This document shows positions 1-64,000 of a DNA stretch of 64,000 nucleotides, piece after piece. The first letter of the stretch is position 1. Each line of letters starts with the position of its first letter. The position numbers were made by a program, and so were the translations under genes. Source of the stretch: Rhodoluna sp. (lineage in GTDB: Bacteria; Actinomycetota; Actinomycetes; Actinomycetales; Microbacteriaceae); contig JAHEBZ010000001.1 of NCBI GenBank assembly GCA_024641985.1, positions 78,056 through 142,055 of the forward strand, read 5' to 3'. A model generated the notes under the pieces. That model was not told where the DNA came from. It ran no database searches and was given only the letters and a program-made list of their open reading frames with translations.

Positions 1-423
1 GTTGTTGAACCCGAAGTTGTTGCCACGCCGATAGTGGCTTCACCGGTTATTGATGTCGCGGTTGAAACGCTGCCAGAATCGCCCAAGGAGGCAACAATTC
101 TCGATCGGTCTGCCGTCAAATTTGGAGCCACCTCGGGGCCTCATGTGGCAACCACCGGCAAAATCGAGTTAATTGCCCCAAGCGAATCGGTGCAACCAAT
201 CGAGTCGACGAACCCAACCGATTCACTGCAACCAATCGAGTCGACGAACCCAATCGAACCAGGTGGGCCAATTGAATCAACCGATGCTAATCTCGAGCCA
301 ATGCCCTTGATTTATTTGGGTGTCGGCGGCTTAACAGGCGCTGCCATAACGCTTGGCGTGGCCCGCGCTTTGACCTCAAGGCGCACCAGACCTAGCAAGA
401 GATTGCAGCGGCTGTATGCATAG
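1..423 (+). CDS. C-terminal part of a membrane-anchored low-complexity protein (5' end outside window)
   Basis: The frame is open from the first base, so the true start lies upstream of the window; 140 residues are visible. They form a Pro/Glu/Ser/Thr-rich acidic stretch containing a 12-residue repeat (unit LQPIESTNPTDS), then one hydrophobic segment encoded at about 304-372, then a short Arg/Lys-rich tail ending LQRLYA. This layout suits a protein with a long extracytoplasmic linker and a single C-terminal membrane anchor with its basic tail inside the cell. No catalytic motif or known domain is visible and there is no LPXTG sorting signal. Function unknown. Confidence 0.6.
   Translation, partial: VVEPEVVATPIVASPVIDVAVETLPESPKEATILDRSAVKFGATSGPHVATTGKIELIAPSESVQPIESTNPTDSLQPIESTNPIEPGGPIESTDANLEPMPLIYLGVGGLTGAAITLGVARALTSRRTRPSKRLQRLYA
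191..253 (+). repeat. 36-bp period direct repeat inside the linker-coding region
   Basis: The 27-nt string at 191-217 recurs exactly at 227-253, a 36-nt period (12 codons). A third, degenerate protein copy (GGPIEST) follows. The repeat encodes the linker of the membrane-anchored protein and may vary in copy number between strains. Confidence 0.75.
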
Positions 424-458
424 CGGCTTTATGCCAGCTGGGTTTATGCCTAGTGGTT

Positions 459-1319
459 TTAGCTAAAAATAACCGTGCGATCGCCATCAAGCAGCACGCG
501 GTGCTCGGCAAACCAACGCACACCTTGGGTGAGGGTTTTGGCCTCAACATCGCGGCCAATCGAAACCATGCGGTTCTTTGAATCGCTGTGCTGAACCCGA
601 ACCACGTTTTGCTCGATAATCGGGCCCTCGTCGAGGTCTCCGGTTACAAAGTGTGCGGTGGCGCCAATTAGCTTTACGCCGCGCGCGTGTGCACGCGCAT
701 AAGGGTTTGCGCCCTTAAAACCAGGCAAGAACGAGTGGTGAATATTGATAATTTTGCCAGCAAACTCTTGGCAGAACTCATCTGAAAGCACCTGCATATA
801 GCGAGCCAAAACAATTAGCTCGATGCCGGCTGAGTGAATGTAGGTGCGCAGCATTTGTTCGAAGGCACGCTTGTCGGCCTCGCCATTGATGGGGTGCACT
901 TCGAAAGGCACACCATAGAACGCGGCCATCTCGGATAGATCGGGGTGGTTGCCAAAAACCGCTGGCACATCAATTGGCAATGTGCCCGAACGCTGGCGAA
1001 ACAGCATGTCGTTTAGGCAGTGTGCACTCTTTGAAACCAGAATCAAGGTCTTCATCGGGCGGCCAACCACATCGAGGTGCCAATCCATTTCATAACGCTC
1101 GATAACCGGAGTGAGCTGGTTCTCGAAGAATTCGCGTGGTGCCGCAGATTCGATTTGCAAGCGCATAAAAAAGCGACCGGTGTCGTTTGAACTGTATTGG
1201 TGCGATTCGGTGATGTTTCCGTTTGCAGCAAAAATTGCACCTGAAATAGCGTGAACAATGCCGGGCTTGTCGTCACAAACGATTGTGAGAACCCAGTGGG
1301 TTGTGGCTGCAGAAGTCAT
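459..1319 (-). CDS. purU: Formyltetrahydrofolate deformylase
   Basis: Hydrolyses 10-formyl-tetrahydrofolate to formate and tetrahydrofolate in the cytosol, balancing the one-carbon pool. An N-terminal ACT domain (about residues 8-85, starting WVLTIVCDDKPGIVHAISG) is followed by a formyltransferase domain with the family's catalytic Asn192, His194 (IINIHHSFLPGFKG) and Asp230 (DLDEGPII). Its 286 residues match the family's usual size. It stands next to glyA and folD, both one-carbon enzymes. The start has no Shine-Dalgarno sequence; a TAAACT hexamer lies 6 nt upstream, suggesting a leaderless mRNA. Confidence 0.95.
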   Translation of the reverse strand: MTSAATTHWVLTIVCDDKPGIVHAISGAIFAANGNITESHQYSSNDTGRFFMRLQIESAAPREFFENQLTPVIERYEMDWHLDVVGRPMKTLILVSKSAHCLNDMLFRQRSGTLPIDVPAVFGNHPDLSEMAAFYGVPFEVHPINGEADKRAFEQMLRTYIHSAGIELIVLARYMQVLSDEFCQEFAGKIINIHHSFLPGFKGANPYARAHARGVKLIGATAHFVTGDLDEGPIIEQNVVRVQHSDSKNRMVSIGRDVEAKTLTQGVRWFAEHRVLLDGDRTVIFS

Positions 1320-1325
1320 GTGGCT

Positions 1326-1331
1326 AGTTTA
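1326..1331 (-). promoter_or_regulatory. -10 hexamer of purU (leaderless)
   Basis: TAAACT on the minus strand ends exactly 6 nt before the purU ATG. This is the spacing expected if transcription starts on the A of the start codon. The same geometry recurs at other genes in this window. Confidence 0.5.
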
Positions 1332-1346
1332 ACCGCCGAGGGGCAA

Positions 1347-1472
1347 TTAACCGCGGTTGCGGCGTTCACGATTGCGGCTGTTATTCACCGAAACTGCTAT
1401 CCAGGCACCTAGCCCCAGGCCTAGAACGATCATTACGATTCCGATAATTACCGGAAGTGGTGCATTAAGCAT
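1347..1472 (-). CDS. Small single-pass membrane protein, 41 residues
   Basis: A short frame in the purU-glyA gap encodes MLNAPLPVIIGIVMIVLGLG followed by more hydrophobic residues and a tail rich in Arg and Asn (NNSRNRERRNRG). This gives one clear transmembrane helix (about residues 7-29) with a positively charged, presumably cytoplasmic, C terminus. A purine-rich AAGAGAGA sits just upstream of the ATG and a TAGACT hexamer about 60 nt upstream. The coding potential comes from this pattern, not from a known family. Function unknown; it could be a small membrane-bound regulator. Confidence 0.6.
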   Translation of the reverse strand: MLNAPLPVIIGIVMIVLGLGLGAWIAVSVNNSRNRERRNRG

Positions 1473-1609
1473 TTTGATTTGTCTCTCTTGTTTTTATGTT
1501 CCCCCGAACATTTCAGCCCCCAGTCTAGGCACATTCACCGAGAGAGCGTGGGAGGTAGTGGGGTTAACCGAATGCAGCGTTCGTCTGCGTGGTGCCAATC
1601 GTCGAATGG

Positions 1610-1643
1610 TAGAATTTGACTACCGCAACCGGCCTTCTAGGAG
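1610..1643 (+). promoter_or_regulatory. Putative glyA -10 box and ribosome binding site
   Basis: TAGAAT at 1610-1615 is a good -10 hexamer about 34 nt before the glyA start, and CTAGGAG at 1637-1643 is a Shine-Dalgarno sequence 6 nt before the ATG. No convincing -35 was found. The rest of 1473-1649 holds the divergent upstream regions of glyA and the 41-residue protein and nothing else recognisable. Confidence 0.45.
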
Positions 1644-1649
1644 CCCAAT

Positions 1650-2921
1650 ATGTCTTCTTCTTTCAACCTTCCATTGAGCGAGACCGATCCAGAGATCGCA
1701 GCCGTTCTGGCAGCCGAGCTTGACCGCCAGCGCCACACCCTCGAAATGATTGCCAGCGAAAACTTTGTTTCGCGCGGTGTTCTAGAGGCTCAGGGTTCTG
1801 TTCTAACCAACAAATATGCAGAGGGCTACCCGGGCAAGCGTTACTACGGTGGTTGCGAGGCCGTTGACGTTGCCGAAAACCTAGCTCGCGACCGCGCAAA
1901 GGCTCTTTTTGGTGCCGAGCACGCAAACGTTCAGCCACACTCGGGCGCATCGGCTAACGCAGCAGTTCTTATGGCTTTGGCCAGCCCAGGCGATCGCATC
2001 CTTGGTCTCGAATTGGCCCACGGTGGCCACCTAACTCACGGCATGCGCTTGAACTTCTCGGGCAAAATGTATGAGGCACACGCCTACGAGCTAAACGCCG
2101 AAACTCACCTAATCGACATGGATATCGTGCGTGCCCGCGCCCACGAGGTAAAGCCAACCGTGCTAATTGCGGGTTGGTCTGCATATTCTCGTCACCTCGA
2201 TTTTGCCGAGTTCCGCAAGATCGCCGACGAAGTTGGTGCCAAGCTGTGGGTCGACATGGCCCACTTTGCTGGTTTGGTTGCGGCTGGTTTGCACCCAAAC
2301 CCGGTTCCGTTTGCAGATGTGGTTTCAACTACCGTTCACAAAACTCTTGCCGGTCCTCGCTCTGGTCTTATTTTGTGCAAGGCCGAATACGCCAAAAAGA
2401 TCGACTCGGCGGTCTTCCCTGGCCAACAGGGTGGCCCTCTGATGCACGTTGTTGCCGCCAAGGCAGTGGCCTTCAAGGCCGCAATGACCGAAGAGTTTAA
2501 AGAGCGCCAACTGCGCACCATCGAGGGTGCGGCCATCATTGCAAACCGCCTAACCCAGGCCGATGTAGTGGCCAACGGTGTGCAGGTTCTAACCGGTGGA
2601 ACCCAGGTTCACCTAGTTTTGGTTGACCTGCGCAACGCCCCAATCAACGGTCAAGAAACCGAAGATTTGCTTCACGAAGTTGGCATCACCGTAAACCGCA
2701 ACTCGGTGCCAAACGACCCACGCCCACCAATGGTTACCTCGGGTGTGCGCATCGGCACCCCGGCACTTGCCACCCGTGGCTTTGGTGCTGCCGAGTTCAC
2801 CGAGGTTGCCGAAATCATCGCCGGTGTTTTGGTGCCAAACCCAGACATCGCCGCTCTTCGCGCCCGCACTCGCAAGCTAACCGAGGCGTTCCCGCTATAC
2901 AGCGGCCTCGAGAACTGGTAG
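1650..2921 (+). CDS. glyA: Serine hydroxymethyltransferase
   Basis: PLP enzyme that converts serine plus tetrahydrofolate to glycine plus 5,10-methylene-tetrahydrofolate, the main entry of one-carbon units. The 423 residues match the family. Characteristic segments are [17 protein letters not shown] near the N terminus, the aspartate of [10 protein letters not shown], and the PLP lysine K231 in [14 protein letters not shown]. The ATG at 1650 follows a CTAGGAG ribosome site. folD starts 4 nt after its stop, so SHMT and the next enzyme of methylene-THF metabolism are co-transcribed. Confidence 0.98.
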
Positions 2922-2925
2922 TCGC

Positions 2926-3810
2926 TTGACCGCGATTAAGCTCGATGGCCTGGCAACTGCAAAGGCCATCAAAGCCGAGCTTGCCGAGCAGGTTGTTGCC
3001 TTAAAACAAAAGGGCATCACCCCTGGGCTTGGCACGCTATTGGTCGGCGACGACCCCGGTTCGCACTCTTATGTGGCCGGCAAACACCGCGATTGCGCCG
3101 AAGTTGGCATTCACTCGATTCGCGTCGACCTGCCAGCAAACGCAACCTCGGCCGATGTTCGGGCTGCAATTCGTGACCTTAACTCGGCCACCGATGTCAC
3201 CGGTTATATCGTTCAGTTGCCGCTACCTTTTGGCATCGACACCAACGAGATGCTCGAGCTGATCGACCCTGCCAAAGATGCCGATGGCCTGCACCCAACC
3301 AACCTTGGCCGGCTAGTGCTTGGTGTTTCTGGCCAGTTAGATTCACCGCTGCCTTGCACTCCGGCCGGCATTGTTGAGTTGCTGTCGCGCTATCAAATCC
3401 CTACCCGCGGTGCCGAGGTGGCCGTGATCGGTCGCGGCGTTACCGTTGGTCGCCCGCTCGGGTTGCTAATGACTCGCAAGGGCATCGATTCGACCGTCAC
3501 ACTTTTGCACTCTGCCAGCCTCGACCTCGAGCACGCCGTAAAGCGAGCCGACATCGTTGTGGCAGCCCTTGGTGTTGCGCATTTTGTGCAACCCGAATGG
3601 ATCAAGCCCGGTGCAGCAGTTCTTGATGTTGGCATCACTCGGGTTGACGGCGAAGGCGGCAAGGCAACGTTGGTTGGCGATGTTGACCCAGGCGTTGCGG
3701 CCGTTGCCGGCTGGCTTTCACCCAACCCGGGGGGCGTTGGCCCCATGACTCGCGCAATGCTCGTGAAGAACGTTGTCGACACAGCAACTCGCACCGCTCA
3801 CCTTCGCTAA
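2926..3810 (+). CDS. folD: Methylenetetrahydrofolate dehydrogenase / methenyltetrahydrofolate cyclohydrolase
   Basis: Bifunctional cytosolic enzyme that oxidises 5,10-methylene-THF (NADP+) and hydrolyses methenyl-THF to 10-formyl-THF. The substrate-binding [15 protein letters not shown] motif lies near residues 46-60 and the nucleotide-binding loop [14 protein letters not shown] near 167-180. At 294 residues it is of normal length. The start codon is TTG, placed 4 nt after the glyA stop, which implies translational coupling. Its product, 10-formyl-THF, is the substrate of the PurU encoded just upstream on the other strand. Confidence 0.96.
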
Positions 3811-3813
3811 ACC

Positions 3814-5139
3814 CTAGGTAACCCGGCTTCCGCTGTCTTCAATTTCAAGATACTTTTTCGAAACCACGATGTCGCGCATGCGCGAAATGCCATCCCAAAT
3901 TTCGGTGTAGCTGGTTGGCAATGGTGCGATAGCAAGGCGAATTGAATCGGGCACCCGATAGTCGGGAATGGTGTTTGCAAACTGCCGCATGGCCGCCGCG
4001 ATTCGCTTTGCTTCGGGGTGGCCCACAGTGATGTGCCCGCCGCGCTGATTGTGATCACGCGGGGTTAGCAGGCTAAAACCAAGCGGCGCCAGCCAGGTGT
4101 CATACAGAGCCAAAATTAGTTCGGTGCCAACGGCCGCCTTGTGGCTAATTGCCTGCATGCCGGCCTCCTCGATCATTGCATAGCTTGCCTGCACACCCCT
4201 GATGCCGATAATCGATGGGCTGGCAATTTGAAAGCGGCGGATGTGCTGCGCGGCCTCGAAAACCGGGCCCATCACAAACTGTTTGTCGTTGGCAAACCAG
4301 CCCTGAATCGGGGCCAGAAAATCGGTTTGCAGTTCTTTGCGCACATATAACCAGGCCGGCGAACCAGGCCCAGAGTTGCCATATTTGTAGGTGCAGCCAA
4401 CCGCTAGGTCAACGCCCCATTCATCGAATCTAAGGTCGATTGCACCGCCGGCGTGCGAGGCATCCCAGACAACCAAGCCGCCGTGCGAGCGAACCAAATC
4501 GGTGATGGCCTTGATGTTTGGGCGCGAACCAGACCGATAGTGAATTGCCTGCAAAGTCACCAGCGCAACATCGTCGTTTAGCAGCGGTGCCAATATTTCG
4601 GTCGTGATCATCTCGCAATCAGAGTCGACATCAACCTGGCCCGGGCCACCAAAACCATCGTTGTTTAGTGTGATCAGATTCAGGCCCATCGATTCGGCGA
4701 TGCCGGCCAGAATATAGCGATCGGTCGGAAAGTTTGACGAATCGATGATGACGGTCTTGCGCCCTGGGCGAGCCTTGATTGCGGCCACGCAGAGCTGATA
4801 GAAATTCACCGAGGTTGTGTCTTGCACAAGAGTTTGGCCTTCGGCCGCACCAAGCGTTGCGCGACCAAGCAGGTTGCCGGCCACCTGGGCTTCATCGATC
4901 CAATGCGACCAACCATCCACCAGCTCGGTGCCCCACTCTTCGGTCAAAAAGTGATTGACCGATTCGATTGCCTTAAGTGGCAGTCGGCCAAGCGAGTTGC
5001 CATCCAAATAGCAAAGGTCGGGGTCTTTGATGAAGAACTGCGATTTGTATGCAGTCAGCGGGTCGGCCGAATCCATTGCCAGAGCAGTCGCGCGGTCGGT
5101 TGGGTCGCCAAATTGGGCGAGCTGCAGCTTCGGGTTCAT
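3814..5139 (-). CDS. kynU: Kynureninase-family PLP hydrolase
   Basis: The family cleaves kynurenine (or 3-hydroxykynurenine) to anthranilate (or its 3-hydroxy form) plus alanine. The fold-type I aminotransferase fold is evident: YLDGNSLGRLP near residue 44, VVWDASHAGGAIDLRF with the PLP-contacting Asp and His, and the PLP lysine K252 in GCTYKYGNSGPGSPAWLY. The 441 residues are close to the family norm. No tryptophan dioxygenase, formamidase or kynurenine monooxygenase gene is present in the window. It is the last gene of a minus-strand run, 22 bp after the ABC permease, though a TAGATT hexamer 6 nt before the ATG may give it its own leaderless promoter. True substrate uncertain. Confidence 0.88.
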   Translation of the reverse strand: MNPKLQLAQFGDPTDRATALAMDSADPLTAYKSQFFIKDPDLCYLDGNSLGRLPLKAIESVNHFLTEEWGTELVDGWSHWIDEAQVAGNLLGRATLGAAEGQTLVQDTTSVNFYQLCVAAIKARPGRKTVIIDSSNFPTDRYILAGIAESMGLNLITLNNDGFGGPGQVDVDSDCEMITTEILAPLLNDDVALVTLQAIHYRSGSRPNIKAITDLVRSHGGLVVWDASHAGGAIDLRFDEWGVDLAVGCTYKYGNSGPGSPAWLYVRKELQTDFLAPIQGWFANDKQFVMGPVFEAAQHIRRFQIASPSIIGIRGVQASYAMIEEAGMQAISHKAAVGTELILALYDTWLAPLGFSLLTPRDHNQRGGHITVGHPEAKRIAAAMRQFANTIPDYRVPDSIRLAIAPLPTSYTEIWDGISRMRDIVVSKKYLEIEDSGSRVT

Positions 5140-5145
5140 GGTCCA

Positions 5146-5151
5146 AATCTA
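5146..5151 (-). promoter_or_regulatory. -10 hexamer of kynU (leaderless)
   Basis: TAGATT on the minus strand ends 6 nt before the kynU ATG, the leaderless geometry seen elsewhere in this window. It could supplement read-through from the upstream transporter genes. Confidence 0.4.
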
Positions 5152-5161
5152 ACCTGTTTTA

Positions 5162-5914
5162 TTAGGCGGTTGCCGCGCTCCAACGCTTGAAAAGCGCCTG
5201 GGCCAACCAATCCATGGCAAAACCAATTAGCCCAATAAGAAGCATGATGCCGGCCAGCAAATCATAGGCAAGCTGATCGCGAGCGTTAAGAATTTGATAG
5301 CCCAAACCAGAATCAACGCCAAGCATTTCGGCTGGCACCAAAACAATCCAGGCCACACCCAGAGCCAACCGCACGCCGGTGAGCACGTGTGAGCGAATGC
5401 CAGGCACCACTATTGAGCGCAGTGTTTCGCCCCGGGTTGCGCCGAGCGATTTGGCCAGCAACGACCAGTTTGGGTCGAGCGCCTTCACGCCGGCAGCCGT
5501 AGACATGGTGATTGGCCAAACCGCCGCGATGGCAATTAAAAAAACCACCGGGGGAGTGCCAATGCCAAACAGCACAACGGCAACGGGTGCCCATGACAGC
5601 GGCGAGACCATGCGCAAAAACTGAACCACGATCGAGGTCGATTGCTCGACTCGACGACGTGAACCAATGGCAAGCCCAAGCGCAACACCGATTACTGCGG
5701 CAATTAACAAGCCATAACCGAGGCGCTCGAGGCTAACCGCTATGGTTTGCCAAATGGCTCCAGATTCGAATGTGGTTGCCAATGCGGCAACCGCGTCGAA
5801 GGGGCTCATCGAAGCCAAAATGGGGTTGTCGGCCGACAGCACATCGGTTGAGAACCACCACAGCGCTATTGCTGCCAACGCGGTGATGGCCCTAAGAAAG
5901 ACGCCTAGAATCAC
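5162..5914 (-). CDS. ABC transporter permease, nitrate/sulfonate/taurine (SsuC/NrtB) family
   Basis: Inner-membrane subunit of an importer. The 250 residues show about six hydrophobic segments and the ABC-permease EAA loop (LGATRGETLRSIVVPGI near residues 158-174), which docks onto the ATPase. Its start overlaps the stop of the binding-protein gene by 4 nt, so the two are translated together. The family moves small anions and heterocycles, and sequence alone does not fix the substrate. The kynureninase-family gene follows 22 bp downstream. Confidence 0.9.
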   Translation of the reverse strand: MILGVFLRAITALAAIALWWFSTDVLSADNPILASMSPFDAVAALATTFESGAIWQTIAVSLERLGYGLLIAAVIGVALGLAIGSRRRVEQSTSIVVQFLRMVSPLSWAPVAVVLFGIGTPPVVFLIAIAAVWPITMSTAAGVKALDPNWSLLAKSLGATRGETLRSIVVPGIRSHVLTGVRLALGVAWIVLVPAEMLGVDSGLGYQILNARDQLAYDLLAGIMLLIGLIGFAMDWLAQALFKRWSAATA

Positions 5915-7128
5915 GGCTTGATGACCTCGGTGCGGGTTAATTTGGCAGGTAGGCCAAACTTTGCGTTGCCACCGTTGTTGGTAATTGCCGCCTCGGCTAG
6001 GCCAACTGCAACCAGGTCTTTGTGCGCGGTCTTCAAGTTGATTTTGCTCAAGAAGCTGGCGTCGCCGTCAATTTTGGTCTTCTTCAGCTCACTAATCAGT
6101 GCGGTTGTGTAACTAGGAAACGGGAACGGCTTGAAATCGATGCGGTTCGACTTCCATTCGGGGTGCTTGATCGCAGTTTTGTATTCGGCAAGCGAATAGT
6201 CGTTGAGGGCCTTGTTGATCGCCGGCAACGGCTGTGGCAAGTAGCCCTTCGATGAGAGCAGGCTTGCCGCACCCTTTCGGTCTTTGATCAGCTCGAGCTG
6301 AGCGCGAACGATTGCATCGGTCAACGCGATTGCGGCCGAAGGGTTGTTTTTGATCAAATCTCCGCGCACCACGGTTACGCAGCAGGCGTGCTCTTTCCAA
6401 ACATCGCCGGTGAAACGCAAAATCTTTCCGATGCCCTTCACTTCGGCAACGGCATTAAACGGATCGGCTACGATGTAGCCCGCAATCTGGCCGTTGGCCA
6501 ATGCGGTTGGCATGTCGGCGGGCGCAAGAACTACCAGTTTTACGGTTTTCTTGGCCGCACTGGCATCGCCGCTTGTTATGGCGCTCAGGCCCTCGGCGCG
6601 AAACAGTTGCTGCAAAACAACGTTGTGAATCGAATACCAAAATGGAATCGCAACTGTCTTGCCGGCTAGCTCGCTGAACTTATTGATGCTCTTGTTCACG
6701 GTCAGTGCAGAGCCGTTGGTGTGGTTCCAGGTGATCACCTTGATGTCTTGTTTAGCGGCAAATTTTAGCTGCAACGCCAATGGCATCAGCAGGTGCACAA
6801 CGTCGAGTTGCTTGGCCTGAAAGGCCTCTACCAGCGACGGCCACGAACGGAACAACTTTGGCTGCTCGGTCTTAATGCCAACTTCTTCAAAGATGCCTTT
6901 GGCGTGACCGATCAGCAACGGAGATGCATCGGTGATTGGCAGGTAACCAATCTTCAATTTGCCAAGGGCGTTTGTCCAGCTGGCGGCGTTTGCCGGCGCA
7001 GCCTCGCCAAAGCCAACCACCGAGGCCGAAGCGGCGCCAACTGCGGCTAGGCGCAACAGGGTGCGGCGGTCGAACCAACCGTTGGTGTCGTGTGCGCAGG
7101 TAGCATCTAGGGCATTGTTTTCAGACAT
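5911..7128 (-). CDS. ABC transporter substrate-binding protein, NrtA/SsuA family, twin-arginine signal
   Basis: Extracytoplasmic binding protein of the importer, 405 residues. I place the start at 7128 (MSENNALD) because AAGAGAGA precedes it and longer frames would overlap the ATPase gene. The N terminus has a twin-arginine motif (DRRTLLRL, Arg21-Arg22), a hydrophobic stretch and an Ala-x-Ala cleavage site near residue 48. There is no lipobox cysteine. The mature part begins KLKIGYLPITDASPLLIGHA, typical of the nitrate/bicarbonate/sulfonate-binding family, and has VHLLMPLALQ and GYIVADPFNAVAEV segments. How it stays at the cell surface without a lipid anchor is unclear. Confidence 0.9.
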   Translation of the reverse strand: MSENNALDATCAHDTNGWFDRRTLLRLAAVGAASASVVGFGEAAPANAASWTNALGKLKIGYLPITDASPLLIGHAKGIFEEVGIKTEQPKLFRSWPSLVEAFQAKQLDVVHLLMPLALQLKFAAKQDIKVITWNHTNGSALTVNKSINKFSELAGKTVAIPFWYSIHNVVLQQLFRAEGLSAITSGDASAAKKTVKLVVLAPADMPTALANGQIAGYIVADPFNAVAEVKGIGKILRFTGDVWKEHACCVTVVRGDLIKNNPSAAIALTDAIVRAQLELIKDRKGAASLLSSKGYLPQPLPAINKALNDYSLAEYKTAIKHPEWKSNRIDFKPFPFPSYTTALISELKKTKIDGDASFLSKINLKTAHKDLVAVGLAEAAITNNGGNAKFGLPAKLTRTEVIKP

Positions 7129-7138
7129 TTTTTCTCTC

Positions 7139-7876
7139 TTAGATTGAATAGCCGAGTTGTGAAATAATTTCGGCCTTGAGGCCTTGTTTGCTTTGATCGT
7201 TTTCGGCCACCGAATAACTGGTTGCGGCAACGCCAGGCTCATTGAGCAAAAGAACCCGATCGGCAACAGCGAGGGCTTCATCGATGTCGTGGGTGACAAT
7301 CACGATGGTCAGCTCGAGCTTGGCGCGCAGATCTTTTAGCCAGGCTTGCAGGCCAGCACGAGTGGCCGCATCGAGCGCCGAAAAAGGCTCATCAAGCAGC
7401 AGCAACTTTGGCTCGGTCACGATGGTTCTGGCAATCGCAACGCGCTGCGCCTGCCCACCAGAGAGCTGGTTAACTTTGCGGTCGGCTAACTCAGAAATGC
7501 CAAGAATTTTGAGCAGATTCAGAACCTTGGCATCGCGTTCGGTTGCGCTGCCACCCAATGCCTTGCGATTGGCCTTGAAGCTAAAGCCCAGCCGAACGTT
7601 TTGGCGAACCGAAAGCCAAGGCAACAGCAACGCCTCTTGAAAAACTAAACCCGAAGCCCGTTTGCCAGGTGCGGCAAAAAGCTCGATGTTGCCCGAAGCG
7701 ATTTGAAGCAAACCTGCCAAGCCGTGAAGCAAAGTGGTTTTTCCTCGACCCGAGCCACCTACAACGGCAAGAATCTCGCCCTCGGTGATTTCTAGGTTTA
7801 GGTTCTCGATTATCGGCGCAACATTGTTTGCGCGGCTGATCGAAACATTTACGAGGCTAGCTGCGAGATTTCCCAT
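7139..7876 (-). CDS. ABC transporter ATP-binding protein, nitrate/sulfonate (SsuB) family
   Basis: Energises the importer from the cytoplasmic face. All nucleotide-binding motifs are intact: Walker A GGSGRGKTTL (residues 40-49), Q-loop region LVFQEALLLPWLSV, signature LSGGQAQRVAIART, Walker B LLLLDEPFSALD and the switch histidine in IVIVTHDIDEAL. The 245 residues are normal for the family. Its start lies 28 nt inside the 3' end of the upstream flavoprotein gene and its stop is 10 bp before the binding-protein start, so it belongs to the same transcript. Confidence 0.93.
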   Translation of the reverse strand: MGNLAASLVNVSISRANNVAPIIENLNLEITEGEILAVVGGSGRGKTTLLHGLAGLLQIASGNIELFAAPGKRASGLVFQEALLLPWLSVRQNVRLGFSFKANRKALGGSATERDAKVLNLLKILGISELADRKVNQLSGGQAQRVAIARTIVTEPKLLLLDEPFSALDAATRAGLQAWLKDLRAKLELTIVIVTHDIDEALAVADRVLLLNEPGVAATSYSVAENDQSKQGLKAEIISQLGYSI

Positions 7877-8910
7877 CGCAGGCTCCCCTCGGTAGGCGCT
7901 TGAACCGAGAGAAATAGAGATTCGCGAATTCGGCGCGAGGTATCGCTGGAGCTGAAATAACCGCGACCACCGATGGTAGCCAACTCGATTCGGGTAATCG
8001 CCTGGGCAAGCTCGGCTGCGGCCAAGCGCAATTTTAAGAATGCCAGCGGGGCCAAACCGTTGGCGGGTGCCGGGTAAGCGTTTAGGTCGTTGGCCAAAAC
8101 ATTAAGTTCGCCCTGAAGCCTGGCAAGTTCTTCTTCGAATCGTGAGATGTCGTCGGCAAACGGCAACGTGCCGCTCGAGGCGTTCACGGCCTTCAACGAT
8201 GCCTTGCTGAGGCCAAGGCAGAAAGCCGACTGCAGCACCAAAAAGCGGGGGCGCATTTGCCCCAAAAAGAAGTCGACATCGCGGGTTAGAACATTGTTGG
8301 CGGCCAGGCGCAGCCCTTCAAATTTGACCGTGCCGGAAGATGTTGCATTTAGCGCCAAGAGCTCGCCGGCGGGTTTAACCGAAACGCCCGGTTGGCCCAA
8401 CAACGCGGCAAATACAACACGTTCTTCGGTTGTTTCATTGCGGGCCGCAAACACAGCCAAGGTGTCTTCATAGAGGTTTGATGCCCAGGGAATCACGCCA
8501 TTGATCTCAAACGTGCCCGCATCTTCGGTGAAAGTGATTGGCAATAGCTCTTTGCCAGACTTATCGGCAAGAGCGGTAGCCAGTGCAGTCGACCCAACTC
8601 GAGTGCCAGATCTCAACTCATCTAAGTGAGCTGCGCGCAGCGCCTCGCTGCCGAAACGATCAACATATTCGGTAGTCATGCGGTGCGACCAAGTAACAAA
8701 GGCAGAGCTCATGCATTTTTCGGCGAGGCCCTGAATAACCTGGGCCTGAGCGGCAATTGGCGCAACGCTGTCAGACAACCCGAAGGCCGTGAAACCCTGG
8801 CCAACGATGTCTTCTAGAAGCACTCGTCGCAGATTGTGGTCGTCTTTATCGACGTTCTTAGCGCAATCTTCGACCTGTTGAAGAAGCGAGTCAAGTGTGG
8901 TGGCAGGCAT
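7849..8910 (-). CDS. Acyl-CoA-dehydrogenase-fold flavoprotein, substrate unknown
   Basis: A 353-residue protein with the acyl-CoA dehydrogenase architecture: an N-terminal helical part, a beta domain (about 115-215) and a C-terminal helical bundle ending IGGRGYFSSSDTSRRIRESL and APTEGSLRWEIS. The TEGS segment sits where acyl-CoA dehydrogenases have their YEGT catalytic Glu loop. The family also includes flavin-dependent monooxygenases acting on sulfur, nitrogen or aromatic compounds (DszC, SfnB, nitrososynthases). Because it is locked into an importer operon with a kynureninase relative, I infer it oxidises the imported compound or a derivative. It lacks beta-oxidation neighbours, so a fatty-acid role is less likely. 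Confidence 0.75.
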   Translation of the reverse strand: MPATTLDSLLQQVEDCAKNVDKDDHNLRRVLLEDIVGQGFTAFGLSDSVAPIAAQAQVIQGLAEKCMSSAFVTWSHRMTTEYVDRFGSEALRAAHLDELRSGTRVGSTALATALADKSGKELLPITFTEDAGTFEINGVIPWASNLYEDTLAVFAARNETTEERVVFAALLGQPGVSVKPAGELLALNATSSGTVKFEGLRLAANNVLTRDVDFFLGQMRPRFLVLQSAFCLGLSKASLKAVNASSGTLPFADDISRFEEELARLQGELNVLANDLNAYPAPANGLAPLAFLKLRLAAAELAQAITRIELATIGGRGYFSSSDTSRRIRESLFLSVQAPTEGSLRWEISQLAS

Positions 8911-8912
8911 GG

Positions 8913-9428
8913 TTAGCCCTCTAGTTTGTGTAGTCGGCTGATCGGGGTGTCGACAACCTGGCGGGCCGCAACAACTGCGTCTTCGCTGTCGCCATCATAG
9001 AAGCAGAGGCACTTAACCATGTCTTCACGCACATAGGTGCGCAAGAACTTTACGTCTTCGATGTCGTTGTAAAGCGGTGACTTTTCTTTCTTGCGAGCAA
9101 GATACTTGTCCATGGTTAAACCCTCTGGAAAATCCCACTCGACCAAATATTGGCCAGCCGGCTTTAGCTTTTTGATGTCTTCGAGTTCGGCGCCGATTAA
9201 GCGCACCAAAGCAAGTTCATCCACCTTGAAGCCAGCCGAGTCGAGGTCACCTCGAAGGGTCACAATGTTGTCGTGCTCGAGAACGGCAAATACTCGATTG
9301 TGGTCAGCCGTCACTTGGCTTTCAATAAAACTTCCGCCGGCTTTTTGCGCTGCCGCCTCAATGCCGGCAAGAACATCTTGGATGCTCTCGTTAGCAGTCG
9401 TGTCAATTTCGGCAACATAAAGCGACAT
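8913..9428 (-). CDS. Tandem DUF4242-domain protein
   Basis: 171 residues from the ATG at 9428, chosen because GAGGAG lies just upstream; a start 30 nt earlier lacks one. The C-terminal half (YLVEWDFPEGL to the end, with TYVREDMVKCLCFYDG) matches the DUF4242 / SCO4226-type ferredoxin-like domain, known as a nickel-binding protein in Streptomyces. The N-terminal half has the same layout (LYVAEID, then VTADHNRVFAVLEHDN), so the protein looks like an internal duplication. It opens the operon, 2 bp before the flavoprotein gene. Its role is unknown; metal or substrate binding is possible. Confidence 0.7.
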   Translation of the reverse strand: MSLYVAEIDTTANESIQDVLAGIEAAAQKAGGSFIESQVTADHNRVFAVLEHDNIVTLRGDLDSAGFKVDELALVRLIGAELEDIKKLKPAGQYLVEWDFPEGLTMDKYLARKKEKSPLYNDIEDVKFLRTYVREDMVKCLCFYDGDSEDAVVAARQVVDTPISRLHKLEG

Positions 9429-9503
9429 GGGGGCTCCTCGAACGGTGAATGGATTCATTCAAAATTACCGAGGTGCGGCCATTGCCATTTGAAAGTTACA
9501 GCG

Positions 9504-9530
9504 TGTGACTAACTGTTAAGTTTTGTGACT
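9504..9530. promoter_or_regulatory. Direct repeat TGTGACT x2 upstream of the DUF4242-kynU operon
   Basis: TGTGACT occurs at 9504-9510 and 9524-9530, exactly 20 bp (two helical turns) apart, and AACTGTTAAGTT (arms AACT/AGTT) lies between them. They are 76-102 bp upstream of the first operon gene, a plausible site for a transcription factor. On the minus strand, TTAACA (9517-9522) and TAACTT (9496-9501) within this area are possible promoter boxes, but their 15-bp spacing is short. Confidence 0.4.
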
Positions 9531-9545
9531 TTGCCCAGTTGCGAA

Positions 9546-11360
9546 CTAGACCAAAAGCTGCTGTTTTGCGAGCTTCTTGTAGAGCGGAGTCGAGGCCACC
9601 AATTCGCTGTGTGTGCCAATTCCGACAATTTTGCCGTGTTCGATAACAATGATTTGATCGCTATCGACCACAGTTGATAGCCGGTGGGCAATCACCAAAA
9701 GAGTGCGGTTTTTGGCAACAGAATCAATGGCCTCACGCATGCGCTGTTCGTTCAAGCCATCGAGCGATGAGGTCGATTCGTCGAGCAACAAAATAGGGGG
9801 CGCGGCCAAAAGCGCACGCGCGATCGCAAGCCTCTGGCGCTCGCCACCCGAAAGCATGATTCCGTTTTCGCCCACCTCCGCATCGAGCCCACGCTTGTCG
9901 CGTTCGAGCACCTCGGTCAGGTTCACCTCTTCGAGCACTGCCTTCAGCTGCTCGTCGGTGGCATCGGGCGCACCGATCAGCAGGTTTGCCTTGATCGAGC
10001 CGGCAAGCACCGGGGCATCTTGCTCTACATAACCAATTTGGGCGCGAAGGGCATCTCGGCTAAGCAAGGTGACCGCCTGACCATCCATCAAAATTTGCCC
10101 AGCGGTTGGTTCATAGAATCGCTCGATCAAAGAGAAGGTGGTTGATTTGCCAGAACCAGATGGCCCAACCAGCGCAACCCTTGAACCGCGCTTAATCGAG
10201 AACGAAACGTTTTCAAGAACTTCGCGCGCTTCGGGGTTTGGGTTTTCTTCGGTGGCTGCCGGCTCGGCATAACCAAAAGTTACGTTTTTAAACTCGATGG
10301 CAACATCGTTGACGGCCTTTGGCTTTGCCGAATTTTTGGTTTCTTTCTCGGTCTCTTCAACCGGCACATCCAAGATCTCTTGAATGCGAGCCAGTGCACC
10401 CAAACCAGATTGAACCGAGCTGTAGGCGCCGAAGGCCTGCCCAAGCGGGCGAATCATCTGGAACATTAAAAGGATGAACGTGACCAAGCTGGCAACCGTG
10501 GTGGCGCCAGTGGCAACCCGATAACCGCCCACGCCGAGCACCACAATGAATGCGCCATTCATGGCAAGGCCGGCAATTGGGGTGATCATTGCGTTGATCT
10601 TGGCGATCTTTACGCCCTGCTTGAAGGCTTCTTTGGCATCATCGGCAATCAATCTGCTTTCGCGTTTTTCGGCTCGGGCTGCACGAATGGTTCGAACCGC
10701 GCTCAGTGCCCGCTCAACCGCCGCCGACATATCGCCAACTCGCTGTTGAGCCTTGGTTGTGGCCGAGCGAACCTGACGTGCTGTGATGGCGATCGAAGCG
10801 ATGGCGATGACCACCATGATGAGGGTTAGGCCAAGCAATATTGGGTCGATGATTGCCATGGCAACCAGGGAGCCAACAAAAATCAAAATGCCGCCAACCG
10901 CATCAACCAAACCCTGGGTTAGCACCGCCCTGAGCAAAGTGGTGTCTGAACCGACCCGCGAAACCAGGTCGCCTGTGCGGCGAAGATCGTATTCGTGAAT
11001 GGGCAATTTGAGCAGTCGGTTTGCCAGCTTTTGTCGCGCCGAAAACACTACGCCTTCGCCCGCTTTGGCCAAAACGTAATACATAAAGCCGCCAAGAACC
11101 GCGCTGCCCAAAATAACCGCAACCAAGATCAACACCAGCGAACCAAGATCGCCACCGGTTTGAACGGCGCTAATAACCATGCCAACAACTAGCGGTTGCG
11201 CCAAACTGATCGCAGCGCCAGCAACCGATAGCCCCATAGCCAACCAGAGCGCACTTTTGTGTTCGGTTAGGTAAGGCCAAAGCTGCGAGAATTTTGCCTT
11301 CGGCCCGGTGTCTTTTGGTGCCATCGATCTGCCGCGCCCGCGGCCGCCCATCATGCTCAT
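9546..11360 (-). CDS. ABC exporter, fused membrane and ATPase domains (MsbA/BmrA type)
   Basis: 604-residue half-transporter that works as a dimer to export drugs or lipids. The transmembrane domain (about residues 35-320) has six hydrophobic helices. The C-terminal ATPase has Walker A GPSGSGKSTTFSLIERF, signature LSGGERQRLAIARALL, Walker B PPILLLDEST and the H-loop VIAHRLSTVVDSDQI. The N terminus is glycine/arginine-rich (GGRGRGRS). It starts 6 bp after the methyltransferase stop, so the two probably share a transcript. Export substrate cannot be read from the sequence. Confidence 0.92.
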   Translation of the reverse strand: MSMMGGRGRGRSMAPKDTGPKAKFSQLWPYLTEHKSALWLAMGLSVAGAAISLAQPLVVGMVISAVQTGGDLGSLVLILVAVILGSAVLGGFMYYVLAKAGEGVVFSARQKLANRLLKLPIHEYDLRRTGDLVSRVGSDTTLLRAVLTQGLVDAVGGILIFVGSLVAMAIIDPILLGLTLIMVVIAIASIAITARQVRSATTKAQQRVGDMSAAVERALSAVRTIRAARAEKRESRLIADDAKEAFKQGVKIAKINAMITPIAGLAMNGAFIVVLGVGGYRVATGATTVASLVTFILLMFQMIRPLGQAFGAYSSVQSGLGALARIQEILDVPVEETEKETKNSAKPKAVNDVAIEFKNVTFGYAEPAATEENPNPEAREVLENVSFSIKRGSRVALVGPSGSGKSTTFSLIERFYEPTAGQILMDGQAVTLLSRDALRAQIGYVEQDAPVLAGSIKANLLIGAPDATDEQLKAVLEEVNLTEVLERDKRGLDAEVGENGIMLSGGERQRLAIARALLAAPPILLLDESTSSLDGLNEQRMREAIDSVAKNRTLLVIAHRLSTVVDSDQIIVIEHGKIVGIGTHSELVASTPLYKKLAKQQLLV

Positions 11361-11366
11361 ATTTAG

Positions 11367-12239
11367 TTAAACCTGATTCTCTAGATGTGGATTCCCGAGG
11401 ATTTTCTCGTTCAGAAGATAGTTGATTTCTGGTAGCGAAAGTGCGGGGGTGTAGGCGGTGTTTTTGTAGAAGGTTTCGAAGTTAACGCTTTGCAAGGCTT
11501 CGAGTGATTTTGGGTGGGTAAGCTTCAGAAACATTCGAGTCGAGTTTGGTTTGCGCTCGAAATCGGTTCGAACCGTGCCGCAGCCAAACCCAAAAATGGT
11601 TAGAGCAATATCTGCCGAAACGGGATCGGTCTTTTCGATCAAGCCTTGGTCGCGAACCTTGATAAGTGGGCGCAGATCGCTTTTGCGCTGCCATATTTGA
11701 AAGCAGGTGTTGAGGCCGTTTCGCTGTGATATCTTGCTGCCCGAATCGTCTTCATAATCAATTTGAATATCGTGATCGGCAATCAAGTGAAAGCGGCGAT
11801 CGAGCCGGTTGATAACCGACCATTTGCGCCAAGATCTTGGCACGATGAAGCAGATGAATTCGCTGTGGTCTGCTGCCTTGTTGAAAAAGGGGATCGACAG
11901 CGAGTTGTTGCGGCCAAAGGGCGGGTTCGAGATGGTCACTGCGTTTTCGGTGAGAACCGGGGCCGCAAGAAAATCGGCCTTCAAAACATCTTGATGTTTG
12001 GGCTCAATGTCGAACGAAAGAAAATCGGTTACCCCCGCCAATCTGGCCGCCTCAATAAACGAACCGGTGCCACCAGCAGGCTCAATCACTGCCCGTTCAG
12101 CCAAATTTGGCACGAGCGCGGCAACCTCTTTTATTAGCTGCCTAGCCAGTTCTTTTGGCGTGTAATACTGCTCTTTGCCTGTCACTCGCTTGTTGCCGGG
12201 GCGCTGGCGCACGGCAGGTTTAGCGGTGTTAGAAGGCAT
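11367..12239 (-). CDS. Orphan N6-adenine-type DNA methyltransferase
   Basis: 290 residues. The motifs are those of SAM-dependent adenine methyltransferases: a QYYTP segment near residue 24, motif I VIEPAGGTGSF (51-61) for SAM, and motif IV NPPFGRN (105-111), the catalytic NPPF. No restriction enzyme or specificity subunit is adjacent, so it is solitary. It could mark DNA for regulation, be a remnant of a restriction system, or modify another nucleic acid. It is transcribed with the downstream ABC exporter (6-bp gap). A TAGCCT hexamer ends 6 nt before the ATG. Confidence 0.75.
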   Translation of the reverse strand: MPSNTAKPAVRQRPGNKRVTGKEQYYTPKELARQLIKEVAALVPNLAERAVIEPAGGTGSFIEAARLAGVTDFLSFDIEPKHQDVLKADFLAAPVLTENAVTISNPPFGRNNSLSIPFFNKAADHSEFICFIVPRSWRKWSVINRLDRRFHLIADHDIQIDYEDDSGSKISQRNGLNTCFQIWQRKSDLRPLIKVRDQGLIEKTDPVSADIALTIFGFGCGTVRTDFERKPNSTRMFLKLTHPKSLEALQSVNFETFYKNTAYTPALSLPEINYLLNEKILGNPHLENQV

Positions 12240-12245
12240 TCAATA

Positions 12246-12251
12246 AGGCTA
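12246..12251 (-). promoter_or_regulatory. -10 hexamer of the methyltransferase gene (leaderless)
   Basis: TAGCCT on the minus strand ends 6 nt before the ATG at 12239. It overlaps the upstream region of the divergent ABC-2 exporter genes, which start only 28 bp away, so the two promoters must interleave. Confidence 0.4.
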
Positions 12252-12267
12252 GTAGATTGGAGGGACT

Positions 12268-13209
12268 ATGAACTCTTCAATGTCGATGCAGAACATGATC
12301 GAGGCCAAGGGCCTAACTAAAAAATATGCCGATTTCGTTGCCGTCGATGGCATCGATTTTGTGGTCAAGCGGGGCGAGGCCTTTGGTCTGCTGGGGCCAA
12401 ACGGCGCGGGCAAGTCGACCACCATGAAGATGATTGCATCGGTGTCAAAGCGCACCGGTGGCGAGCTGACCATTCTGGGCAAAGACCCAAATAAATACGG
12501 CCCCGAAATCAGAGCCCACCTTGGCGTTGTGCCTCAGCAAGACAATCTTGATCGCGAGCTAAAGGTTCACGAGAACCTGTTTAGCTATGGTCGGTTCTTT
12601 GGCCTGAGTCGCAAATTTTTGAAGGGCAAAGTAGAAGAACTGCTCGAGTTTGCACAGTTGACCGAAAAGCGAAACAGCAAAGCCGAAGAGCTTTCGGGTG
12701 GCATGAAGCGCCGCCTCACAATCGCCCGCGGCCTGGTTAACGAACCCGAAATTTTGATGCTCGACGAACCAACCACCGGCCTCGACCCACAGGCTAGGCA
12801 CATCCTCTGGGATCGCCTGTTTAGGCTAAAAGAGCAGGGTGTCACATTGGTGATTACAACCCACTACATGGATGAAGCCGAGCAGCTCTGCGACCGCCTG
12901 ATTGTGATGGACAAGGGCAAGATTATGGCCGAGGGTTCGCCCGCCAACCTAATCAGAGAGTATTCATCGAAAGAAGTATTAGAGGTTCGATTCGGGTCAA
13001 GCCGCAACGCAGAGGTGGCCGAACAGCTCAAGGGCATTGGCGATCGAATCGAGATATTGCCTGACCGTATTCTGATTTACTCAGAAAACGGCGAGGCCGA
13101 CCTGCGCACCATTTTGACTCGTGGGCTAGACCCGGTTACATCGTTGGTTCGCCGCAGTTCGCTCGAAGATGTGTTCTTGCGACTAACCGGCAGAACGTTG
13201 GTCGAATAA
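12268..13209 (+). CDS. ABC-2 exporter ATP-binding protein (DrrA/NodI-like)
   Basis: 313 residues. ATPase motifs are Walker A GPNGAGKSTTMKMI, signature LSGGMKRRLTIARGLV and Walker B EILMLDEPTTGLDP, followed by a C-terminal extension of about 80 residues typical of DrrA-type drug and polysaccharide exporters. A GGAGGG ribosome site precedes the ATG at 12268. It is followed by two ABC-2 permease genes with overlapping starts, so the three form one exporter. Substrate unknown; daunorubicin-type annotations only reflect family resemblance. Confidence 0.92.
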   Translation: MNSSMSMQNMIEAKGLTKKYADFVAVDGIDFVVKRGEAFGLLGPNGAGKSTTMKMIASVSKRTGGELTILGKDPNKYGPEIRAHLGVVPQQDNLDRELKVHENLFSYGRFFGLSRKFLKGKVEELLEFAQLTEKRNSKAEELSGGMKRRLTIARGLVNEPEILMLDEPTTGLDPQARHILWDRLFRLKEQGVTLVITTHYMDEAEQLCDRLIVMDKGKIMAEGSPANLIREYSSKEVLEVRFGSSRNAEVAEQLKGIGDRIEILPDRILIYSENGEADLRTILTRGLDPVTSLVRRSSLEDVFLRLTGRTLVE

Positions 13210-14075
13210 TGGCCGAAGCAGCCTCGATCGAACAGAAGGTTCACAAAAGCGCCTGGCAAGGTTCATTCAAGTTAGTTAACGTGCAGCGCGCAATAACTTT
13301 TGCCTGGATGCACGTCGCCGAGGCTCGCCTTCGCACCATGATCAAATGGTGGGGTTCGATGCTCTCGTTCGGGCTCGGCAATCCCGTGTTGTATTTGTTT
13401 TCGGTGGGCATTGGCATCGGTGCCCTGGTCGATTCAAACGGCACCAATGGTCAGTTGGGTGGGGTTTCTTATCTAGCTTTTTTGGCGCCGGCATTGCTTG
13501 CCACCGCTGCCATTCAAGCCTGCCAAGATGAGCTCTCGTTTCCGATTATGGAGGGGTTCCTCTGGGATAAAACCTTCTTTGCGATGAATGCAACGCCGAT
13601 TCGCGGTCGCGACATCATGGGCGGGCTGCTGGCCTCTGCAATGGTTCGCACCATTTTCACCACGGCGCTTTATGAGGCCATCTTGCTTCTGTTTGGGGCA
13701 ATCGAGCTTGATGCGGCATTGCCGATGTTCTTTACCGCACTGCTTGCCGGGTTGGCATTTGGGGCCGGCATGATGGCCGCAAGCAGCTACGTTAAAGAGG
13801 ATGACGGGTTCTTTGCCATCGTGGGCCGCTTTGTGGTTGCGCCCATGTTCATGTTCTCGGGCACCTTCTACCCGCTCGAATCTATGCCGATTTATCTGCA
13901 GTGGATCGGCTGGATTTCGCCGCTTTGGCATGGCACCGATTTGGGGCGCATCCTTAGTTATGGGCAGCCCCAGCAGGCTTGGGTAATTGCTAGCCACTGG
14001 GTTTATCTAACCGTTTGGGCGGCAATCGGAATGACTTTGGCAGCACGAAAAATTTCGCAGAGGTTGGCAGCATGA
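13209..14075 (+). CDS. ABC-2 type exporter permease, first subunit
   Basis: 288-residue membrane protein with about six hydrophobic segments and an ABC-2 layout, including the conserved end FMFSGTFYPLESMPIYLQWI. Its ATG overlaps the stop of the ATPase gene by 1 nt (TAATG). It resembles the next permease, notably in the FSGTFYPL motif and in the SPLWHGTDL versus WPLWHAIQL segments, so the exporter probably uses a permease heterodimer. Confidence 0.9.
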   Translation: MAEAASIEQKVHKSAWQGSFKLVNVQRAITFAWMHVAEARLRTMIKWWGSMLSFGLGNPVLYLFSVGIGIGALVDSNGTNGQLGGVSYLAFLAPALLATAAIQACQDELSFPIMEGFLWDKTFFAMNATPIRGRDIMGGLLASAMVRTIFTTALYEAILLLFGAIELDAALPMFFTALLAGLAFGAGMMAASSYVKEDDGFFAIVGRFVVAPMFMFSGTFYPLESMPIYLQWIGWISPLWHGTDLGRILSYGQPQQAWVIASHWVYLTVWAAIGMTLAARKISQRLAA

Positions 14076-14917
14076 GCCTGATAAATGCGAGCGTTGACTC
14101 GGCCATCGCCATTGCCGAACGGCGGCGCAACAAGCTTGGATCAAGCGTTTATTCGGGTCGCAGTTCGGTGGTTCTCGAGCGCGGGTTTATGGCGCTGAAA
14201 ACATCTAACTGGATCATCGTGGCATCTGGCTTCGTTGAGCCCGTTCTCTATTTGCTTGCCTTTGGGTTTGGCATCGGTCAGTTGGTTGGCGCTGTTTCAG
14301 GGTCTAACGGCCAACAAATTTCATACGCCGCATTCATCGCCCCGGCTCTTTTGGCCACCTCGGCCATGAACGGCGCAATCTATGACTCAACTTGGAACGT
14401 GTTTTTCAAGATGCACTTTGCCAAGCTTTACCAAACCATGCTGTCAACCTCGCTTGGCCCCTTGGATGTGGCGATCGGCGAAATCAGTTGGGCGTTGCTG
14501 CGCGGTTTGGTCTATTCGCTTGGTTTCATGACAGTGATGGCTGCCCTTGGTCTTATAACCAGTTGGTGGGCCATCTTGGCAATTCCCGGCGCGGTGTTGA
14601 TTGCCTTTGGTTTTGCCTCGGTGGGCATGGGAATCACGTCTTACCTGAAAAATCTTCATCAGATGAACTGGATCAACTTCTTCATGTTGCCGATGTTTCT
14701 GTTTTCGGGCACTTTCTACCCGCTGTCAATCTACCCAGATTGGCTGCAGGCTTTTATTCAGGCATGGCCGCTTTGGCACGCAATTCAACTTGAGCGGGCC
14801 TTTATGCTCGGCAATCTTTCACCAGAGATTTTCGGCCACATTCTCTACTTCGTGGCCATGATTGTGCTTGGTTTGGTGTTTACCACCAAACGGCTAACCG
14901 CCCTGTTTATGCGCTAG
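14072..14917 (+). CDS. ABC-2 type exporter permease, second subunit
   Basis: 281 residues from the ATG at 14072, which overlaps the previous stop as ATGA. Longer in-frame starts would lie inside the previous gene. About six transmembrane helices are visible, with FLFSGTFYPLSIYPDWLQAF near residues 208-227. It is paralogous to the first permease and completes the exporter with it and the DrrA-like ATPase. Confidence 0.9.
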   Translation: MSLINASVDSAIAIAERRRNKLGSSVYSGRSSVVLERGFMALKTSNWIIVASGFVEPVLYLLAFGFGIGQLVGAVSGSNGQQISYAAFIAPALLATSAMNGAIYDSTWNVFFKMHFAKLYQTMLSTSLGPLDVAIGEISWALLRGLVYSLGFMTVMAALGLITSWWAILAIPGAVLIAFGFASVGMGITSYLKNLHQMNWINFFMLPMFLFSGTFYPLSIYPDWLQAFIQAWPLWHAIQLERAFMLGNLSPEIFGHILYFVAMIVLGLVFTTKRLTALFMR

Positions 14918-14978
14918 ACCCAGGCCGCTAATTGTCATACCTTTGATTTAGGTTGATTTCAACTACATCGGGGGATAG

Positions 14979-17900
14979 ATGAACAACGGTTTCTGGTTTG
15001 CAATGCGCATCAAAATTCGCTTGGGGTTGGCCTTGGGTTTGGCCTTGGGTTTGGCCTGTGCCATGGTCTTTGCTTTGGCGCCTGCGCAAGCTTTTGCGGC
15101 GGTTGAGCGCAGCGTTTACATTGTTCAAATTCAGCCCGGCACCGAAATCGAAATTCGCAAAGTTATCGCCTCGATGGGCGAAACCCCGCTTGATGAACTC
15201 GACTATGTTCTTGATGGTTTCACACTTAGCCTTACCGATCTCGAGGCGCAGCAGTTGGCGCTAAACCCCGCCGTCATTTCGGTTGCCCCCGATGAGGCAA
15301 TGTCGCTATTCGATATTGATACCCCAACAAAATCTTGGGGTCTTGACCGCCTCGACCAACTAAATACAACTTTCGACCAATCTTTCAGCTACCCGTCATC
15401 TGCAGGGGCGGGGGTTCGCATTTATATCGCCGACACGGGCGTGCAGGCCAACCACCCCGACCTAGCCGGTCGAGTTTTGCCGGGCTTTGACACCTTTGGT
15501 CAGGGGCTTTCGGCAACCGACTGCCACGGCCACGGCACACACGTTTCGGGCACCGCCGCTGGCACGCAATTCGGGGTTGCAAAGCAGGCTCTAATTGTGC
15601 CGGTTCGCGTTTTGGGTTGCACAGGTTCGGGCAGCTATGCCGGCCTAATCACCGCCCTCGACTGGATCGTTGCCAACCACCCTGCCGGCACCCCGGGCAT
15701 CGTGAGCATGAGCCTTGGCGGGCCAAAGAGCCTTGCCGTGAACGCTGCCCTTGAAAAGGTGAACGCTGCCGGAATATTAACCGTCGTAGCCGCCGGAAAC
15801 TCAAACCTCGATGCCTGCACCGTGTCTCCGGCATCAACTGCAAGTGCAATCACAGTGGGTGCCAGCACCAACACCGATGCTCGCGCTTCATTCTCTAACT
15901 GGGGCGATTGCACCGACATGTTTGCTCCGGGTGCTGCAATCACCTCCGACAACGCCAAAGATTTCAATGCTCCGCTCACCTGGAACGGCACCTCGATGGC
16001 AACCCCGCACGTTTCTGGAGCGGCAGCGCTTTTCTTAGCCAAGTACCCATCCGCTTCGCCCGCAGAGGTTACTGACGCATTGAAACGAAACGGCCAAGCC
16101 GGTGTTATTAGCAACTCCCTAACGCCAAACGGCAACATCTTGTTGAACACCAGGTTCCTCAATTCAAATGACACCCCTCCTGTTGCCGGGTTGCCCGCGT
16201 CACCTCGCGTTCCATCAGCCAGTTCGATCACTCGAGATTCTTTTGCGCTTGGTTGGCAGCCCCCTACCGATGGCGGTTCGCCAATCACCGGATACAAGGT
16301 CGAATTCCGCAGCGCAGCTACCTCGGTTTGGTCAAGTGTGGTTACCGATCAAACTTCGATAACGATCGGCCAATTGGCTCCAACAACTGGCTATCAAGCT
16401 CGAGTCTCGGCGGTTAATGCCATTGGTTCCTCGCAGCCAAGCCCAACTGTGGTGCTAACCACCGCCGGCGACCCGCCTGTTGCACCAACGGGCCTAAAAG
16501 TTGATGCAAGCTGGGGTGTTGGCACGCAGTTCACCTGGAATGCAGTGTCGTCTTCGGGTGCCAACCCAATCAAGGGTTACCGCCTCGAATTGCTCAAGGG
16601 CGAAACCTGGGTCGAGGCCAATTACACCACTTCGATTTACGGCGTGATCGCCGGCTTGATCCCGCTCACCGATTACACAATGCGCCTAAGCGCGGTCAAC
16701 AACTGGGGCAGTTCGGCGCCAACCGAACCATTTAACTTCCGCACCTCCACTCCAACTCCGGCGCGCCCAGCATCGCTAAATGTTTCAGAGCTCACGGCAA
16801 ACTCGGTCAAAATAACTTGGCCTGTCGTTTCGCGCACCGCAGAGTCGGTGCCAATTTCATACGTGCTTACATTTGGTCTAACCGGCTTTTCAACACCAAT
16901 CAAAACGCTCAATCTAAGCGAACCAACAGCCAATATTTCAGGGCTTTCGGCTAAAGCTCCATATTGGGTAAGCGTCAAGTCTCAAAGCGACATCGCGCTA
17001 AGCCCGGCCACCTCAATCACACTAATAACCCTGGCAACCACTCCATCTGCTCCTTACTTCAATATGGGTGCACGCACTGGCAACACATATAATTTGGCTT
17101 GGGCAACGGCGCTTAGCGGCGGCGAGCCCATCACGGGTTATGTTGTGCAGCGGCTAGATGGCGCTGAATGGGTCGAGGTTGCTCAGCCAACCGCGGCCAA
17201 CCTCGTTGTGCCAATGCCGGCTCGCGCCTCGTCAGCAACTTACCGAGTTTTCGCTCGAAATGCCATGGGTCTCAGTGAGCCTTCAAAGGCATATGCGCTC
17301 AACACCCCTGCCGACAAAACCTCAGCACCAACCGGCCTGGTTGTTTCTAGCCAATCTCTTGCTACAGCAAATCTGGTTTGGTTAGCGCCAGCCGATGACG
17401 GCGGGGCCCCAGTCACTGGTTATTCGATCATGAAAAGCTCCGATAACGGAGTTACCTGGGTAACTGTCGCTAGCCCAACAACAAGTGCTGCAACCGTGTC
17501 GGCGCCGGCCAAGGGCTTTGCCCTTCTCTACAAAGTAGCGGCTAAAAATTCATCCGGCATCAGCAACTTCTCTGAGCCAGTTCGAGTCGAAACTGCCGTT
17601 ACCGTTGCTGCTGCGCCAACCAACGTTGCAATAAGTTTGGCTCCAAACAACAAAGTGATAGTCACCTGGAAGCCATCGGTTGATACCGGAGGCAGCGCGC
17701 TAACCGGCATGCTGGTTCAAAAAATGAACGGAACAGCTTGGCTCGACGTTGCGTTGGTTGGCGCCGATGTGAGGGCGCTCGAAATCGATCGTGACCCGAT
17801 GGGGTCGAAAATGCAAATTCGTGTAATTGCCATAAACGCCATCGGGCAGTCTGTGCCATTTGCGCTAGCGCCGCTGAGCATGCCATTCAACAAGGCTTCG

Positions 17901-19331
17901 GCACCGTTGGCTCTTGCAGCCTCAACTAATCTCGCAACCCTAAAAACAACGTTCACCTGGCAACCTCCAGCTAGCACCGGCGGCTCGCCAGTCACCGCCT
18001 ACAACCTGCAATACAGCAGCGATAACGGGGTTACCTTTAGGGCTTTGCTAACTTCGGCCACCACATCGGTCACTATTGTTTCACCAACTAAGGGCGACTC
18101 GATTCTCTATCGCGTAAGTGCAACCACTCTGGGTGGCAACGGCGAGTTCAGTGATTCTGTTGCGGTCTTACTCGAAAAAACCACCCCAAGTGCGGTTCGC
18201 CTAGTCAGCATCAAATTCGCAGCTGATTCGAGTGTTTTGTTGAGCTGGATTCAACCCGTCGACACGGGTGGCGATGCAATTACCGGTTACCGAATTGAGC
18301 GCCTGGTTGCCGGTGTCTGGCAGTCGCTTGCGACACTAGAACCAACCGCAAAAACACTTGCAATTGAACGCGGGCATCCGGGAGAGGTTCAAATATTCCG
18401 TATTTTTGCAATCAACTCCATCGGAGATTCAGCGCCCACTGCCAATGCGTCGATCAGTGTTCCTTTGGTAAGGGCAAACGCGCCAACCAACCTGGTTGCC
18501 GACACCACCACCAAAACAGGCTTCGTAACGCTCAATTGGGCGGCGCCTGCATATTTGGGTGGAGCAATCAAGCCGTCCTTCTACGTAGTCGAATATTCAG
18601 ACAACGGAACAACCTGGACTAAGGCCTCGGCAATTACCACGGTGTTCAGTCAAGTTGCCCCGGCAAAGGGAACAACTCGCACATATCGGGTTTATGCATA
18701 CACAAATGCCGGCGCCGGGTTCAACTCTGATTCGGTTGTTTTGAGCATAGCGGCAACGGCGCCCTCTGTGCCGGCTTCGATTTCTGCGTCTTTTGCTGCC
18801 GACGGCTCAATGCTAATCAAGTGGGCAAGATCCACAGATCTTGGTGGTTCTGCGCTAACCAGCTATCAAGTAGAAAAGCAACTAGCCGGCGTTTGGTCGC
18901 TGGTTGGCGAGGTTAATTCACAAACGTTGATTTTGAGTTTGGCCCGTGAGTCAGCCGGCGCGCTAGTCAATTTCAGAGTCACGGCCGTCAACAGTGTGGG
19001 TGCTTCGCTACCAAGCCGCATGGCGGCTTTGCAAACCCCGTTCGCGCAAGCCCTCGCGGTTTCAAACCTTGCCATTTCACCAAACACCTCGGGCCGTGCA
19101 ACCCTCAGCTGGGTTGCCCCAACCGAGTTGGGTGGCGGTTCAGTCTCGAGGTATGAAATCGAATATTCGACCGACAATGGCGCAACTTGGCGCCTTTATT
19201 ACACCACTTCGGCTACTACCTATTCGGTGCAGGCTCCGCGCAAGGGCTTCAGCTGGGTTTACCGAGTGAGCGCAAGAACTCAGTGCGGTGTTGGCCTAAA
19301 GGCCCAGATCAAGTTTGTAGGTGTGAACTAG
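14979..19331 (+). CDS. Secreted subtilisin-like serine protease with eleven fibronectin-III-like domains
   Basis: 1450 residues. A Sec signal peptide (about 1-40, ending APAQAFA) precedes an inhibitor-I9-like propeptide (about 44-105) and a peptidase S8 domain (about 115-395). The catalytic triad is complete: Asp152 (IADTGV), His185 (GHGTHVSG) and Ser339 (NGTSMATPH), with oxyanion Asn274 (AAGNS). From about residue 408 to the end come eleven domains of about 95 residues that look like fibronectin type III. There is no LPXTG or terminal membrane helix, so it is probably released or held non-covalently. The likely role is extracellular protein degradation with binding modules. The ATG follows CGGGGGATAG. 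Confidence 0.93.
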   Translation: MNNGFWFAMRIKIRLGLALGLALGLACAMVFALAPAQAFAAVERSVYIVQIQPGTEIEIRKVIASMGETPLDELDYVLDGFTLSLTDLEAQQLALNPAVISVAPDEAMSLFDIDTPTKSWGLDRLDQLNTTFDQSFSYPSSAGAGVRIYIADTGVQANHPDLAGRVLPGFDTFGQGLSATDCHGHGTHVSGTAAGTQFGVAKQALIVPVRVLGCTGSGSYAGLITALDWIVANHPAGTPGIVSMSLGGPKSLAVNAALEKVNAAGILTVVAAGNSNLDACTVSPASTASAITVGASTNTDARASFSNWGDCTDMFAPGAAITSDNAKDFNAPLTWNGTSMATPHVSGAAALFLAKYPSASPAEVTDALKRNGQAGVISNSLTPNGNILLNTRFLNSNDTPPVAGLPASPRVPSASSITRDSFALGWQPPTDGGSPITGYKVEFRSAATSVWSSVVTDQTSITIGQLAPTTGYQARVSAVNAIGSSQPSPTVVLTTAGDPPVAPTGLKVDASWGVGTQFTWNAVSSSGANPIKGYRLELLKGETWVEANYTTSIYGVIAGLIPLTDYTMRLSAVNNWGSSAPTEPFNFRTSTPTPARPASLNVSELTANSVKITWPVVSRTAESVPISYVLTFGLTGFSTPIKTLNLSEPTANISGLSAKAPYWVSVKSQSDIALSPATSITLITLATTPSAPYFNMGARTGNTYNLAWATALSGGEPITGYVVQRLDGAEWVEVAQPTAANLVVPMPARASSATYRVFARNAMGLSEPSKAYALNTPADKTSAPTGLVVSSQSLATANLVWLAPADDGGAPVTGYSIMKSSDNGVTWVTVASPTTSAATVSAPAKGFALLYKVAAKNSSGISNFSEPVRVETAVTVAAAPTNVAISLAPNNKVIVTWKPSVDTGGSALTGMLVQKMNGTAWLDVALVGADVRALEIDRDPMGSKMQIRVIAINAIGQSVPFALAPLSMPFNKASAPLALAASTNLATLKTTFTWQPPASTGGSPVTAYNLQYSSDNGVTFRALLTSATTSVTIVSPTKGDSILYRVSATTLGGNGEFSDSVAVLLEKTTPSAVRLVSIKFAADSSVLLSWIQPVDTGGDAITGYRIERLVAGVWQSLATLEPTAKTLAIERGHPGEVQIFRIFAINSIGDSAPTANASISVPLVRANAPTNLVADTTTKTGFVTLNWAAPAYLGGAIKPSFYVVEYSDNGTTWTKASAITTVFSQVAPAKGTTRTYRVYAYTNAGAGFNSDSVVLSIAATAPSVPASISASFAADGSMLIKWARSTDLGGSALTSYQVEKQLAGVWSLVGEVNSQTLILSLARESAGALVNFRVTAVNSVGASLPSRMAALQTPFAQALAVSNLAISPNTSGRATLSWVAPTELGGGSVSRYEIEYSTDNGATWRLYYTTSATTYSVQAPRKGFSWVYRVSARTQCGVGLKAQIKFVGVN
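15027..15057 (+). repeat. 12-bp tandem repeat inside the protease signal peptide
   Basis: TTGGCCTTGGGT is present at 15027-15038 and 15039-15050 with a partial third copy to 15057. It encodes the LALG repeats of the signal peptide core. Gain or loss of a unit would keep the frame but change the hydrophobic length by four residues. Confidence 0.8.
16200..19313 (+). repeat. Eleven fibronectin-III-like domains, the last eight as four alternating pairs
   Basis: Domains 5, 7, 9 and 11 share a DNGxTW segment (SSDNGVTW, SSDNGVTF, SDNGTTW, STDNGATW) and a later KG..YRV segment. Domains 6, 8 and 10 (and, less closely, 4) instead have a G.(A/V)W segment (NGTAW, AGVW, AGVW) and an (A/V)(I/V)N(A/S)(I/V)G motif. 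The tail is thus four B-A pairs of about 190 residues each, preceded by three more divergent domains, which points to growth by duplication of a two-domain unit. Confidence 0.75.
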
Positions 19332-19697
19332 TTAGGCAGCAACGCCAACAAGAACTGCAACCGAAACCGCAATAACCTCAAGAAGACCAATTGCCGGAAC
19401 AACCCACTTAGGGGTTTGTTCTTTCTTTTGGTATGTATAGGCCAACAAGAACACTCCGGTCAAGGCAAGGCCCTTGATAGCCAGAGTGGTTCCGTTCAGG
19501 TGTTCGTCGGGCTCTGCCATCGGCAAAATTCCGGCCATAACCAAGCCGGTGATCAATGCAAGCCAAGAACCGTGGATAATTCCGGCGTTGACCTTTGCGC
19601 CAACCTTAAAGTTCTTGGCTTCGGCAATTACGCCACCTAGAACGGTAGCGAAGGCAAGCAGGTGCAGAACAAGAAAAATGTCGAGAACTAGTTTCAT
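19332..19697 (-). CDS. Small four-helix membrane protein
   Basis: 121 residues with four hydrophobic helices (about 3-23, 42-62, 67-85 and 97-118) and few charged residues between them. Function unknown; similar small membrane proteins are common in actinobacteria. It sits immediately downstream of ribH, its ATG overlapping the ribH stop by 4 nt, so it may ride on the riboflavin operon. A TAGACT hexamer 6 nt before the ATG suggests an additional promoter. Its stop abuts the stop of the convergent protease gene with no base between. Confidence 0.8.
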   Translation of the reverse strand: MKLVLDIFLVLHLLAFATVLGGVIAEAKNFKVGAKVNAGIIHGSWLALITGLVMAGILPMAEPDEHLNGTTLAIKGLALTGVFLLAYTYQKKEQTPKWVVPAIGLLEVIAVSVAVLVGVAA

Positions 19698-20155
19698 GCC
19701 CTCAGTCTAGCCATCAGCACCGCGGCTTCAACTGCTTCGGCACCCTTGTCTTCTTTTGAACCGGGCAGGCCGGCGCGGTCTAGAGCCTGCTGTTCGGTGT
19801 TAACCGTCAGCAGCCCAAAGCCCACCGCAACTCCGCTGTCTAGCTGAACACGGTTTAGCCCATCGGTTGCGGCTGAGCACACGTAGTCGAAGTGCGGGGT
19901 GTCTCCCTGAATTACAACGCCCAGAGCAACAACAGCATCTGCACCAGCATCGATTGCATATTGCGCACCCAGGGCAAGCTCAAAAGCTCCGGGAACGCGC
20001 CAGATTTCATACTCGGTATTGCCGGCCGCCTTTAGCGCTCGCTCTGCTCCGGCTAAAAGGCCGTCAGTAATTTGGGTGTGCCAGCTGGTTACAACAATTG
20101 CAATCTGCAAACCGCTTGCATCGATTTGTAGTTTGGGTGCTCCGGCGCCGCTCAT
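19694..20155 (-). CDS. ribH: 6,7-dimethyl-8-ribityllumazine synthase
   Basis: Condenses 5-amino-6-ribitylaminouracil with 3,4-dihydroxybutanone 4-phosphate, the penultimate step of riboflavin synthesis. The 153 residues carry the family segments VVTSWHTQITDGLL, WRVPGAFELALGAQ, GVVIQGDTPHFDYV and FGLLTVNTEQQALDRAG. It is the last riboflavin gene of the operon, overlapping the ribBA stop by 1 nt (TAATG). Confidence 0.97.
   Translation of the reverse strand: MSGAGAPKLQIDASGLQIAIVVTSWHTQITDGLLAGAERALKAAGNTEYEIWRVPGAFELALGAQYAIDAGADAVVALGVVIQGDTPHFDYVCSAATDGLNRVQLDSGVAVGFGLLTVNTEQQALDRAGLPGSKEDKGAEAVEAAVLMARLRA
19704..19709 (-). promoter_or_regulatory. -10 hexamer of the four-helix membrane protein gene (leaderless)
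   Basis: TAGACT on the minus strand, inside the 3' end of ribH, ends 6 nt before the ATG at 19697. Confidence 0.4.
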
Positions 20156-21399
20156 TAGTTACCTTCCTTGGTTGCCTCTGGAATGAGGTGACCCATTTTT
20201 GCTCGCTTGGTTTCTAGGTAGCCTTCGTTTTGAGTCGACTTGCCTACGATTACGGGAACGAAAGAGTTCACCTTAATGCCGGCCTCGTTTAAGAAGGCAG
20301 ATTTGGCTGGGTTATTTGTCATTAGGCGAACGCTGGTAACCCCAAGGTCACGCAAAATGGCCACTGCCGCGCCATACTCGCGATCTTCGGCTGGCAAGCC
20401 CAGAGCCAAATTAGCTTCAACGGTGTCAAGGCCTTGCTCTTGCAGCGCATAGGCCCTTAGTTTGTTCAACAAACCAATGCCTCGGCCCTCTTGGCCGCGC
20501 AAATAAATAACAATGCCACCGGCTGGGTCGGCCGCAATTTGGTCAAGCGCAAAATCAAGTTGTGGGCCGCACTCGCATTTGAGCGAACCAAAGGCTTCGC
20601 CGGTGATGCACTCTGAATGCATGCGCAGCAAAACATCATCGCCGGTTGGGTTGCCAGCAATTATGGCAACGTGGTCTGCTGTGGTCTTGGTGTCAAAATA
20701 GCCACGCACCCTAAAATCGCCGTGAGTGGTTGGCAACTTTGCCTCGGCTTCAAAGCGAATTCTTGAAGCGGGGGTGTCGCGCACCAATGTGTCTTGAGCC
20801 TTGCGGTGCTCGATCAATTGCGCGATGGTGATCACGGGCAATCCATCTCGCTGGCCAATTTCTTGCAGTTCTGGCATGCGCATCATCGAGCCGTCTTCGG
20901 CAACCAGCTCACCAATCACGCCAACCGGGGTCAGGCCGGCCAGTTTCAAAAGGTCAACCGTTGCTTCGGTGTGGCCGGCTCGCTCTAAAACGCCACCCGG
21001 ATGCGCGCGCAACGGAATCATGTGGCCAGGGCGAATCAGCGAATCTGGCACAGAAGCCGGGTCTGCCAAAACGCGGGCCGTATTGGCGCGATCGGCCGCG
21101 CTAACGCCGGTGCTGAATCGGTTGGTTGCGTCGACGGTAATTGTGTAGTTGGTTGAGTGCGGGTCTTTGTTTTTGAGCCACATAACCGGCAGTTCAAGTT
21201 GGTCGGCACGCGACTCTTCCATCGGAACGCAAAGAAACCCGGTGGTGTTTCGCACAATCCAGGCTATCCACTCTGGGCTAGCAAATTCGGCTGCCAGAAT
21301 GGCGTCGCCCTCGTTTTCGCGGTCTTCGTCGTCGGCAACCAAAACAGGTTTTCCGGCTCGAAGAGCGTCTAGAGCTTCTTCGATTGTCGATAGCGGCAT
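20155..21399 (-). CDS. ribBA: 3,4-dihydroxy-2-butanone 4-phosphate synthase / GTP cyclohydrolase II
   Basis: Bifunctional enzyme supplying both precursors of riboflavin. The N-terminal RibB domain (about 1-200) has the acidic DDEDRENEGD loop and the HPGGVLERAGHTEATVDL segment. The C-terminal RibA domain (about 215-414) has the zinc cysteines in CITGEAFGSLKCECGPQLD and the RGQEGRGIGL GTP-binding segment. The 414 residues match other actinobacterial fusions. It is third in the rib operon, overlapping ribE by 1 nt. Confidence 0.97.
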   Translation of the reverse strand: MPLSTIEEALDALRAGKPVLVADDEDRENEGDAILAAEFASPEWIAWIVRNTTGFLCVPMEESRADQLELPVMWLKNKDPHSTNYTITVDATNRFSTGVSAADRANTARVLADPASVPDSLIRPGHMIPLRAHPGGVLERAGHTEATVDLLKLAGLTPVGVIGELVAEDGSMMRMPELQEIGQRDGLPVITIAQLIEHRKAQDTLVRDTPASRIRFEAEAKLPTTHGDFRVRGYFDTKTTADHVAIIAGNPTGDDVLLRMHSECITGEAFGSLKCECGPQLDFALDQIAADPAGGIVIYLRGQEGRGIGLLNKLRAYALQEQGLDTVEANLALGLPAEDREYGAAVAILRDLGVTSVRLMTNNPAKSAFLNEAGIKVNSFVPVIVGKSTQNEGYLETKRAKMGHLIPEATKEGN

Positions 21400-21995
21400 T
21401 AGATTCCTCTCGCTTCGAGCAAACGCTCGATGTGCTTGGCCATTACGTCGGCCTCAACGTTGACTTTGTCTCCCGGGTGCTTGGCGCCGAGAGTGGTTAG
21501 CCTCAAAGTTTCTGGGATCAGGCTGAGGCCAACGAAATTGTCGCCAACCTCGTTCACCGTTAGCGACACACCATCGATGGTGATCGAACCTTTCAAGACC
21601 ACATATTTCATGAGCTCCGAAGGCACCTGCACCCGAACCCATTCCCAGTTTTCTGATGGCTCACGGCTAATAATTTGGCCAACGCCGTCCACGTGCCCCT
21701 GAACCACGTGCCCGCCGAAACGGGTAGCGGCGGTCATGGCTCGCTCAAGGTTTACCGGGTCGCCAACCTTGATGCCATCAAGCGAGGTTCGCCTAAGGGT
21801 TTCCAGCATCACATCTGCTGTGAACGAGGTCTCGTCATTCTCAACCGCAGTGAGGCAGGTTCCGCTGACCGCAATCGAGTCGCCACGGTGAATGTCCGAA
21901 ACCACAAGTGGGCCTTCAATGGTGATTCGCAGAGCATCTTCTTGAGCCTCAATGGCCTTCACGCGGCCAAGTTCTTCAACAATTCCGGTAAACAT
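21399..21995 (-). CDS. ribE: Riboflavin synthase, alpha chain
   Basis: Dismutates two lumazines to riboflavin. The N terminus MFTGIVEELGRV is the family signature, and the 198 residues contain two lumazine-binding repeats (about 1-95 and 96-190), with FGGHVVQGHVDGVG and SLTVNEVGDNFVGLSLIP. It is second in the rib operon; start and stop overlap neighbours by 1 nt each. Confidence 0.97.
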   Translation of the reverse strand: MFTGIVEELGRVKAIEAQEDALRITIEGPLVVSDIHRGDSIAVSGTCLTAVENDETSFTADVMLETLRRTSLDGIKVGDPVNLERAMTAATRFGGHVVQGHVDGVGQIISREPSENWEWVRVQVPSELMKYVVLKGSITIDGVSLTVNEVGDNFVGLSLIPETLRLTTLGAKHPGDKVNVEADVMAKHIERLLEARGI

Positions 21996-23038
21996 TAGCC
22001 CTCCTTCTTGCTGGTCAATTTAGGTGCAGATCGGATGTAAATATCGGCGCCAATTTGCCTGATTTCTTTGAACTCCAGGTGTTTGGCATCGTCCATGTTG
22101 CCCACATCGATGCTTCGAATCGAGGTGCGCTCGCCGCCAAGCAACATGGGGGCGATGTAGTTGATGTATTCGTCGACCAGGTTCAACTTGATGAAGTTGC
22201 TGGCAACGGTGGGGCCGCCCTCAACGAGAAGGTGTCTAACACCGCGCTCAAACAGCTCGGCCAAAGCGCCGTGAATCGAGTGGGTGCGCAGCTGCAGGGT
22301 TTCGGCATCGCCGTTATTCACCCTGGCTGTCGGCAAAATTTCGCTCTGGCCCAAAACAACGCGAAGCGGCTGGTGTTCATAAAGGCTGCCGTCGGTTCTG
22401 CGAGCGGTTAACTCTGGGTCGTCAATGGCAACGGTGTTTGTGCCAACCAAAATTGCATCAACCTTCGAGCGCAACAGGTGTGCATCCGCTCGTGATTCTG
22501 CGCCGCTGATCCATTTGCTTGAACCGTCGTTGGCGGCACTTCGGCCATCGAGGCTCGAGGCCCATTTGAGGGTCACGAAAGGGCGGCCAAGTTTTGCCGA
22601 AATTAGCCAAACACGATTTTGCTCGGTGGCCTGTTGCTCCAAAACTCCGGCTACTGTCTCAAGGCCGGCATGTTGCAAAGTTTTAGCGCCACCGCCGGCA
22701 AGTTGCCCCGGGTCGGCAACGGCATAAACAACTTTGGCAATTTTGGCATCGATGAGCGCCTGGGCGCATGGCCCAACTCGGCCGGTGTGGTTGCAGGGCT
22801 CTAGGGTAACTACCGCGGTTAGGCCTGCAGGGTCGATGCCCTTTGCGGCAAGGTTAGCCAATGCGTCTACCTCTGCGTGGGCTGTTCCGGCGCCGCGGTG
22901 CCAGCCTTCGGCCAAAATTTGGCCGTGCTGGTTCAAAATTACTGCGCCAACCTGAGGGTTCACGCCCCAACTTGGGCCAAGCAGGGCAAGCTCAAGCGCG
23001 CGAGTCATCGCCGCTTCGTAGCCTGTGGTTTCTAACAT
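21995..23038 (-). CDS. ribD: Riboflavin deaminase/reductase
   Basis: Bifunctional diaminohydroxyphosphoribosylaminopyrimidine deaminase and 5-amino-6-(5-phosphoribosylamino)uracil reductase. The deaminase domain (about 1-145) has the zinc site HAEVDAL and PCNHTGRVGPC. The reductase domain (about 150-347) includes KWASSLDGRSA and LLVEGGPTVAS. It is the first gene of the operon, so translation of its start is the likely control point of the FMN riboswitch upstream. The ATG directly follows GGGTAG. Confidence 0.96.
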   Translation of the reverse strand: MLETTGYEAAMTRALELALLGPSWGVNPQVGAVILNQHGQILAEGWHRGAGTAHAEVDALANLAAKGIDPAGLTAVVTLEPCNHTGRVGPCAQALIDAKIAKVVYAVADPGQLAGGGAKTLQHAGLETVAGVLEQQATEQNRVWLISAKLGRPFVTLKWASSLDGRSAANDGSSKWISGAESRADAHLLRSKVDAILVGTNTVAIDDPELTARRTDGSLYEHQPLRVVLGQSEILPTARVNNGDAETLQLRTHSIHGALAELFERGVRHLLVEGGPTVASNFIKLNLVDEYINYIAPMLLGGERTSIRSIDVGNMDDAKHLEFKEIRQIGADIYIRSAPKLTSKKEG

Positions 23039-23076
23039 CTACCCTGTGCCTTCGTTGAAAACGCGCATCGGGGTAG
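23039..23076 (-). promoter_or_regulatory. Putative ribosome-site-sequestering hairpin before ribD
   Basis: On the transcript, CTACCC (from 23071-23076) can pair with GGGTAG (from 23039-23044), which carries the only Shine-Dalgarno-like bases and touches the ATG. An inner CGTT/AACG stem (23053-23063) would extend it. This is a plausible expression platform for translational control by the FMN riboswitch. Pairing is seen in the sequence; function is inferred. Confidence 0.45.
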
Positions 23077-23120
23077 AAAAGCTAGGGTCACCTGTGCTCA
23101 AAGAGCGCATGGCGAACCCA

Positions 23121-23271
23121 GGTTCTTCTCCCATCCGGACTTTAACCGTCGGTACTGGAATTTCACCAGTTCAACCGCCGCCTCGTTTAGAGCCTTCAAG
23201 ATCTGAAAGCATCGATGCGTCGGGTCGCGGACTTTACCGCCGGCTCAGATTTTCACTGACCCCGAAGAACA
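23121..23271 (-). ncRNA. FMN riboswitch (RFN element)
   Basis: The minus strand carries the conserved RFN elements in order: CTTCGGGGTCAGTGAAAATC, the GGCGGTAAAGTCCGCGACCC arm, GGTGAAATTCCAGTACCGAC, and GTTAAAGTCCGGATGGGAGA near the 3' end. The closing P1 stem is GTTCTT (23265-23270) with AAGAAC (23122-23127). It lies upstream of ribD in the correct orientation, so the rib operon is repressed when FMN is plentiful. No poly-U terminator follows, which favours control at translation. Confidence 0.95.
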
Positions 23272-23280
23272 TTGTGCTGC

Positions 23281-23310
23281 GGCGAATCTGCTTCGCCTTT
23301 ATTTATTATC
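23281..23310 (-). promoter_or_regulatory. Putative rib operon -10 and 5' leader hairpin
   Basis: On the minus strand GATAAT (23305-23310) is a good -10 box. Just downstream, GGCGAAGCAGATTCGCC (23281-23297) forms a 6-bp stem with a 5-nt loop at the presumed 5' end of the transcript, ahead of the riboswitch. It could protect the mRNA end. Confidence 0.45.
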
Positions 23311-23318
23311 CCACTCAA

Positions 23319-23334
23319 TCTGGTGCGCACCAGA
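23319..23334. promoter_or_regulatory. Perfect 16-bp palindrome in the ribD/transketolase divergent region
   Basis: TCTGGTGCGCACCAGA is a perfect palindrome just upstream of the rib -10, covering its spacer and -35 area. TGCGCACC recurs at 23343-23350, 20 bp further from ribD. It may be a protein-binding operator for the rib operon, the divergent sugar operon, or both. The remaining bases to 23446 show no gene. Confidence 0.4.
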
Positions 23335-23446
23335 AGTATTCCTGCGCACCCTACGTTTTTCGGTACGCCAGATGTATCCCTAGGCTGAGGCGACTATTTA
23401 TGCAGAGTTGCGACTAAATAAAAGCCTGAGTAACTTCAAGTTAGAT

Positions 23447-23473
23447 AAGAATTCTTGACTGAATAGGTATTCA
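23447..23473 (+). promoter_or_regulatory. Adjacent inverted repeats at the transketolase operon start
   Basis: AAGAATTCTT (23447-23456, perfect palindrome) is followed by TGAATAGGTATTCA (23460-23473, 6-bp arms, 2-bp centre), which ends at the base before the ATG and contains the only weak ribosome site. They could be operator half-sites for the SorC regulator at the end of the operon. Confidence 0.4.
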
Positions 23474-24364
23474 ATGAGCCAAGCTAAGTTAGCGGCAAAC
23501 CCAGCCGCAATTGCCACGTGGCAGGCATTTCGCGACCAGTTCGCCAAAGCAAACCTTCAAGAGCGCGCAGCAATGCTCAAAAATCGGGCAGATCTTTCGC
23601 GCCGTGGCATCATCACCACAATCGAATCTGCCGGCCAGGGGCACATCGGTGGCGACCTAAGCGTTATCGATGTAATGACAACGCTGTTTTATGGTGTGCT
23701 CAACATAAACCCGGCCAACCCAACCGATAACAACCGCGACCGGTTCATTTTGAGCAAGGGGCACTGCTCGGCGGCGCTGTATGTGACTTTAGCTAGTGCA
23801 GGCTTTTTTAGCGAATCCGAACTGCCAACGTTTATGCAGCCATACAGTGCTCTAAACGGCCACCCAAATCGCAACAAGGTGCCAGGCGTAGAAACCAACA
23901 CCGGGCCACTTGGCCACGGGTTGCCAGTTGCCGTAGGAACAGCAATTGCGGCCCGATTGCAAGGTCGCGCAGACCGCACGTTCGTGATCATGGGCGATGG
24001 CGAAATGCAAGAGGGCTCTAACTGGGAGGCCCTCATGAGTGCAAGCCACTTTGGGCTCTCAAACCTGACAGCAATTGTTGACCGCAATCGTCTGCAGCAG
24101 GGTGCTCGCACCGAAGACACCAATGGTCTCGACCCGCTCGATGAAAAACTCGAGTCGTTCGGTTTAGAAGTACGCATGATTGACGGCCATGATTTTGAGG
24201 CCCTATTGAAGGCGCTCGAGCCATCTACCACCGGCAAGCCAGTTGCCATCATTGCCAACACCCTCAAGGGCAAGGGCATTTCATTTATCGAAGACCGCGT
24301 CGAGTGGCACCACAAAGTGCCAAGCACCGATCAGGTTCGTCTAGCACTCGAGGAGCTTTCATGA
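23474..24364 (+). CDS. Transketolase, N-terminal (thiamine-binding) subunit; candidate apulose-4-phosphate transketolase subunit A
   Basis: 296 residues forming the thiamine-diphosphate-binding half of a split transketolase. The motif GDGEMQEGSNWEALMSASHF with a following Asn is the ThDP site; GHIGGDLSVIDVMTTLFYG and LSKGHCSAALY are typical of this half. The C-terminal half is encoded by the next gene, which overlaps by 4 nt. Split transketolases are common, but linkage to an FGGY kinase and a TIM-barrel sugar isomerase matches the AptA/AptB enzyme of D-apiose catabolism, which turns apulose-4-phosphate plus glyceraldehyde-3-phosphate into dihydroxyacetone phosphate and xylulose-5-phosphate. 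The specific substrate is inferred from context. Confidence 0.9.
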   Translation: MSQAKLAANPAAIATWQAFRDQFAKANLQERAAMLKNRADLSRRGIITTIESAGQGHIGGDLSVIDVMTTLFYGVLNINPANPTDNNRDRFILSKGHCSAALYVTLASAGFFSESELPTFMQPYSALNGHPNRNKVPGVETNTGPLGHGLPVAVGTAIAARLQGRADRTFVIMGDGEMQEGSNWEALMSASHFGLSNLTAIVDRNRLQQGARTEDTNGLDPLDEKLESFGLEVRMIDGHDFEALLKALEPSTTGKPVAIIANTLKGKGISFIEDRVEWHHKVPSTDQVRLALEELS

Positions 24365-25347
24365 GCGCGCCAACCCCAAACAGTTACAACATCGCAGGCG
24401 AAGACCTGCCGGTTTTTGACAACCGCGTTGCCTTTGCCGAAAAACTAATCGAGCTAGCTCGAAAAGATTCGCGCATCGTGGCAGTGGTCAACGACTCAGT
24501 TGGTTCAAGCAACCTGGGTGCGTTCCGCGAAGAGTTTCCCGACCGCCTAATCAACGTTGGCATCGCCGAACAGAACATGGTGGGCGTGGGCGCTGGTTTG
24601 GCAAACGCTGGCATGATTCCATTCGTGTGTGCCGCCGGCCCGTTTCTTTCTGGTCGCGCCACCGAGCAGGTCAAGGCCGATGTGGCTTACAGCCAACTTC
24701 CAGTTATTCTGTGCGCAATGAGCCCAGGCATGGCCTATGGCGAGCTTGGCCCAACCCACCACTCTGTCGAAGATTTGTCTTGGATGCGTGCGCTGCCGGG
24801 GCTTGACATCATCGTGCCGGCAGATGAGCAGCAAATTCGCGATGCGGTTGAGGCCGCGGTTGCGAATCCGCGCCCAATGTATATTCGCGTTGGTCGCCAC
24901 AAGGTGCCAAACACCACGCCTGCCGGTGCAAAATTCGAGCGCGGCAAGTTTGTCACTGTGCGCGAGGGCTCAGATGTTTCAATCATCGCAACGGGCTCAA
25001 TGGTTTCTAGGGCTCTATCGGCAGCGGCAACCCTGGCAGAGCAGGGCGTGAGTGCACGCGTGCTTAACGCCACCTTCATTGCCCCGCTCGATCAGCAGGC
25101 AATCATCGATGCCTCAACCGGCACCCGAGCAATCGTGACCGTTGAAGAGGCAAATGTTTCTGGCGGTTTGGGCGCCGCAGTTGCCAGTTTGGTAGCCACT
25201 TCGCCCGAGGCAGGCCGGGTTCCGATGGCAATCATTGGCACCAACGATTGGTCGCCAACGCTCAGCACCGATGGCTTGTATGAGCACTTTGGCTTAACCG
25301 CGGCTAACATCGTTGCAAAGGCAAAAGAGGTTCTATCACGTGCTTAA
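24361..25347 (+). CDS. Transketolase, C-terminal subunit; candidate apulose-4-phosphate transketolase subunit B
   Basis: 328 residues from the ATG at 24361 (ATGA overlap with the previous stop). It contains the pyrimidine-binding and C-terminal regions of transketolase: GIAEQNMVGVGAGLANAGM with the Glu that activates ThDP, and EDLSWMRALPGLDIIVPAD. It must pair with the N-terminal subunit encoded just before. Context suggests a role in apiose breakdown; the alternative is a general pentose-phosphate transketolase. Confidence 0.9.
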   Translation: MSAPTPNSYNIAGEDLPVFDNRVAFAEKLIELARKDSRIVAVVNDSVGSSNLGAFREEFPDRLINVGIAEQNMVGVGAGLANAGMIPFVCAAGPFLSGRATEQVKADVAYSQLPVILCAMSPGMAYGELGPTHHSVEDLSWMRALPGLDIIVPADEQQIRDAVEAAVANPRPMYIRVGRHKVPNTTPAGAKFERGKFVTVREGSDVSIIATGSMVSRALSAAATLAEQGVSARVLNATFIAPLDQQAIIDASTGTRAIVTVEEANVSGGLGAAVASLVATSPEAGRVPMAIIGTNDWSPTLSTDGLYEHFGLTAANIVAKAKEVLSRA

Positions 25348-26860
25348 GCAGCTAATCCTTGCAGTCGACCAGGGCACTGGTTCGACCAAGGCGCTGTTGC
25401 TTGATCAGTCTTTGGTGCCGCTTGCCAGCGCATCGGTTTCAATCAACATCGAATCGCCGAGCCCCGGCTGGTTGCAGCAAGATGCAGAAGCGATTTTTGA
25501 CTCTGTCGAAACCGTTATTGCCGAGTTGGTGGCCAAGGCCGATGCGATGGGCGAGCAGGTTGAAATTGCAGGAATCGCTCTAACCAACCAGCGCGAATCG
25601 GCGGTGGCCTGGAGCGCCGCTAGCGGAAAACCGCTTGGCCCAATGTTGGGCTGGCAGGATCGAAGAACTACCGAGGCTGCCGAACAAATCAGCGTCTCCG
25701 ATGCTGCCATGGTGCGAGAAGTTACTGGTCTGCCACTCGACCCGATGTTCTCGGCATTAAAATTTGCTTGGCTGCTAGACCAGATCGACCCGAATCGCGA
25801 AGCCGCCAAAGCCGGCCAAATAATGCTTGGCACACTCGATAGCTTTTTGCTTTATCGCCTCACCGGCGAGCATCGAATCGAAGCCGGAAATGCCAGCCGA
25901 ACCCAATTGCTAAATGTGGCAACTGCCGCCTGGCAACCAGAGCTGCTTGATCTGTTTAACATTCCGATTCAGGCGCTGCCGCAGGTTGTGGCAAGCGACC
26001 ACCCTAGTTCTGAAATAACGGTTGGGGCCGCAGCAGGTCTAAAGGTGTTAGCGGTTTTAGCCGATTCGCACGCGGCGCTGTTTGCCCACTCGATCGGCAC
26101 CCAGATGACCCCAGCTGAACCTGCCGTAAAGGCCACTTTTGGCACCGGCTCGAGCATCATGAGCCTGGCGCAAAACCTCGATGCCGGCTCGGCCGAAGCC
26201 GCCGGTATGGTCTCAACAATTGCCTGGGCTACCCAAAACATGCAAGTTGTTGGCGCGGTCGAGGGCAACATTCTCTCGTCGGGGTCAACTCTCGTTTGGT
26301 TGGCAAATCAACTTTCAAAATCGGTTGCCCAACTTGCCCAATTGGCACCAAGCGGCAGCGGTCAAATCAATTTGGTTCCGGCATTTGGTGGGCTGGGGGC
26401 GCCCTGGTGGGCAAACGATGCCAAGGCCATAATCGAGGGCATGACATTCGATTCGACGCCGGCCGATTTGGCTAGGGCCGCATTCGAAGCAATTATTTTG
26501 CAAATCGAAGATGTTTTGTTGGCCACCGAAAAGGCTCTTCACCTGCCACTCAAAACCGTGTTTGTTGATGGCGGGCCAACTGCCAATCTGTGGCTGATGC
26601 AATTGTTCGCCGATCTAACCGGGCGCACCGTGGTGCGAAACCAGGTGGCCGAACTTTCGGCCGTTGGTGTTGCGGCTTTTGCTTGCCAACAGTCGGCAAT
26701 TTGGGCCAACCTAATGCCAATGGCCACAGACATTTTTGCACCTCAGGGCTCAGCGGTTGCTGCGGCCGAAAGAAAAGCAAGTTGGAACAAAGCAGTACAA
26801 AAATCAATCGGAACATCAATCGGAACATCAATCGGAACATCAATGCAAAGGAGCAACTAA
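25340..26860 (+). CDS. FGGY-family carbohydrate kinase; candidate D-apulose kinase
   Basis: 506 residues from GTG at 25340, preceded by AAAGAGG and overlapping the transketolase stop by 8 nt; the longer frame lacks a ribosome site. Two actin-like domains of the FGGY family are visible: the phosphate-1 loop [24 protein letters not shown] and [10 protein letters not shown], then [20 protein letters not shown] near the ATP site. Relatives phosphorylate glycerol, xylulose or erythritol. In the proposed pathway it would make apulose-4-phosphate for the transketolase. The last residues are a repeated IGTS tail that looks dispensable for catalysis. Confidence 0.87.
26804..26844 (+). repeat. 12-bp tandem repeat at the kinase C terminus
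   Basis: TCAATCGGAACA is repeated three times (26804-26839) plus TCAAT. It encodes the [13 protein letters not shown] tail and ends 3 nt before the AAAGGAG ribosome site (26847-26853) of the next gene. Unit changes would keep the frame. Confidence 0.9.
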
Positions 26861-27837
26861 TGGCCTCAAATCAGAAGTTCGGTGCCGGAATCTGGCACTT
26901 CGCTAATTACCTAGACCGCTATGCAACCGATGGCTACGGCGATCACCGCACACTACTCGACATGATCGATATGGCCGGCTCTGTTGGCGACCTTTCGGTG
27001 GTCGACCTAACTTGGCCGTTCGTTGACCCAGGGCTAACTCACGAGAAAATCAAGGCACAGTTGGCTAAGAACCAACTCGAGGTTATTGGCATCACCCCCG
27101 AGATTTACACTCGCAAATTCATGAAGGGTGCCTTCACTAACCCAGATGCCGGTGTGCGCCGCGAGGCTCACGAGTTGATCACCGATGCGGTTGCCGTGGT
27201 TAAAGATTTTGGTGCCAGCTATGTAAAGCTTTGGCCGGGCCAAGATGGCTGGGATTACCCATTCCAGGTTGATCACCACAACCACTGGAAGCTTGCCATG
27301 GATGGCGTTGGCCAGTTGGCCGCCGAGAACCCAGACGTAAAGTTTGTGATCGAATACAAGCCTCGCGAGCCACGCGTAAAGATGGCTTACGACTCTGTCT
27401 CACGCACACTGCTTGCCCTAGAAAAGATCAACCTGCCTAACGTTGGCATCCTGCTCGACTTTGGTCACGCTCTTTTCGGCGGCGAGTCACCGGCCGATTC
27501 TGCTCAGTTGGCAATCGACTACGGTCGTCTGTTCGGCATGGATGTGAACGACAACTTCCGTGGCTGGGATGACGACCTCATTGCCGGAACCGTGCACCCA
27601 ATGGAGCTCTTCGAGTTCTTCTATGTGCTTCGCAAGAACAACTGGGAAGGTGTCTGGCAGCTCGATCAGTTCCCGTTCCGCGACGACCACGTTGAGGCAG
27701 CCAAAATGGCAATCGAGTTCTTGAAGCGCGTTGAGAAGGGTCTTGACCGCCTCGACTTTGATGCACTGCAAGAGGCCCAGAGCCGCCACGATGCAGTTGC
27801 CGCCGGCCGTTTGGCTCGTGAGGCGCTATTCGGCTAA
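26860..27837 (+). CDS. Sugar (phosphate) isomerase/epimerase, TIM barrel; candidate D-apiose isomerase
   Basis: 325 residues from the ATG at 26860, which overlaps the kinase stop (TAATG) and follows AAAGGAG. The xylose-isomerase-like TIM barrel is indicated by acidic and His metal ligands spaced through the protein: [37 protein letters not shown] and [11 protein letters not shown]. It begins [20 protein letters not shown]. In the D-apiose route such an enzyme (ApsI) converts apiose to apulose before phosphorylation. Other aldose-ketose isomerisations are possible; the assignment rests on the neighbours. Confidence 0.85.
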
Positions 27838-27840
27838 ACG

Positions 27841-29819
<1,979 letters not shown>

Positions 29820-29822
29820 TCA

Positions 29823-29828
29823 ATCCTA
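29823..29828 (-). promoter_or_regulatory. -10 hexamer of trpS (leaderless)
   Basis: TAGGAT on the minus strand ends 6 nt before the trpS ATG, in the 38-bp gap after the exonuclease gene. Confidence 0.4.
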
Positions 29829-29854
29829 AAAGGTGCGTTGTGGTTTGGTGTCGG

Positions 29855-30655
29855 TTAGATGGCGTAGTCAACGACCACGGGGGAGTGGTCTGTCCAGCGG
29901 GTGTCATAGCTGGCAGCTCGCTCGACCTTATAGCCGCTAGCAACGGCGGCCAGCGCCGGGGTTGCCAAGTGGTAATCGATTCGCCAGCCGGCATCGGTGT
30001 CAAAGGCCTGGCCTCTAAACGACCACCAGGTGTATGGCCCAGGCTGATCGGGGTGAGCCTCGCGGCCAACATCCACCCAGCCCTGGGTCTTCATCAGGGT
30101 GTCAAAATAGGCTCGCTCCTCTGGCAAGAACCCCGCGTTCTTGAGGTTGCCTTTCCAATTTTTGATGTCTAGCTCGGTGTGGCCAACATTTAGGTCGCCA
30201 ACCACAACCACATAGCCGCCGCCAGCAATCAGCTCGCCCATGCGCTCTTGCATCGCCTCAAGAAACTTGTATTTTTCGACCTGCTTGGGTGAGTCAACCT
30301 CACCCGAGTGCACGTAGGTGCTGATTACGGTTAAGGTTTTGGCGCCCACCTTGAAATCGACTTCTAACCAACGGCCAGCCGAGTCAAAGTCATCTGGGCC
30401 AAGATTTGTGCGGTGGGCCACTGGTTCAAGTTTGCTCACAATGGCAACTCCGGCGCGGCCCTTTGCGGTGGCATTATCGTGCAGAACATGCCATTGCCCG
30501 GTGGTTTCAAAAAGCTCAATCAAATCTTTGGTTTCTGCACGAACCTCTTGCAGCGCAATGATGTCGGCATCGGCGCCGGCAATCCAATCGGCCATGCCCT
30601 TTCGAAATGCGGCGCGCACGCCATTTACATTTACGGTAACCAGTTTGATAGACAT
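29855..30655 (-). CDS. xth: Exodeoxyribonuclease III (AP endonuclease)
   Basis: Repairs abasic sites and removes 3' blocking groups. The 266 residues have the endonuclease/exonuclease/phosphatase fold motifs: VNVNGVRAAFRKGM, metal-binding Glu in ALQEVRAE, the catalytic YVHSGE and VVVGDLNVGHTELD, and the terminal RWTDHSPVVVDY with the catalytic Asp-His. Divergent from the PTS enzyme I gene; TAAACT ends 6 nt before the ATG. Confidence 0.95.
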   Translation of the reverse strand: MSIKLVTVNVNGVRAAFRKGMADWIAGADADIIALQEVRAETKDLIELFETTGQWHVLHDNATAKGRAGVAIVSKLEPVAHRTNLGPDDFDSAGRWLEVDFKVGAKTLTVISTYVHSGEVDSPKQVEKYKFLEAMQERMGELIAGGGYVVVVGDLNVGHTELDIKNWKGNLKNAGFLPEERAYFDTLMKTQGWVDVGREAHPDQPGPYTWWSFRGQAFDTDAGWRIDYHLATPALAAVASGYKVERAASYDTRWTDHSPVVVDYAI

Positions 30656-30661
30656 GGTTCC

Positions 30662-30683
30662 AGTTTAACCGCGCGTCTAGACT
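30662..30683. promoter_or_regulatory. Interleaved divergent leaderless promoters of xth and ptsI
   Basis: On the minus strand TAAACT (30662-30667) ends 6 nt before the xth ATG. On the plus strand TAGACT (30678-30683) ends 6 nt before the ptsI ATG. Only 34 bp separate the two start codons, so each promoter's -35 region must lie in the other gene's first codons. Confidence 0.55.
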
Positions 30684-30689
30684 CGTTTT

Positions 30690-32231
30690 ATGGCAGAGCG
30701 AGTGTTGGTTGGTGCGGGGGTTGGTTCGGGCGTTGCCTCTGGCCCGGCGTTTGTGCACTTTCAGGCTATCGAAGCGCTCGCCGAAATCTCAAAACCGGGT
30801 GCTCGCATTGGCTTGATTGCAATCAAAAAAGCAATCGATGAGGTTGCCAACGAGCTCGATTCGGTGCAAACCGCCGGTGCCGCCCTCGAGGTTATGCAAG
30901 CCCTCGCCATGATCTTGCGTGATCCGCAACTTTTCGAAGTAGTTAAAACACACCTTTCTGAGGGGCACGATGCCTCGCGAGCAATTCGCGGCGCCTTCAA
31001 TCAATTCGCCCGCCAGTTAGAAGCGCTTGGTGGTTATTTTGCTGCACGAGCTGCCGACCTGGGTTATTTGGGCAACCGAGTTATCGAAGAGTTGAGCGGC
31101 CGGCAAGGTGGCCCAGAGTTTCCGGCTGAACCGTTTATTTTGGTCACCGATGCGCTCTCGCCGATTGATGCCGCAAAACTCGACCCGGCCCGAGTGTTGG
31201 CCGTCATCACAGCCGAGGGCACGCCAACCTCGCACTCATCAATAATTATTCGGGCGGCAAGATTGCCAATGGTGGTTGGCGCAGTCGGCGCCCCGGTTAT
31301 TAGGCAGGGGCAAAACCTGTTGGTCGATGCAAGTTCGGGCCAGGTGTTTGTTGAGCCAACAATTGACCGTCGGGCGCAATATGCAAGCGCGGCCAACCCG
31401 CCAACCGAGGCCCTCGAGTTGGCTCTGCACCCGAGCGAAAAGCCGCTATCCGTGAAATTGTTGGCCAACCTGGGTTCAAGCATCGAGGCAAAAGTGGCCC
31501 TGCAATCGGGCGCCGAGGGTGTTGGCCTGTTTCGCACAGAGTTGCTTTATCTGGGCCGCGATCAGCCGCCCACGTTTGGTGAACAGGTCGCCGAATATGT
31601 AGAACTATTGCGCCAATTTGGCTCTTCGCGGGTTATCGTTCGGGTGCTCGACCTCGATTTCGACAAACCCCTGCCGTTTTTGCAGCAGGCTGGCGAGGGG
31701 CGCTATGCCAACCGCGGTTTGCAGGTGTTGCTTGCCAACCCGCAAGTTCTCGACACCCAGCTTCGGGCATTAGCCGAGGCCCTCACCATTGCGCCGATGG
31801 CCGATCTTTGGGTGATGGCCCCAATGGTTTTAACTGCCCAAGATGCGGCTGCCTTTGCTGGCTTCGCCAGACGTGCAGGCATCAAAAAAGTTGGTGTGAT
31901 GGTTGAGGTGCCCGAGATTGCTTCGCCCGAGGTGATTGCCGAAGTTTTGAAGCATGTAGATTTTTTGAGCATCGGCACCAACGACCTCACACACTACACA
32001 CTGGGTTTGAGCCGCCAAAACGGTAACGTTACATTGGCCGATACCCGTAGGCCAGAGGTGCTAAGCCTGATTAGCGCAGTTATTGAGGCTGGCAAGGCTG
32101 CAGGCAAACCGGTTGGAGTGTGTGGCGAGGCCGCAAGCGACCCCGAAACAGCACGCCTGCTAATCGAAATGGGGGTTGACAGCCTTTCGGCTTCGCCTTC
32201 GCTGTTGCCCGGGCTTCGCTTGGAGTTGTGA
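30690..32231 (+). CDS. ptsI: PTS enzyme I (phosphoenolpyruvate-protein phosphotransferase)
   Basis: First phosphocarrier of the sugar phosphotransferase system; takes phosphate from PEP and passes it to HPr. Order of parts: helical HPr-binding N domain, phospho-histidine His182 (GTPTSHSSIIIRAARLP), PEP-binding barrel with GVGLFRTELLYLG, YANRGLQVLL and LSIGTNDLTHYTLGLSRQN, and the catalytic Cys478 (GVCGEAASDP). At 513 residues it is shorter than the usual 550-575, the tail being cut short, but all active residues are present. No HPr gene is near; a IIA/IIB pair lies at 54.1-54.9 kb. Leaderless start likely. Confidence 0.93.
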   Translation: MAERVLVGAGVGSGVASGPAFVHFQAIEALAEISKPGARIGLIAIKKAIDEVANELDSVQTAGAALEVMQALAMILRDPQLFEVVKTHLSEGHDASRAIRGAFNQFARQLEALGGYFAARAADLGYLGNRVIEELSGRQGGPEFPAEPFILVTDALSPIDAAKLDPARVLAVITAEGTPTSHSSIIIRAARLPMVVGAVGAPVIRQGQNLLVDASSGQVFVEPTIDRRAQYASAANPPTEALELALHPSEKPLSVKLLANLGSSIEAKVALQSGAEGVGLFRTELLYLGRDQPPTFGEQVAEYVELLRQFGSSRVIVRVLDLDFDKPLPFLQQAGEGRYANRGLQVLLANPQVLDTQLRALAEALTIAPMADLWVMAPMVLTAQDAAAFAGFARRAGIKKVGVMVEVPEIASPEVIAEVLKHVDFLSIGTNDLTHYTLGLSRQNGNVTLADTRRPEVLSLISAVIEAGKAAGKPVGVCGEAASDPETARLLIEMGVDSLSASPSLLPGLRLEL

Positions 32232-32263
32232 TTTGTCTGATGCCCAAGGTCGCCACTAGAACC

Positions 32264-32269
32264 TATAAT
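32264..32269 (+). promoter_or_regulatory. Consensus -10 box before the GH3 gene
   Basis: A perfect TATAAT lies 46 nt upstream of the TTG start of the beta-glucosidase gene. No good -35 is visible, which may mean activator dependence or an extended leader. Confidence 0.5.
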
Positions 32270-32315
32270 CAGATTAAATGTAAATCAATCTACAAAATTC
32301 AAGCTGGGATCAGAA

Positions 32316-34556
32316 TTGACACCAATTTACAAAAACGTCGAAGCCGCGATTCCAGACAGAATCGCTGATTTGCTTCAGCGGATGACACTCTCCGAAAAAG
32401 TCGGTCAAATGTTGCAGTTAGATTCACGCCTCGGAGTTGAGAAACTCATCACGGAGTTTGAGGTTGGCTCTATCTTGCATACGTCGCCAGAACAAATGAT
32501 CAAGGCGGCCGGCTACATACAAAAAACGCGACTTCAAATCCCTCTTCTAACTGCAGACGATGCAATTCATGGCCACTCTTTTTGGCCGGGTGCGACAATC
32601 TATCCAACGCAATTGGCAATGGCTTGTAGTTGGGATGCAGGCCTGATTCAGAGAGCGGCACGCGAGACAGCCAAGGAAGTGGCGGCGACGGGTCTTCACT
32701 GGACTTTCTCGCCCGTGGCCTGCATAACCCGAGACCTACGTTGGGGTCGGGTTGGGGAAACTTTCGGCGAAGACCCGTACCTAATTGGCGAGTTGGCTTC
32801 GGCGATGGTAGCCGGATATCAGGGCGAAGGGCTTGCAGATAAAACAGCTGTACTAGCTACTGCCAAACACTTTGCCGGTTATTCAGAAACCCAGGGCGGC
32901 AGGGATGCCAGTGAAGCGGACTTGAGTCGACGCAAATTGCGGTCTTGGTTTCTTCCGCCATTCGAGAAGCTGGCGAAACAGGGCTGCCGCACGTTTATGT
33001 TGGGCTACCAGTCGATCGACGGGGTTCCGATCACGGCAAACAAATGGCTACTCAACGATGTGCTCCGGGCTGAATGGGGCTTCAAAGGTACGTTGGTTAC
33101 AGACTGGGACAATGTTGGACGCATGGTTTGGGAGCAAAAAACGGAACCAAGTCAGATGCATGCCGCGGCCACCGCCATTAATGCTGGCAATGACTTAATT
33201 ATGACCACTTGGCAGTTTTATCAGGGCGCAATCGACGCTGTAGCTTCTGGATTAGTCAAAGAAGATCAAATAGATAAGGCTGTGACCCGAATTCTCTCGC
33301 TCAAGTTCGAACTGGGCCTCTTTGAAGATCCTCGGTTGCCTGACGAAGAAGTGCAAAAACGGGTTATCGGTCACACTGATCATTCGCAAACAAATCTAGA
33401 GCTCGCTAGAAAATCACTAGTTCTCCTGCAAAACAATGGCCTGCTGCCCATAAATCAAAACATTGGCGCGATGCAGATTGCTGTAGTAGGCCCAAATGCC
33501 GATGACGCACAGAACCAGCTGGGGGATTGGGCCGGAAACTCGGGTCAGATTAACTGGATGCCTGATGGTCAACCTCGGCACATGATCGAAACCGTTTTGG
33601 ATGGGCTGCGGGAACTCAGTCCGAGTCACTGGAAAATCGAACACTCGGTCGGCGCAGAAATTGGAGAATTAGTGCCGGATGAACGCGGAGCCAACTTCGA
33701 GGATGGGCAGCCTCGGCCTCCCGTGTTGAAACCAGCGCGACCAAAAGCTGCAATCCTTCAACCCGCACTTGATTTGGTTAATGCATCCGATGTTTCGATA
33801 GTTGTCGTTGGAGACAGCATCCCGCTGGCAGGTGAAACTCTGTCAACCGCAACGCTAAATCTTGTCGGCAGTCAAATAAAGCTGATCGATGAAATTGCGG
33901 CATCGGGGAAAAGTTTTGTTCTCGTCGTGATTTCGACAAAACCTCTCGTGTTGCCCGAGTCTGCTTTTGCCGCGGGGGCGATTATTCAGGCATTTAGTCC
34001 AGGCATGCGAGGCGGTAGGGCAATTGCAGAGTTATTGCTAGGAAATTTCGATCCTTCGGGCAGGTTGCCGATCACTTTCGCCAAGCATGTTGGGCAGCAG
34101 CCGGTCTACTACAACCAGGTTCGAGGCCAACACGGCGATCGCTATGCTGATTTGACTCAAGATCCGCAATTTGCATTTGGCTTCGGGCTCTCCTACACCA
34201 AGGTTTCCTACAGTGATCTACAAATAAGCGCTCACACATACGATCTTGACTCTGTTCTGAGGGCCACCGTCAAACTTCACAACCAGGGGCTGCGGGCATC
34301 ACTTGAGACTGTCCAGCTTTATGTGTCTGATTTAGTCACCAGTGCAACTTGGGCGGGATTGGAGCTCAAAGGCTATAAGCAAGTTCTTGTGAATCCTGGC
34401 GAGGAGAAAATAGTTGAACTCGAATTGGCAACAGCAGATTGTTCGATAGTTGATAGTTCTGGAATTCGTAGAGTTGAACCAGGTGCTTTTAACCTTTTGG
34501 TGGGACCTAGCTCGAGACCACAAGATTTGCTTTGTGCAGAATTTGAAATTTGTTAG
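32316..34556 (+). CDS. Glycoside hydrolase family 3 beta-glucosidase/xylosidase
   Basis: 746 residues from a TTG start. The GH3 N-terminal barrel (about 15-345) carries KHFAGYSETQGGRDASE and the nucleophile Asp263 in GTLVTDWDNVGRM; the alpha/beta sandwich (about 370-610) and a C-terminal fibronectin-III-like domain (about 650-735) follow. It has no signal peptide, so it acts inside the cell on imported oligosaccharides or glycosides, releasing beta-linked glucose or xylose. It opens the rhamnoside locus. Base composition is more AT-rich than in flanking housekeeping genes. Confidence 0.93.
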   Translation: MTPIYKNVEAAIPDRIADLLQRMTLSEKVGQMLQLDSRLGVEKLITEFEVGSILHTSPEQMIKAAGYIQKTRLQIPLLTADDAIHGHSFWPGATIYPTQLAMACSWDAGLIQRAARETAKEVAATGLHWTFSPVACITRDLRWGRVGETFGEDPYLIGELASAMVAGYQGEGLADKTAVLATAKHFAGYSETQGGRDASEADLSRRKLRSWFLPPFEKLAKQGCRTFMLGYQSIDGVPITANKWLLNDVLRAEWGFKGTLVTDWDNVGRMVWEQKTEPSQMHAAATAINAGNDLIMTTWQFYQGAIDAVASGLVKEDQIDKAVTRILSLKFELGLFEDPRLPDEEVQKRVIGHTDHSQTNLELARKSLVLLQNNGLLPINQNIGAMQIAVVGPNADDAQNQLGDWAGNSGQINWMPDGQPRHMIETVLDGLRELSPSHWKIEHSVGAEIGELVPDERGANFEDGQPRPPVLKPARPKAAILQPALDLVNASDVSIVVVGDSIPLAGETLSTATLNLVGSQIKLIDEIAASGKSFVLVVISTKPLVLPESAFAAGAIIQAFSPGMRGGRAIAELLLGNFDPSGRLPITFAKHVGQQPVYYNQVRGQHGDRYADLTQDPQFAFGFGLSYTKVSYSDLQISAHTYDLDSVLRATVKLHNQGLRASLETVQLYVSDLVTSATWAGLELKGYKQVLVNPGEEKIVELELATADCSIVDSSGIRRVEPGAFNLLVGPSSRPQDLLCAEFEIC

Positions 34557-34675
34557 CGCCATCTCTCTCAGGCGCGGGCATTTCAAATTGATGACTCGAA
34601 TCAATGCAAGTATCGTTTTTCAAAGAATCAGTGTCGATCAAGGCACTGTAAATCGCGAAAGTACCCAGGTTTGAC

Positions 34676-37009
34676 GTGAATTTCACTGGTTTATGGCTTG
34701 GCCATAAAAAACCCGCAGGTGTCTGCCAAGCAAAAACGGCTGCGTCGACTCGATTGACGCTGTTTCGCGCAGAGTTCAATCTTCAGAATGCCACCTGGCC
34801 AACGGGTGAAATCTGGATCAGTGCGGATTCACGCTACAAGCTATACCTCAACGGAACCTTAATTGGAGTTGGCCCGGCTAAATCAAGGCAGGGCATCTGG
34901 TTCGTTGATCGAGTAGCTTTACCTGCAACTCTCCGCGAAGGCGCGAATTTGATTTCGGTGGAGGTCCTGAGTTACCTAGGGGAAGCGGCCGGCAATGCTT
35001 CAGTACTTCGTTTGGGAACGCCGGGTATCTATATCCAGGCGAACGGAGACTTTAAGGACTTGCAAGCAGCGCACGCTTGGAAGTCATTCGAGCCAGTCGG
35101 GGCTAAGTTTCTACAAGGAACAAACACACAATTTCTGGGCATCCAAGAGATGGTCGATGGGCGCGACTTTCCTGCGGGATGGTCTGAATTGAAATTTGAT
35201 GACTCTAGCTGGACTCCGACTGAGCAGATGTCACCGCAGCTTGCCGTCGGCAAAGATCGGCTGCGTGCTCGAGAGATTCCGCAACTGACCTTTAATGAGA
35301 GTCGTTTTACCAGAATCTCGAAGCAAAATTCCATCCACGATTGGATTCCCTTAATCCTAGGCTCAGGTGTCGAGGTTGCCCCCGGCAGCAATGTTTACGT
35401 CGATTTGGATGCCGGAGAGCTGGTTACCGCATTTTTGACCTTGCAGATATCGGGTGGATCTGATGCATCGATTTCGATTGAAGCTGCAGAATGCTACGAA
35501 TTGCCCCCGATTGAAGTTCCATGGATTCGGAAAAAGGGAAAGCGCGACGAACCTTTTGGGCAAGACCTTTATGGAGACCCTGATTCTTATGTGGTGGCCG
35601 GTAATGGCCTGGTAGGCTCCCCCGAAATTTATCGCCCGTATTGGTTCCGAACGTTTAGGTTTGTGCGACTTCGTGTTCGAACTGGTTCGAGCCCGATTCG
35701 AATCGAAGGTCTCAATTTTCAAATTCATAATTATCCGCTTCAAGTCGAGGGTGGTTTCACTACCTCAAACAGCTCATACCTAGAATTGTGGAAGGTTAGT
35801 TTACGCACGTTAATCAACTGCATGCATGAAACTTTTGAGGATTGCCCGTTCTATGAACAGCTGCAATACGCGATGGACACCAGATCTCAAGCGCTGTTCA
35901 CAATGTACATTTCCAACGATGACAGGCTGGTAAGGCGAGCAATCGAAGACTTCGCCGCCTCGGGCGACATGCTTGGTCTCACGGCTAGCCAAACACCCAG
36001 CAACCTTCCCCAGATCATTCCAAATTTCGCGCTTTTTTGGGTGTACATGGTGCGAGACCACCTCATGCACCGAGGTGATTTATTGTTTACCAAGTCATTC
36101 CTTCCTCGAATCGAGGCGGTGCTTTCCACCTTTCGGAGCGCGCTAAGTGCGAATGGCTTAGTTGTGTCTCCCAAAGGCGAAAAAATTTGGAACTTTGTTG
36201 ACTGGACGGAATTGTGGAAGGGCGCTCGAGGAGTTCCTCATCTCGGTGCCGCAGGCGAGAATACAATCTCAACATTTATGTATGTCACGGCATTACGTCA
36301 GGCCGCAACAGTAGCAAGATTTGTGAATGAACTGGAAATTGCTGCGGGGTATGAGGCCGAAGCGCAATCCTTGAGTGAAAGAATTAGAAAAGGGCCAGCT
36401 TTTGACCCAGTTTCAGGTTTGTATCGCGACTCAACCACCGGCGAACCGACAAGCATGCATGCGCAGTTATGGGCGGTCTTGGCCGGCATTGAAGAAGGTG
36501 TGAATGCCAACTTGCTGTTGAGCCGGGCATCGGAAAATGCTGCGCTGGCGCCGTGTTCCTATGCCATGTCGCTGGCGCTTTTCGACTCGTTCAGAAGTGC
36601 CGGCGTCGACCAGCAAATAGATTGGAAACCGTGGCGCGATATGCTCGACTTGGGTCTGACCACCTGGGCCGAAGATGTAATCTCAAATCGAAGTGACTGC
36701 CATGCCTGGGGAAGCGTCCCATTGCAGCACTTTCCGAAATACGAACTTGGCATCGAGCCGCTCTTGCCCGGTTTCGAACGGGTCGGTATCTCACCGTCTC
36801 CTAGCAGCCTCAAAGATGCAAACGGTGTAATTCCGACGCCTAGAGGCGACATCGTGGTTAGCTGGGAGCGTCAAATTTCCAGTCATCGCCGTATCTACAA
36901 CTGCCGAATTCCGGGGGGTATGGAATTTGAAATTACCCCAAATGCTGAAGATGTCATCACAGAGAGAGCAGATGGATTCACCAAAATCAGCTTTACCTTG
37001 AGAAACTAG
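34676..37009 (+). CDS. Glycoside hydrolase family 78-like alpha-L-rhamnosidase
   Basis: 777 residues from GTG at 34676; no better in-frame start exists. The N-terminal beta-sandwich part has the DSRYKLYLNGTLIGVGP lectin-like segment seen in bacterial rhamnosidases. The catalytic six-hairpin domain (about 350-700) has ETFEDCPFYEQLQYAMDTR (Asp389, Glu394), the GH78 signature with the general-acid region. It lacks a signal peptide. It would release L-rhamnose from imported rhamnosides; with the GH3 enzyme it could strip rutinose-type sugars. Exact linkage unknown. The 119-nt gap before it contains a possible weak regulator site (34609-34625) and nothing else seen. Confidence 0.85.
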   Translation: MNFTGLWLGHKKPAGVCQAKTAASTRLTLFRAEFNLQNATWPTGEIWISADSRYKLYLNGTLIGVGPAKSRQGIWFVDRVALPATLREGANLISVEVLSYLGEAAGNASVLRLGTPGIYIQANGDFKDLQAAHAWKSFEPVGAKFLQGTNTQFLGIQEMVDGRDFPAGWSELKFDDSSWTPTEQMSPQLAVGKDRLRAREIPQLTFNESRFTRISKQNSIHDWIPLILGSGVEVAPGSNVYVDLDAGELVTAFLTLQISGGSDASISIEAAECYELPPIEVPWIRKKGKRDEPFGQDLYGDPDSYVVAGNGLVGSPEIYRPYWFRTFRFVRLRVRTGSSPIRIEGLNFQIHNYPLQVEGGFTTSNSSYLELWKVSLRTLINCMHETFEDCPFYEQLQYAMDTRSQALFTMYISNDDRLVRRAIEDFAASGDMLGLTASQTPSNLPQIIPNFALFWVYMVRDHLMHRGDLLFTKSFLPRIEAVLSTFRSALSANGLVVSPKGEKIWNFVDWTELWKGARGVPHLGAAGENTISTFMYVTALRQAATVARFVNELEIAAGYEAEAQSLSERIRKGPAFDPVSGLYRDSTTGEPTSMHAQLWAVLAGIEEGVNANLLLSRASENAALAPCSYAMSLALFDSFRSAGVDQQIDWKPWRDMLDLGLTTWAEDVISNRSDCHAWGSVPLQHFPKYELGIEPLLPGFERVGISPSPSSLKDANGVIPTPRGDIVVSWERQISSHRRIYNCRIPGGMEFEITPNAEDVITERADGFTKISFTLRN

Positions 37010-37061
37010 CATCCTCATTTCTCAATCAGGCCTTGTCGATAAGTCGATAGGGTGGATATTT

Positions 37062-38096
37062 ATGACTGATTCGAAATTGCAACGCACTCAAGCCCGGCCA
37101 GCAATGAAAGATGTTGCGAAGCTCGCGGGGGTTTCTGTCGCGGCCGTATCTAAAGTTATCCGGAATGCCTATGGCGTTAGCCCAAACATGAAGGCAAAAG
37201 TCGAAACCGCGATTTCGGAATTGGGATATCGACCTTCCTTGGCTGCTCGCGCGCTTCGAGGAAGCACATTCACCATTGGTTTCGAGATTCCACAATTAGG
37301 CAATGATTTCTTCAACCAAGTCATGGACGGTGCAGTTGAAGCTTTCGAAGGCACGCCGTATCAATTGATTATTGTGACGGGAGGCAATGCATACTCAGGT
37401 GAAGAGGCATTGAATTCGTTGATCGACAGGCAGCCTGACGGCGTTGTTGCTATCGCACCTAACGTTCCCGCAGATTGGCTCGAAAACGCCGCTCGCAAAG
37501 TGCCAATGGTAGTTCTCGGGAGGCACGACACCTCTCTGGAGTGGGATGTGGTGAGAAACGACGATCACCTCGGCGCCAATTTAGTGATGTCGCATCTGTT
37601 CGAGCTTGGCCACAAGCGCATCGCGCATCTAACCGTCCCTCGAAATGACGCAAAAGTGCAAGATGAATCACCGCACGCAATTCGCGAGAATATTTATAGA
37701 ACCAGGATGCTAGCTGAGGGCTTGGTTCCTGAGGTGCATCAAACGGGTTCCAGCGAAGAATCGGCTCACGACGCTGCCCTCGCTATCCTCAATCAAAATA
37801 TTGTTCCAACTGCAATATTCGCCGGACACGATACCTTGGCAATGGGCGTGCTTCGAGCGATTGGCGAGCGGGGGCTCACCTCGCAGCATATTTCGGTGGC
37901 CGGCTACGACGACATTTACTTGGCTGGAAATCCATTCATTTCACTCACCACGGTCAACCAGTATGGCGCGCGAATGGGGCACCTGGCTGCGCAACTTCTC
38001 ATGGAGCGAATTTCAGGGAAACGCCAGATTTCTAAGACTGAACTAGTAGTGCCAGAACTAGTTGTAAGAAATTCGACCCAAAAGCCCCAGCGATAA
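37062..38096 (+). CDS. LacI-family transcriptional regulator
   Basis: 344 residues. The N-terminal helix-turn-helix and hinge (about 10-65) read MKDVAKLAGVSVAAVSKVIR and later YRPSLAARALRGS, followed by a periplasmic-binding-protein-like effector domain with MSHLFELGHKRIAHLT and ISVAGYDDIYLAGNPF. It lies between the two glycosidase genes and the ABC transporter and probably represses all of them until a sugar binds. The strong inverted repeat at 38131-38174 is its likely operator. Confidence 0.93.
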   Translation: MTDSKLQRTQARPAMKDVAKLAGVSVAAVSKVIRNAYGVSPNMKAKVETAISELGYRPSLAARALRGSTFTIGFEIPQLGNDFFNQVMDGAVEAFEGTPYQLIIVTGGNAYSGEEALNSLIDRQPDGVVAIAPNVPADWLENAARKVPMVVLGRHDTSLEWDVVRNDDHLGANLVMSHLFELGHKRIAHLTVPRNDAKVQDESPHAIRENIYRTRMLAEGLVPEVHQTGSSEESAHDAALAILNQNIVPTAIFAGHDTLAMGVLRAIGERGLTSQHISVAGYDDIYLAGNPFISLTTVNQYGARMGHLAAQLLMERISGKRQISKTELVVPELVVRNSTQKPQR

Positions 38097-38130
38097 ATTC
38101 ATTTCGGCCACCAGAACGCAAGTTTCATAA

Positions 38131-38174
38131 ATTTTGTATAACGATACCCATTTATAGATATCGTTATACAAAAT
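38131..38174. promoter_or_regulatory. Perfect 16-bp inverted repeat, candidate LacI-type double operator
   Basis: The arm ATTTTGTATAACGATA (38131-38146) is repeated exactly, inverted, at 38159-38174, with a 12-nt spacer. Each arm holds GTATAACGATA, a near-palindrome around CG of the kind LacI proteins bind. It lies directly downstream of the regulator gene and 75 bp before the binding-protein start, so it should control the transporter genes and perhaps the regulator. Confidence 0.75.
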
Positions 38175-38248
38175 GCCGTTATTCTTGTATCAACATTGAA
38201 TCGTTTCAATGGAGTTTCACAATCCCAAAATTTCATTAGGAGACAAGC

Positions 38249-39538
38249 ATGAAAGACCGTCGCTTTAGTAAGGCAATTGCCTTAACCGTTGCAGGTACCC
38301 TCGCGCTAGGCGTTTCAATCGCCGGTGCCCCTGCTCAAGCTGCAACTACTATTACTTGGCTAACCGACTCTGGAGCCAACAACCTGGCTCGAGTAAACAG
38401 CGTTGTTAAGGCTTTCCAGGCTAAGAACCCAACCATCAAGGTCAAGATTGTAACTCGTCCGGGCGGAAGCACCGGAGACAACTTGGTTAAGACCAAGCTC
38501 GCTACTGGAACTATGTCAGACGTTTTCGACTACAACTCAGGTGCGTTGGTTTCTGCGCTCAACCCTGCAAAAACAATCGTCGATGTCAGCAAGGAGTCGT
38601 TCTGGCAGAACGTTTACCCTTCTTACAAGCCGGCCGTAACCGTTGCGGCTAAACAGTATGGCGCCCCATTTGGAACTGCTGGAGGCGGAGCGCTTTACTA
38701 CAACACCAAGGTATTGGCTGCTGCAGGAGTGACCTCAGTTCCTAAGACTTGGAATGACTTCATCGCTGCAAGCCAAAAGATCAAAGCAAACGGTGTTGAT
38801 GCAATCTGTGGTTCATTCGCAGATTCATGGTCAGCGCAGCTACTCGTTCTAGCCGACTACTTTAACGTTCAAGCTAGCGTAAAGAACTTCGCCGCTGATT
38901 ACTCAGCTAACAAGGCAAAATTTGCATATGTTCCTCAGGCTTTGGCTTCATTCTCAAAGATGGAGCAGACCTTTGCCCTGGGTCTTTACAACAAGAACGC
39001 AGCAACTACCAAGTATTCAGAAATTGGTAAATTGATCGGTGCTGGTAAGTGTGGCTTCTACCCAATGGGAACCTGGTTCACCCAGGACATCCCGGCAGAA
39101 AACGCAAACGAAGTTGGTTTGATGAACCTTCCGGGAACCTCGGCCAAGTCAAACGGACTAACCGTTTGGATGCCAGGCGCCATGTACATTGCAAAGTCGA
39201 GCAAAAACCTAGTTGCTGCGAAGAAGCTTCAGGCTTTTGTGGTAACCAAGGCTGGAACTGACGCTTGGGTGAAGGGTGATGTTTACTCGGGTCCTTTCAT
39301 GACCAAGGACCAGACTGCGGCTCCCGCGGGCGTTCCCCTAGCTACTAAGAACTTGGCATCACTGATGAAGGGCGCAAGTAGCCCAGCTCTCGAGTATGTG
39401 TCGGCTATCAAGGGACCACACCTAGACAGCATCTGCGTGCAGGTGCTAACCGGGCAGGTGTCAGCCAAAGAGGGTGCAGCTTTGTATGACAAGGATGTTG
39501 CGGCTCAGGCCCAGCAACTTGGCATCAAGGGCTGGTAA
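38249..39538 (+). CDS. Carbohydrate ABC transporter substrate-binding protein
   Basis: 429 residues, family 1 extracellular sugar-binding protein. A signal peptide (about 1-31, RRFSKAIALTVAGTLALG then APAQA) precedes a mature part starting ATTITWLTDSG. There is no lipobox cysteine, unusual for a binding protein in a Gram-positive cell; the DRRF start also leaves a Tat route possible. AGGAG precedes the ATG. A stem-loop separates it from the permease genes, which would let it be made in excess. It probably binds the rhamnose- or glucose-containing glycosides split by the upstream enzymes. Confidence 0.92.
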   Translation: MKDRRFSKAIALTVAGTLALGVSIAGAPAQAATTITWLTDSGANNLARVNSVVKAFQAKNPTIKVKIVTRPGGSTGDNLVKTKLATGTMSDVFDYNSGALVSALNPAKTIVDVSKESFWQNVYPSYKPAVTVAAKQYGAPFGTAGGGALYYNTKVLAAAGVTSVPKTWNDFIAASQKIKANGVDAICGSFADSWSAQLLVLADYFNVQASVKNFAADYSANKAKFAYVPQALASFSKMEQTFALGLYNKNAATTKYSEIGKLIGAGKCGFYPMGTWFTQDIPAENANEVGLMNLPGTSAKSNGLTVWMPGAMYIAKSSKNLVAAKKLQAFVVTKAGTDAWVKGDVYSGPFMTKDQTAAPAGVPLATKNLASLMKGASSPALEYVSAIKGPHLDSICVQVLTGQVSAKEGAALYDKDVAAQAQQLGIKGW

Positions 39539-39561
39539 CAACTAAGTAGTTAAAACCAGGT

Positions 39562-39598
39562 GCCCTGCCTGCTATCCCGATTGAGTGGCAGGCAGGGT
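39562..39598 (+). terminator. Intercistronic stem-loop after the sugar-binding protein gene
   Basis: CCCTGCCTGC (39563-39572) and GCAGGCAGGG (39588-39597) form a perfect 10-bp stem with a 15-nt loop and no U-tract. Such structures usually protect or partly terminate the mRNA so that the binding protein exceeds the permeases. It also argues that the permease start lies after it. Confidence 0.7.
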
Positions 39599-39623
39599 TC
39601 ACCTCTTAGTGAATAGAGAAGAA

Positions 39624-40514
39624 GTGCGTAGCAAATCAAAATCGAAACTTACAGCGGTTCGACTCAAAAATTACCCGCTTTGGTTTCTAATGCCTTTGGG
39701 AATTATCTTCTTAGGTTTGTACTTGCTCCCGACTATTACATCTCTGTATTACTCGACCCAGCGCTGGACGTTGTTTGACACCACGTTCGTCGGCTTAGAT
39801 AATTTCATACAGTTTCTGCAAGATCCGTTTCTCTTAAATGGAGTAGTAAACACGTTCGTCTATGCGTTCCTTACCTCTGGCTTGAAGGTAACTATAGGAA
39901 TGTTCCTGGGCGTTTTGCTTATGAGCAATATAAAATTCCGGGGCCTAATTCGAAATATTATTTTCTTCCCCGTACTAGTCAGCACGATCGGAATTGGAAT
40001 CACTTTTCAGGTTTTGATGAAGCCTGACATTGGCGTCCTAGACGGCATCGTTCGACTTCTTGGCGGGCCTGATGTCGGAATTCTCGGGAGTCCAGCTACA
40101 GCTATCTTTGGCGTAATTTTGGTTGATGTTTGGAAGGGCGTCGGTCTGGCGACTGTAATTTACCTGGCCGGTCTATCTTCGATTCCACAGGAATATTACG
40201 AGGCGGCGAAAGTTGATGGAGTAACTGGATGGCAAAATTTCCGCCACATCATATTGCCGTTGCTTCAGCCGGCAACCAATACCGTGATCATTCTCTCCCT
40301 GATCGGCGGACTGCGGTCATTTGATCTTATTTGGGCTATGACAGGGGGAGGGCCGGGTTTCGCCTCCGACGTGCTCGCATCCTTGATCTATAAACAGTAC
40401 CAATCTGGATTCTTTGGTCTTTCAACCGCCGGAAATGTGGCGATGTTCGTGCTGATCCTTCTGCTAATCGTTCCACTCAATAAATTCCTAAAGTCTCGCG
40501 AGGTCGAAGTCTAA
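39624..40514 (+). CDS. Carbohydrate ABC transporter permease (MalF/UgpA family)
   Basis: 296 residues from GTG at 39624, chosen because AGAGAAGAA precedes it and because an earlier GTG at 39585 would lie within the stem-loop. Six hydrophobic helices and the EAA loop (YYEAAKVDGVTGWQNFRHII) are present. With the next permease it forms the membrane channel. No ATPase gene follows, so the importer must use a shared MsiK-type ATPase encoded elsewhere. Confidence 0.9.
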   Translation: MRSKSKSKLTAVRLKNYPLWFLMPLGIIFLGLYLLPTITSLYYSTQRWTLFDTTFVGLDNFIQFLQDPFLLNGVVNTFVYAFLTSGLKVTIGMFLGVLLMSNIKFRGLIRNIIFFPVLVSTIGIGITFQVLMKPDIGVLDGIVRLLGGPDVGILGSPATAIFGVILVDVWKGVGLATVIYLAGLSSIPQEYYEAAKVDGVTGWQNFRHIILPLLQPATNTVIILSLIGGLRSFDLIWAMTGGGPGFASDVLASLIYKQYQSGFFGLSTAGNVAMFVLILLLIVPLNKFLKSREVEV

Positions 40515-40515
40515 A

Positions 40516-41349
40516 ATGAGGTCAACAAAAAATGCTCGCTGGGTTTGGGGTAGTTTCGCGCTGGCCGTTTCGGTTCTAGTTTTTGTGGTTCCTTTCGCCT
40601 TTATTGCGTTGAACGCCGCAAAAACGCGAGAGGAAGCGCAACTTTTCAGTTTCAGTTGGCCACAACATTTCCAGGCCTGGGATAATCTGGTTGCGGTTTT
40701 TGAAGCGAATGAATTCATGATTTTGCGAGCCTTTACAAACTCGATTGCCCTGACCGTTTTTTCTGTCACTATTCTTGTGCTGTTTGCCGCCATGGCGTCG
40801 TGGATAATCGAGCGACGCGGTGGAGTTGCGGCAAAGCTGGCGAATGGATTGGTTCTGATTGGGCTCATGATTCCACCAGCGTTGGTGCCAACAATCTTTT
40901 TACTACAAGCGCTTGGTATTTACGGTACCTTTCCGAGCATGGTGTTAGTCGAAATAGCCTTCAATACAAGCTTCACAATAATGATTTTCAGGTCTTTTAT
41001 TTCGACTATTCCTCGAGAATTGGATGAGGCGGCAATCATCGATGGAGCGGGCAGTTTGCAACTGTTCTTCCTAATTGTCTTCCCGCTTTTGAGACCAATT
41101 TTGGTGACGGCAATTATTTTGAATTCCGTTTTTGTATTCAATGATTTTGTAAACCCGCTGTATTTCCTACCGGGCGAGGGCACCGAAACCGTGCAGGTAA
41201 CCCTGTATAACTTCAGCAGTCAGTACCTCACCGATTACAACTTGCTTTTCATGGATATTCTCGTCATCACTATTCCGATGGTGATCATGTTTGCCATCTT
41301 TAACAAACGCATCGTGGCAGGAATGACCGCGGGTGCGGTGAAGGGCTAA
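40516..41349 (+). CDS. Carbohydrate ABC transporter permease (MalG/UgpE family)
   Basis: 277 residues, starting 1 nt after the previous stop. Six transmembrane helices and the EAA loop (ELDEAAIIDGAGSLQLFFLI) are visible. It is the last gene of the glycoside locus and is followed by a strong bidirectional terminator. Confidence 0.92.
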   Translation: MRSTKNARWVWGSFALAVSVLVFVVPFAFIALNAAKTREEAQLFSFSWPQHFQAWDNLVAVFEANEFMILRAFTNSIALTVFSVTILVLFAAMASWIIERRGGVAAKLANGLVLIGLMIPPALVPTIFLLQALGIYGTFPSMVLVEIAFNTSFTIMIFRSFISTIPRELDEAAIIDGAGSLQLFFLIVFPLLRPILVTAIILNSVFVFNDFVNPLYFLPGEGTETVQVTLYNFSSQYLTDYNLLFMDILVITIPMVIMFAIFNKRIVAGMTAGAVKG

Positions 41350-41402
41350 TTGGGTAAGCCAGACTGGATTCAAATCGAGTAACTAAATCGATTAGTTTGA
41401 TC

Positions 41403-41445
41403 AAAAGAATGTCCCCGAGGAAATATTCCTCGGGGACATTCTTTT
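41403..41445. terminator. Strong bidirectional terminator
   Basis: AAAAGAATGTCCCCGAGGAA (41403-41422) is repeated as an exact inverted copy at 41426-41445 with a 3-nt centre. A GC-rich stem flanked by A- and T-runs on both sides fits termination of both the permease transcript and the convergent sdh transcript. Confidence 0.92.
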
Positions 41446-41463
41446 GTAACTTTTTATGGAGTC

Positions 41464-42204
41464 TTAGGGCTTGCCTCGCAAGATTGCCTGCTTTACTTCG
41501 GCGATGGCCTTGGTAACCTCAATGCCGCGAGGGCAGGCCTCGGTGCAGTTGAAGGTGGTGCGGCAACGCCAAACGCCCTCTTTGTCGTTCAAGATGTCGA
41601 TGCGCACTTCGGCCGCTTCGTCACGTGAGTCAAAGATGAAGCGGTGTGCATTCACAATTGCTGCCGGGCCAAAGTATTGGCCGTCTGTCCAGAAGACAGG
41701 GCAAGAGGTGGTGCAGGCGGCGCAAAGAATGCACTTGGTGGTGTCTTCAAACTTTGAGTGCTGAGCAGCGCTCTGCAGGCGCTCTTTCTCGGGTTTGTCG
41801 CTGGCGATCAAGAACGGCTTGATGTCGCGGTAGGCCTGATAGAACGGGTTCATGTCGACAACTAGGTCTTTTTCGACCGCTAGACCCTTGATCGGCTCAA
41901 CATAAATTGGCTGAGTGATGTCGAGGTCTTTTACGAGGGTCTTGCAAGCAAGGCGGTTGCGGCCGTTGATGCGCATGGCATCTGAGCCACACACGCCGTG
42001 AGCGCAAGAGCGGCGGAAGGTTAGTGAACCATCCATCTCCCACTTGATCTTGTGCAGGGCGTCGAGCACGCGGTCGGTGCCGTGAACCTCAACATCGAAG
42101 TCTTGCCAACGAGCTTCTTGGCCGTCTTCGGGGTTGAAGCGGCGAACAAACAGGGTGACGGTGAAAGACGGCACTGCGCCAAGTTCTTCAAATTCGGTGG
42201 CCAT
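41464..42204 (-). CDS. sdhB: Succinate dehydrogenase iron-sulfur subunit
   Basis: 246 residues; carries electrons from the flavoprotein to the membrane anchor. Cysteine ligands of the three clusters are visible: the [2Fe-2S] site around CAHGVCGSDAMRINGRNRLAC, and [4Fe-4S]/[3Fe-4S] ligands in CILCAACTTSCP and CTEACPRGI. It is the last gene of the sdhC-sdhD-sdhA-sdhB order, overlapping sdhA by 1 nt. Confidence 0.97.
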   Translation of the reverse strand: MATEFEELGAVPSFTVTLFVRRFNPEDGQEARWQDFDVEVHGTDRVLDALHKIKWEMDGSLTFRRSCAHGVCGSDAMRINGRNRLACKTLVKDLDITQPIYVEPIKGLAVEKDLVVDMNPFYQAYRDIKPFLIASDKPEKERLQSAAQHSKFEDTTKCILCAACTTSCPVFWTDGQYFGPAAIVNAHRFIFDSRDEAAEVRIDILNDKEGVWRCRTTFNCTEACPRGIEVTKAIAEVKQAILRGKP

Positions 42205-43985
42205 TAGTACTTACGCTCCATCGGCTGGTAGTTAGTAATAGTGACTGGCTTCCAGTCGAGCTTGATGTTATCGCCAGGCTTTTTTGGCTTTTTGTCAGTC
42301 AAATACGCCATCGAGTGAACCATAAACTTTTTGTCGTCTCGGGTCTCAAAATCTTCGCGGAAGTGACCACCGCGGGATTCGCGACGCTCACGAGATGTGA
42401 ATGCCAAAACCTCGGCTAGGTCTAGCAAGAAGCCCAGCTCGATTGCCTCAAGAAGGTCGGTGTTGAATCGCTGACCCTTGTCTTGAACCGAGATGTTCTC
42501 ATAGCGCTCGCGAAGTTCGGCAATCTTGTCGAGGGCTTCGTTTAGCGACTCTTCGGTGCGATAAACCTGGGCGTTCTTATCCATGGTGTCTTGCAACTCT
42601 TTGCGAAGCACGGCAACCTTTTCGGTGCCCTTCGAGTTGCGAACCTTCTCGATCATCGAAACAACCTCGTCGGCGGCATTTGCCGGAACCGGCACATGCT
42701 TGGCGGTCTTGGCATATTCAACGGCCGCGATGCCGGCACGCTTGCCGAACACGTTGATGTCGAGCAGCGAGTTGGTGCCGAGGCGGTTTGCGCCGTGAAC
42801 CGAAACACAGGCACATTCGCCAGCGGCATACAAACCAGGAACGACGGTTTTGTTGTCGCGAAGAACCTCGGCCTGCACGTTGGTCGGAATTCCACCCATT
42901 GCGTAGTGCGCGGTTGGGAACACCGGAACCGGTTCGGTGTAAGGCTCGACGCCTAGATAGGTGCGAGCAAACTCGGTGATGTCTGGAAGCTTCTCGTCGA
43001 TCACCTCTGGTGGCAGGTGAGTTAGGTCGAGCAGAACATAGTCTTTGTTAGGGCCGGCGCCGCGGCCTTCACGAACCTCGTTCGCCATTGCGCGAGCAAC
43101 CATGTCGCGGGGGGCAAGGTCTTTGATGGTTGGGGCATAGCGCTCCATGAAGCGCTCGCCAGATGAGTTGCGCAGAATTCCACCCTCGCCACGAGCTGCT
43201 TCAGAAAGCAAAATGCCGAGGCCGGCAAGGCCGGTTGGGTGGAACTGGTAGAACTCCATGTCTTCGAGCGGAAGACCCTTGCGGTAGATGATGCCAACGC
43301 CATCGCCGGTGAGCGTGTGAGCGTTAGAAGTGGTCTTGAAGATCTTGCCGAAACCACCGGTGGCAAAAATGATTGATTTGCCCTGGAACACGTGAAGCTC
43401 GCCGGTAGCAAGCTCGTAGGCGACCACGGCAGATGGGCGCTCTACGCCATCGACCTTGGTCATGATTAGGTCGAGAACATAGAACTCGTTATAAAACTCG
43501 ATGCCGAGCTTTACGCAGTTTTGGTACAAAGTTTGAAGAATCATGTGACCGGTGCGGTCTGCTGCATAGCAAGAACGGCGAACCGGAGCCTTGCCGTGGT
43601 CGCGGGTGTGGCCACCGAAGCGGCGCTGGTCGATCTTGCCGTCTGGCGTGCGGTTGAAAGGCAGGCCCATGTTTTCTAGATCGATTACAGCCTGAACCGA
43701 TTCTTTAGCCAAGATTTCGGCGGCATCCTGGTCTACCAGGTAGTCGCCACCCTTAACTGTGTCGAAGGTGTGCCACTCCCAACTGTCTTCTTCAACGTTG
43801 GCTAGTGCCGCAGCCATGCCGCCCTGAGCCGCACCGGTGTGCGAGCGGGTAGGAAATAGCTTTGAGATAACGGCGGTCTTGGCGTGTGGCCCGGCCTCGA
43901 TGGCGGCGCGCATGCCTGCGCCACCAGCGCCAACAATTACTACGTCGTATTCGTAGTGGTGAACCTTTGGAGTTGCGTTAGACAA
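42204..43985 (-). CDS. sdhA: Succinate dehydrogenase flavoprotein subunit
   Basis: 593 residues. The N-terminal dinucleotide fold ([20 protein letters not shown]) binds FAD; the His of [17 protein letters not shown] is the covalent FAD attachment site. Substrate-site segments include [12 protein letters not shown] and the catalytic Arg region [22 protein letters not shown] is also typical. Oxidises succinate to fumarate in the TCA cycle at the membrane. Confidence 0.97.
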
Positions 43986-44004
43986 TTTTCAGATTTCCTT
44001 AGGG

Positions 44005-44445
44005 CTACTTTGCCGGGCAGAACGATGGAAGAAGCTCTGCGGCAGCGCCGGCAGGGCAAGGGTCAAAAGTGAAGACAACCAGGGTGCCTAGAACGATCAG
44101 CACGGCGCAAATCGACCAAAGCGACCAAACCAAAGTCTTGCGAACGGCCTCTCTTTCGGTGTAGTCGTTCACAATGGTGCGCATTCCGTTGGTTCCGTGA
44201 ATCAGCGCAAGCCACAGCATTAGAAGGTCCCAGACCTGCCAGAACGGGTCAGACCACTTTCCGCCAACAAAGGCAAAATCAATTGCCTTGATGCCTTCAC
44301 CCAAGAACAAGTTGGTAAAAAGGTGGCCAAAGATCAAGAAAATCAGAACTACACCTGATGCGCGCATGTAGAGCCAGCCATATTTTTCCCAGTTGGCTGA
44401 TTTGCGGCTGCGTGGGCTGCGTGGTTGTTCAATAACGATAGACAT
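44005..44445 (-). CDS. sdhD: Succinate dehydrogenase membrane anchor subunit
   Basis: 146 residues from the ATG at 44445, which follows AAGGAG; the longer frame overlaps sdhC. Three hydrophobic helices are visible, with HLFTNLF and a conserved HGTNGMRTIVNDYTER segment holding residues near heme and quinone. It anchors the SdhAB head with SdhC. Confidence 0.9.
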   Translation of the reverse strand: MSIVIEQPRSPRSRKSANWEKYGWLYMRASGVVLIFLIFGHLFTNLFLGEGIKAIDFAFVGGKWSDPFWQVWDLLMLWLALIHGTNGMRTIVNDYTEREAVRKTLVWSLWSICAVLIVLGTLVVFTFDPCPAGAAAELLPSFCPAK

Positions 44446-44455
44446 CCCCGGCTCC

Positions 44456-44839
44456 TTAAATCTCAAAACCGAATACGTGTGAAAGGTGGCGAGGTGCAAA
44501 GCCTAGGAAGGCGATGGCGGCGATCGCGATGACAATCCAGAACATCACGTTCTGGTATTTGACACCCTTGCGCCAGAAGTCGATCAGAATCACACGAACA
44601 CCATTTAGTGCGTGAAAAAGAATTGCGGCAACCAGGCCCAACTCGGCTAGGCCGATTAGGGGAATTTTGTATGTGCTGATGACCGCGTTGTATGCCTCAG
44701 GGCTAAGGCGCACCAGAGCAGTGTCGAGAACGTGAACTAGGAGGAAGAAGAAAATTGCCACGCCGGTGATGCGATGCAACACCCATGACCACATTCCAAC
44801 TTTGCCTCGGTACAAAGTACCTGCTGGTTTTGACGGCAC
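44456..44839 (-). CDS. sdhC: Succinate dehydrogenase cytochrome b556 subunit
   Basis: 127 residues starting at GTG 44839, preceded by GAGAGG. The motif SWVLHRITGVAIFFFLLVHV (with a heme-region His) and FHALNGVRVILIDFW are typical of SdhC. Three membrane helices. It opens the sdh operon, divergent from the mannose-1-phosphate guanylyltransferase gene; the 113-bp gap holds both promoters. Confidence 0.93.
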   Translation of the reverse strand: MPSKPAGTLYRGKVGMWSWVLHRITGVAIFFFLLVHVLDTALVRLSPEAYNAVISTYKIPLIGLAELGLVAAILFHALNGVRVILIDFWRKGVKYQNVMFWIVIAIAAIAFLGFAPRHLSHVFGFEI

Positions 44840-44952
44840 GAAAAATCCTCTCGATTCGGCTACTTCTTCGAAGACGAAAACACCCCAAGTCTATTGCCTG
44901 TTGATGCGGCCTATCGCTCAAAAACGAACCATCGACTAGGGTTTTTCTTGAT

Positions 44953-46071
44953 ATGAGCATTCAGCGCGAACCACTCGACCGTTTCTTCAGCATCATTCCC
45001 GCCGGAGGAATCGGTAGCCGCCTTTGGCCACTTTCGCGTGCCTCGGCACCTAAGTTTTTGCACGACCTAACCGGTTCGGGTCAGACCCTGCTTCAAGACA
45101 CCTGGGATCGATTGACTCCGATTGCCGGAAAAGATCGAATCTTGGTTGTCACCGGCAAGGTGCACAAGTCGGCGGTGCTCGACCAAATCGAAGACTTATC
45201 GACCGAAAACCTGGTGCTCGAGCTGTCGCCCAAAGACTCAACGGCGGCCATTGCGCTCGCCGCAGCAATTCTGATGCAGCGTGAACCAGACGTAATTGTT
45301 GGTTCGTTCGCCGCCGACCACGTGATCAACGAGGATGAGCAGTTTCGGGCCACAGTGCGCGAAGCCGTAGAGGTTGCTGCAACCGGCAAGATTGTGACAA
45401 TCGGAATCGAACCGACCGAACCCTCGGTCGGCTTTGGTTACATTAAATCGGGTGAATCTTTGGGGCTCGAAAAGGCTCCCAACGCTCGCCACGTAATCAA
45501 GTTTGTTGAAAAACCAAACATTGCCAAAGCTCGCAGATATGTAGAGTCGGGCGAATACCTATGGAACGCTGGAATGTTTATTGCGCCGGCGTCGGTGCTG
45601 CTTGAGCAGCTGGCAAAATCTGAGCCAGAGCTTCACGCATCAATTATTGAGTTGGCCGCCGCTTGGGATGCAGAAAATCGCAAGGCGGCTTTCGAAAAGA
45701 TCTGGCCAAAGCTTAAGAAGGTGGCAATCGACTATTCGGTTGCCGAACCAGCCGCTGCGGCAGGTTTGGTTGCCGTTGTGCCTGCCAACTTCACCTGGCA
45801 CGATGTTGGCGATTTTGCCGCCATTGCCGAGCTGCAATCACAGGGCCGACGCGGAAACCTGGCGGTCTTAGGAAACGCCAAGGTTCTTGCCGATTCTTCC
45901 AGTGGAATTTTGATCAGCGACACCGATCGACTCATCGCGCTCATCGGTGTCGAAGACATCATTGTGGTTGACACCCCAGACGCACTTTTAGTAACCACTA
46001 AAGAACACGCTCAACGGGTAAAGAGCCTGGTTGATGCGCTAAAGGCCACCGGCCACTCAGATGTTCTCTAA
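44953..46071 (+). CDS. manC: Mannose-1-phosphate guanylyltransferase
   Basis: 372 residues. Makes GDP-mannose from mannose-1-phosphate and GTP for mannosylated lipids and glycans. The nucleotidyltransferase start IIPAGGIGSRLWPLSRASAPKF, FAADHVINEDE, VKFVEKP and LWNAGMFIAP are family motifs. It is a stand-alone GMP domain without the isomerase fusion. No linked glycan gene cluster; neighbours are sdh and nucleoside uptake. Confidence 0.93.
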   Translation: MSIQREPLDRFFSIIPAGGIGSRLWPLSRASAPKFLHDLTGSGQTLLQDTWDRLTPIAGKDRILVVTGKVHKSAVLDQIEDLSTENLVLELSPKDSTAAIALAAAILMQREPDVIVGSFAADHVINEDEQFRATVREAVEVAATGKIVTIGIEPTEPSVGFGYIKSGESLGLEKAPNARHVIKFVEKPNIAKARRYVESGEYLWNAGMFIAPASVLLEQLAKSEPELHASIIELAAAWDAENRKAAFEKIWPKLKKVAIDYSVAEPAAAAGLVAVVPANFTWHDVGDFAAIAELQSQGRRGNLAVLGNAKVLADSSSGILISDTDRLIALIGVEDIIVVDTPDALLVTTKEHAQRVKSLVDALKATGHSDVL

Positions 46072-46225
46072 AGTGCAAAGCTGGCCAGTTAAAACAGTTC
46101 TGTAACGACTGGGTTAATAATTTGCTCTAAATCGTTTTCAACCTGATTTGCTTTGTTCCCGAGGTCTAGGCTGAAGGTGCAAACCGATTGGTGAAATCCA
46201 CCGGTCGTTTTTCAGGAGGAAACAA

Positions 46226-47329
46226 GTGAAGATTTCACACACCGCTCTTAGGGGCCTTGCACTTGCTGCTGCAGCAAGCATCGCTCTAGCAGGTTGCGCC
46301 GCTGCACCCGCAGAACCAACTGCAACTCCAGTCGACTACAAGGCCTGCATGGTTTCAGACTCTGGAGGCTTCAACGACGCATCATTCAACCAGGAGGCCT
46401 ACGCTGGCCTTCAGGAAGCTAAGGCTAGCCTTGGTGTTCAGACCGCAGAGGTTGAGTCACCAAACACCGCAACCCAAACCGACTACACCTCGGCCGTTGA
46501 CTCAATGGTTGCCGAGGGTTGCGACCTAATCATCAACGTTGGCTTCGCTCTTGCAGCGGCTACTCGCGATGCAGCCAAGGCAAACCCAACCGTTAACTTC
46601 GCATTGATCGACTCAGCTCTTTCAAACGATGACTTCTCGCCTTTGACACTCGACAACGTGAAGCCAATCCAATACGACACCGCTGAAGCAGCATTCCTTG
46701 CTGGTTACCTAGCGGCAGCTACCTCAAAGACCGGCAAGGTTGCAACCTACGGTGGCATGTTGTTCCCATCAGTAACCATCTTCATGGATGGCTTCAAGCA
46801 GGGTGTTGAGCACTACAACACCGCTAAGGGCAAGAACGTTAAGGTTCTTGGCGCCGATGGCACCGACAGCTCAAAGTGGGCTGCAACCGGTGACTTCAAC
46901 GACCAGGCTAAGGGCAAGACCCTAACCGAGCAGTTCTTTGCACAGGGCGCAGACATCGTTCTTCCGGTTGCTGGCCCAGTGGGCATCGGCACCGGGCAGG
47001 CAACCCTTGGCAAGAAGGGCACCCTAGTTATCGGTGTTGACTCTGACTGGTTCGGTCTAGCAACTCACGCCGAATACAAGGCAAACATCTTGACCTCGAT
47101 CGAGAAGAAGATGGCTAAGGCCGTTCTTGAGATCATCCAGTCTGGTGTCGACGGCGCCTTCACCGGTGGCGACGCAAACCAGTATGTTGGCACCCTTGCC
47201 AACGGTGGCGTAAAGATCTCGGCTGCACACGACGTTGCTTACCCAGCTGGCATTCAGGCAGAGCTTGACGCTCTTCAGGAAGAGATCATCGCGGGCACCA
47301 TCGTGGTTAGCTCGATCTACAAGAAGTAA
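46226..47329 (+). CDS. BMP-family nucleoside-binding lipoprotein
   Basis: 367 residues from GTG at 46226 after GGAGG. A lipoprotein signal ends at LAGC (Cys24), so it is lipid-anchored outside. The mature domain has the BMP/PnrA segments VSDSGGFNDASFNQEAYAGL and INVGFALAAATRDAAKANP, typical of purine/pyrimidine nucleoside-binding proteins. Codon choice is very uniform, suggesting high expression. The 154-bp region upstream holds no other gene. It supplies nucleosides to the permeases downstream and the salvage enzymes cdd, deoA and add. Confidence 0.95.
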   Translation: MKISHTALRGLALAAAASIALAGCAAAPAEPTATPVDYKACMVSDSGGFNDASFNQEAYAGLQEAKASLGVQTAEVESPNTATQTDYTSAVDSMVAEGCDLIINVGFALAAATRDAAKANPTVNFALIDSALSNDDFSPLTLDNVKPIQYDTAEAAFLAGYLAAATSKTGKVATYGGMLFPSVTIFMDGFKQGVEHYNTAKGKNVKVLGADGTDSSKWAATGDFNDQAKGKTLTEQFFAQGADIVLPVAGPVGIGTGQATLGKKGTLVIGVDSDWFGLATHAEYKANILTSIEKKMAKAVLEIIQSGVDGAFTGGDANQYVGTLANGGVKISAAHDVAYPAGIQAELDALQEEIIAGTIVVSSIYKK

Positions 47330-47345
47330 ATCTGTAGCAAAATTG

Positions 47346-47377
47346 ATCGGGGGTTGTGGTTCGCCACAACCCCCGAT
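47346..47377 (+). terminator. Intercistronic stem-loop after the nucleoside-binding lipoprotein gene
   Basis: ATCGGGGGTTGTGG (47346-47359), loop TTCG, and its exact complement (47364-47377) form a 14-bp stem with a stable tetraloop. It is followed only by a weak T-run, so it probably attenuates transcription into the ATPase and permease genes or stabilises the upstream mRNA. Confidence 0.85.
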
Positions 47378-47404
47378 TAAATTTCAAAGACGAACGGTAA
47401 AGCA

Positions 47405-48904
47405 ATGAAGCTAGAACTTCGTGGCATCACAAAGCGATTTGGCGCGATGACCGCAAACGACAATGTGAACCTAGTGGCGCAAGGTGGCCAAATTCACTGT
47501 CTGCTCGGCGAAAACGGTGCCGGCAAATCAACTCTCATGAACGTCTTGTATGGCCTCTATCAGGCCGACGGCGGAGACATACTTCTAGACGACAGGGTCG
47601 TCAAATTTTCTGGCCCGGGCGATGCCATGGCCGCGGGTATTGGCATGGTGCACCAGCACTTCATGCTCATCCCGGTATTTACGGTTGCCGAAAACGTAAT
47701 TCTTGGCCACGAGCCAACCAAGTTTGGCGGCCTTCTAGACCTCGAATCGGCGCGAGCCAAGGTGCGCGAGGTTTCGGCAAGGTTCGGTTTTGAGCTTGAC
47801 CCGGATGCAATTGTTGGCGACCTTGCAGTTGGTGTGCAGCAGCGAGTTGAGATTATCAAGGCGTTAATTGGCGATGCCAAGGTGTTGGTTTTTGATGAGC
47901 CAACCGCAGTGCTCACCCCTCAAGAAACCGACGAGTTGATGCAGATCATGAAGCAGCTTCGCGAGCAGGGCACGGCAATCGTGTTTATCACCCACAAACT
48001 TCGCGAAGTTAAAGAGGTAGCCGACAAGATCACCGTGATTCGTTTGGGCAAAATTGTTGGCGAAGCCGACCCTAGTTCTTCGGCCAACGAACTCGCCTCA
48101 ATGATGGTTGGTCGCGCGGTTGACCTCGACGTTGAAAAAGCGCCGGCAAAACCTGGCTCGGCAACTTTCAAAGTTGCTGGTTTGAGCGCCTGGAATCATG
48201 CCGGAACCAAAGTTCTCGATGACATCAACCTCGAAATTCACCAGGGTGAGATTTTGGTTATTGCCGGTGTTCAAGGTAATGGCCAGACCGAACTGACCGA
48301 GGCAATCATTGGCATGCATGGCAAAACGCACGGTTCGATTGAGTTAAACGGTCAGCAATTGATTGGCAAAAACGTGAAGCAAGTTCTTGATCTGGGCGTT
48401 GGCTTTGTGCCCGAAGATCGCACCGAAGATGGCTTGGTGGCCGAGTTCACCATCGCCGAAAATTTGATGCTCGACCGCAGCGATCGCAAACCCTTTGCCA
48501 AGGGAATCAGCCTTCAACTCGATGTGCTAAAAAAGTTTGCCGAAGAAAAACTAAAGCAGTTTGACATTCGTGCGCAGGGAATTAGCTCTAAGGCATCGGA
48601 GCTTTCTGGCGGAAACCAACAGAAGGTGGTGTTGGCGCGTGAGCTATCGCGCGAACTCAGCCTGCTGGTTGCATCGCAACCAACCCGCGGTCTCGATGTT
48701 GGTTCGATCGAGTTCGTGCACGAGCAAATCGTTGCCACTCGCGACCGAGGAGTTCCGGTTTTGATTGTTGCCACAGAGCTCGATGAGGCCACCCAGCTTG
48801 GCGATCGAATCGCCGTGATGTATCGGGGCAAGATTGTTGGCATTGTGCCTTCAGACACCCCACGTTCGGTTCTAGGTCAAATGATGGCGGGTATCAGCTC
48901 ATGA
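47405..48904 (+). CDS. Nucleoside ABC transporter ATP-binding protein (two ATPase domains)
   Basis: 499 residues with two ABC domains, as in simple-sugar and nucleoside importers. The first (about 1-235) is canonical: Walker A GENGAGKSTL, Walker B VLVFDEPTAVL. The second (about 255-499) has the altered Walker A GVQGNGQTELTEAI and signature LSGGNQQKVVLARELS, normal for this family. It overlaps the next permease gene by 4 nt. Energises uptake of nucleosides delivered by the BMP lipoprotein. Confidence 0.95.
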   Translation: MKLELRGITKRFGAMTANDNVNLVAQGGQIHCLLGENGAGKSTLMNVLYGLYQADGGDILLDDRVVKFSGPGDAMAAGIGMVHQHFMLIPVFTVAENVILGHEPTKFGGLLDLESARAKVREVSARFGFELDPDAIVGDLAVGVQQRVEIIKALIGDAKVLVFDEPTAVLTPQETDELMQIMKQLREQGTAIVFITHKLREVKEVADKITVIRLGKIVGEADPSSSANELASMMVGRAVDLDVEKAPAKPGSATFKVAGLSAWNHAGTKVLDDINLEIHQGEILVIAGVQGNGQTELTEAIIGMHGKTHGSIELNGQQLIGKNVKQVLDLGVGFVPEDRTEDGLVAEFTIAENLMLDRSDRKPFAKGISLQLDVLKKFAEEKLKQFDIRAQGISSKASELSGGNQQKVVLARELSRELSLLVASQPTRGLDVGSIEFVHEQIVATRDRGVPVLIVATELDEATQLGDRIAVMYRGKIVGIVPSDTPRSVLGQMMAGISS

Positions 48905-50055
48905 ATAAAGTGATGAAAGAAATCTTTTCGGCCAGCACTCTGAACACGGTTCTAGCCGTGGTTGCCTCGTTTGTTTTTGGTGGCGTGCTGATTGCGTTCG
49001 CTAACGAAAACGTTCAGGTTGCGGCTGGTTACTTGTTTGCCAGGCCAGCCGATTTCTTTATGGCCATCTGGAACTCGGTATTCGGAGCCTACGACGCTCT
49101 GTTTCGTGGCGCAGTCTTCAACTACAAACTCGACGGAATCGTTGCGATGGTGAAACCCATTACCGAAACTCTGGCCTATGCAACTCCAATCACACTTTCG
49201 GGTTTGGGCCTGGCTGTAGCCTTCCGCTCTGGGCTGTTCAACATCGGTGCGCCTGGTCAAATTATGTTCGGCGCCATGTTCGCCGGTTGGATCGGCATCA
49301 ACCTAGATCTTCCGTTTTACATTCACTTCCCAATCGCAGTGATTGCTGGCGTGATTGGCGGTGCTCTTTTCGGAGCCCTGGTTGGATTTTTGCGGGCAAC
49401 TACCGGCGCTAACGAAGTTATTGTCACCATCATGTTCAACTACATTGCCGCGCTGTTGCTTGGTTGGCTACTCAAGACTCCGGTGCTTCAGGCGCCCGGT
49501 GCAGTCAACCCAATTTCTGCCGCGGTTAGTGACTCGGCAAAATACCCGCTCTTGTTCGGCGAACAGTTCAGGGTGCACACCGGTTTTGTGATGATGTTGC
49601 TTGCCGTTGTTGCGGTTTGGTGGTTTCTAAATCGCTCTTCCATCGGTTTTCAGTTCAGGGCGTTGGGCCACAACCCAAACGCGGCCAAAACCGCGGGCAT
49701 CAACATTGGCCTCACCTTCGTTTTGGTTATGGCCGTTTCGGGCGCTCTGTCGGGGCTTGCTGGCACAACACAAATATTGGGAACCGAAAAATTTCTGACC
49801 ACCGGTGTTGCCGCAAGCTATGGCTTTGATGCCATCACCGTGGCACTGCTTGGCCGCAACAACCCCTGGGGTGTTTTGGTGGCCGGCATCTTGTTCGGTG
49901 GCCTTCGAGCCGGAGCAGTAACCATGCAAGCCAGCCAGGGTGTGCCAATCGATATTGTGCTGGTTGTTCAATCAATGATCGTGTTGTTCATCGCAGCACC
50001 ACCGCTGGTGCGTGCAATGTTCAGACTTAAAGCACAGAAGGGAGGTGCGCAGTGA
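48901..50055 (+). CDS. Nucleoside ABC transporter permease (NupP/YufP-like)
   Basis: 384 residues with about nine to ten hydrophobic segments and motifs of the BMP-linked permeases: ETLAYATPITLSGLGLAVAF, GLFNIGAPGQI and ANEVIVTIMFNYIA. It overlaps the ATPase gene (ATGA) and the second permease (GTGA). Channel half for nucleosides. Confidence 0.93.
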   Translation: MNKVMKEIFSASTLNTVLAVVASFVFGGVLIAFANENVQVAAGYLFARPADFFMAIWNSVFGAYDALFRGAVFNYKLDGIVAMVKPITETLAYATPITLSGLGLAVAFRSGLFNIGAPGQIMFGAMFAGWIGINLDLPFYIHFPIAVIAGVIGGALFGALVGFLRATTGANEVIVTIMFNYIAALLLGWLLKTPVLQAPGAVNPISAAVSDSAKYPLLFGEQFRVHTGFVMMLLAVVAVWWFLNRSSIGFQFRALGHNPNAAKTAGINIGLTFVLVMAVSGALSGLAGTTQILGTEKFLTTGVAASYGFDAITVALLGRNNPWGVLVAGILFGGLRAGAVTMQASQGVPIDIVLVVQSMIVLFIAAPPLVRAMFRLKAQKGGAQ

Positions 50056-51281
50056 AGCAGTCAAAGCGCACCCCGCTGGCACTAGCCATTTTGTCGTTTG
50101 TTGGTCTTTGGTTGTGGCTCACGGCACCAACCCAAGTGACCACAATTCAAACCACCACCGACACCGATATTTTTGCGCTGCCTAGTTTTGGCGTTGCGGC
50201 ATCGCTTATTGCGGCGGTCGCGTATGCAATCTTGCTGGTTACCACCGCGGTTTCGGCCTGGTGGGTTATCAAGTTGAACCACAAGACCCCGCGCTGGGTG
50301 GTTTTGACATTTGGCATCGCTTTGGTGCTCACCATCCTGGTCGATCTGTTTGCCGGCAAAACCATGCCCATCACATCCTTGTTGCAAGGGTCGCTGGCTC
50401 TCGCCGTTCCGCTAATTTTCGGCTCGTTGGCAGGTGTGCTTAGCGAACGCGTGGGCATAGTGAACATTGCCATCGATTCGCAATTGCTGGCGGGTGCCTT
50501 TGTGTCGGCTTTCGTGGCATCTATTTCAGACAACCTTTACGCCGGCCTGCTAGGTGCCGTGATTGCCGGAGCCCTGGTTTCATGGGTGCTTGCCGTGTTC
50601 AGCATTAAATACATCGTTGATCAGATCATCGTTGGTGTGGTTTTGAACGTTCTAATTGTTGGCCTAACCAACTTCTTGTTCTCAACCTTGCTGGTATCCG
50701 ACATTGCGGCTTTCAACCAACCTCCTCGCTTCGAAAAAATTCTGGTGCCGCTGCTCGGCCAAATTCCGGTTATCGGCCCAGTTTTGTTCAATCAAACCCT
50801 CATCGTCTACCTCATGTATCTTGCTGTCGCCGGCGTTTTTATTGCACTGTTCAAAACTCGCTGGGGTCTTCGGGTTCGTGCGGTTGGCGAATACCCAAAG
50901 GCCGCCGACACGGTTGGCATCAAGGTGTTTCAAACCCGCTATATCTCGGTGATGATTGGCGGTGCTCTGGCTGGTTTAGGTGGTTCATTCTTTACGCTTG
51001 GCCAGGTGGGTGCGTTTGGCAAAGAGATGACCAACGGAGCGGGCTATATTGCTCTTGCAGCGTTGATCTTTGGCCGCTGGAACCCGATTTATGCGGCCTT
51101 GGCGGCATTGCTTTTCGGCTTCGCTCAAAACCTGCAATACGGCCTAGCCATCATCGGTTCTGATGTGCCAAGCGAGTTCTTGCTCATGCTTCCATATGCG
51201 CTCACCGTGGTTGCGGTTGCCGGTTTGGTTGGCAAGGTTACCGGCCCGGCAGCTGCCGGCAAAGCCTACATAAAGAGTTAG
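50052..51281 (+). CDS. Nucleoside ABC transporter permease (NupQ/YufQ-like)
   Basis: 409 residues from GTG at 50052, overlapping the previous stop. Many hydrophobic segments with GSLAGVLSERVGIVNIAID near residue 130 and VRAVGEYPKAADTVGIKVF, both typical. It pairs with the previous permease. The cytidine deaminase gene starts 7 bp later, tying uptake to salvage. Confidence 0.93.
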   Translation: MKQSKRTPLALAILSFVGLWLWLTAPTQVTTIQTTTDTDIFALPSFGVAASLIAAVAYAILLVTTAVSAWWVIKLNHKTPRWVVLTFGIALVLTILVDLFAGKTMPITSLLQGSLALAVPLIFGSLAGVLSERVGIVNIAIDSQLLAGAFVSAFVASISDNLYAGLLGAVIAGALVSWVLAVFSIKYIVDQIIVGVVLNVLIVGLTNFLFSTLLVSDIAAFNQPPRFEKILVPLLGQIPVIGPVLFNQTLIVYLMYLAVAGVFIALFKTRWGLRVRAVGEYPKAADTVGIKVFQTRYISVMIGGALAGLGGSFFTLGQVGAFGKEMTNGAGYIALAALIFGRWNPIYAALAALLFGFAQNLQYGLAIIGSDVPSEFLLMLPYALTVVAVAGLVGKVTGPAAAGKAYIKS

Positions 51282-51288
51282 GTTCAGA

Positions 51289-51711
51289 ATGATCGAAATC
51301 AACTGGGATGCCCTCCGGGCTGTCGCCAACTCGGCAATGCGCAGAGCATACGTGCCCTACTCAAAGTTTCCGGTTGGGGCTGCGGCCCTAACCGAAGACG
51401 GCCGAATGGTTTCTGGTTGCAACATCGAAAACGCATCATATGGCCTAACCCTTTGCGCGGAATGCTCGCTGCTAAGCGATTTGTTTATGCAAGGTGCCGA
51501 TGGCTCACAGGGTGCCGCCGGAAACCGTTTGGTTGCCTTCACCTGTGTTGACGGCCACGGCAATATCTTGATGCCATGCGGTCGTTGCCGCCAGCTTTTA
51601 TTTGAGCACTCGGCCCCGGGCATGATTCTTGAGACGGTTTCGGGCATGCGCACTATCGAACAAGTAATTCCAGATGCCTTCGGGCCTCGAGATCTTGAAG
51701 AGAGAAAATAA
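51289..51711 (+). CDS. cdd: Cytidine deaminase
   Basis: 140 residues. Converts (deoxy)cytidine to (deoxy)uridine. Zinc ligands are Cys in LCAECSLLSDLF and PCGRCRQLLFEH, with the catalytic Glu after the first Cys-Ala; this is the small homotetrameric type. PYSKFPVGAAAL is the substrate-binding start. Its stop overlaps the deoA start by 1 nt. Confidence 0.96.
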   Translation: MIEINWDALRAVANSAMRRAYVPYSKFPVGAAALTEDGRMVSGCNIENASYGLTLCAECSLLSDLFMQGADGSQGAAGNRLVAFTCVDGHGNILMPCGRCRQLLFEHSAPGMILETVSGMRTIEQVIPDAFGPRDLEERK

Positions 51712-52994
51712 TGGGGCAGTTTGCCGCACCAGAGTTGATTATTGCCAAGCGCGAGAAGGGCGAGCTTTCGACCGAGCAAATTGACTGGTTAATAGCCAAC
51801 TACACCTCGGGAGTTGTTGCCGACGAACAGATGTCGGCGATGGCAATGGCCATTTTGCTAAACGGCATGAACCGTCGCGAAATTAAAGACCTAACCATGG
51901 CCATGATTGCCTCTGGCGAGCGGTTGAACTATAACGACCTGGCCTGGCCAACCGCCGATAAGCACTCGACCGGTGGCGTTGGCGACAAAATAACTTTGCC
52001 GCTTGCACCGTTGGTGGCTGTCTTTGGCGTCGCTGTTCCGCAACTTTCGGGCCGCGGCCTTGGCCACACCGGTGGAACTCTAGACAAACTCGAGTCGATT
52101 AGCGGCTGGCGCGCCTCGATTAGCAACGAAGAATTTCACCGTCAGCTAGCCGAGGTTGGCGCGGTTATTTGTGCCGCCGGTTCTGGCCTTGCCCCTGCCG
52201 ATCGAAAACTCTATTCGCTTCGCGATGTAACTGGCACGGTTGAGGCAATTCCGCTAATTGCCAGCTCGATCATGTCTAAAAAAATTGCCGAGGGAACCAA
52301 GTCGTTGGTGCTCGATGTAAAGGTGGGCTCTGGCGCATTCATGAAAAACATCGATCGCGCACGCGAGCTGGCAACGGTGATGGTGCAACTTGGTCAAGAT
52401 GCCGGCGTAAACACATCGGCGCTGTTAACCGATATGTCAACACCACTTGGTCTCAAAATTGGCAACGCGCTCGAGGTTGAAGAATCGGTCGAAGTGTTGG
52501 CTGGCGGTGGGCCAGCCGATGTAGTTGAGCTGACTGTGGCACTGGCAACCGAAATGCTGCGGTTAGCCGGCAAAACTGATCTAGATGTTGCCGCGGCACT
52601 AAGCGACGGCCGGGCGATGGACAAATGGCGCCAGATGATTGCCGCCCAAGGAGGCGACCCCGATGCCGCGCTGCCGGTGGCCAAAGAGAGCCATGTGGTT
52701 TATGCAGAGCAAACCGGCTATCTGAGCCAACTCGATGCCCTTGCCCTTGGCACTGCATCTTGGCGCCTGGGTGCCGGCCGTGCCCGCAAAGAAGATGCTG
52801 TGCAATTTGGTGCCGGCATCACCTTGCACGCTCAACTTGGCGACAAAGTGACCGCTGGTCAACCTCTGTTAACCTTGTTCACAGACGAACCTGCCCGCTT
52901 TGATCGTGCCCTTGAGGCTATTGATGGGCAAATTCAGGTGAGCGCCGATGCTCAGCCGGCCCGAAAAATAATTCTCGACCGCATCGATCGCTAA
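51711..52994 (+). CDS. deoA: Pyrimidine-nucleoside (thymidine) phosphorylase
   Basis: 427 residues. Phosphorolyses thymidine and uridine to base plus (deoxy)ribose-1-phosphate. Family motifs are KHSTGGVGDKITLPLAPLVA (phosphate loop), SGRGLGHTGGTLDKLESI and VLDVKVGSGAFMK. The C-terminal alpha/beta domain reads VVYAEQTGYLSQLDALALG. It follows cdd in the operon and can use the uridine that enzyme makes. Confidence 0.96.
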   Translation: MGQFAAPELIIAKREKGELSTEQIDWLIANYTSGVVADEQMSAMAMAILLNGMNRREIKDLTMAMIASGERLNYNDLAWPTADKHSTGGVGDKITLPLAPLVAVFGVAVPQLSGRGLGHTGGTLDKLESISGWRASISNEEFHRQLAEVGAVICAAGSGLAPADRKLYSLRDVTGTVEAIPLIASSIMSKKIAEGTKSLVLDVKVGSGAFMKNIDRARELATVMVQLGQDAGVNTSALLTDMSTPLGLKIGNALEVEESVEVLAGGGPADVVELTVALATEMLRLAGKTDLDVAAALSDGRAMDKWRQMIAAQGGDPDAALPVAKESHVVYAEQTGYLSQLDALALGTASWRLGAGRARKEDAVQFGAGITLHAQLGDKVTAGQPLLTLFTDEPARFDRALEAIDGQIQVSADAQPARKIILDRIDR

Positions 52995-53023
52995 CGCGCA
53001 ACTCAAACGAAAGGCACCACCCC

Positions 53024-54118
53024 ATGGCTCAATTCGACATTCGTTCGCTGCCAAAGATCTCGCTGCACGACCACCTCGATGGCGGCTTGCGCCCGCAAAC
53101 CATCATTGAACTGGCTGCCGAAATTGGCTACGAGTTGCCTGCCGACAACGCCAAAGACCTAAAACGCTGGTTCGAAAAATCGGCCGATTCGGGCAACCTT
53201 GTCGACTATCTAAAAACTTTCGATGTAACCACCGCCGTTATGCAAACCAAAGAGGGCCTAACTCGGGTTGCTCGCGAATTTGTGCTCGACCTAGCCAACG
53301 ATGGCGTTATCTATGGCGAAATTCGCTGGGCGCCAGAGCAACACCTAACCAGGGGTTTAACTCTCGACGAAACCGTTGATGCCGTGCAGGATGGCCTAGA
53401 ACAGGGCATCGAAATTGTTGAGGCTCAGGGCGGCTTTATTCGCACCGGTCAATTGGTTACCGCAATGCGTCACGCCGATCGAGCCCTCGAAATCGCCGAG
53501 CTTGCGGTGCGTCACCGCAACGATGGAGTAGTTGGCTTTGACATTGCCGGTGCCGAAAAGGGCTTTTTGCCAAACCGCCACAAGCTTGCCTTCGATTATC
53601 TCGCCTCAGAGCTGTTTCCGGTAACTGTTCACGCTGGCGAGGCCGACGGCATTGAGAGCATTAAAGATGCCATCGTTTCGGGCCGGGCTCTGCGCCTTGG
53701 CCACGGTGTTCGGCTTATCGAAGACATCATGTTTAGCCGCACCGAAGGCGAAACCGATGTGGTGGTGCTTGGCCCGGTTGCCGAGTGGGTTCACGACCGA
53801 GGCATTGCACTCGAAACCTCGCCTTCTTCTAACCTGCAGACCGGCGCCATTTCGATGCTTGGCGACAAAATGACCGATCACCCAATTGATGTGCTCTATG
53901 ACCTTGGCTTTAAAGTAACCGTCAACACCGACAACCGTCTGATGAGCGGCACTTCGCTTACCCGCGAGCTTGAGCTGTTGGTCGACGCGTTTGGCTACAA
54001 CCTTGGCGATCTCGAACTGTTCCAAATCAATGCGGCCGAAGCGGCTTTTCAGGCCATCGAAGATCGCGAAGAACTTATCGAAATGATTACCGAAGGTTTT
54101 GACCAAGCCGGTCGCTAG
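53024..54118 (+). CDS. add: Adenosine deaminase
   Basis: 364 residues. Deaminates (deoxy)adenosine to (deoxy)inosine. The zinc site HDHLDGGLRP, the catalytic Glu region HAGEADG, RLGHGVRL, ETSPSSNLQTGAI and the metal Asp of NTDNRLMSGTSL are complete. The inosine would go to the purine nucleoside phosphorylase at 56.5 kb. Confidence 0.95.
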   Translation: MAQFDIRSLPKISLHDHLDGGLRPQTIIELAAEIGYELPADNAKDLKRWFEKSADSGNLVDYLKTFDVTTAVMQTKEGLTRVAREFVLDLANDGVIYGEIRWAPEQHLTRGLTLDETVDAVQDGLEQGIEIVEAQGGFIRTGQLVTAMRHADRALEIAELAVRHRNDGVVGFDIAGAEKGFLPNRHKLAFDYLASELFPVTVHAGEADGIESIKDAIVSGRALRLGHGVRLIEDIMFSRTEGETDVVVLGPVAEWVHDRGIALETSPSSNLQTGAISMLGDKMTDHPIDVLYDLGFKVTVNTDNRLMSGTSLTRELELLVDAFGYNLGDLELFQINAAEAAFQAIEDREELIEMITEGFDQAGR

Positions 54119-54127
54119 GCCCTTGCA

Positions 54128-54574
54128 ATGATGTTTCCAGCTCTGGCCCACGCGGTTGCGGCCGAGTCAATTCGGGTAGGGGCACTTGCCCTCGACCGCG
54201 AGCACGCTATCGAAATGGCGGGCGATTTGCTAGTTGCCGGGGGTAGGGCAACTCCCGAATATTCTCAGCAAATGCTCGATGCTTTGGCCGAACACGGGCC
54301 ATACATGGTCATTGCACCGGGCCTGGCGTTGGTTCACGGGCGCCCATCCGAGGCAGTTCTAGAAACCGGGTTATCTTTGCTCACGCTTGCCCAACCGGTG
54401 GTGTTTGGCAACCAGGCAAACGACCCGGTTCGCCTGGTTATTGGGCTTTGCGCCTTCGATCACAGTTCACACATAGAGATGATGCAAGAGTTGGCTATGT
54501 TTTTAATGAATGACGCCAATGTGAATTTGCTGTTAAATGCAGTCAATTCTGAACAGATTCGAGAGCTCTTCTAA
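54128..54574 (+). CDS. PTS IIA domain protein (fructose/mannitol-ascorbate class)
   Basis: 148 residues, a free-standing type 2 IIA domain. The phosphorylation site is His70 in YMVIAPGLALVHGRPSE, with a conserved His56 before it. It accepts phosphate from HPr and gives it to IIB. It follows add by 9 bp, in line with the nucleoside operon, and precedes IIB. No IIC transporter gene is adjacent, so it may serve a distant IIC or act as a regulator. Confidence 0.9.
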   Translation: MMFPALAHAVAAESIRVGALALDREHAIEMAGDLLVAGGRATPEYSQQMLDALAEHGPYMVIAPGLALVHGRPSEAVLETGLSLLTLAQPVVFGNQANDPVRLVIGLCAFDHSSHIEMMQELAMFLMNDANVNLLLNAVNSEQIRELF

Positions 54575-54584
54575 ATTAGCCTGC

Positions 54585-54590
54585 GACAAT
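54585..54590 (+). promoter_or_regulatory. -10 hexamer of the PTS IIB gene (leaderless)
   Basis: GACAAT ends 6 nt before the IIB ATG at 54597, giving the short gene a possible promoter of its own. Confidence 0.35.
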
Positions 54591-54596
54591 AAAGGC

Positions 54597-54866
54597 ATGA
54601 AGATTATTGCCGTGTGTGGGATGGGCATCGGCACGTCTGTTTTATTGAAGATGAATGCCGAGAAGGTTTTGCGTCAACTCGAACTTGAGGCAACCGTAGA
54701 GGCAGCCAGCCTCGAAATTGCTCGTGCATCACGCGACGCCCAGATAATTTTGACCACACCCGATTTGGTGCCGCAGTTGCAGGGTCTGCCATCTGAGGTA
54801 ATTGCGATCGAGCACTTTTTTGACCTCGAAGAGATCACCGAAAAGCTTTCGAAGAGTTTGCTCTAA
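54597..54866 (+). CDS. PTS IIB domain protein (ascorbate/lactose class)
   Basis: 89 residues from the ATG at 54597; earlier in-frame starts overlap the IIA gene. The phospho-cysteine Cys7 lies in the typical loop CGMGIGTSVLLKMNAEKVL. The domain is complete. Its 3' end overlaps the convergent phosphohexomutase gene by 4 nt (CTAA shared). With no IIC gene nearby, its sugar is unknown. Confidence 0.9.
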   Translation: MKIIAVCGMGIGTSVLLKMNAEKVLRQLELEATVEAASLEIARASRDAQIILTTPDLVPQLQGLPSEVIAIEHFFDLEEITEKLSKSLL

Positions 54867-56518
54867 CTCAAAACTTGGCGCATTGCCGCCTCGAGCGCAT
54901 CTAAGCCTTGCTTTGCGCCCTCAGCCGAACTGCCAATGGTCTGCAAATAGCACTTGAGTTTGGGCTCGGTGCCCGATGGCCTCACGATCACGCGGCGGCC
55001 GTCGGCAAGATCAAATCGCACTCCATCGGTTGCTGCCAGGTTTTGGTTGCCAACCAGCAAATCGGTAAAGGCTACCGGCGAACCATCGATTTGGGCGGGC
55101 GGTTGCGAACGCAGGCCGTGCATCAGGGTCGAAATCAAACTTAGGTCGGTCACTCGAATCGATATTTGCCCGGTGGCATAGTGGCCAAATTTTGCGCCAA
55201 GTTCGGCCAGGTGGTCGGTGAGAGTTTTGCCTTGGTCGGCAAGCCTGGTGGCCAACTCGCAAATAATTAGTGCCGCCGATATGCCATCTTTGTCGGGGGT
55301 GTGCGCGGCATCAACGCAATAACCGAGGGCCTCCTCGAAGCCGAAAATCAAGTTCTCAACCTTCGATATCCACTTGAAGCCGGTGAGGGTTTCGCGATAG
55401 CCAAGGCCATAGTGCCCCGCCACAGTGCCTAGTGCCGATGATGAAACAATCGAGCAGGCAAGGTTGCCGGTTCGGCCTTCGGCAACCGCGCGCCGGGCCA
55501 TTTCGTCACCAAGAATCAAGCCAATTTCATCGCCGGTTAGCCTGCGCCATTTCTCTGAAACGCTCGGGTCTGGCACGCCAATCGCCAGCCGGTCGGCATC
55601 GGGGTCGTTGGCAATAATCAGGTCGGCGCCAACTTCGCGAGCCTTGGCAAAGCTTAAATCCATGGCGCCAGGTTCTTCGGGGTTCGGAAACGTTACCGTC
55701 GGAAAATTGCCGTCGGGAAGCAACTGCTCGGTGACGGTTATTGGTGCAGGCAACCCAACCGAACTAAATAGCTGCTCGATGATGTGCCAACCCACACCGT
55801 GCATTGCCGTGTAAACCACCTTGAGGTTGCGGGCAGAGACTATTTCGCCGGTAAGGCTTGCTGTTTCGGCAACATAGGCCTGCTTGAGTTCATCGCCAAT
55901 AATCTCGATGTTGCTGCCCTTGCTAATTTGGTTAAAAGTTTGGCTCTTTGCAACGCCGGCGATTGCCAGGGCAATTGCTTTGTCGGTGGGCGCAATAATT
56001 TGTGAACCGCCATTTGTGCCGCCCAAATAAACCTTGTAGCCGTTGTCTTGAGGCGGGTTGTGACTGGCCGTAACCATCACGGCCGCCGAGGTGTTCAAAT
56101 GTTTTCCGGCGAAGGCAAGAACCGGGGTTGGCACAACTGAATCAAAGAGCAATGCACGGATGCCAGCGCCGGCAAAAATTGCCGCCGAGTCGCGAGCAAA
56201 AATTGCCGAGTTTATGCGCCCATCGAAACCAACAACGATGCTGGGTGTTTGACCCTGTGGCGTTGACTCGAGCACAAACTTGGCAAGCCCGGCCGCCGCC
56301 TGAGCAACGAGAACGCGGTTCATGCGGTTTGGCCCCGCGCCAAGTTGGCCGCGCAACCCGGCGGTGCCAAAGTCGAGTCTTTGGTTAAACCTAGAGGCTA
56401 GGGCTGCAACATCGCGAGCATCAATTAGGCGCCCAAGCTCATCGCGAGTTTTTGGGTCTGGGTCTTGATCGGCCCAAGCGCTGGCTGCGGCAATTAGATC
56501 GGCCAGATTTTCAGACAT
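54863..56518 (-). CDS. Phosphohexomutase family protein (phosphomannomutase/phosphopentomutase-like)
   Basis: 551 residues, the long PgmB/PmmB-type. The phosphoserine loop VMVTASHNPPQDNGYKVY, metal loop NDPDADRLAIGV, sugar loop FGFEEALGYCVD and phosphate-binding end VRPSGTEPKLKCYLQ are intact. It lies 8 bp after the purine nucleoside phosphorylase, in one operon. That context suggests it isomerises ribose-1-phosphate to ribose-5-phosphate, the phosphopentomutase job; glucose- or mannose-phosphate activity is also possible. Confidence 0.9.
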   Translation of the reverse strand: MSENLADLIAAASAWADQDPDPKTRDELGRLIDARDVAALASRFNQRLDFGTAGLRGQLGAGPNRMNRVLVAQAAAGLAKFVLESTPQGQTPSIVVGFDGRINSAIFARDSAAIFAGAGIRALLFDSVVPTPVLAFAGKHLNTSAAVMVTASHNPPQDNGYKVYLGGTNGGSQIIAPTDKAIALAIAGVAKSQTFNQISKGSNIEIIGDELKQAYVAETASLTGEIVSARNLKVVYTAMHGVGWHIIEQLFSSVGLPAPITVTEQLLPDGNFPTVTFPNPEEPGAMDLSFAKAREVGADLIIANDPDADRLAIGVPDPSVSEKWRRLTGDEIGLILGDEMARRAVAEGRTGNLACSIVSSSALGTVAGHYGLGYRETLTGFKWISKVENLIFGFEEALGYCVDAAHTPDKDGISAALIICELATRLADQGKTLTDHLAELGAKFGHYATGQISIRVTDLSLISTLMHGLRSQPPAQIDGSPVAFTDLLVGNQNLAATDGVRFDLADGRRVIVRPSGTEPKLKCYLQTIGSSAEGAKQGLDALEAAMRQVLS

Positions 56519-56526
56519 ACCAGCCC

Positions 56527-57348
56527 CTAAATTTTGGTGATGATCTCGGCTAATAGCGCACTGATGCGCGCCTCGGCATCGCGGCCTGCCTCGAGCACCT
56601 CGGCGTGGCTCAGCGGGGTTTTTTGAATTCCGGCCGCCAGGTTGGTGATAAGCGAAAGGCCAAGAATTTCCATTCCTGATTGGCGAGCCGCGATTGCCTC
56701 GAGTGCAGTCGACATTCCTACGATGTGGCCACCGATGTGCTTGGCCATTTGCACCTCGGCCGGGGTCTCATAGTGCGGGCCGCGAAACTGGCAATAAACG
56801 CCTTCATCAAGGCTCTGGTCAACCGTTTTGGCCAAGTCGCGAAGGCGCTTTGAATACAAATCGGTGAGGTCAATAAATGTGGCACCCTCGAGCGGGCTAT
56901 CAGCGGTGAGGTTAATGTGGTCGCTGATCAAAACGGGTGTGCCCGGCTTCCAGGTTTCTTTGATGCCTCCGGCGCCGTTGGTTAAGATCATGGTTTTTGC
57001 GCCGGTTGCAGCTGCGGTGCGCACTCCGTGAACCACTCGGCGCACTCCGTGGCCTTCGTAATAATGCGTGCGGGCGCCAAGAACCAGGGCAAACTTGCCG
57101 TTTGGCAGTTTGATCGATCGAATGCTGGCCACGTGGCCAGCCACTGCCGGCGCAGAAAATCCGGGAATTTGAGTTGCCGGAATTGTGGCGACCGTTTCGC
57201 CGATCAAATCGGCGGCCTTTGCCCAGCCCGAGCCAAGGGTTAGCGCAATATCGTGGTTTGCTATGCCGCTGAGTTCGGCAATTTTGGCAGCGGCCTCGGC
57301 GGCCACATCGAAGGGGTTCGTCATTGAATTTTCGAGCGGGTTATTCAT
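56527..57348 (-). CDS. Purine nucleoside phosphorylase
   Basis: 273 residues, trimeric PNP family. Phosphorolyses inosine and guanosine to base plus ribose-1-phosphate. Motifs include ALTLGSGW, RTHYYEGHGVRRVVHGVRTA, LTNGAGGIKETWKPG, GPHYETPAEVQM and the purine-site Asn in LITNLAAGI. The ATG at 57348 has TAGACT ending 6 nt upstream (leaderless); an internal ATG at 57324 is an alternative. Divergent from lpdA. Confidence 0.95.
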   Translation of the reverse strand: MNNPLENSMTNPFDVAAEAAAKIAELSGIANHDIALTLGSGWAKAADLIGETVATIPATQIPGFSAPAVAGHVASIRSIKLPNGKFALVLGARTHYYEGHGVRRVVHGVRTAAATGAKTMILTNGAGGIKETWKPGTPVLISDHINLTADSPLEGATFIDLTDLYSKRLRDLAKTVDQSLDEGVYCQFRGPHYETPAEVQMAKHIGGHIVGMSTALEAIAARQSGMEILGLSLITNLAAGIQKTPLSHAEVLEAGRDAEARISALLAEIITKI

Positions 57349-57354
57349 GTTTTG

Positions 57355-57397
57355 AGTCTACGACTTGGTCGAATAGCGCAGCGCCTGCTGGCAGAAT
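57355..57397. promoter_or_regulatory. Divergent leaderless promoters of PNP and lpdA
   Basis: TAGACT (minus strand, 57355-57360) ends 6 nt before the PNP ATG, and CAGAAT (plus strand, 57392-57397) ends 6 nt before the lpdA GTG. Confidence 0.45.
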
Positions 57398-57403
57398 AAA
57401 AGA

Positions 57404-58834
57404 GTGAACAACGCAGAAAAAATCCCAGGCAAAAAACCCCACCACATTGTCATCATCGGTGGTGGCCCAGGCGGCTATGAGGCTGCCCTTGCCGGTGTGC
57501 AGCTTGGCGCCGAGGTAACACTCATCGAGCGCAATGGCATCGGTGGCGCTGCCGTGCTAACCGACGTTGTTCCATCTAAATCTTTGATCGCAACCGCCGA
57601 AGCGGCGCAACGAGTCGAAAGCTCATCGGCTCTTGGCGTGAAGTTTTCGTTTGCCGGCCAAATTATTAAGCCAAAAGTAGAAATCGATCTGGCTTCGGTG
57701 AACCGCCGTTTGCTCGACCTAGCCGAATCTCAATCGGCCGACATGCTCGAAACTTTGATGAATGCCGGCGTTCGTGTGATCAACGGCACAGCAAGGCTCG
57801 ACGGCAACCACCACGTTGTTGTCGATGCTATCGAGGATGGCAAGTCGGAGCGCATGGAGGCCAAGACCATCATCGTTGCGGTTGGTGCGCACCCTCGAGA
57901 GTTGCCAGATGCCAAACCAGACGGCGAGCGAATTTTCACCTGGACTCAGCTATACAACCTGACCGAACTGCCTGAACACATGATTGTGATTGGTTCGGGT
58001 GTTACCGGCGCCGAGTTCGCCTCGGCCTACAACGCGCTTGGCAGCAAGGTTTCGCTAATCTCTAGCCGCGACAAGGTTTTGCCTGGCAACGATGCAGATG
58101 CGGCTGATCTAATCGAGCGTGTGTTCCGCCGCAACGGCGTTAACATACACAGCAAAACTCGCGCCGATAAGGTGGTCAACACTGGCGATGGCGTTGAGGT
58201 GACTTTGGCCGACGGCTCGGTTATCAAGGGCAGCCACTGCTTGATGGCGGTCGGTGCAATTCCGAACACTCACGGATTGGGCCTCGAAGAAGCTGGCGTG
58301 ATTTTGACCGAAACGGGCCACGTTGAGGTGAACAAGGTTGCTCGCACCTCGAGGGCTAACGTTTATGCCGTTGGCGATTGCACCAATTTCTTGCCGCTCG
58401 CCTCGGTTAGCGCAATGCAGGGTCGCACGGCTGTTTTTCACACGATGGGTGATATTGCGGCGCCAACCGAACTTCGAAATGTTGCCTCAAACGTGTTCAC
58501 CACCCCCGAAATTGCCTCGGTTGGTTGGATGGAGAAAGACATCGCCGAAGGCCGCGTGAATGGTCGAGTTGAAAAAATCGAATTGCACACCAACCCGCGC
58601 GCCAAGATGCTGGGCATCGAGGATGGCTTTATCAAGGTGATTTGCTCTACCGGTGGCACCGTGATTGGTGGCGTTATTGCTGCACCTAGGGCGTCTGACC
58701 TGATCTATTCGATCGCGGTTGCAATTGAAAACCGTTTGACGGTTGACGAATTGGCTAGAACTTTTACCGTCTATCCATCGCTTACGGGTTCAATCAGCGA
58801 TGCAGCTCGGGCGCTGCACACACCTTCGGTTTAA
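57404..58834 (+). CDS. lpdA: NAD(P)H quinone reductase of the LpdA (dihydrolipoamide-dehydrogenase-like) family
   Basis: 476 residues from GTG at 57404. The fold is that of pyridine nucleotide-disulfide reductases: FAD motif [23 protein letters not shown] motif [20 protein letters not shown], the second FAD motif [14 protein letters not shown] and a dimerisation domain. The redox-active CxxxxC is absent ([16 protein letters not shown]), so it cannot reduce lipoamide by disulfide exchange. This matches the mycobacterial LpdA quinone reductases. Overlaps the convergent biotin carboxylase gene by 4 nt. Confidence 0.88.
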
Positions 58835-60621
58835 TCTTCGAGTTCGATAAGCACAGTTCCGGCAGCAATAGTTGCCCCAACTTCGGCGCTAATCGACTTG
58901 ATTTTGCCGGCCTTGTGGGCATTCATCGGCTGTTCCATTTTCATGGCCTCAAGCACCACAACCAAGTCGCCCTCTTGCACGTTGTCGCCAACGGCCACCG
59001 CAATCTTTACTACGGTTGATTGCATCGGCGCCTTAATCGAGTTGCCGGTTGCGGCCACGGTTGAGCCACCTGCGCTGTGTGCCTTGCGGCGAGGCGCGTG
59101 GCCAGCGGTTGCAGCCGAACTGCCTGCCCCGGCTGCCAGCAATCGCTTTGGCAACGAAATCTCGACCCGCTTGCCGCCAACCTCAACCACAACGTTGTTG
59201 CGCTCTGCTGGCTCGGCAGCACCCTCGGCAACGCCGCTCCAGGCAGCAATGTCGTTGTGCCATTCGGTTTCGATCCATCGGGTGTAAATGCCAAATTTAT
59301 TTGCGGCAGCATCACCAATAAAGGCCGGGTCGTTCACAATCTTGCGGTGAAAAGGCAACACGGTTGGCAGGCCGGCAACCTCCATCTCGTCGAGTGCGCG
59401 GCGCGAGCGGGCAAGTGCCTCTTCGCGAGTTGCCCCGGTAACAATTAGCTTGGCAATCATCGAGTCGAACGAGCCCGAAATCACATCGCCAGACTCAACT
59501 CCGGTGTCAACGCGAACGCCCGGGCCCGACGGTGCCTTAAACACGTGAACCGGGCCAGGTGCCGGCATAAAGTTGCGGCCAGCATCTTCGCCATTAATTC
59601 GAAACTCAAACGAGTGGCCCTTAACCACAGGGTCGGCATAATCGAGCACGCCACCCTCGGCCAAACGGAACTGCTCGCGCACTAGGTCGATGCCGGTTAC
59701 CTCTTCAGAAACCGGGTGTTCAACCTGAAGTCGGGTGTTGACCTCAAGGAACGAAATGGTGCCATCTTGAGCCACAAGGAACTCGCAGGTGCCGGCGCCT
59801 TGGTAGCCAACGCCCTTGAGAATTGCCTTGGATGATTCATACAGGCGACGAATTTGGTCTTCGGTCAGGAACGGTGCCGGAGCCTCTTCGACTAGTTTTT
59901 GATGGCGACGCTGCAATGAGCAGTCGCGAGTAGAAACGACAACCACGTTGCCGTAGGCATCGGCAAGGCACTGGGTTTCAACGTGACGCGGCTTCTCGAG
60001 ATACTTCTCGACGAAGCATTCGCCGCGACCAAATGCCGCAATGGCCTCTCGGGTTGCTGATTCGAAAAGCTCGGCCACTTCTTCGGCCTTATAAGCCACC
60101 TTGATGCCGCGGCCACCGCCGCCGAAGGCAGCTTTGATGGCAACCGGCAGTCCGTGAACCGCTACGAAATCTAGAACCTCTTGAGCTCCCGAAACCGGGT
60201 CAAGGGTTCCTGGGGCTAGCGGAGCACCGGCCTTCTCGGCAACATGGCGGGCAGAAACCTTGTCGCCCAACTGTTCAATTGCGGCCGGCGAAGGGCCAAT
60301 CCAAATCAAGCCCGCGGCAATAACCTGGCGGGCAAATTCGGCGTTTTCGGCCAAGAAACCATATCCGGGGTGAACTGCGTTGGCGCCCGAACGCTTGGCT
60401 ACAGACAAAATCTTTTCGATTACCAAATAGGTCTCAGGGCCGGTGGTGCCGTGAAGTGCATAGGCTTCATCGGCAAGCTTCACGTGCATCGCATCGCGAT
60501 CTTGGTCTGCATAGACAGCAACCGAAAGAATTCCGGCATCCTTGGCAGCGCGCGCAATTCGCACGGCAATTTCGCCTCGGTTAGCGATAAGAACTTTGGT
60601 GATCTTCGTTTGTAACGTCAT
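58831..60621 (-). CDS. accA: Biotin carboxylase / biotin carboxyl carrier fusion (acyl-CoA carboxylase alpha chain)
   Basis: 596 residues from the ATG at 60621, right after GGGAG; a TTG 9 nt earlier is less likely. The biotin carboxylase part (about 1-450) has [20 protein letters not shown]-grasp loop [14 protein letters not shown] and [15 protein letters not shown]. The C-terminal biotinyl domain holds the biotin lysine K561 in [10 protein letters not shown]. It supplies carboxybiotin to a separate carboxyltransferase for fatty-acid or propionyl-CoA metabolism, none of which is in the window. Confidence 0.95.
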
Positions 60622-60780
60622 AACTCCCAAGCCTATTGACTAAAAGGGGCTATTTATTGGCGTGAAATCACAAAAAAATCACGAAATGGCTGTTAAAGGT
60701 TCCAACTAAGGCAGTCGCTCCTCGGAATACTCATGGTAGCCTTGCGCCAATCCTTGAATTTCGGGGTTTTTTGGGGGAAA

Positions 60781-60816
60781 ATGAGACAACTTTGCAAGAT
60801 TTTGCTAATAACTTAA
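60781..60816 (+). other. Possible 11-codon leader peptide upstream of the membrane protein gene
   Basis: ATG at 60781 is preceded by GGGGGAAA, a strong ribosome site, and encodes MRQLCKILLIT followed by TAA, ending 7 nt before the next ATG. It could couple translation to the downstream gene, which itself has no ribosome site. The rest of 60622-60780 shows only the biotin carboxylase upstream region and an A-run between two ATCAC copies. Confidence 0.3.
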
Positions 60817-60823
60817 ACACGAA

Positions 60824-61198
60824 ATGAAGCCCGCACTAATTTTTGCAGCACGGTTCGCACTCGTTGATGTTGCAGCCAGCTTCGCATTGGAAGCTTTGCA
60901 GTTATCAGTCCAAGGGGTGAGATGGGTCTTGTTTCTCTACGGCATTGTCTCTGGTTACTATTTGTGCGTCTTAGCCATCGGTCTAATCGTTTACGCCGTC
61001 CTTGGTGCTTCAAAAGGCCTATCAAGCCGCTTGGGCCGTTTAGTCATTTCATCACTTACAGCTGCTGCAATCGGCGGAGTGTACCTATTGAAGCAAGGAT
61101 TTGAACAACCAAATGGTAATCAAATCCTTGTAGTTACCTGCGCCATATTCCTGTGGGCCTTGCTGGTATTTCGGCGTGGGGGCTTCGCTAACGGTTAA
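60824..61198 (+). CDS. Small membrane protein of unknown function
   Basis: 124 residues with three to four hydrophobic helices (about 12-34, 38-62, 70-90, 100-116) and a basic tail (FRRGGFANG). No known motif. A stop at 60809-60811 rules out earlier in-frame starts, and the ATG lacks a ribosome site of its own, so it may depend on the short upstream frame. It overlaps the end of convergent maf by 11 nt. Its lower-GC, less biased codon use makes it less certain than its neighbours. Confidence 0.6.
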   Translation: MKPALIFAARFALVDVAASFALEALQLSVQGVRWVLFLYGIVSGYYLCVLAIGLIVYAVLGASKGLSSRLGRLVISSLTAAAIGGVYLLKQGFEQPNGNQILVVTCAIFLWALLVFRRGGFANG

Positions 61199-61832
61199 GG
61201 TTCCAAAGATCGGTGTATTCGATGCCGAGCGACAGAACTAATTCGCGAAGGGTCGGCAACGAGAGGCCGATCACGGTGTGGGCATCGCCCTCGATCGAGC
61301 GCAAGAACGCGCCACCAAGGCCATCGATGGTGAACGCGCCGGCAACCTTGAGTGGCTCACCGGTGGCAACGTAGGCATCGATTTCGCGCTCTGAAATGTT
61401 GGCAAAGTTCACCACGCTCGAAGAAACCCTGCCAACGGCCGGTGCCTCAACTCCCGGGCGAGGGTCGCGGTTATCGATAACCCAGTGACCCGAATAAAGC
61501 GTGCCGCTGCGGCCGCGCATAGCCAGCCAACGCTCGCGGGCAACCTCTGGTTCGTGTGGTTTGCCAAGGGCTTCGCCATCAAATTCGAGCGATGAATCGC
61601 AACCAATGATGATTGCCCCGCGGGCTTCGGGGTGCTCGATCACGGCCTCGGCCTTGGCCTTGGCCAAAATGTGCACCATGTCGGCGGTGTTAGCAATCAG
61701 GCCGGCAAGCGTTGCCTGATCGGCAACCAGGTCTTCATCCACCCCAGGTGCAATTGTGATTGGGTCGATGCCACCCGAGCGCAGCAAGGCGAGTCGGGCT
61801 GGTGAGGTAGAGGCAAGCACAAGAGTGGTCAT
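61188..61832 (-). CDS. maf: Maf family nucleotide pyrophosphatase
   Basis: 214 residues. Hydrolyses (d)TTP, UTP or modified nucleotides to monophosphates, a house-cleaning role. The N-terminal LVLASTSPARLALLRSGGI is the family signature; GCDSSLEFDGEALGKP holds the catalytic Asp, and VAGAFTIDGLGGAFLRSIEG is the conserved end. CAAACT ends 6 nt before the ATG. Confidence 0.95.
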   Translation of the reverse strand: MTTLVLASTSPARLALLRSGGIDPITIAPGVDEDLVADQATLAGLIANTADMVHILAKAKAEAVIEHPEARGAIIIGCDSSLEFDGEALGKPHEPEVARERWLAMRGRSGTLYSGHWVIDNRDPRPGVEAPAVGRVSSSVVNFANISEREIDAYVATGEPLKVAGAFTIDGLGGAFLRSIEGDAHTVIGLSLPTLRELVLSLGIEYTDLWNLNR

Positions 61833-61838
61833 GTGCCC

Positions 61839-61867
61839 AGTTTGCCAGAGCCGGCACAGGGTAATCT
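61839..61867. promoter_or_regulatory. Divergent leaderless promoters of maf and the RNA methyltransferase gene
   Basis: CAAACT (minus strand, 61839-61844) ends 6 nt before the maf ATG; TAATCT (plus strand, 61862-61867) ends 6 nt before the GTG at 61874. The start codons are only 41 bp apart. Confidence 0.45.
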
Positions 61868-61873
61868 TGCTAG

Positions 61874-63109
61874 GTGAGTAAAACTACGAACTGGGTCGGC
61901 CAGAATCTTGTCTTGAACATCGAAAAAGTCGCGCACGGAGGCATCTTTGTTGCCCGTCACGATGGCCGAGTGGTGTTTGTGTCGCACGTTCTGCCCGGCG
62001 AAAAGGTTCGCGCACTGGTTTATGAAGACCGTGGCGGCTCATTTTGCCGTGCCGAGCCTACCGAAATTCTTGAGGCTTCTGAAGACCGTGTTCCGCAGGT
62101 ATGGAAGCAAGCTGGCGTTGGCGGTGCCGGTGGCGCCGAGTTTGGCCACATCAAACTTGCCAGACAACGCGAGCTAAAGGCTGATGTTTTAGAAGAAGCC
62201 CTCGACCGCATGGCCGGCATCAAGCTGCGCCCGGTGGTTGAAGCTGCCCCCGGCGATGACGAAGCCAATGGCCTCGGCTATCGCACTCGCATTCAACTGC
62301 ACGTTGATGAGGCCGGTGTGGTTGGCCCATATCGCGAGCGCAGCCACGATGTCGTTAAGGTTCGCGATTTGCCTTTGGCCGTCGAAGACATCCGTGAACT
62401 TGAAATGCACAACAAGAACTATCAGAGTGTGAAAAAGGTTGAGGTTGCTGCTTCAAGCACCGGCCAAATTCAGTGGAAGATTGATGCCAAGTTGAAGGGC
62501 GATGAGCGCCTAATTGAGCGCGTTGCCGGGCGCACCTTCAGAATTTCGGGCGGTGGCTTTTGGCAGGTTCACAAGAAGGCTGCCGAGGTTTTGGCTGGCA
62601 CCGTGACCGAAATGGTTGCTGCCGTCGGAATCGACCTCGATGCAGACAACCTCGACCTTTATGGCGGCGTGGGCCTGTTTTCGGGTGCGCTCGCAGCCAA
62701 GTTTGGCAATGGCCTTCGAATCACCTCGGTCGAATCGTTTCGCCAGGCAACCGATGATGCCACTTTGAACCTTGCCGACCTAAGCAAGGCAAAGGCGGTG
62801 TGCGCGCCGGTTGAGCGTTTCTTGAACGAGCGGGTTGGCAACCTCGACAAGGGTGGCAAAACCGCCAGCCCTCGCAACGCCACCATCGTTCTAGACCCGC
62901 CACGCGCGGGTGCGGGCGGCAAAGTTGTTGGCCAGCTGCTTGCAATCTCGCCCAAGCACATTGTTTATGTGGCCTGCGATCCAATCGCGCTGGCCCGCGA
63001 CCTAAAGCCACTCATCGAGGGTGGTTACGAGCTAAAGGCGCTTCGCGCGTTCGACCTGTTTCCGCACACTCACCACGTTGAAGCAATAGCAAGCCTCGTT
63101 CGCAAATAG
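61874..63109 (+). CDS. TRAM-domain class I RNA (uracil-5) methyltransferase
   Basis: 411 residues from GTG at 61874. A TRAM RNA-binding domain (about 8-65) precedes a SAM-dependent domain of the TrmA/RumA family: motif LDLYGGVGLFSGALA, VLDPPRAGAGGKVVGQL, and the catalytic Cys368 in VYVACDPIALARDL. Iron-sulfur cysteines of RumA are not evident. It methylates C5 of a uridine in rRNA or tRNA; which one cannot be told. Two bases separate it from the response regulator gene. Confidence 0.9.
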   Translation: MSKTTNWVGQNLVLNIEKVAHGGIFVARHDGRVVFVSHVLPGEKVRALVYEDRGGSFCRAEPTEILEASEDRVPQVWKQAGVGGAGGAEFGHIKLARQRELKADVLEEALDRMAGIKLRPVVEAAPGDDEANGLGYRTRIQLHVDEAGVVGPYRERSHDVVKVRDLPLAVEDIRELEMHNKNYQSVKKVEVAASSTGQIQWKIDAKLKGDERLIERVAGRTFRISGGGFWQVHKKAAEVLAGTVTEMVAAVGIDLDADNLDLYGGVGLFSGALAAKFGNGLRITSVESFRQATDDATLNLADLSKAKAVCAPVERFLNERVGNLDKGGKTASPRNATIVLDPPRAGAGGKVVGQLLAISPKHIVYVACDPIALARDLKPLIEGGYELKALRAFDLFPHTHHVEAIASLVRK

Positions 63110-63111
63110 CC

Positions 63112-63768
63112 ATGAAGCTCGAAAACTATGCGGTCAAGGTTGCGGTGGTCGACGATCACGATGCAATTCGGCTGGGTTTTCGCGGCGCCTGTGATGAATA
63201 TGGTCTAGAGCTTCTTGGTTCGGCGGCAACCGTGGCCGAACTATTTGAGGTCATCGGCGATGGCCAACCCGAGGTTGTTGTGCTCGATTTATCGCTTGCA
63301 GATGGCTCGATGGTCGAAGACAACGTTCGAAGCCTGCTGCTGCTAGGCGCCCAAGTGGTTATCTTTAGCATCGCCGACAAGCAAAACTTAATTAGAGCAG
63401 CGCTAAAGGCCGGCGCCTCAACACTGGTGCCCAAGGCAAAAAGCATGTTCGAACTGGTGCAGGCGATTCGATTGGTTGCCAGTGGCGTAACCGTGAACAA
63501 CCTGCAAACCACAGCGGCAATTGATGGCGATGCCGAGTTTAAGGCGGCCAATCTATCACCCCGCGAGCGCGAGGTGTTGGGGCTTTATGCATCGGGTTTT
63601 GCCCTTAAGCAGGTGGCCCATCAACTAGGCATGAAAGATTCAACGGCCAAAGAACACATCGATCGAGTGCGTCAAAAATACTCTGGTGTTGGCCGAAGTG
63701 CGCCAACCAAAACCGAATTGCTGCTTCGCGCCATCGAAGACGGCATCATCGATGAGGGTTTGCTCTAG
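63112..63768 (+). CDS. LuxR-type (NarL family) response regulator
   Basis: 218 residues. The receiver domain (about 8-125) has the acidic pair Asp14-Asp15 and the phospho-acceptor Asp59 (VVVLDLSLADGS), with Lys in LVPKAKS. A LuxR helix-turn-helix (about 147-205) reads LSPREREVLGLYASGFALKQ, then DSTAKEHIDRVRQKYS. It precedes by 3 bp a membrane protein that is probably its sensor kinase. Signal unknown. Confidence 0.93.
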   Translation: MKLENYAVKVAVVDDHDAIRLGFRGACDEYGLELLGSAATVAELFEVIGDGQPEVVVLDLSLADGSMVEDNVRSLLLLGAQVVIFSIADKQNLIRAALKAGASTLVPKAKSMFELVQAIRLVASGVTVNNLQTTAAIDGDAEFKAANLSPREREVLGLYASGFALKQVAHQLGMKDSTAKEHIDRVRQKYSGVGRSAPTKTELLLRAIEDGIIDEGLL

Positions 63769-63771
63769 CCC

Positions 63772-64000
63772 ATGCCAAAACGCGACGAACCAACCAAATC
63801 TTTTGCCGTAAACCAGGTGAACAAATTGCTAGTTCGCGTATTTTCGGTTAGTTCACCAATCGTGGGTCTGCAAATGTTTGTGAATGCCTTTTCTCAGGCA
63901 CATTTGTTAAATCCCATTTGGTTCGCCATTGCAATCACGGCAATGACCACAATATTTGCCGGCATGTTCATCAGCGTGTGGTTTTTCAACGAATCAAAAT
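63772..64000 (+). CDS. N-terminal part of a membrane protein, probable sensor kinase partner (3' end outside window)
   Basis: 76 codons are visible from the ATG at 63772, 3 nt after the response regulator stop. A charged N terminus (MPKRDEPTKSFAVNQVNK) is followed by two hydrophobic helices (about residues 28-46 and 49-72). Position directly behind a NarL-type regulator suggests a histidine kinase, but no kinase motif lies inside the window. Confidence 0.55.
   Translation, partial: MPKRDEPTKSFAVNQVNKLLVRVFSVSSPIVGLQMFVNAFSQAHLLNPIWFAIAITAMTTIFAGMFISVWFFNESK

Follow-up and report, generated by a model that had tools for sequence, protein, structure and literature searches.

A five-gene importer and flavoprotein module beside a kynureninase gene in Rhodoluna sp.

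The window analyzed here (64,000 nucleotides of a Rhodoluna sp. genome) contains a minus-strand run of six genes at positions 3814–9428, and the question raised by this locus is whether the six genes form a single pathway. A first-pass annotation had proposed that they import and break down a nitrogen- or sulfur-containing, perhaps aromatic, compound, with oxidation by a flavoprotein and C–C cleavage by a kynureninase. The six genes and the gaps of 2, −28, 10, −4, and 22 bp between them were confirmed. However, the run is two separate things: a five-gene unit, and an ordinary kynureninase gene beside which it appears to have been inserted.

The six-gene run and the separate context of kynU

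The five-gene unit (5162–9428) consists of a tandem DUF4242/SCO4226-like protein (8913–9428, the leading gene, with its start at a conserved MSLY), an acyl-CoA-dehydrogenase-fold flavoprotein (7849–8910), an ABC importer ATPase (7139–7876), a substrate-binding protein of the NMT1_2/SsuA-NrtA class (5911–7128), and a BPD_transp_1 permease (5162–5914), all on the minus strand. It is followed by the co-directional kynureninase gene kynU (3814–5139; KYNU_C/TIGR01814), and just 3 bp lie between kynU and folD (2926–3810, plus strand). Upstream is abcB (9546–11360, minus strand), which encodes an ABC transporter whose membrane and ATPase domains are fused. The GC content of the cassette genes (0.51–0.57) resembled that of the window (0.54), and recent acquisition of foreign DNA, as judged by composition, was rejected. 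There was no Rfam match at gathering scores in window positions 1–16000, and the promoter and terminator scans gave 4 hits (2.7 expected) and 14 hits (8.6 expected, sd 2.8), respectively.

Kynureninase was found in 158 of 249 genomes of the family and the flavoprotein in only 3. Of the proposed co-occurrence of DUF4242, flavoprotein, and kynureninase genes, the pairing of the first two held and the link to kynU did not. In the 12 cassette-free kynU loci that were fetched, kynU lay 15–47 bp from abcB in 6 and beside a tryptophan 2,3-dioxygenase-like gene in 8. In a genome of the same genus that carries the cassette (G010), tryptophan 2,3-dioxygenase (kynA) was retained beside kynU, downstream of the cassette, and there and in several relatives it stood between kynU and folD. 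No tryptophan 2,3-dioxygenase was detected in the genome of the window (91% complete), which agrees, for the one enzyme checked, with the earlier remark that no other tryptophan-to-kynurenine gene is present. Moreover, kynU was absent from 26 of 29 DUF4242-type cassette loci (4 of these 26 contigs end too early to tell), and the cassette–kynU junction was found in three genomes only: that of the window, L005, and L008. The window kynureninase scored 209.8 bits against TIGR01814, below the curated cut-off of 246.4, as did two relatives' kynU genes located beside the dioxygenase (206.8 and 228.7 bits). Because kynU has an orthologous context of its own, with abcB and tryptophan 2,3-dioxygenase as neighbors, an outcome that the first-pass annotation had itself named as refuting, the kynureninase was rejected as the C–C cleaving step. 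By parsimony, we infer that abcB was the ancestral upstream neighbor of kynU, that the module was inserted between these two genes in an ancestor of the window's lineage, and that kynU, the older gene at the locus, is the remnant of an ordinary kynU–kynA pair (tryptophan to anthranilate) from which kynA was lost here. Without support for the kynureninase step, an aromatic nitrogen compound is no longer indicated as the substrate, and sulfur is the better guess. The case illustrates that a co-directional neighbor can mislead pathway inference.

A five-gene module with an exchangeable cysteine protein

The five genes recurred together in many loci; the first-pass grouping of the DUF4242 protein, the flavoprotein, and the NrtA/SsuA-type importer was thus borne out. 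The DUF4242-type cassette was found in Actinomycetota, Cyanobacteriota, and Thermomicrobiota, and variants occurred in Deinococcota and Pseudomonadota. In the 48 loci compared (L007 and L081 were fetched and left out of the comparison), the binding protein occurred together with the flavoprotein in 43, and the flavoprotein occurred without it in 5 (L016, L020, L024, L031, and L113). The slot for a small protein was filled by a tandem DUF4242 protein in 29 loci, an OsmC protein in 9, and an AhpD-like (CMD) protein in 8, and was empty in 2; two small partners were never found together. The DUF4242 protein of the window matched PF14026 at 73.9 bits (cut-off 28.5), with the best stretch in its second half, the first half giving only a marginal match to DUF3303, and a PDB search with this protein returned no credible match. 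A CxC pair (C140-x-C142) was present in all 29 cassette DUF4242 proteins and in none of 28 further DUF4242 domains. The CMD partner contained CxxC in 8 of 8 cases, and the OsmC partner one cysteine in 9 of 9. The exchange of three unrelated cysteine proteins at a single place hints at a thiol step common to all of them. A 108-amino-acid protein encoded after the Bartonella cassette was not accepted as a fourth partner, because it has a single cysteine and belongs to no Pfam family.

The flavoprotein scored below the Pfam gathering scores for the N-terminal and middle domains of acyl-CoA dehydrogenases (18.0 vs 22.9 and 17.6 vs 33.3); in the PDB it matched acyl-CoA dehydrogenases of the short-chain type (7.5e-10). 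At position 338, which we take to be the place of the catalytic glutamate in the C-terminal dehydrogenase motif, 24 of the 29 flavoproteins had Ser and the other 5 had Ala; this placement was made by eye, the PDB alignments ending ahead of the motif. Of 9 OsmC-type homologues, 4 had a flavin reductase gene no more than about 1 kb away, making an oxygenase-type role plausible for the flavoprotein. The proposed oxidation step therefore stands as plausible, although no flavin reductase was matched in the 29 DUF4242 loci or the 8 CMD loci; a flavin reductase gene is present elsewhere in the genome of the window.

The five-gene unit is widespread and apparently undescribed: no description of the module was found in the literature searched, partly among the matches listed, and none of the DUF4242 papers found there concerned it, as judged by titles and the opening parts of abstracts. 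It is a conserved importer–oxidase module of five phyla, often plasmid-borne and, in one case, carried on a plasmid of a model cyanobacterium, seemingly without a described function. The three-way swap of cysteine proteins makes that function testable in a laboratory strain.

Sulfur neighborhoods and the proposed function

On the Synechococcus plasmid pANL, the cassette comes after the genes for a cysteine synthase (cysK) and a gamma-glutamyltransferase, and the plasmid also carries SrpI, CyD, and a second cysK. Published work describes pANL as rich in genes related to sulfur and reports that SrpI increases when sulfur is scarce (PMC8049743). The Kovacikia cassette has TauE, a sulfite exporter, and an Rrf2-like regulator downstream. 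Near OsmC-type cassettes we found cyanase, rhodanese domains, and TauE (L012), rhodanese and mycothione reductase (L016), a rhodanese-domain sulfurtransferase (L089), and cyanase (L116). Among DUF4242-type loci, sulfur neighbors were few (pANL, Kovacikia, and one Pseudonocardia plasmid). Of 24 other actinobacterial DUF4242 loci, only L032 gave a sulfur match, to a cysK-like gene that lies 1.7 kb beyond the permease. None of 13 control stretches, a weak control, contained a sulfur-gene match.

We propose, at a probability of about one half, that the module imports a small sulfur compound and oxidizes it in a flavin-dependent reaction, its sulfur passing to a thiol partner. The importer, with its ATPase, Tat-type binding protein, and permease, would take in a small sulfur-containing anion or an organosulfur compound, which the flavoprotein would oxidize, a separate reductase probably supplying the reduced flavin. 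The CxC pair of the tandem DUF4242 protein may then accept the released sulfur or regenerate a thiol state, a role that an OsmC or AhpD-like protein would fill in other bacteria. Of the import and breakdown envisaged in the first-pass annotation, the importer–oxidase unit thus remains, with sulfur favored and the aromatic nitrogen compound set aside.

A less probable reading, although still a serious one, is that the module detoxifies an organic compound, or catabolizes it for carbon or nitrogen, and that its sulfur neighbors are accidental. Of the 24 actinobacterial DUF4242 loci, 18 have a divergent TetR regulator, which is typical of ligand-induced catabolic genes, and the queried sulfur genes gave no match in 23 of these 24 loci and none at the window, whereas the contexts of pANL, Kovacikia, and the OsmC-type loci speak for sulfur. 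The idea that carriers depend on the cassette after losing sulfate assimilation was unsupported: class-wide, 6 of the 8 genomes with the tandem DUF4242 gene had PF01077, a sulfite reductase marker that covers nitrite reductases too, as had 305 of 394 genomes overall. Within the family the idea had seemed to hold in part: genomes G000, G010, and G096 lacked both PF01077 and PF01507, as did the cassette-free G204, and G092 and G154 had both.

More speculatively, and with rather low confidence, the module may be a previously unrecognized aerobic sulfur route from thiocyanate or a similar C=S compound. A flavin monooxygenase of the acyl-CoA dehydrogenase fold would yield sulfane sulfur, carried by the swappable small thiol protein (DUF4242 CxC, OsmC, or AhpD-like), and cyanate, which cyanase would remove in those bacteria that have it. 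Cyanase was found in 2 of 13 genomes searched (10 of the 13 are carriers), both of them carriers, and in none of G000, G010, and G096; conversion of thiocyanate to cyanate was therefore rejected for the window itself.

That the importer merely takes up nitrate, nitrite, cyanate, or bicarbonate next to unrelated enzymes seems improbable. The binding protein, whose N terminus (DRRTLLRLAA) looks twin-arginine-like by eye, did match NrtC/CmpC regulatory domains, NrtA, and CmpA by profile, and cyanase was present in 2 of 9 OsmC-type loci. However, in the profile, as read on the NrtC/CmpC domains, a Lys column that presumably supplies the anion ligand in NrtA-type sites was replaced by the second Cys of an invariant C249–C250 pair (C250 in 23 of 23 binding proteins), and the company of binding protein and flavoprotein in 43 of 48 loci also argues against it.

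Acquisition of a metal such as nickel, with the binding protein and the DUF4242 protein handling the metal or its complex, is very unlikely. SCO4226, the family founder, is reported to bind nickel, with Asp43, Ser46, and His76 as conserved Ni-1 ligands (PMC4186839). In columns placed through SCO4226-like relatives with that numbering, SCO4226 itself being outside the alignment, His76 was His in 22 of 29 cassette proteins, but in the Asp43 column 27 of them had Arg and 2 had Cys, and the Ser46 column held Met, Thr, or Leu. The cysteine pair of the binding protein would also suit a metal, as would its closest PDB match in a single-sequence search, 3un6, which we take to be a zinc-bound structure; against this, OsmC and CMD proteins fill the DUF4242 slot elsewhere, and we know of no metal role for these replacements. 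For the DUF4242 family, the module offers a specific context apart from nickel binding.

A pathway in which all six genes serve to degrade an aromatic compound of nitrogen or sulfur after its import, with kynureninase as the cleaving step, is hardly tenable given the kynU distribution described above, despite the shared direction, the 22-bp gap, the identical junction in L005 and L008, and the retained PLP lysine motif (TYKY, by alignment).

Comparison with known systems

In the kynurenine pathway kynU is paired with kynA; the window has the kynU ortholog, and kynA was found in the sister genome and not in that of the window. SCO4226 and the cassette DUF4242 protein have the Pfam domain PF14026 in common, whereas the latter is tandem, contains CxC, and fails to keep two of the three nickel-ligand columns. 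SfnB and DszC, flavin enzymes of the acyl-CoA dehydrogenase fold, showed weak likeness by profile (SfnB in 20 of 29 flavoproteins, DszC in 1 of 29), and the window flavoprotein scored 34.7 bits against the SfnB equivalog, far below the cut-off of 430.9. In Gordonia, acyl-CoA-dehydrogenase genes and sfnB, at most possible homologues of the module's flavoprotein gene, are reported to change with sulfur source (PMC11852219).

The ssuEADCB and tauABCD operons for acquisition of sulfonate sulfur combine an importer with an oxygenase (luciferase-like SsuD, or TauD). The module shares their importer class and importer-plus-oxygenase logic, but its oxidase has the acyl-CoA dehydrogenase fold, no SsuD/TauD-type oxygenase was found in the operon, and an extra exchangeable thiol protein is present. 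The best NCBIfam matches of its ATPase included sulfate, nitrate, taurine, and sulfonate types, all below cut-off, and its binding protein scored below the SsuA/TauA cut-offs (TIGR01728, 95 vs 163.5 bits; taurine models, 35.7 vs 490 and 34.6 vs 304.25). On pANL of Synechococcus elongatus, a cyanobacterial host, the same five genes stand in identical order.

The kynureninase gene beside the cassette

The six minus-strand genes of the window (3814–9428), with the gaps described in the first-pass annotation, were all present, and the gene families named there were borne out for each of them by profile and PDB matches. The first protein matched PF14026 best in its second half; the flavoprotein resembled acyl-CoA dehydrogenase, with a score below the Pfam gathering scores; the importer was of the ABC type, with a binding protein of the NMT1_2/SsuA class; and the last gene (kynU, 3814–5139) was a kynureninase by family. 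The kynureninase score was below the TIGR01814 cut-off, which means little because two kynU genes adjoining a tryptophan 2,3-dioxygenase gene (kynA) also scored below it.

The kynureninase had been proposed to act in one pathway with the other five genes (the cassette, 5162–9428, minus strand). This proposal had to be abandoned, since kynU had a separate orthologous context and occurred in only 3 of 29 loci of the DUF4242 type; four of the 26 loci without it (L009, L019, L027, and L030) lie on contigs that stop short of the permease gene or shortly past it. Within the family, 158 of 249 genomes had a kynureninase match and 3 a flavoprotein match; within the genus, a search of 60 genomes gave the binding protein in 2. 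We compared 12 kynU neighbourhoods from relatives without a flavoprotein match. In six of them (L068, L069, L070, L072, L073, and L078), kynU lay 15–47 bp from abcB, the same fused ABC transporter gene as lies upstream of the window's cassette (9546–11360, minus strand); abcB was unmatched beside kynU in the other six (L071, L074–L077, and L079, the last a 4.1-kb contig). A tryptophan 2,3-dioxygenase-like frame followed kynU in eight (L068, L069, L070, L072, L073, L075, L076, and L079), with one intervening gene in L073, and a shorter frame of this family followed it in L078 (8981–9592). The family was confirmed by Pfam for L068, L070, L072, L075, and the L078 frame, and was assigned by reading the N-terminal sequence for L069, L073, L076, and L079.

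In G010, a genome of the same genus, the gene order was abcB, the five-gene cassette, kynU, dioxygenase, and folD, and the dioxygenase between kynU and folD (12019–12840 of its locus, L005) was confirmed by Pfam. In the window, 3 bp separate the kynU stop from folD (2926–3810, plus strand; gap at 3810–3814) with no dioxygenase between them, and PF03301 had no match in the window's genome, which is 91% complete. The most parsimonious history is an insertion of the cassette between abcB and kynU, followed by loss of kynA in the window's lineage. The same insertion was found in L008, whose contig ends inside kynU. The kynureninase is best read as an unrelated neighbour of the module.

Upstream of abcB, the window encodes a conserved protein (11370–12239) resembling DNA adenine methyltransferase; its N6_Mtase match was below the Pfam cut-off (19.0 vs 20.4 bits), and its L008 homologue had no Pfam match. 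Homologues of the putative riboflavin genes ribE, ribBA, and ribH of L005 lie at 19703–21998, approximately 10 kb past the cassette; in G010 these putative genes are approximately 3 kb from it.

Composition of the importer–flavoprotein cassette

A profile search of genome contigs, with an alignment of three flavoproteins as the query, gave 28 loci, which were compared together with the window, L005, L006, and 17 plasmid loci (L083–L090, L092–L095, and L112–L116, L090 and L113 being two places on one record), 48 in all; two more plasmid stretches (L091 and L117) were left out because they overlap records in this set. Among 72,556 plasmid records, the flavoprotein was matched in 43 (E ≤ 1e-15), the binding protein in 46 (E ≤ 1e-50), and tandem DUF4242 in 10 (E ≤ 1e-8).

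The small-protein gene beside the flavoprotein (the partner slot) encoded tandem DUF4242 in 29 of the 48 loci, OsmC in nine, and a carboxymuconolactone-decarboxylase/AhpD-like protein (CMD) in eight; the slot was empty in L031, which has permease and flavoprotein only, and in L087 (Bartonella), and no locus carried two slot proteins together (0/48). The binding protein was matched in 43 loci (all except L016, L020, L024, L031, and L113). The importer genes ran opposite to DUF4242 in L006, L011, L018, and L033, and preceded OsmC in L089, L094, and L116. A TetR gene was divergent to DUF4242 in 18 of the 24 actinobacterial DUF4242 loci searched and was not found in the remaining six (L005, L008, L009, L017, L030, and L035); in the window, which was outside this search, gene calls and domains placed abcB in that position.

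In the flavoprotein tree of 29 rows, whose deeper joins are uncertain because of long branches, the five actinobacterial OsmC-type rows were set apart at 100/99, and the window was grouped with L008 and L009 at 100/100. The contig of L009, whose cassette thus groups with the window's lineage, is labelled as a Bifidobacterium breve MAG, a label that may be wrong. On the Pseudonocardia plasmid pBCI1-2 (L085, 1–5344), a second ABC importer lies beside the cassette, accompanied by an NtaA/DmoA-type monooxygenase and an acyl-CoA-dehydrogenase-like gene.

Sulfur-related genes around the cassette

The window carries a member of an importer–oxidase module that is apparently without a published description. 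On the best reading, the importer would take up a sulfur compound, the flavoprotein would oxidise it in a flavin-dependent reaction, and the small slot protein would serve as the thiol partner; every step past gene content is inferred. On plasmid pANL, cysteine synthase and gamma-glutamyltransferase genes are followed by the cassette; a second cysteine synthase gene is present on the plasmid, as are those for SrpI, CyD, and serine acetyltransferase. SrpI is reported to be upregulated on sulfur starvation, and pANL is described as encoding many sulfur-related genes (PMC8049743). Downstream of the Kovacikia cassette lie genes for an exporter of the TauE family and an Rrf2-like regulator; on the Pseudonocardia plasmid, a gene with a rhodanese domain lies further downstream; and in Variovorax, whose locus is of the CMD type, a gene with a TauE/SafE annotation is a few genes upstream. 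Among the OsmC types, L012 contains OsmC, cyanase, flavoprotein, flavin reductase, importer, a rhodanese-like stretch, and TauE, with a metallo-beta-lactamase and rhodanese domain protein that is persulfide dioxygenase-like by domains only; L016 contains flavin reductase, rhodanese, mycothione reductase (over the cut-off), and an Rv2466c-like protein; L089 contains a rhodanese-domain sulfurtransferase; and L116 contains a rubredoxin-plus-reductase fusion and cyanase. Cyanase was found in 2/9 OsmC, 0/29 DUF4242, and 0/8 CMD loci, and flavin reductase in 4/9, 0/29, and 0/8, respectively. Counting against the sulfur reading, 23 of 24 other actinobacterial DUF4242 loci had no match to the queried sulfur genes, and the sole match was a cysK-like gene in L032. 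The 13 control stretches, a weak control consisting of the 12 kynU loci and one G010 stretch away from the cassette, had no query match except kynU itself.

Ahead of the catalase gene of pANL lie an Rrf2 regulator and a gene of the beta-carbonic-anhydrase family (PF00484; L083, 731–1309). This family includes carbonyl sulfide hydrolases.

Neither PF01077 (sulfite reductase) nor PF01507 (PAPS reductase) was found in the window's genome (91% complete), and therefore a sulfite-level product would not be assimilable by that route in this organism; a thiol- or sulfane-level product, or a role other than assimilation, would be needed there. Within one genus, both families were present in G092 and G154 and absent from G000, G010, and G204. 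Sulfite reductase was no rarer in carriers (6 of 8) than overall (305 of 394), which also counts against the sulfur reading.

Binding protein and partner slot compared with known proteins

The binding-protein profile matched NrtC/CmpC regulatory domains as well as NrtA, CmpA, 3un6, and a taurine-binding protein. Cys250 was invariant in 23 of 23 binding proteins and was aligned with a lysine of the NrtC/CmpC domains; NrtA-type sites use a lysine as ligand, presumably the one in this column. This replacement of lysine by an invariant cysteine speaks against nitrate or bicarbonate as the substrate. Among the 40 of 46 plasmid records listed, identity to the window's protein was 49–55% for DUF4242 types, 46–50% for CMD types (42% in Deinococcus), 50–51% for Bartonella, and 39–46% for proteobacterial OsmC types; for actinobacterial OsmC types it was 28–30%. 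This divergence suggests that the OsmC-type substrate may differ.

In the partner slot, Cys140 and Cys142 were invariant in all 29 cassette DUF4242 proteins, a CxxC pair and a third cysteine in all eight CMD proteins, and one cysteine in all nine OsmC proteins, five of which had a second. The CxC motif was found in none of 28 other DUF4242 domains (the usable rows of 30 from the top-scoring loci when the class was searched), which keep only the second cysteine. These invariant patterns, together with mutual exclusion in the slot, suggest that DUF4242, OsmC, and CMD share a thiol step. SCO4226 has three conserved nickel ligands, numbered here after PMC4186839. In the cassette DUF4242 proteins, the Asp43 column was occupied by Arg (27/29) or Cys (2/29) and the Ser46 column by Met, Thr, or Leu; His was kept at the His76 column in 22 of 29. 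On that numbering, these columns indicate that the cassette proteins differ from SCO4226 in not keeping its nickel site.
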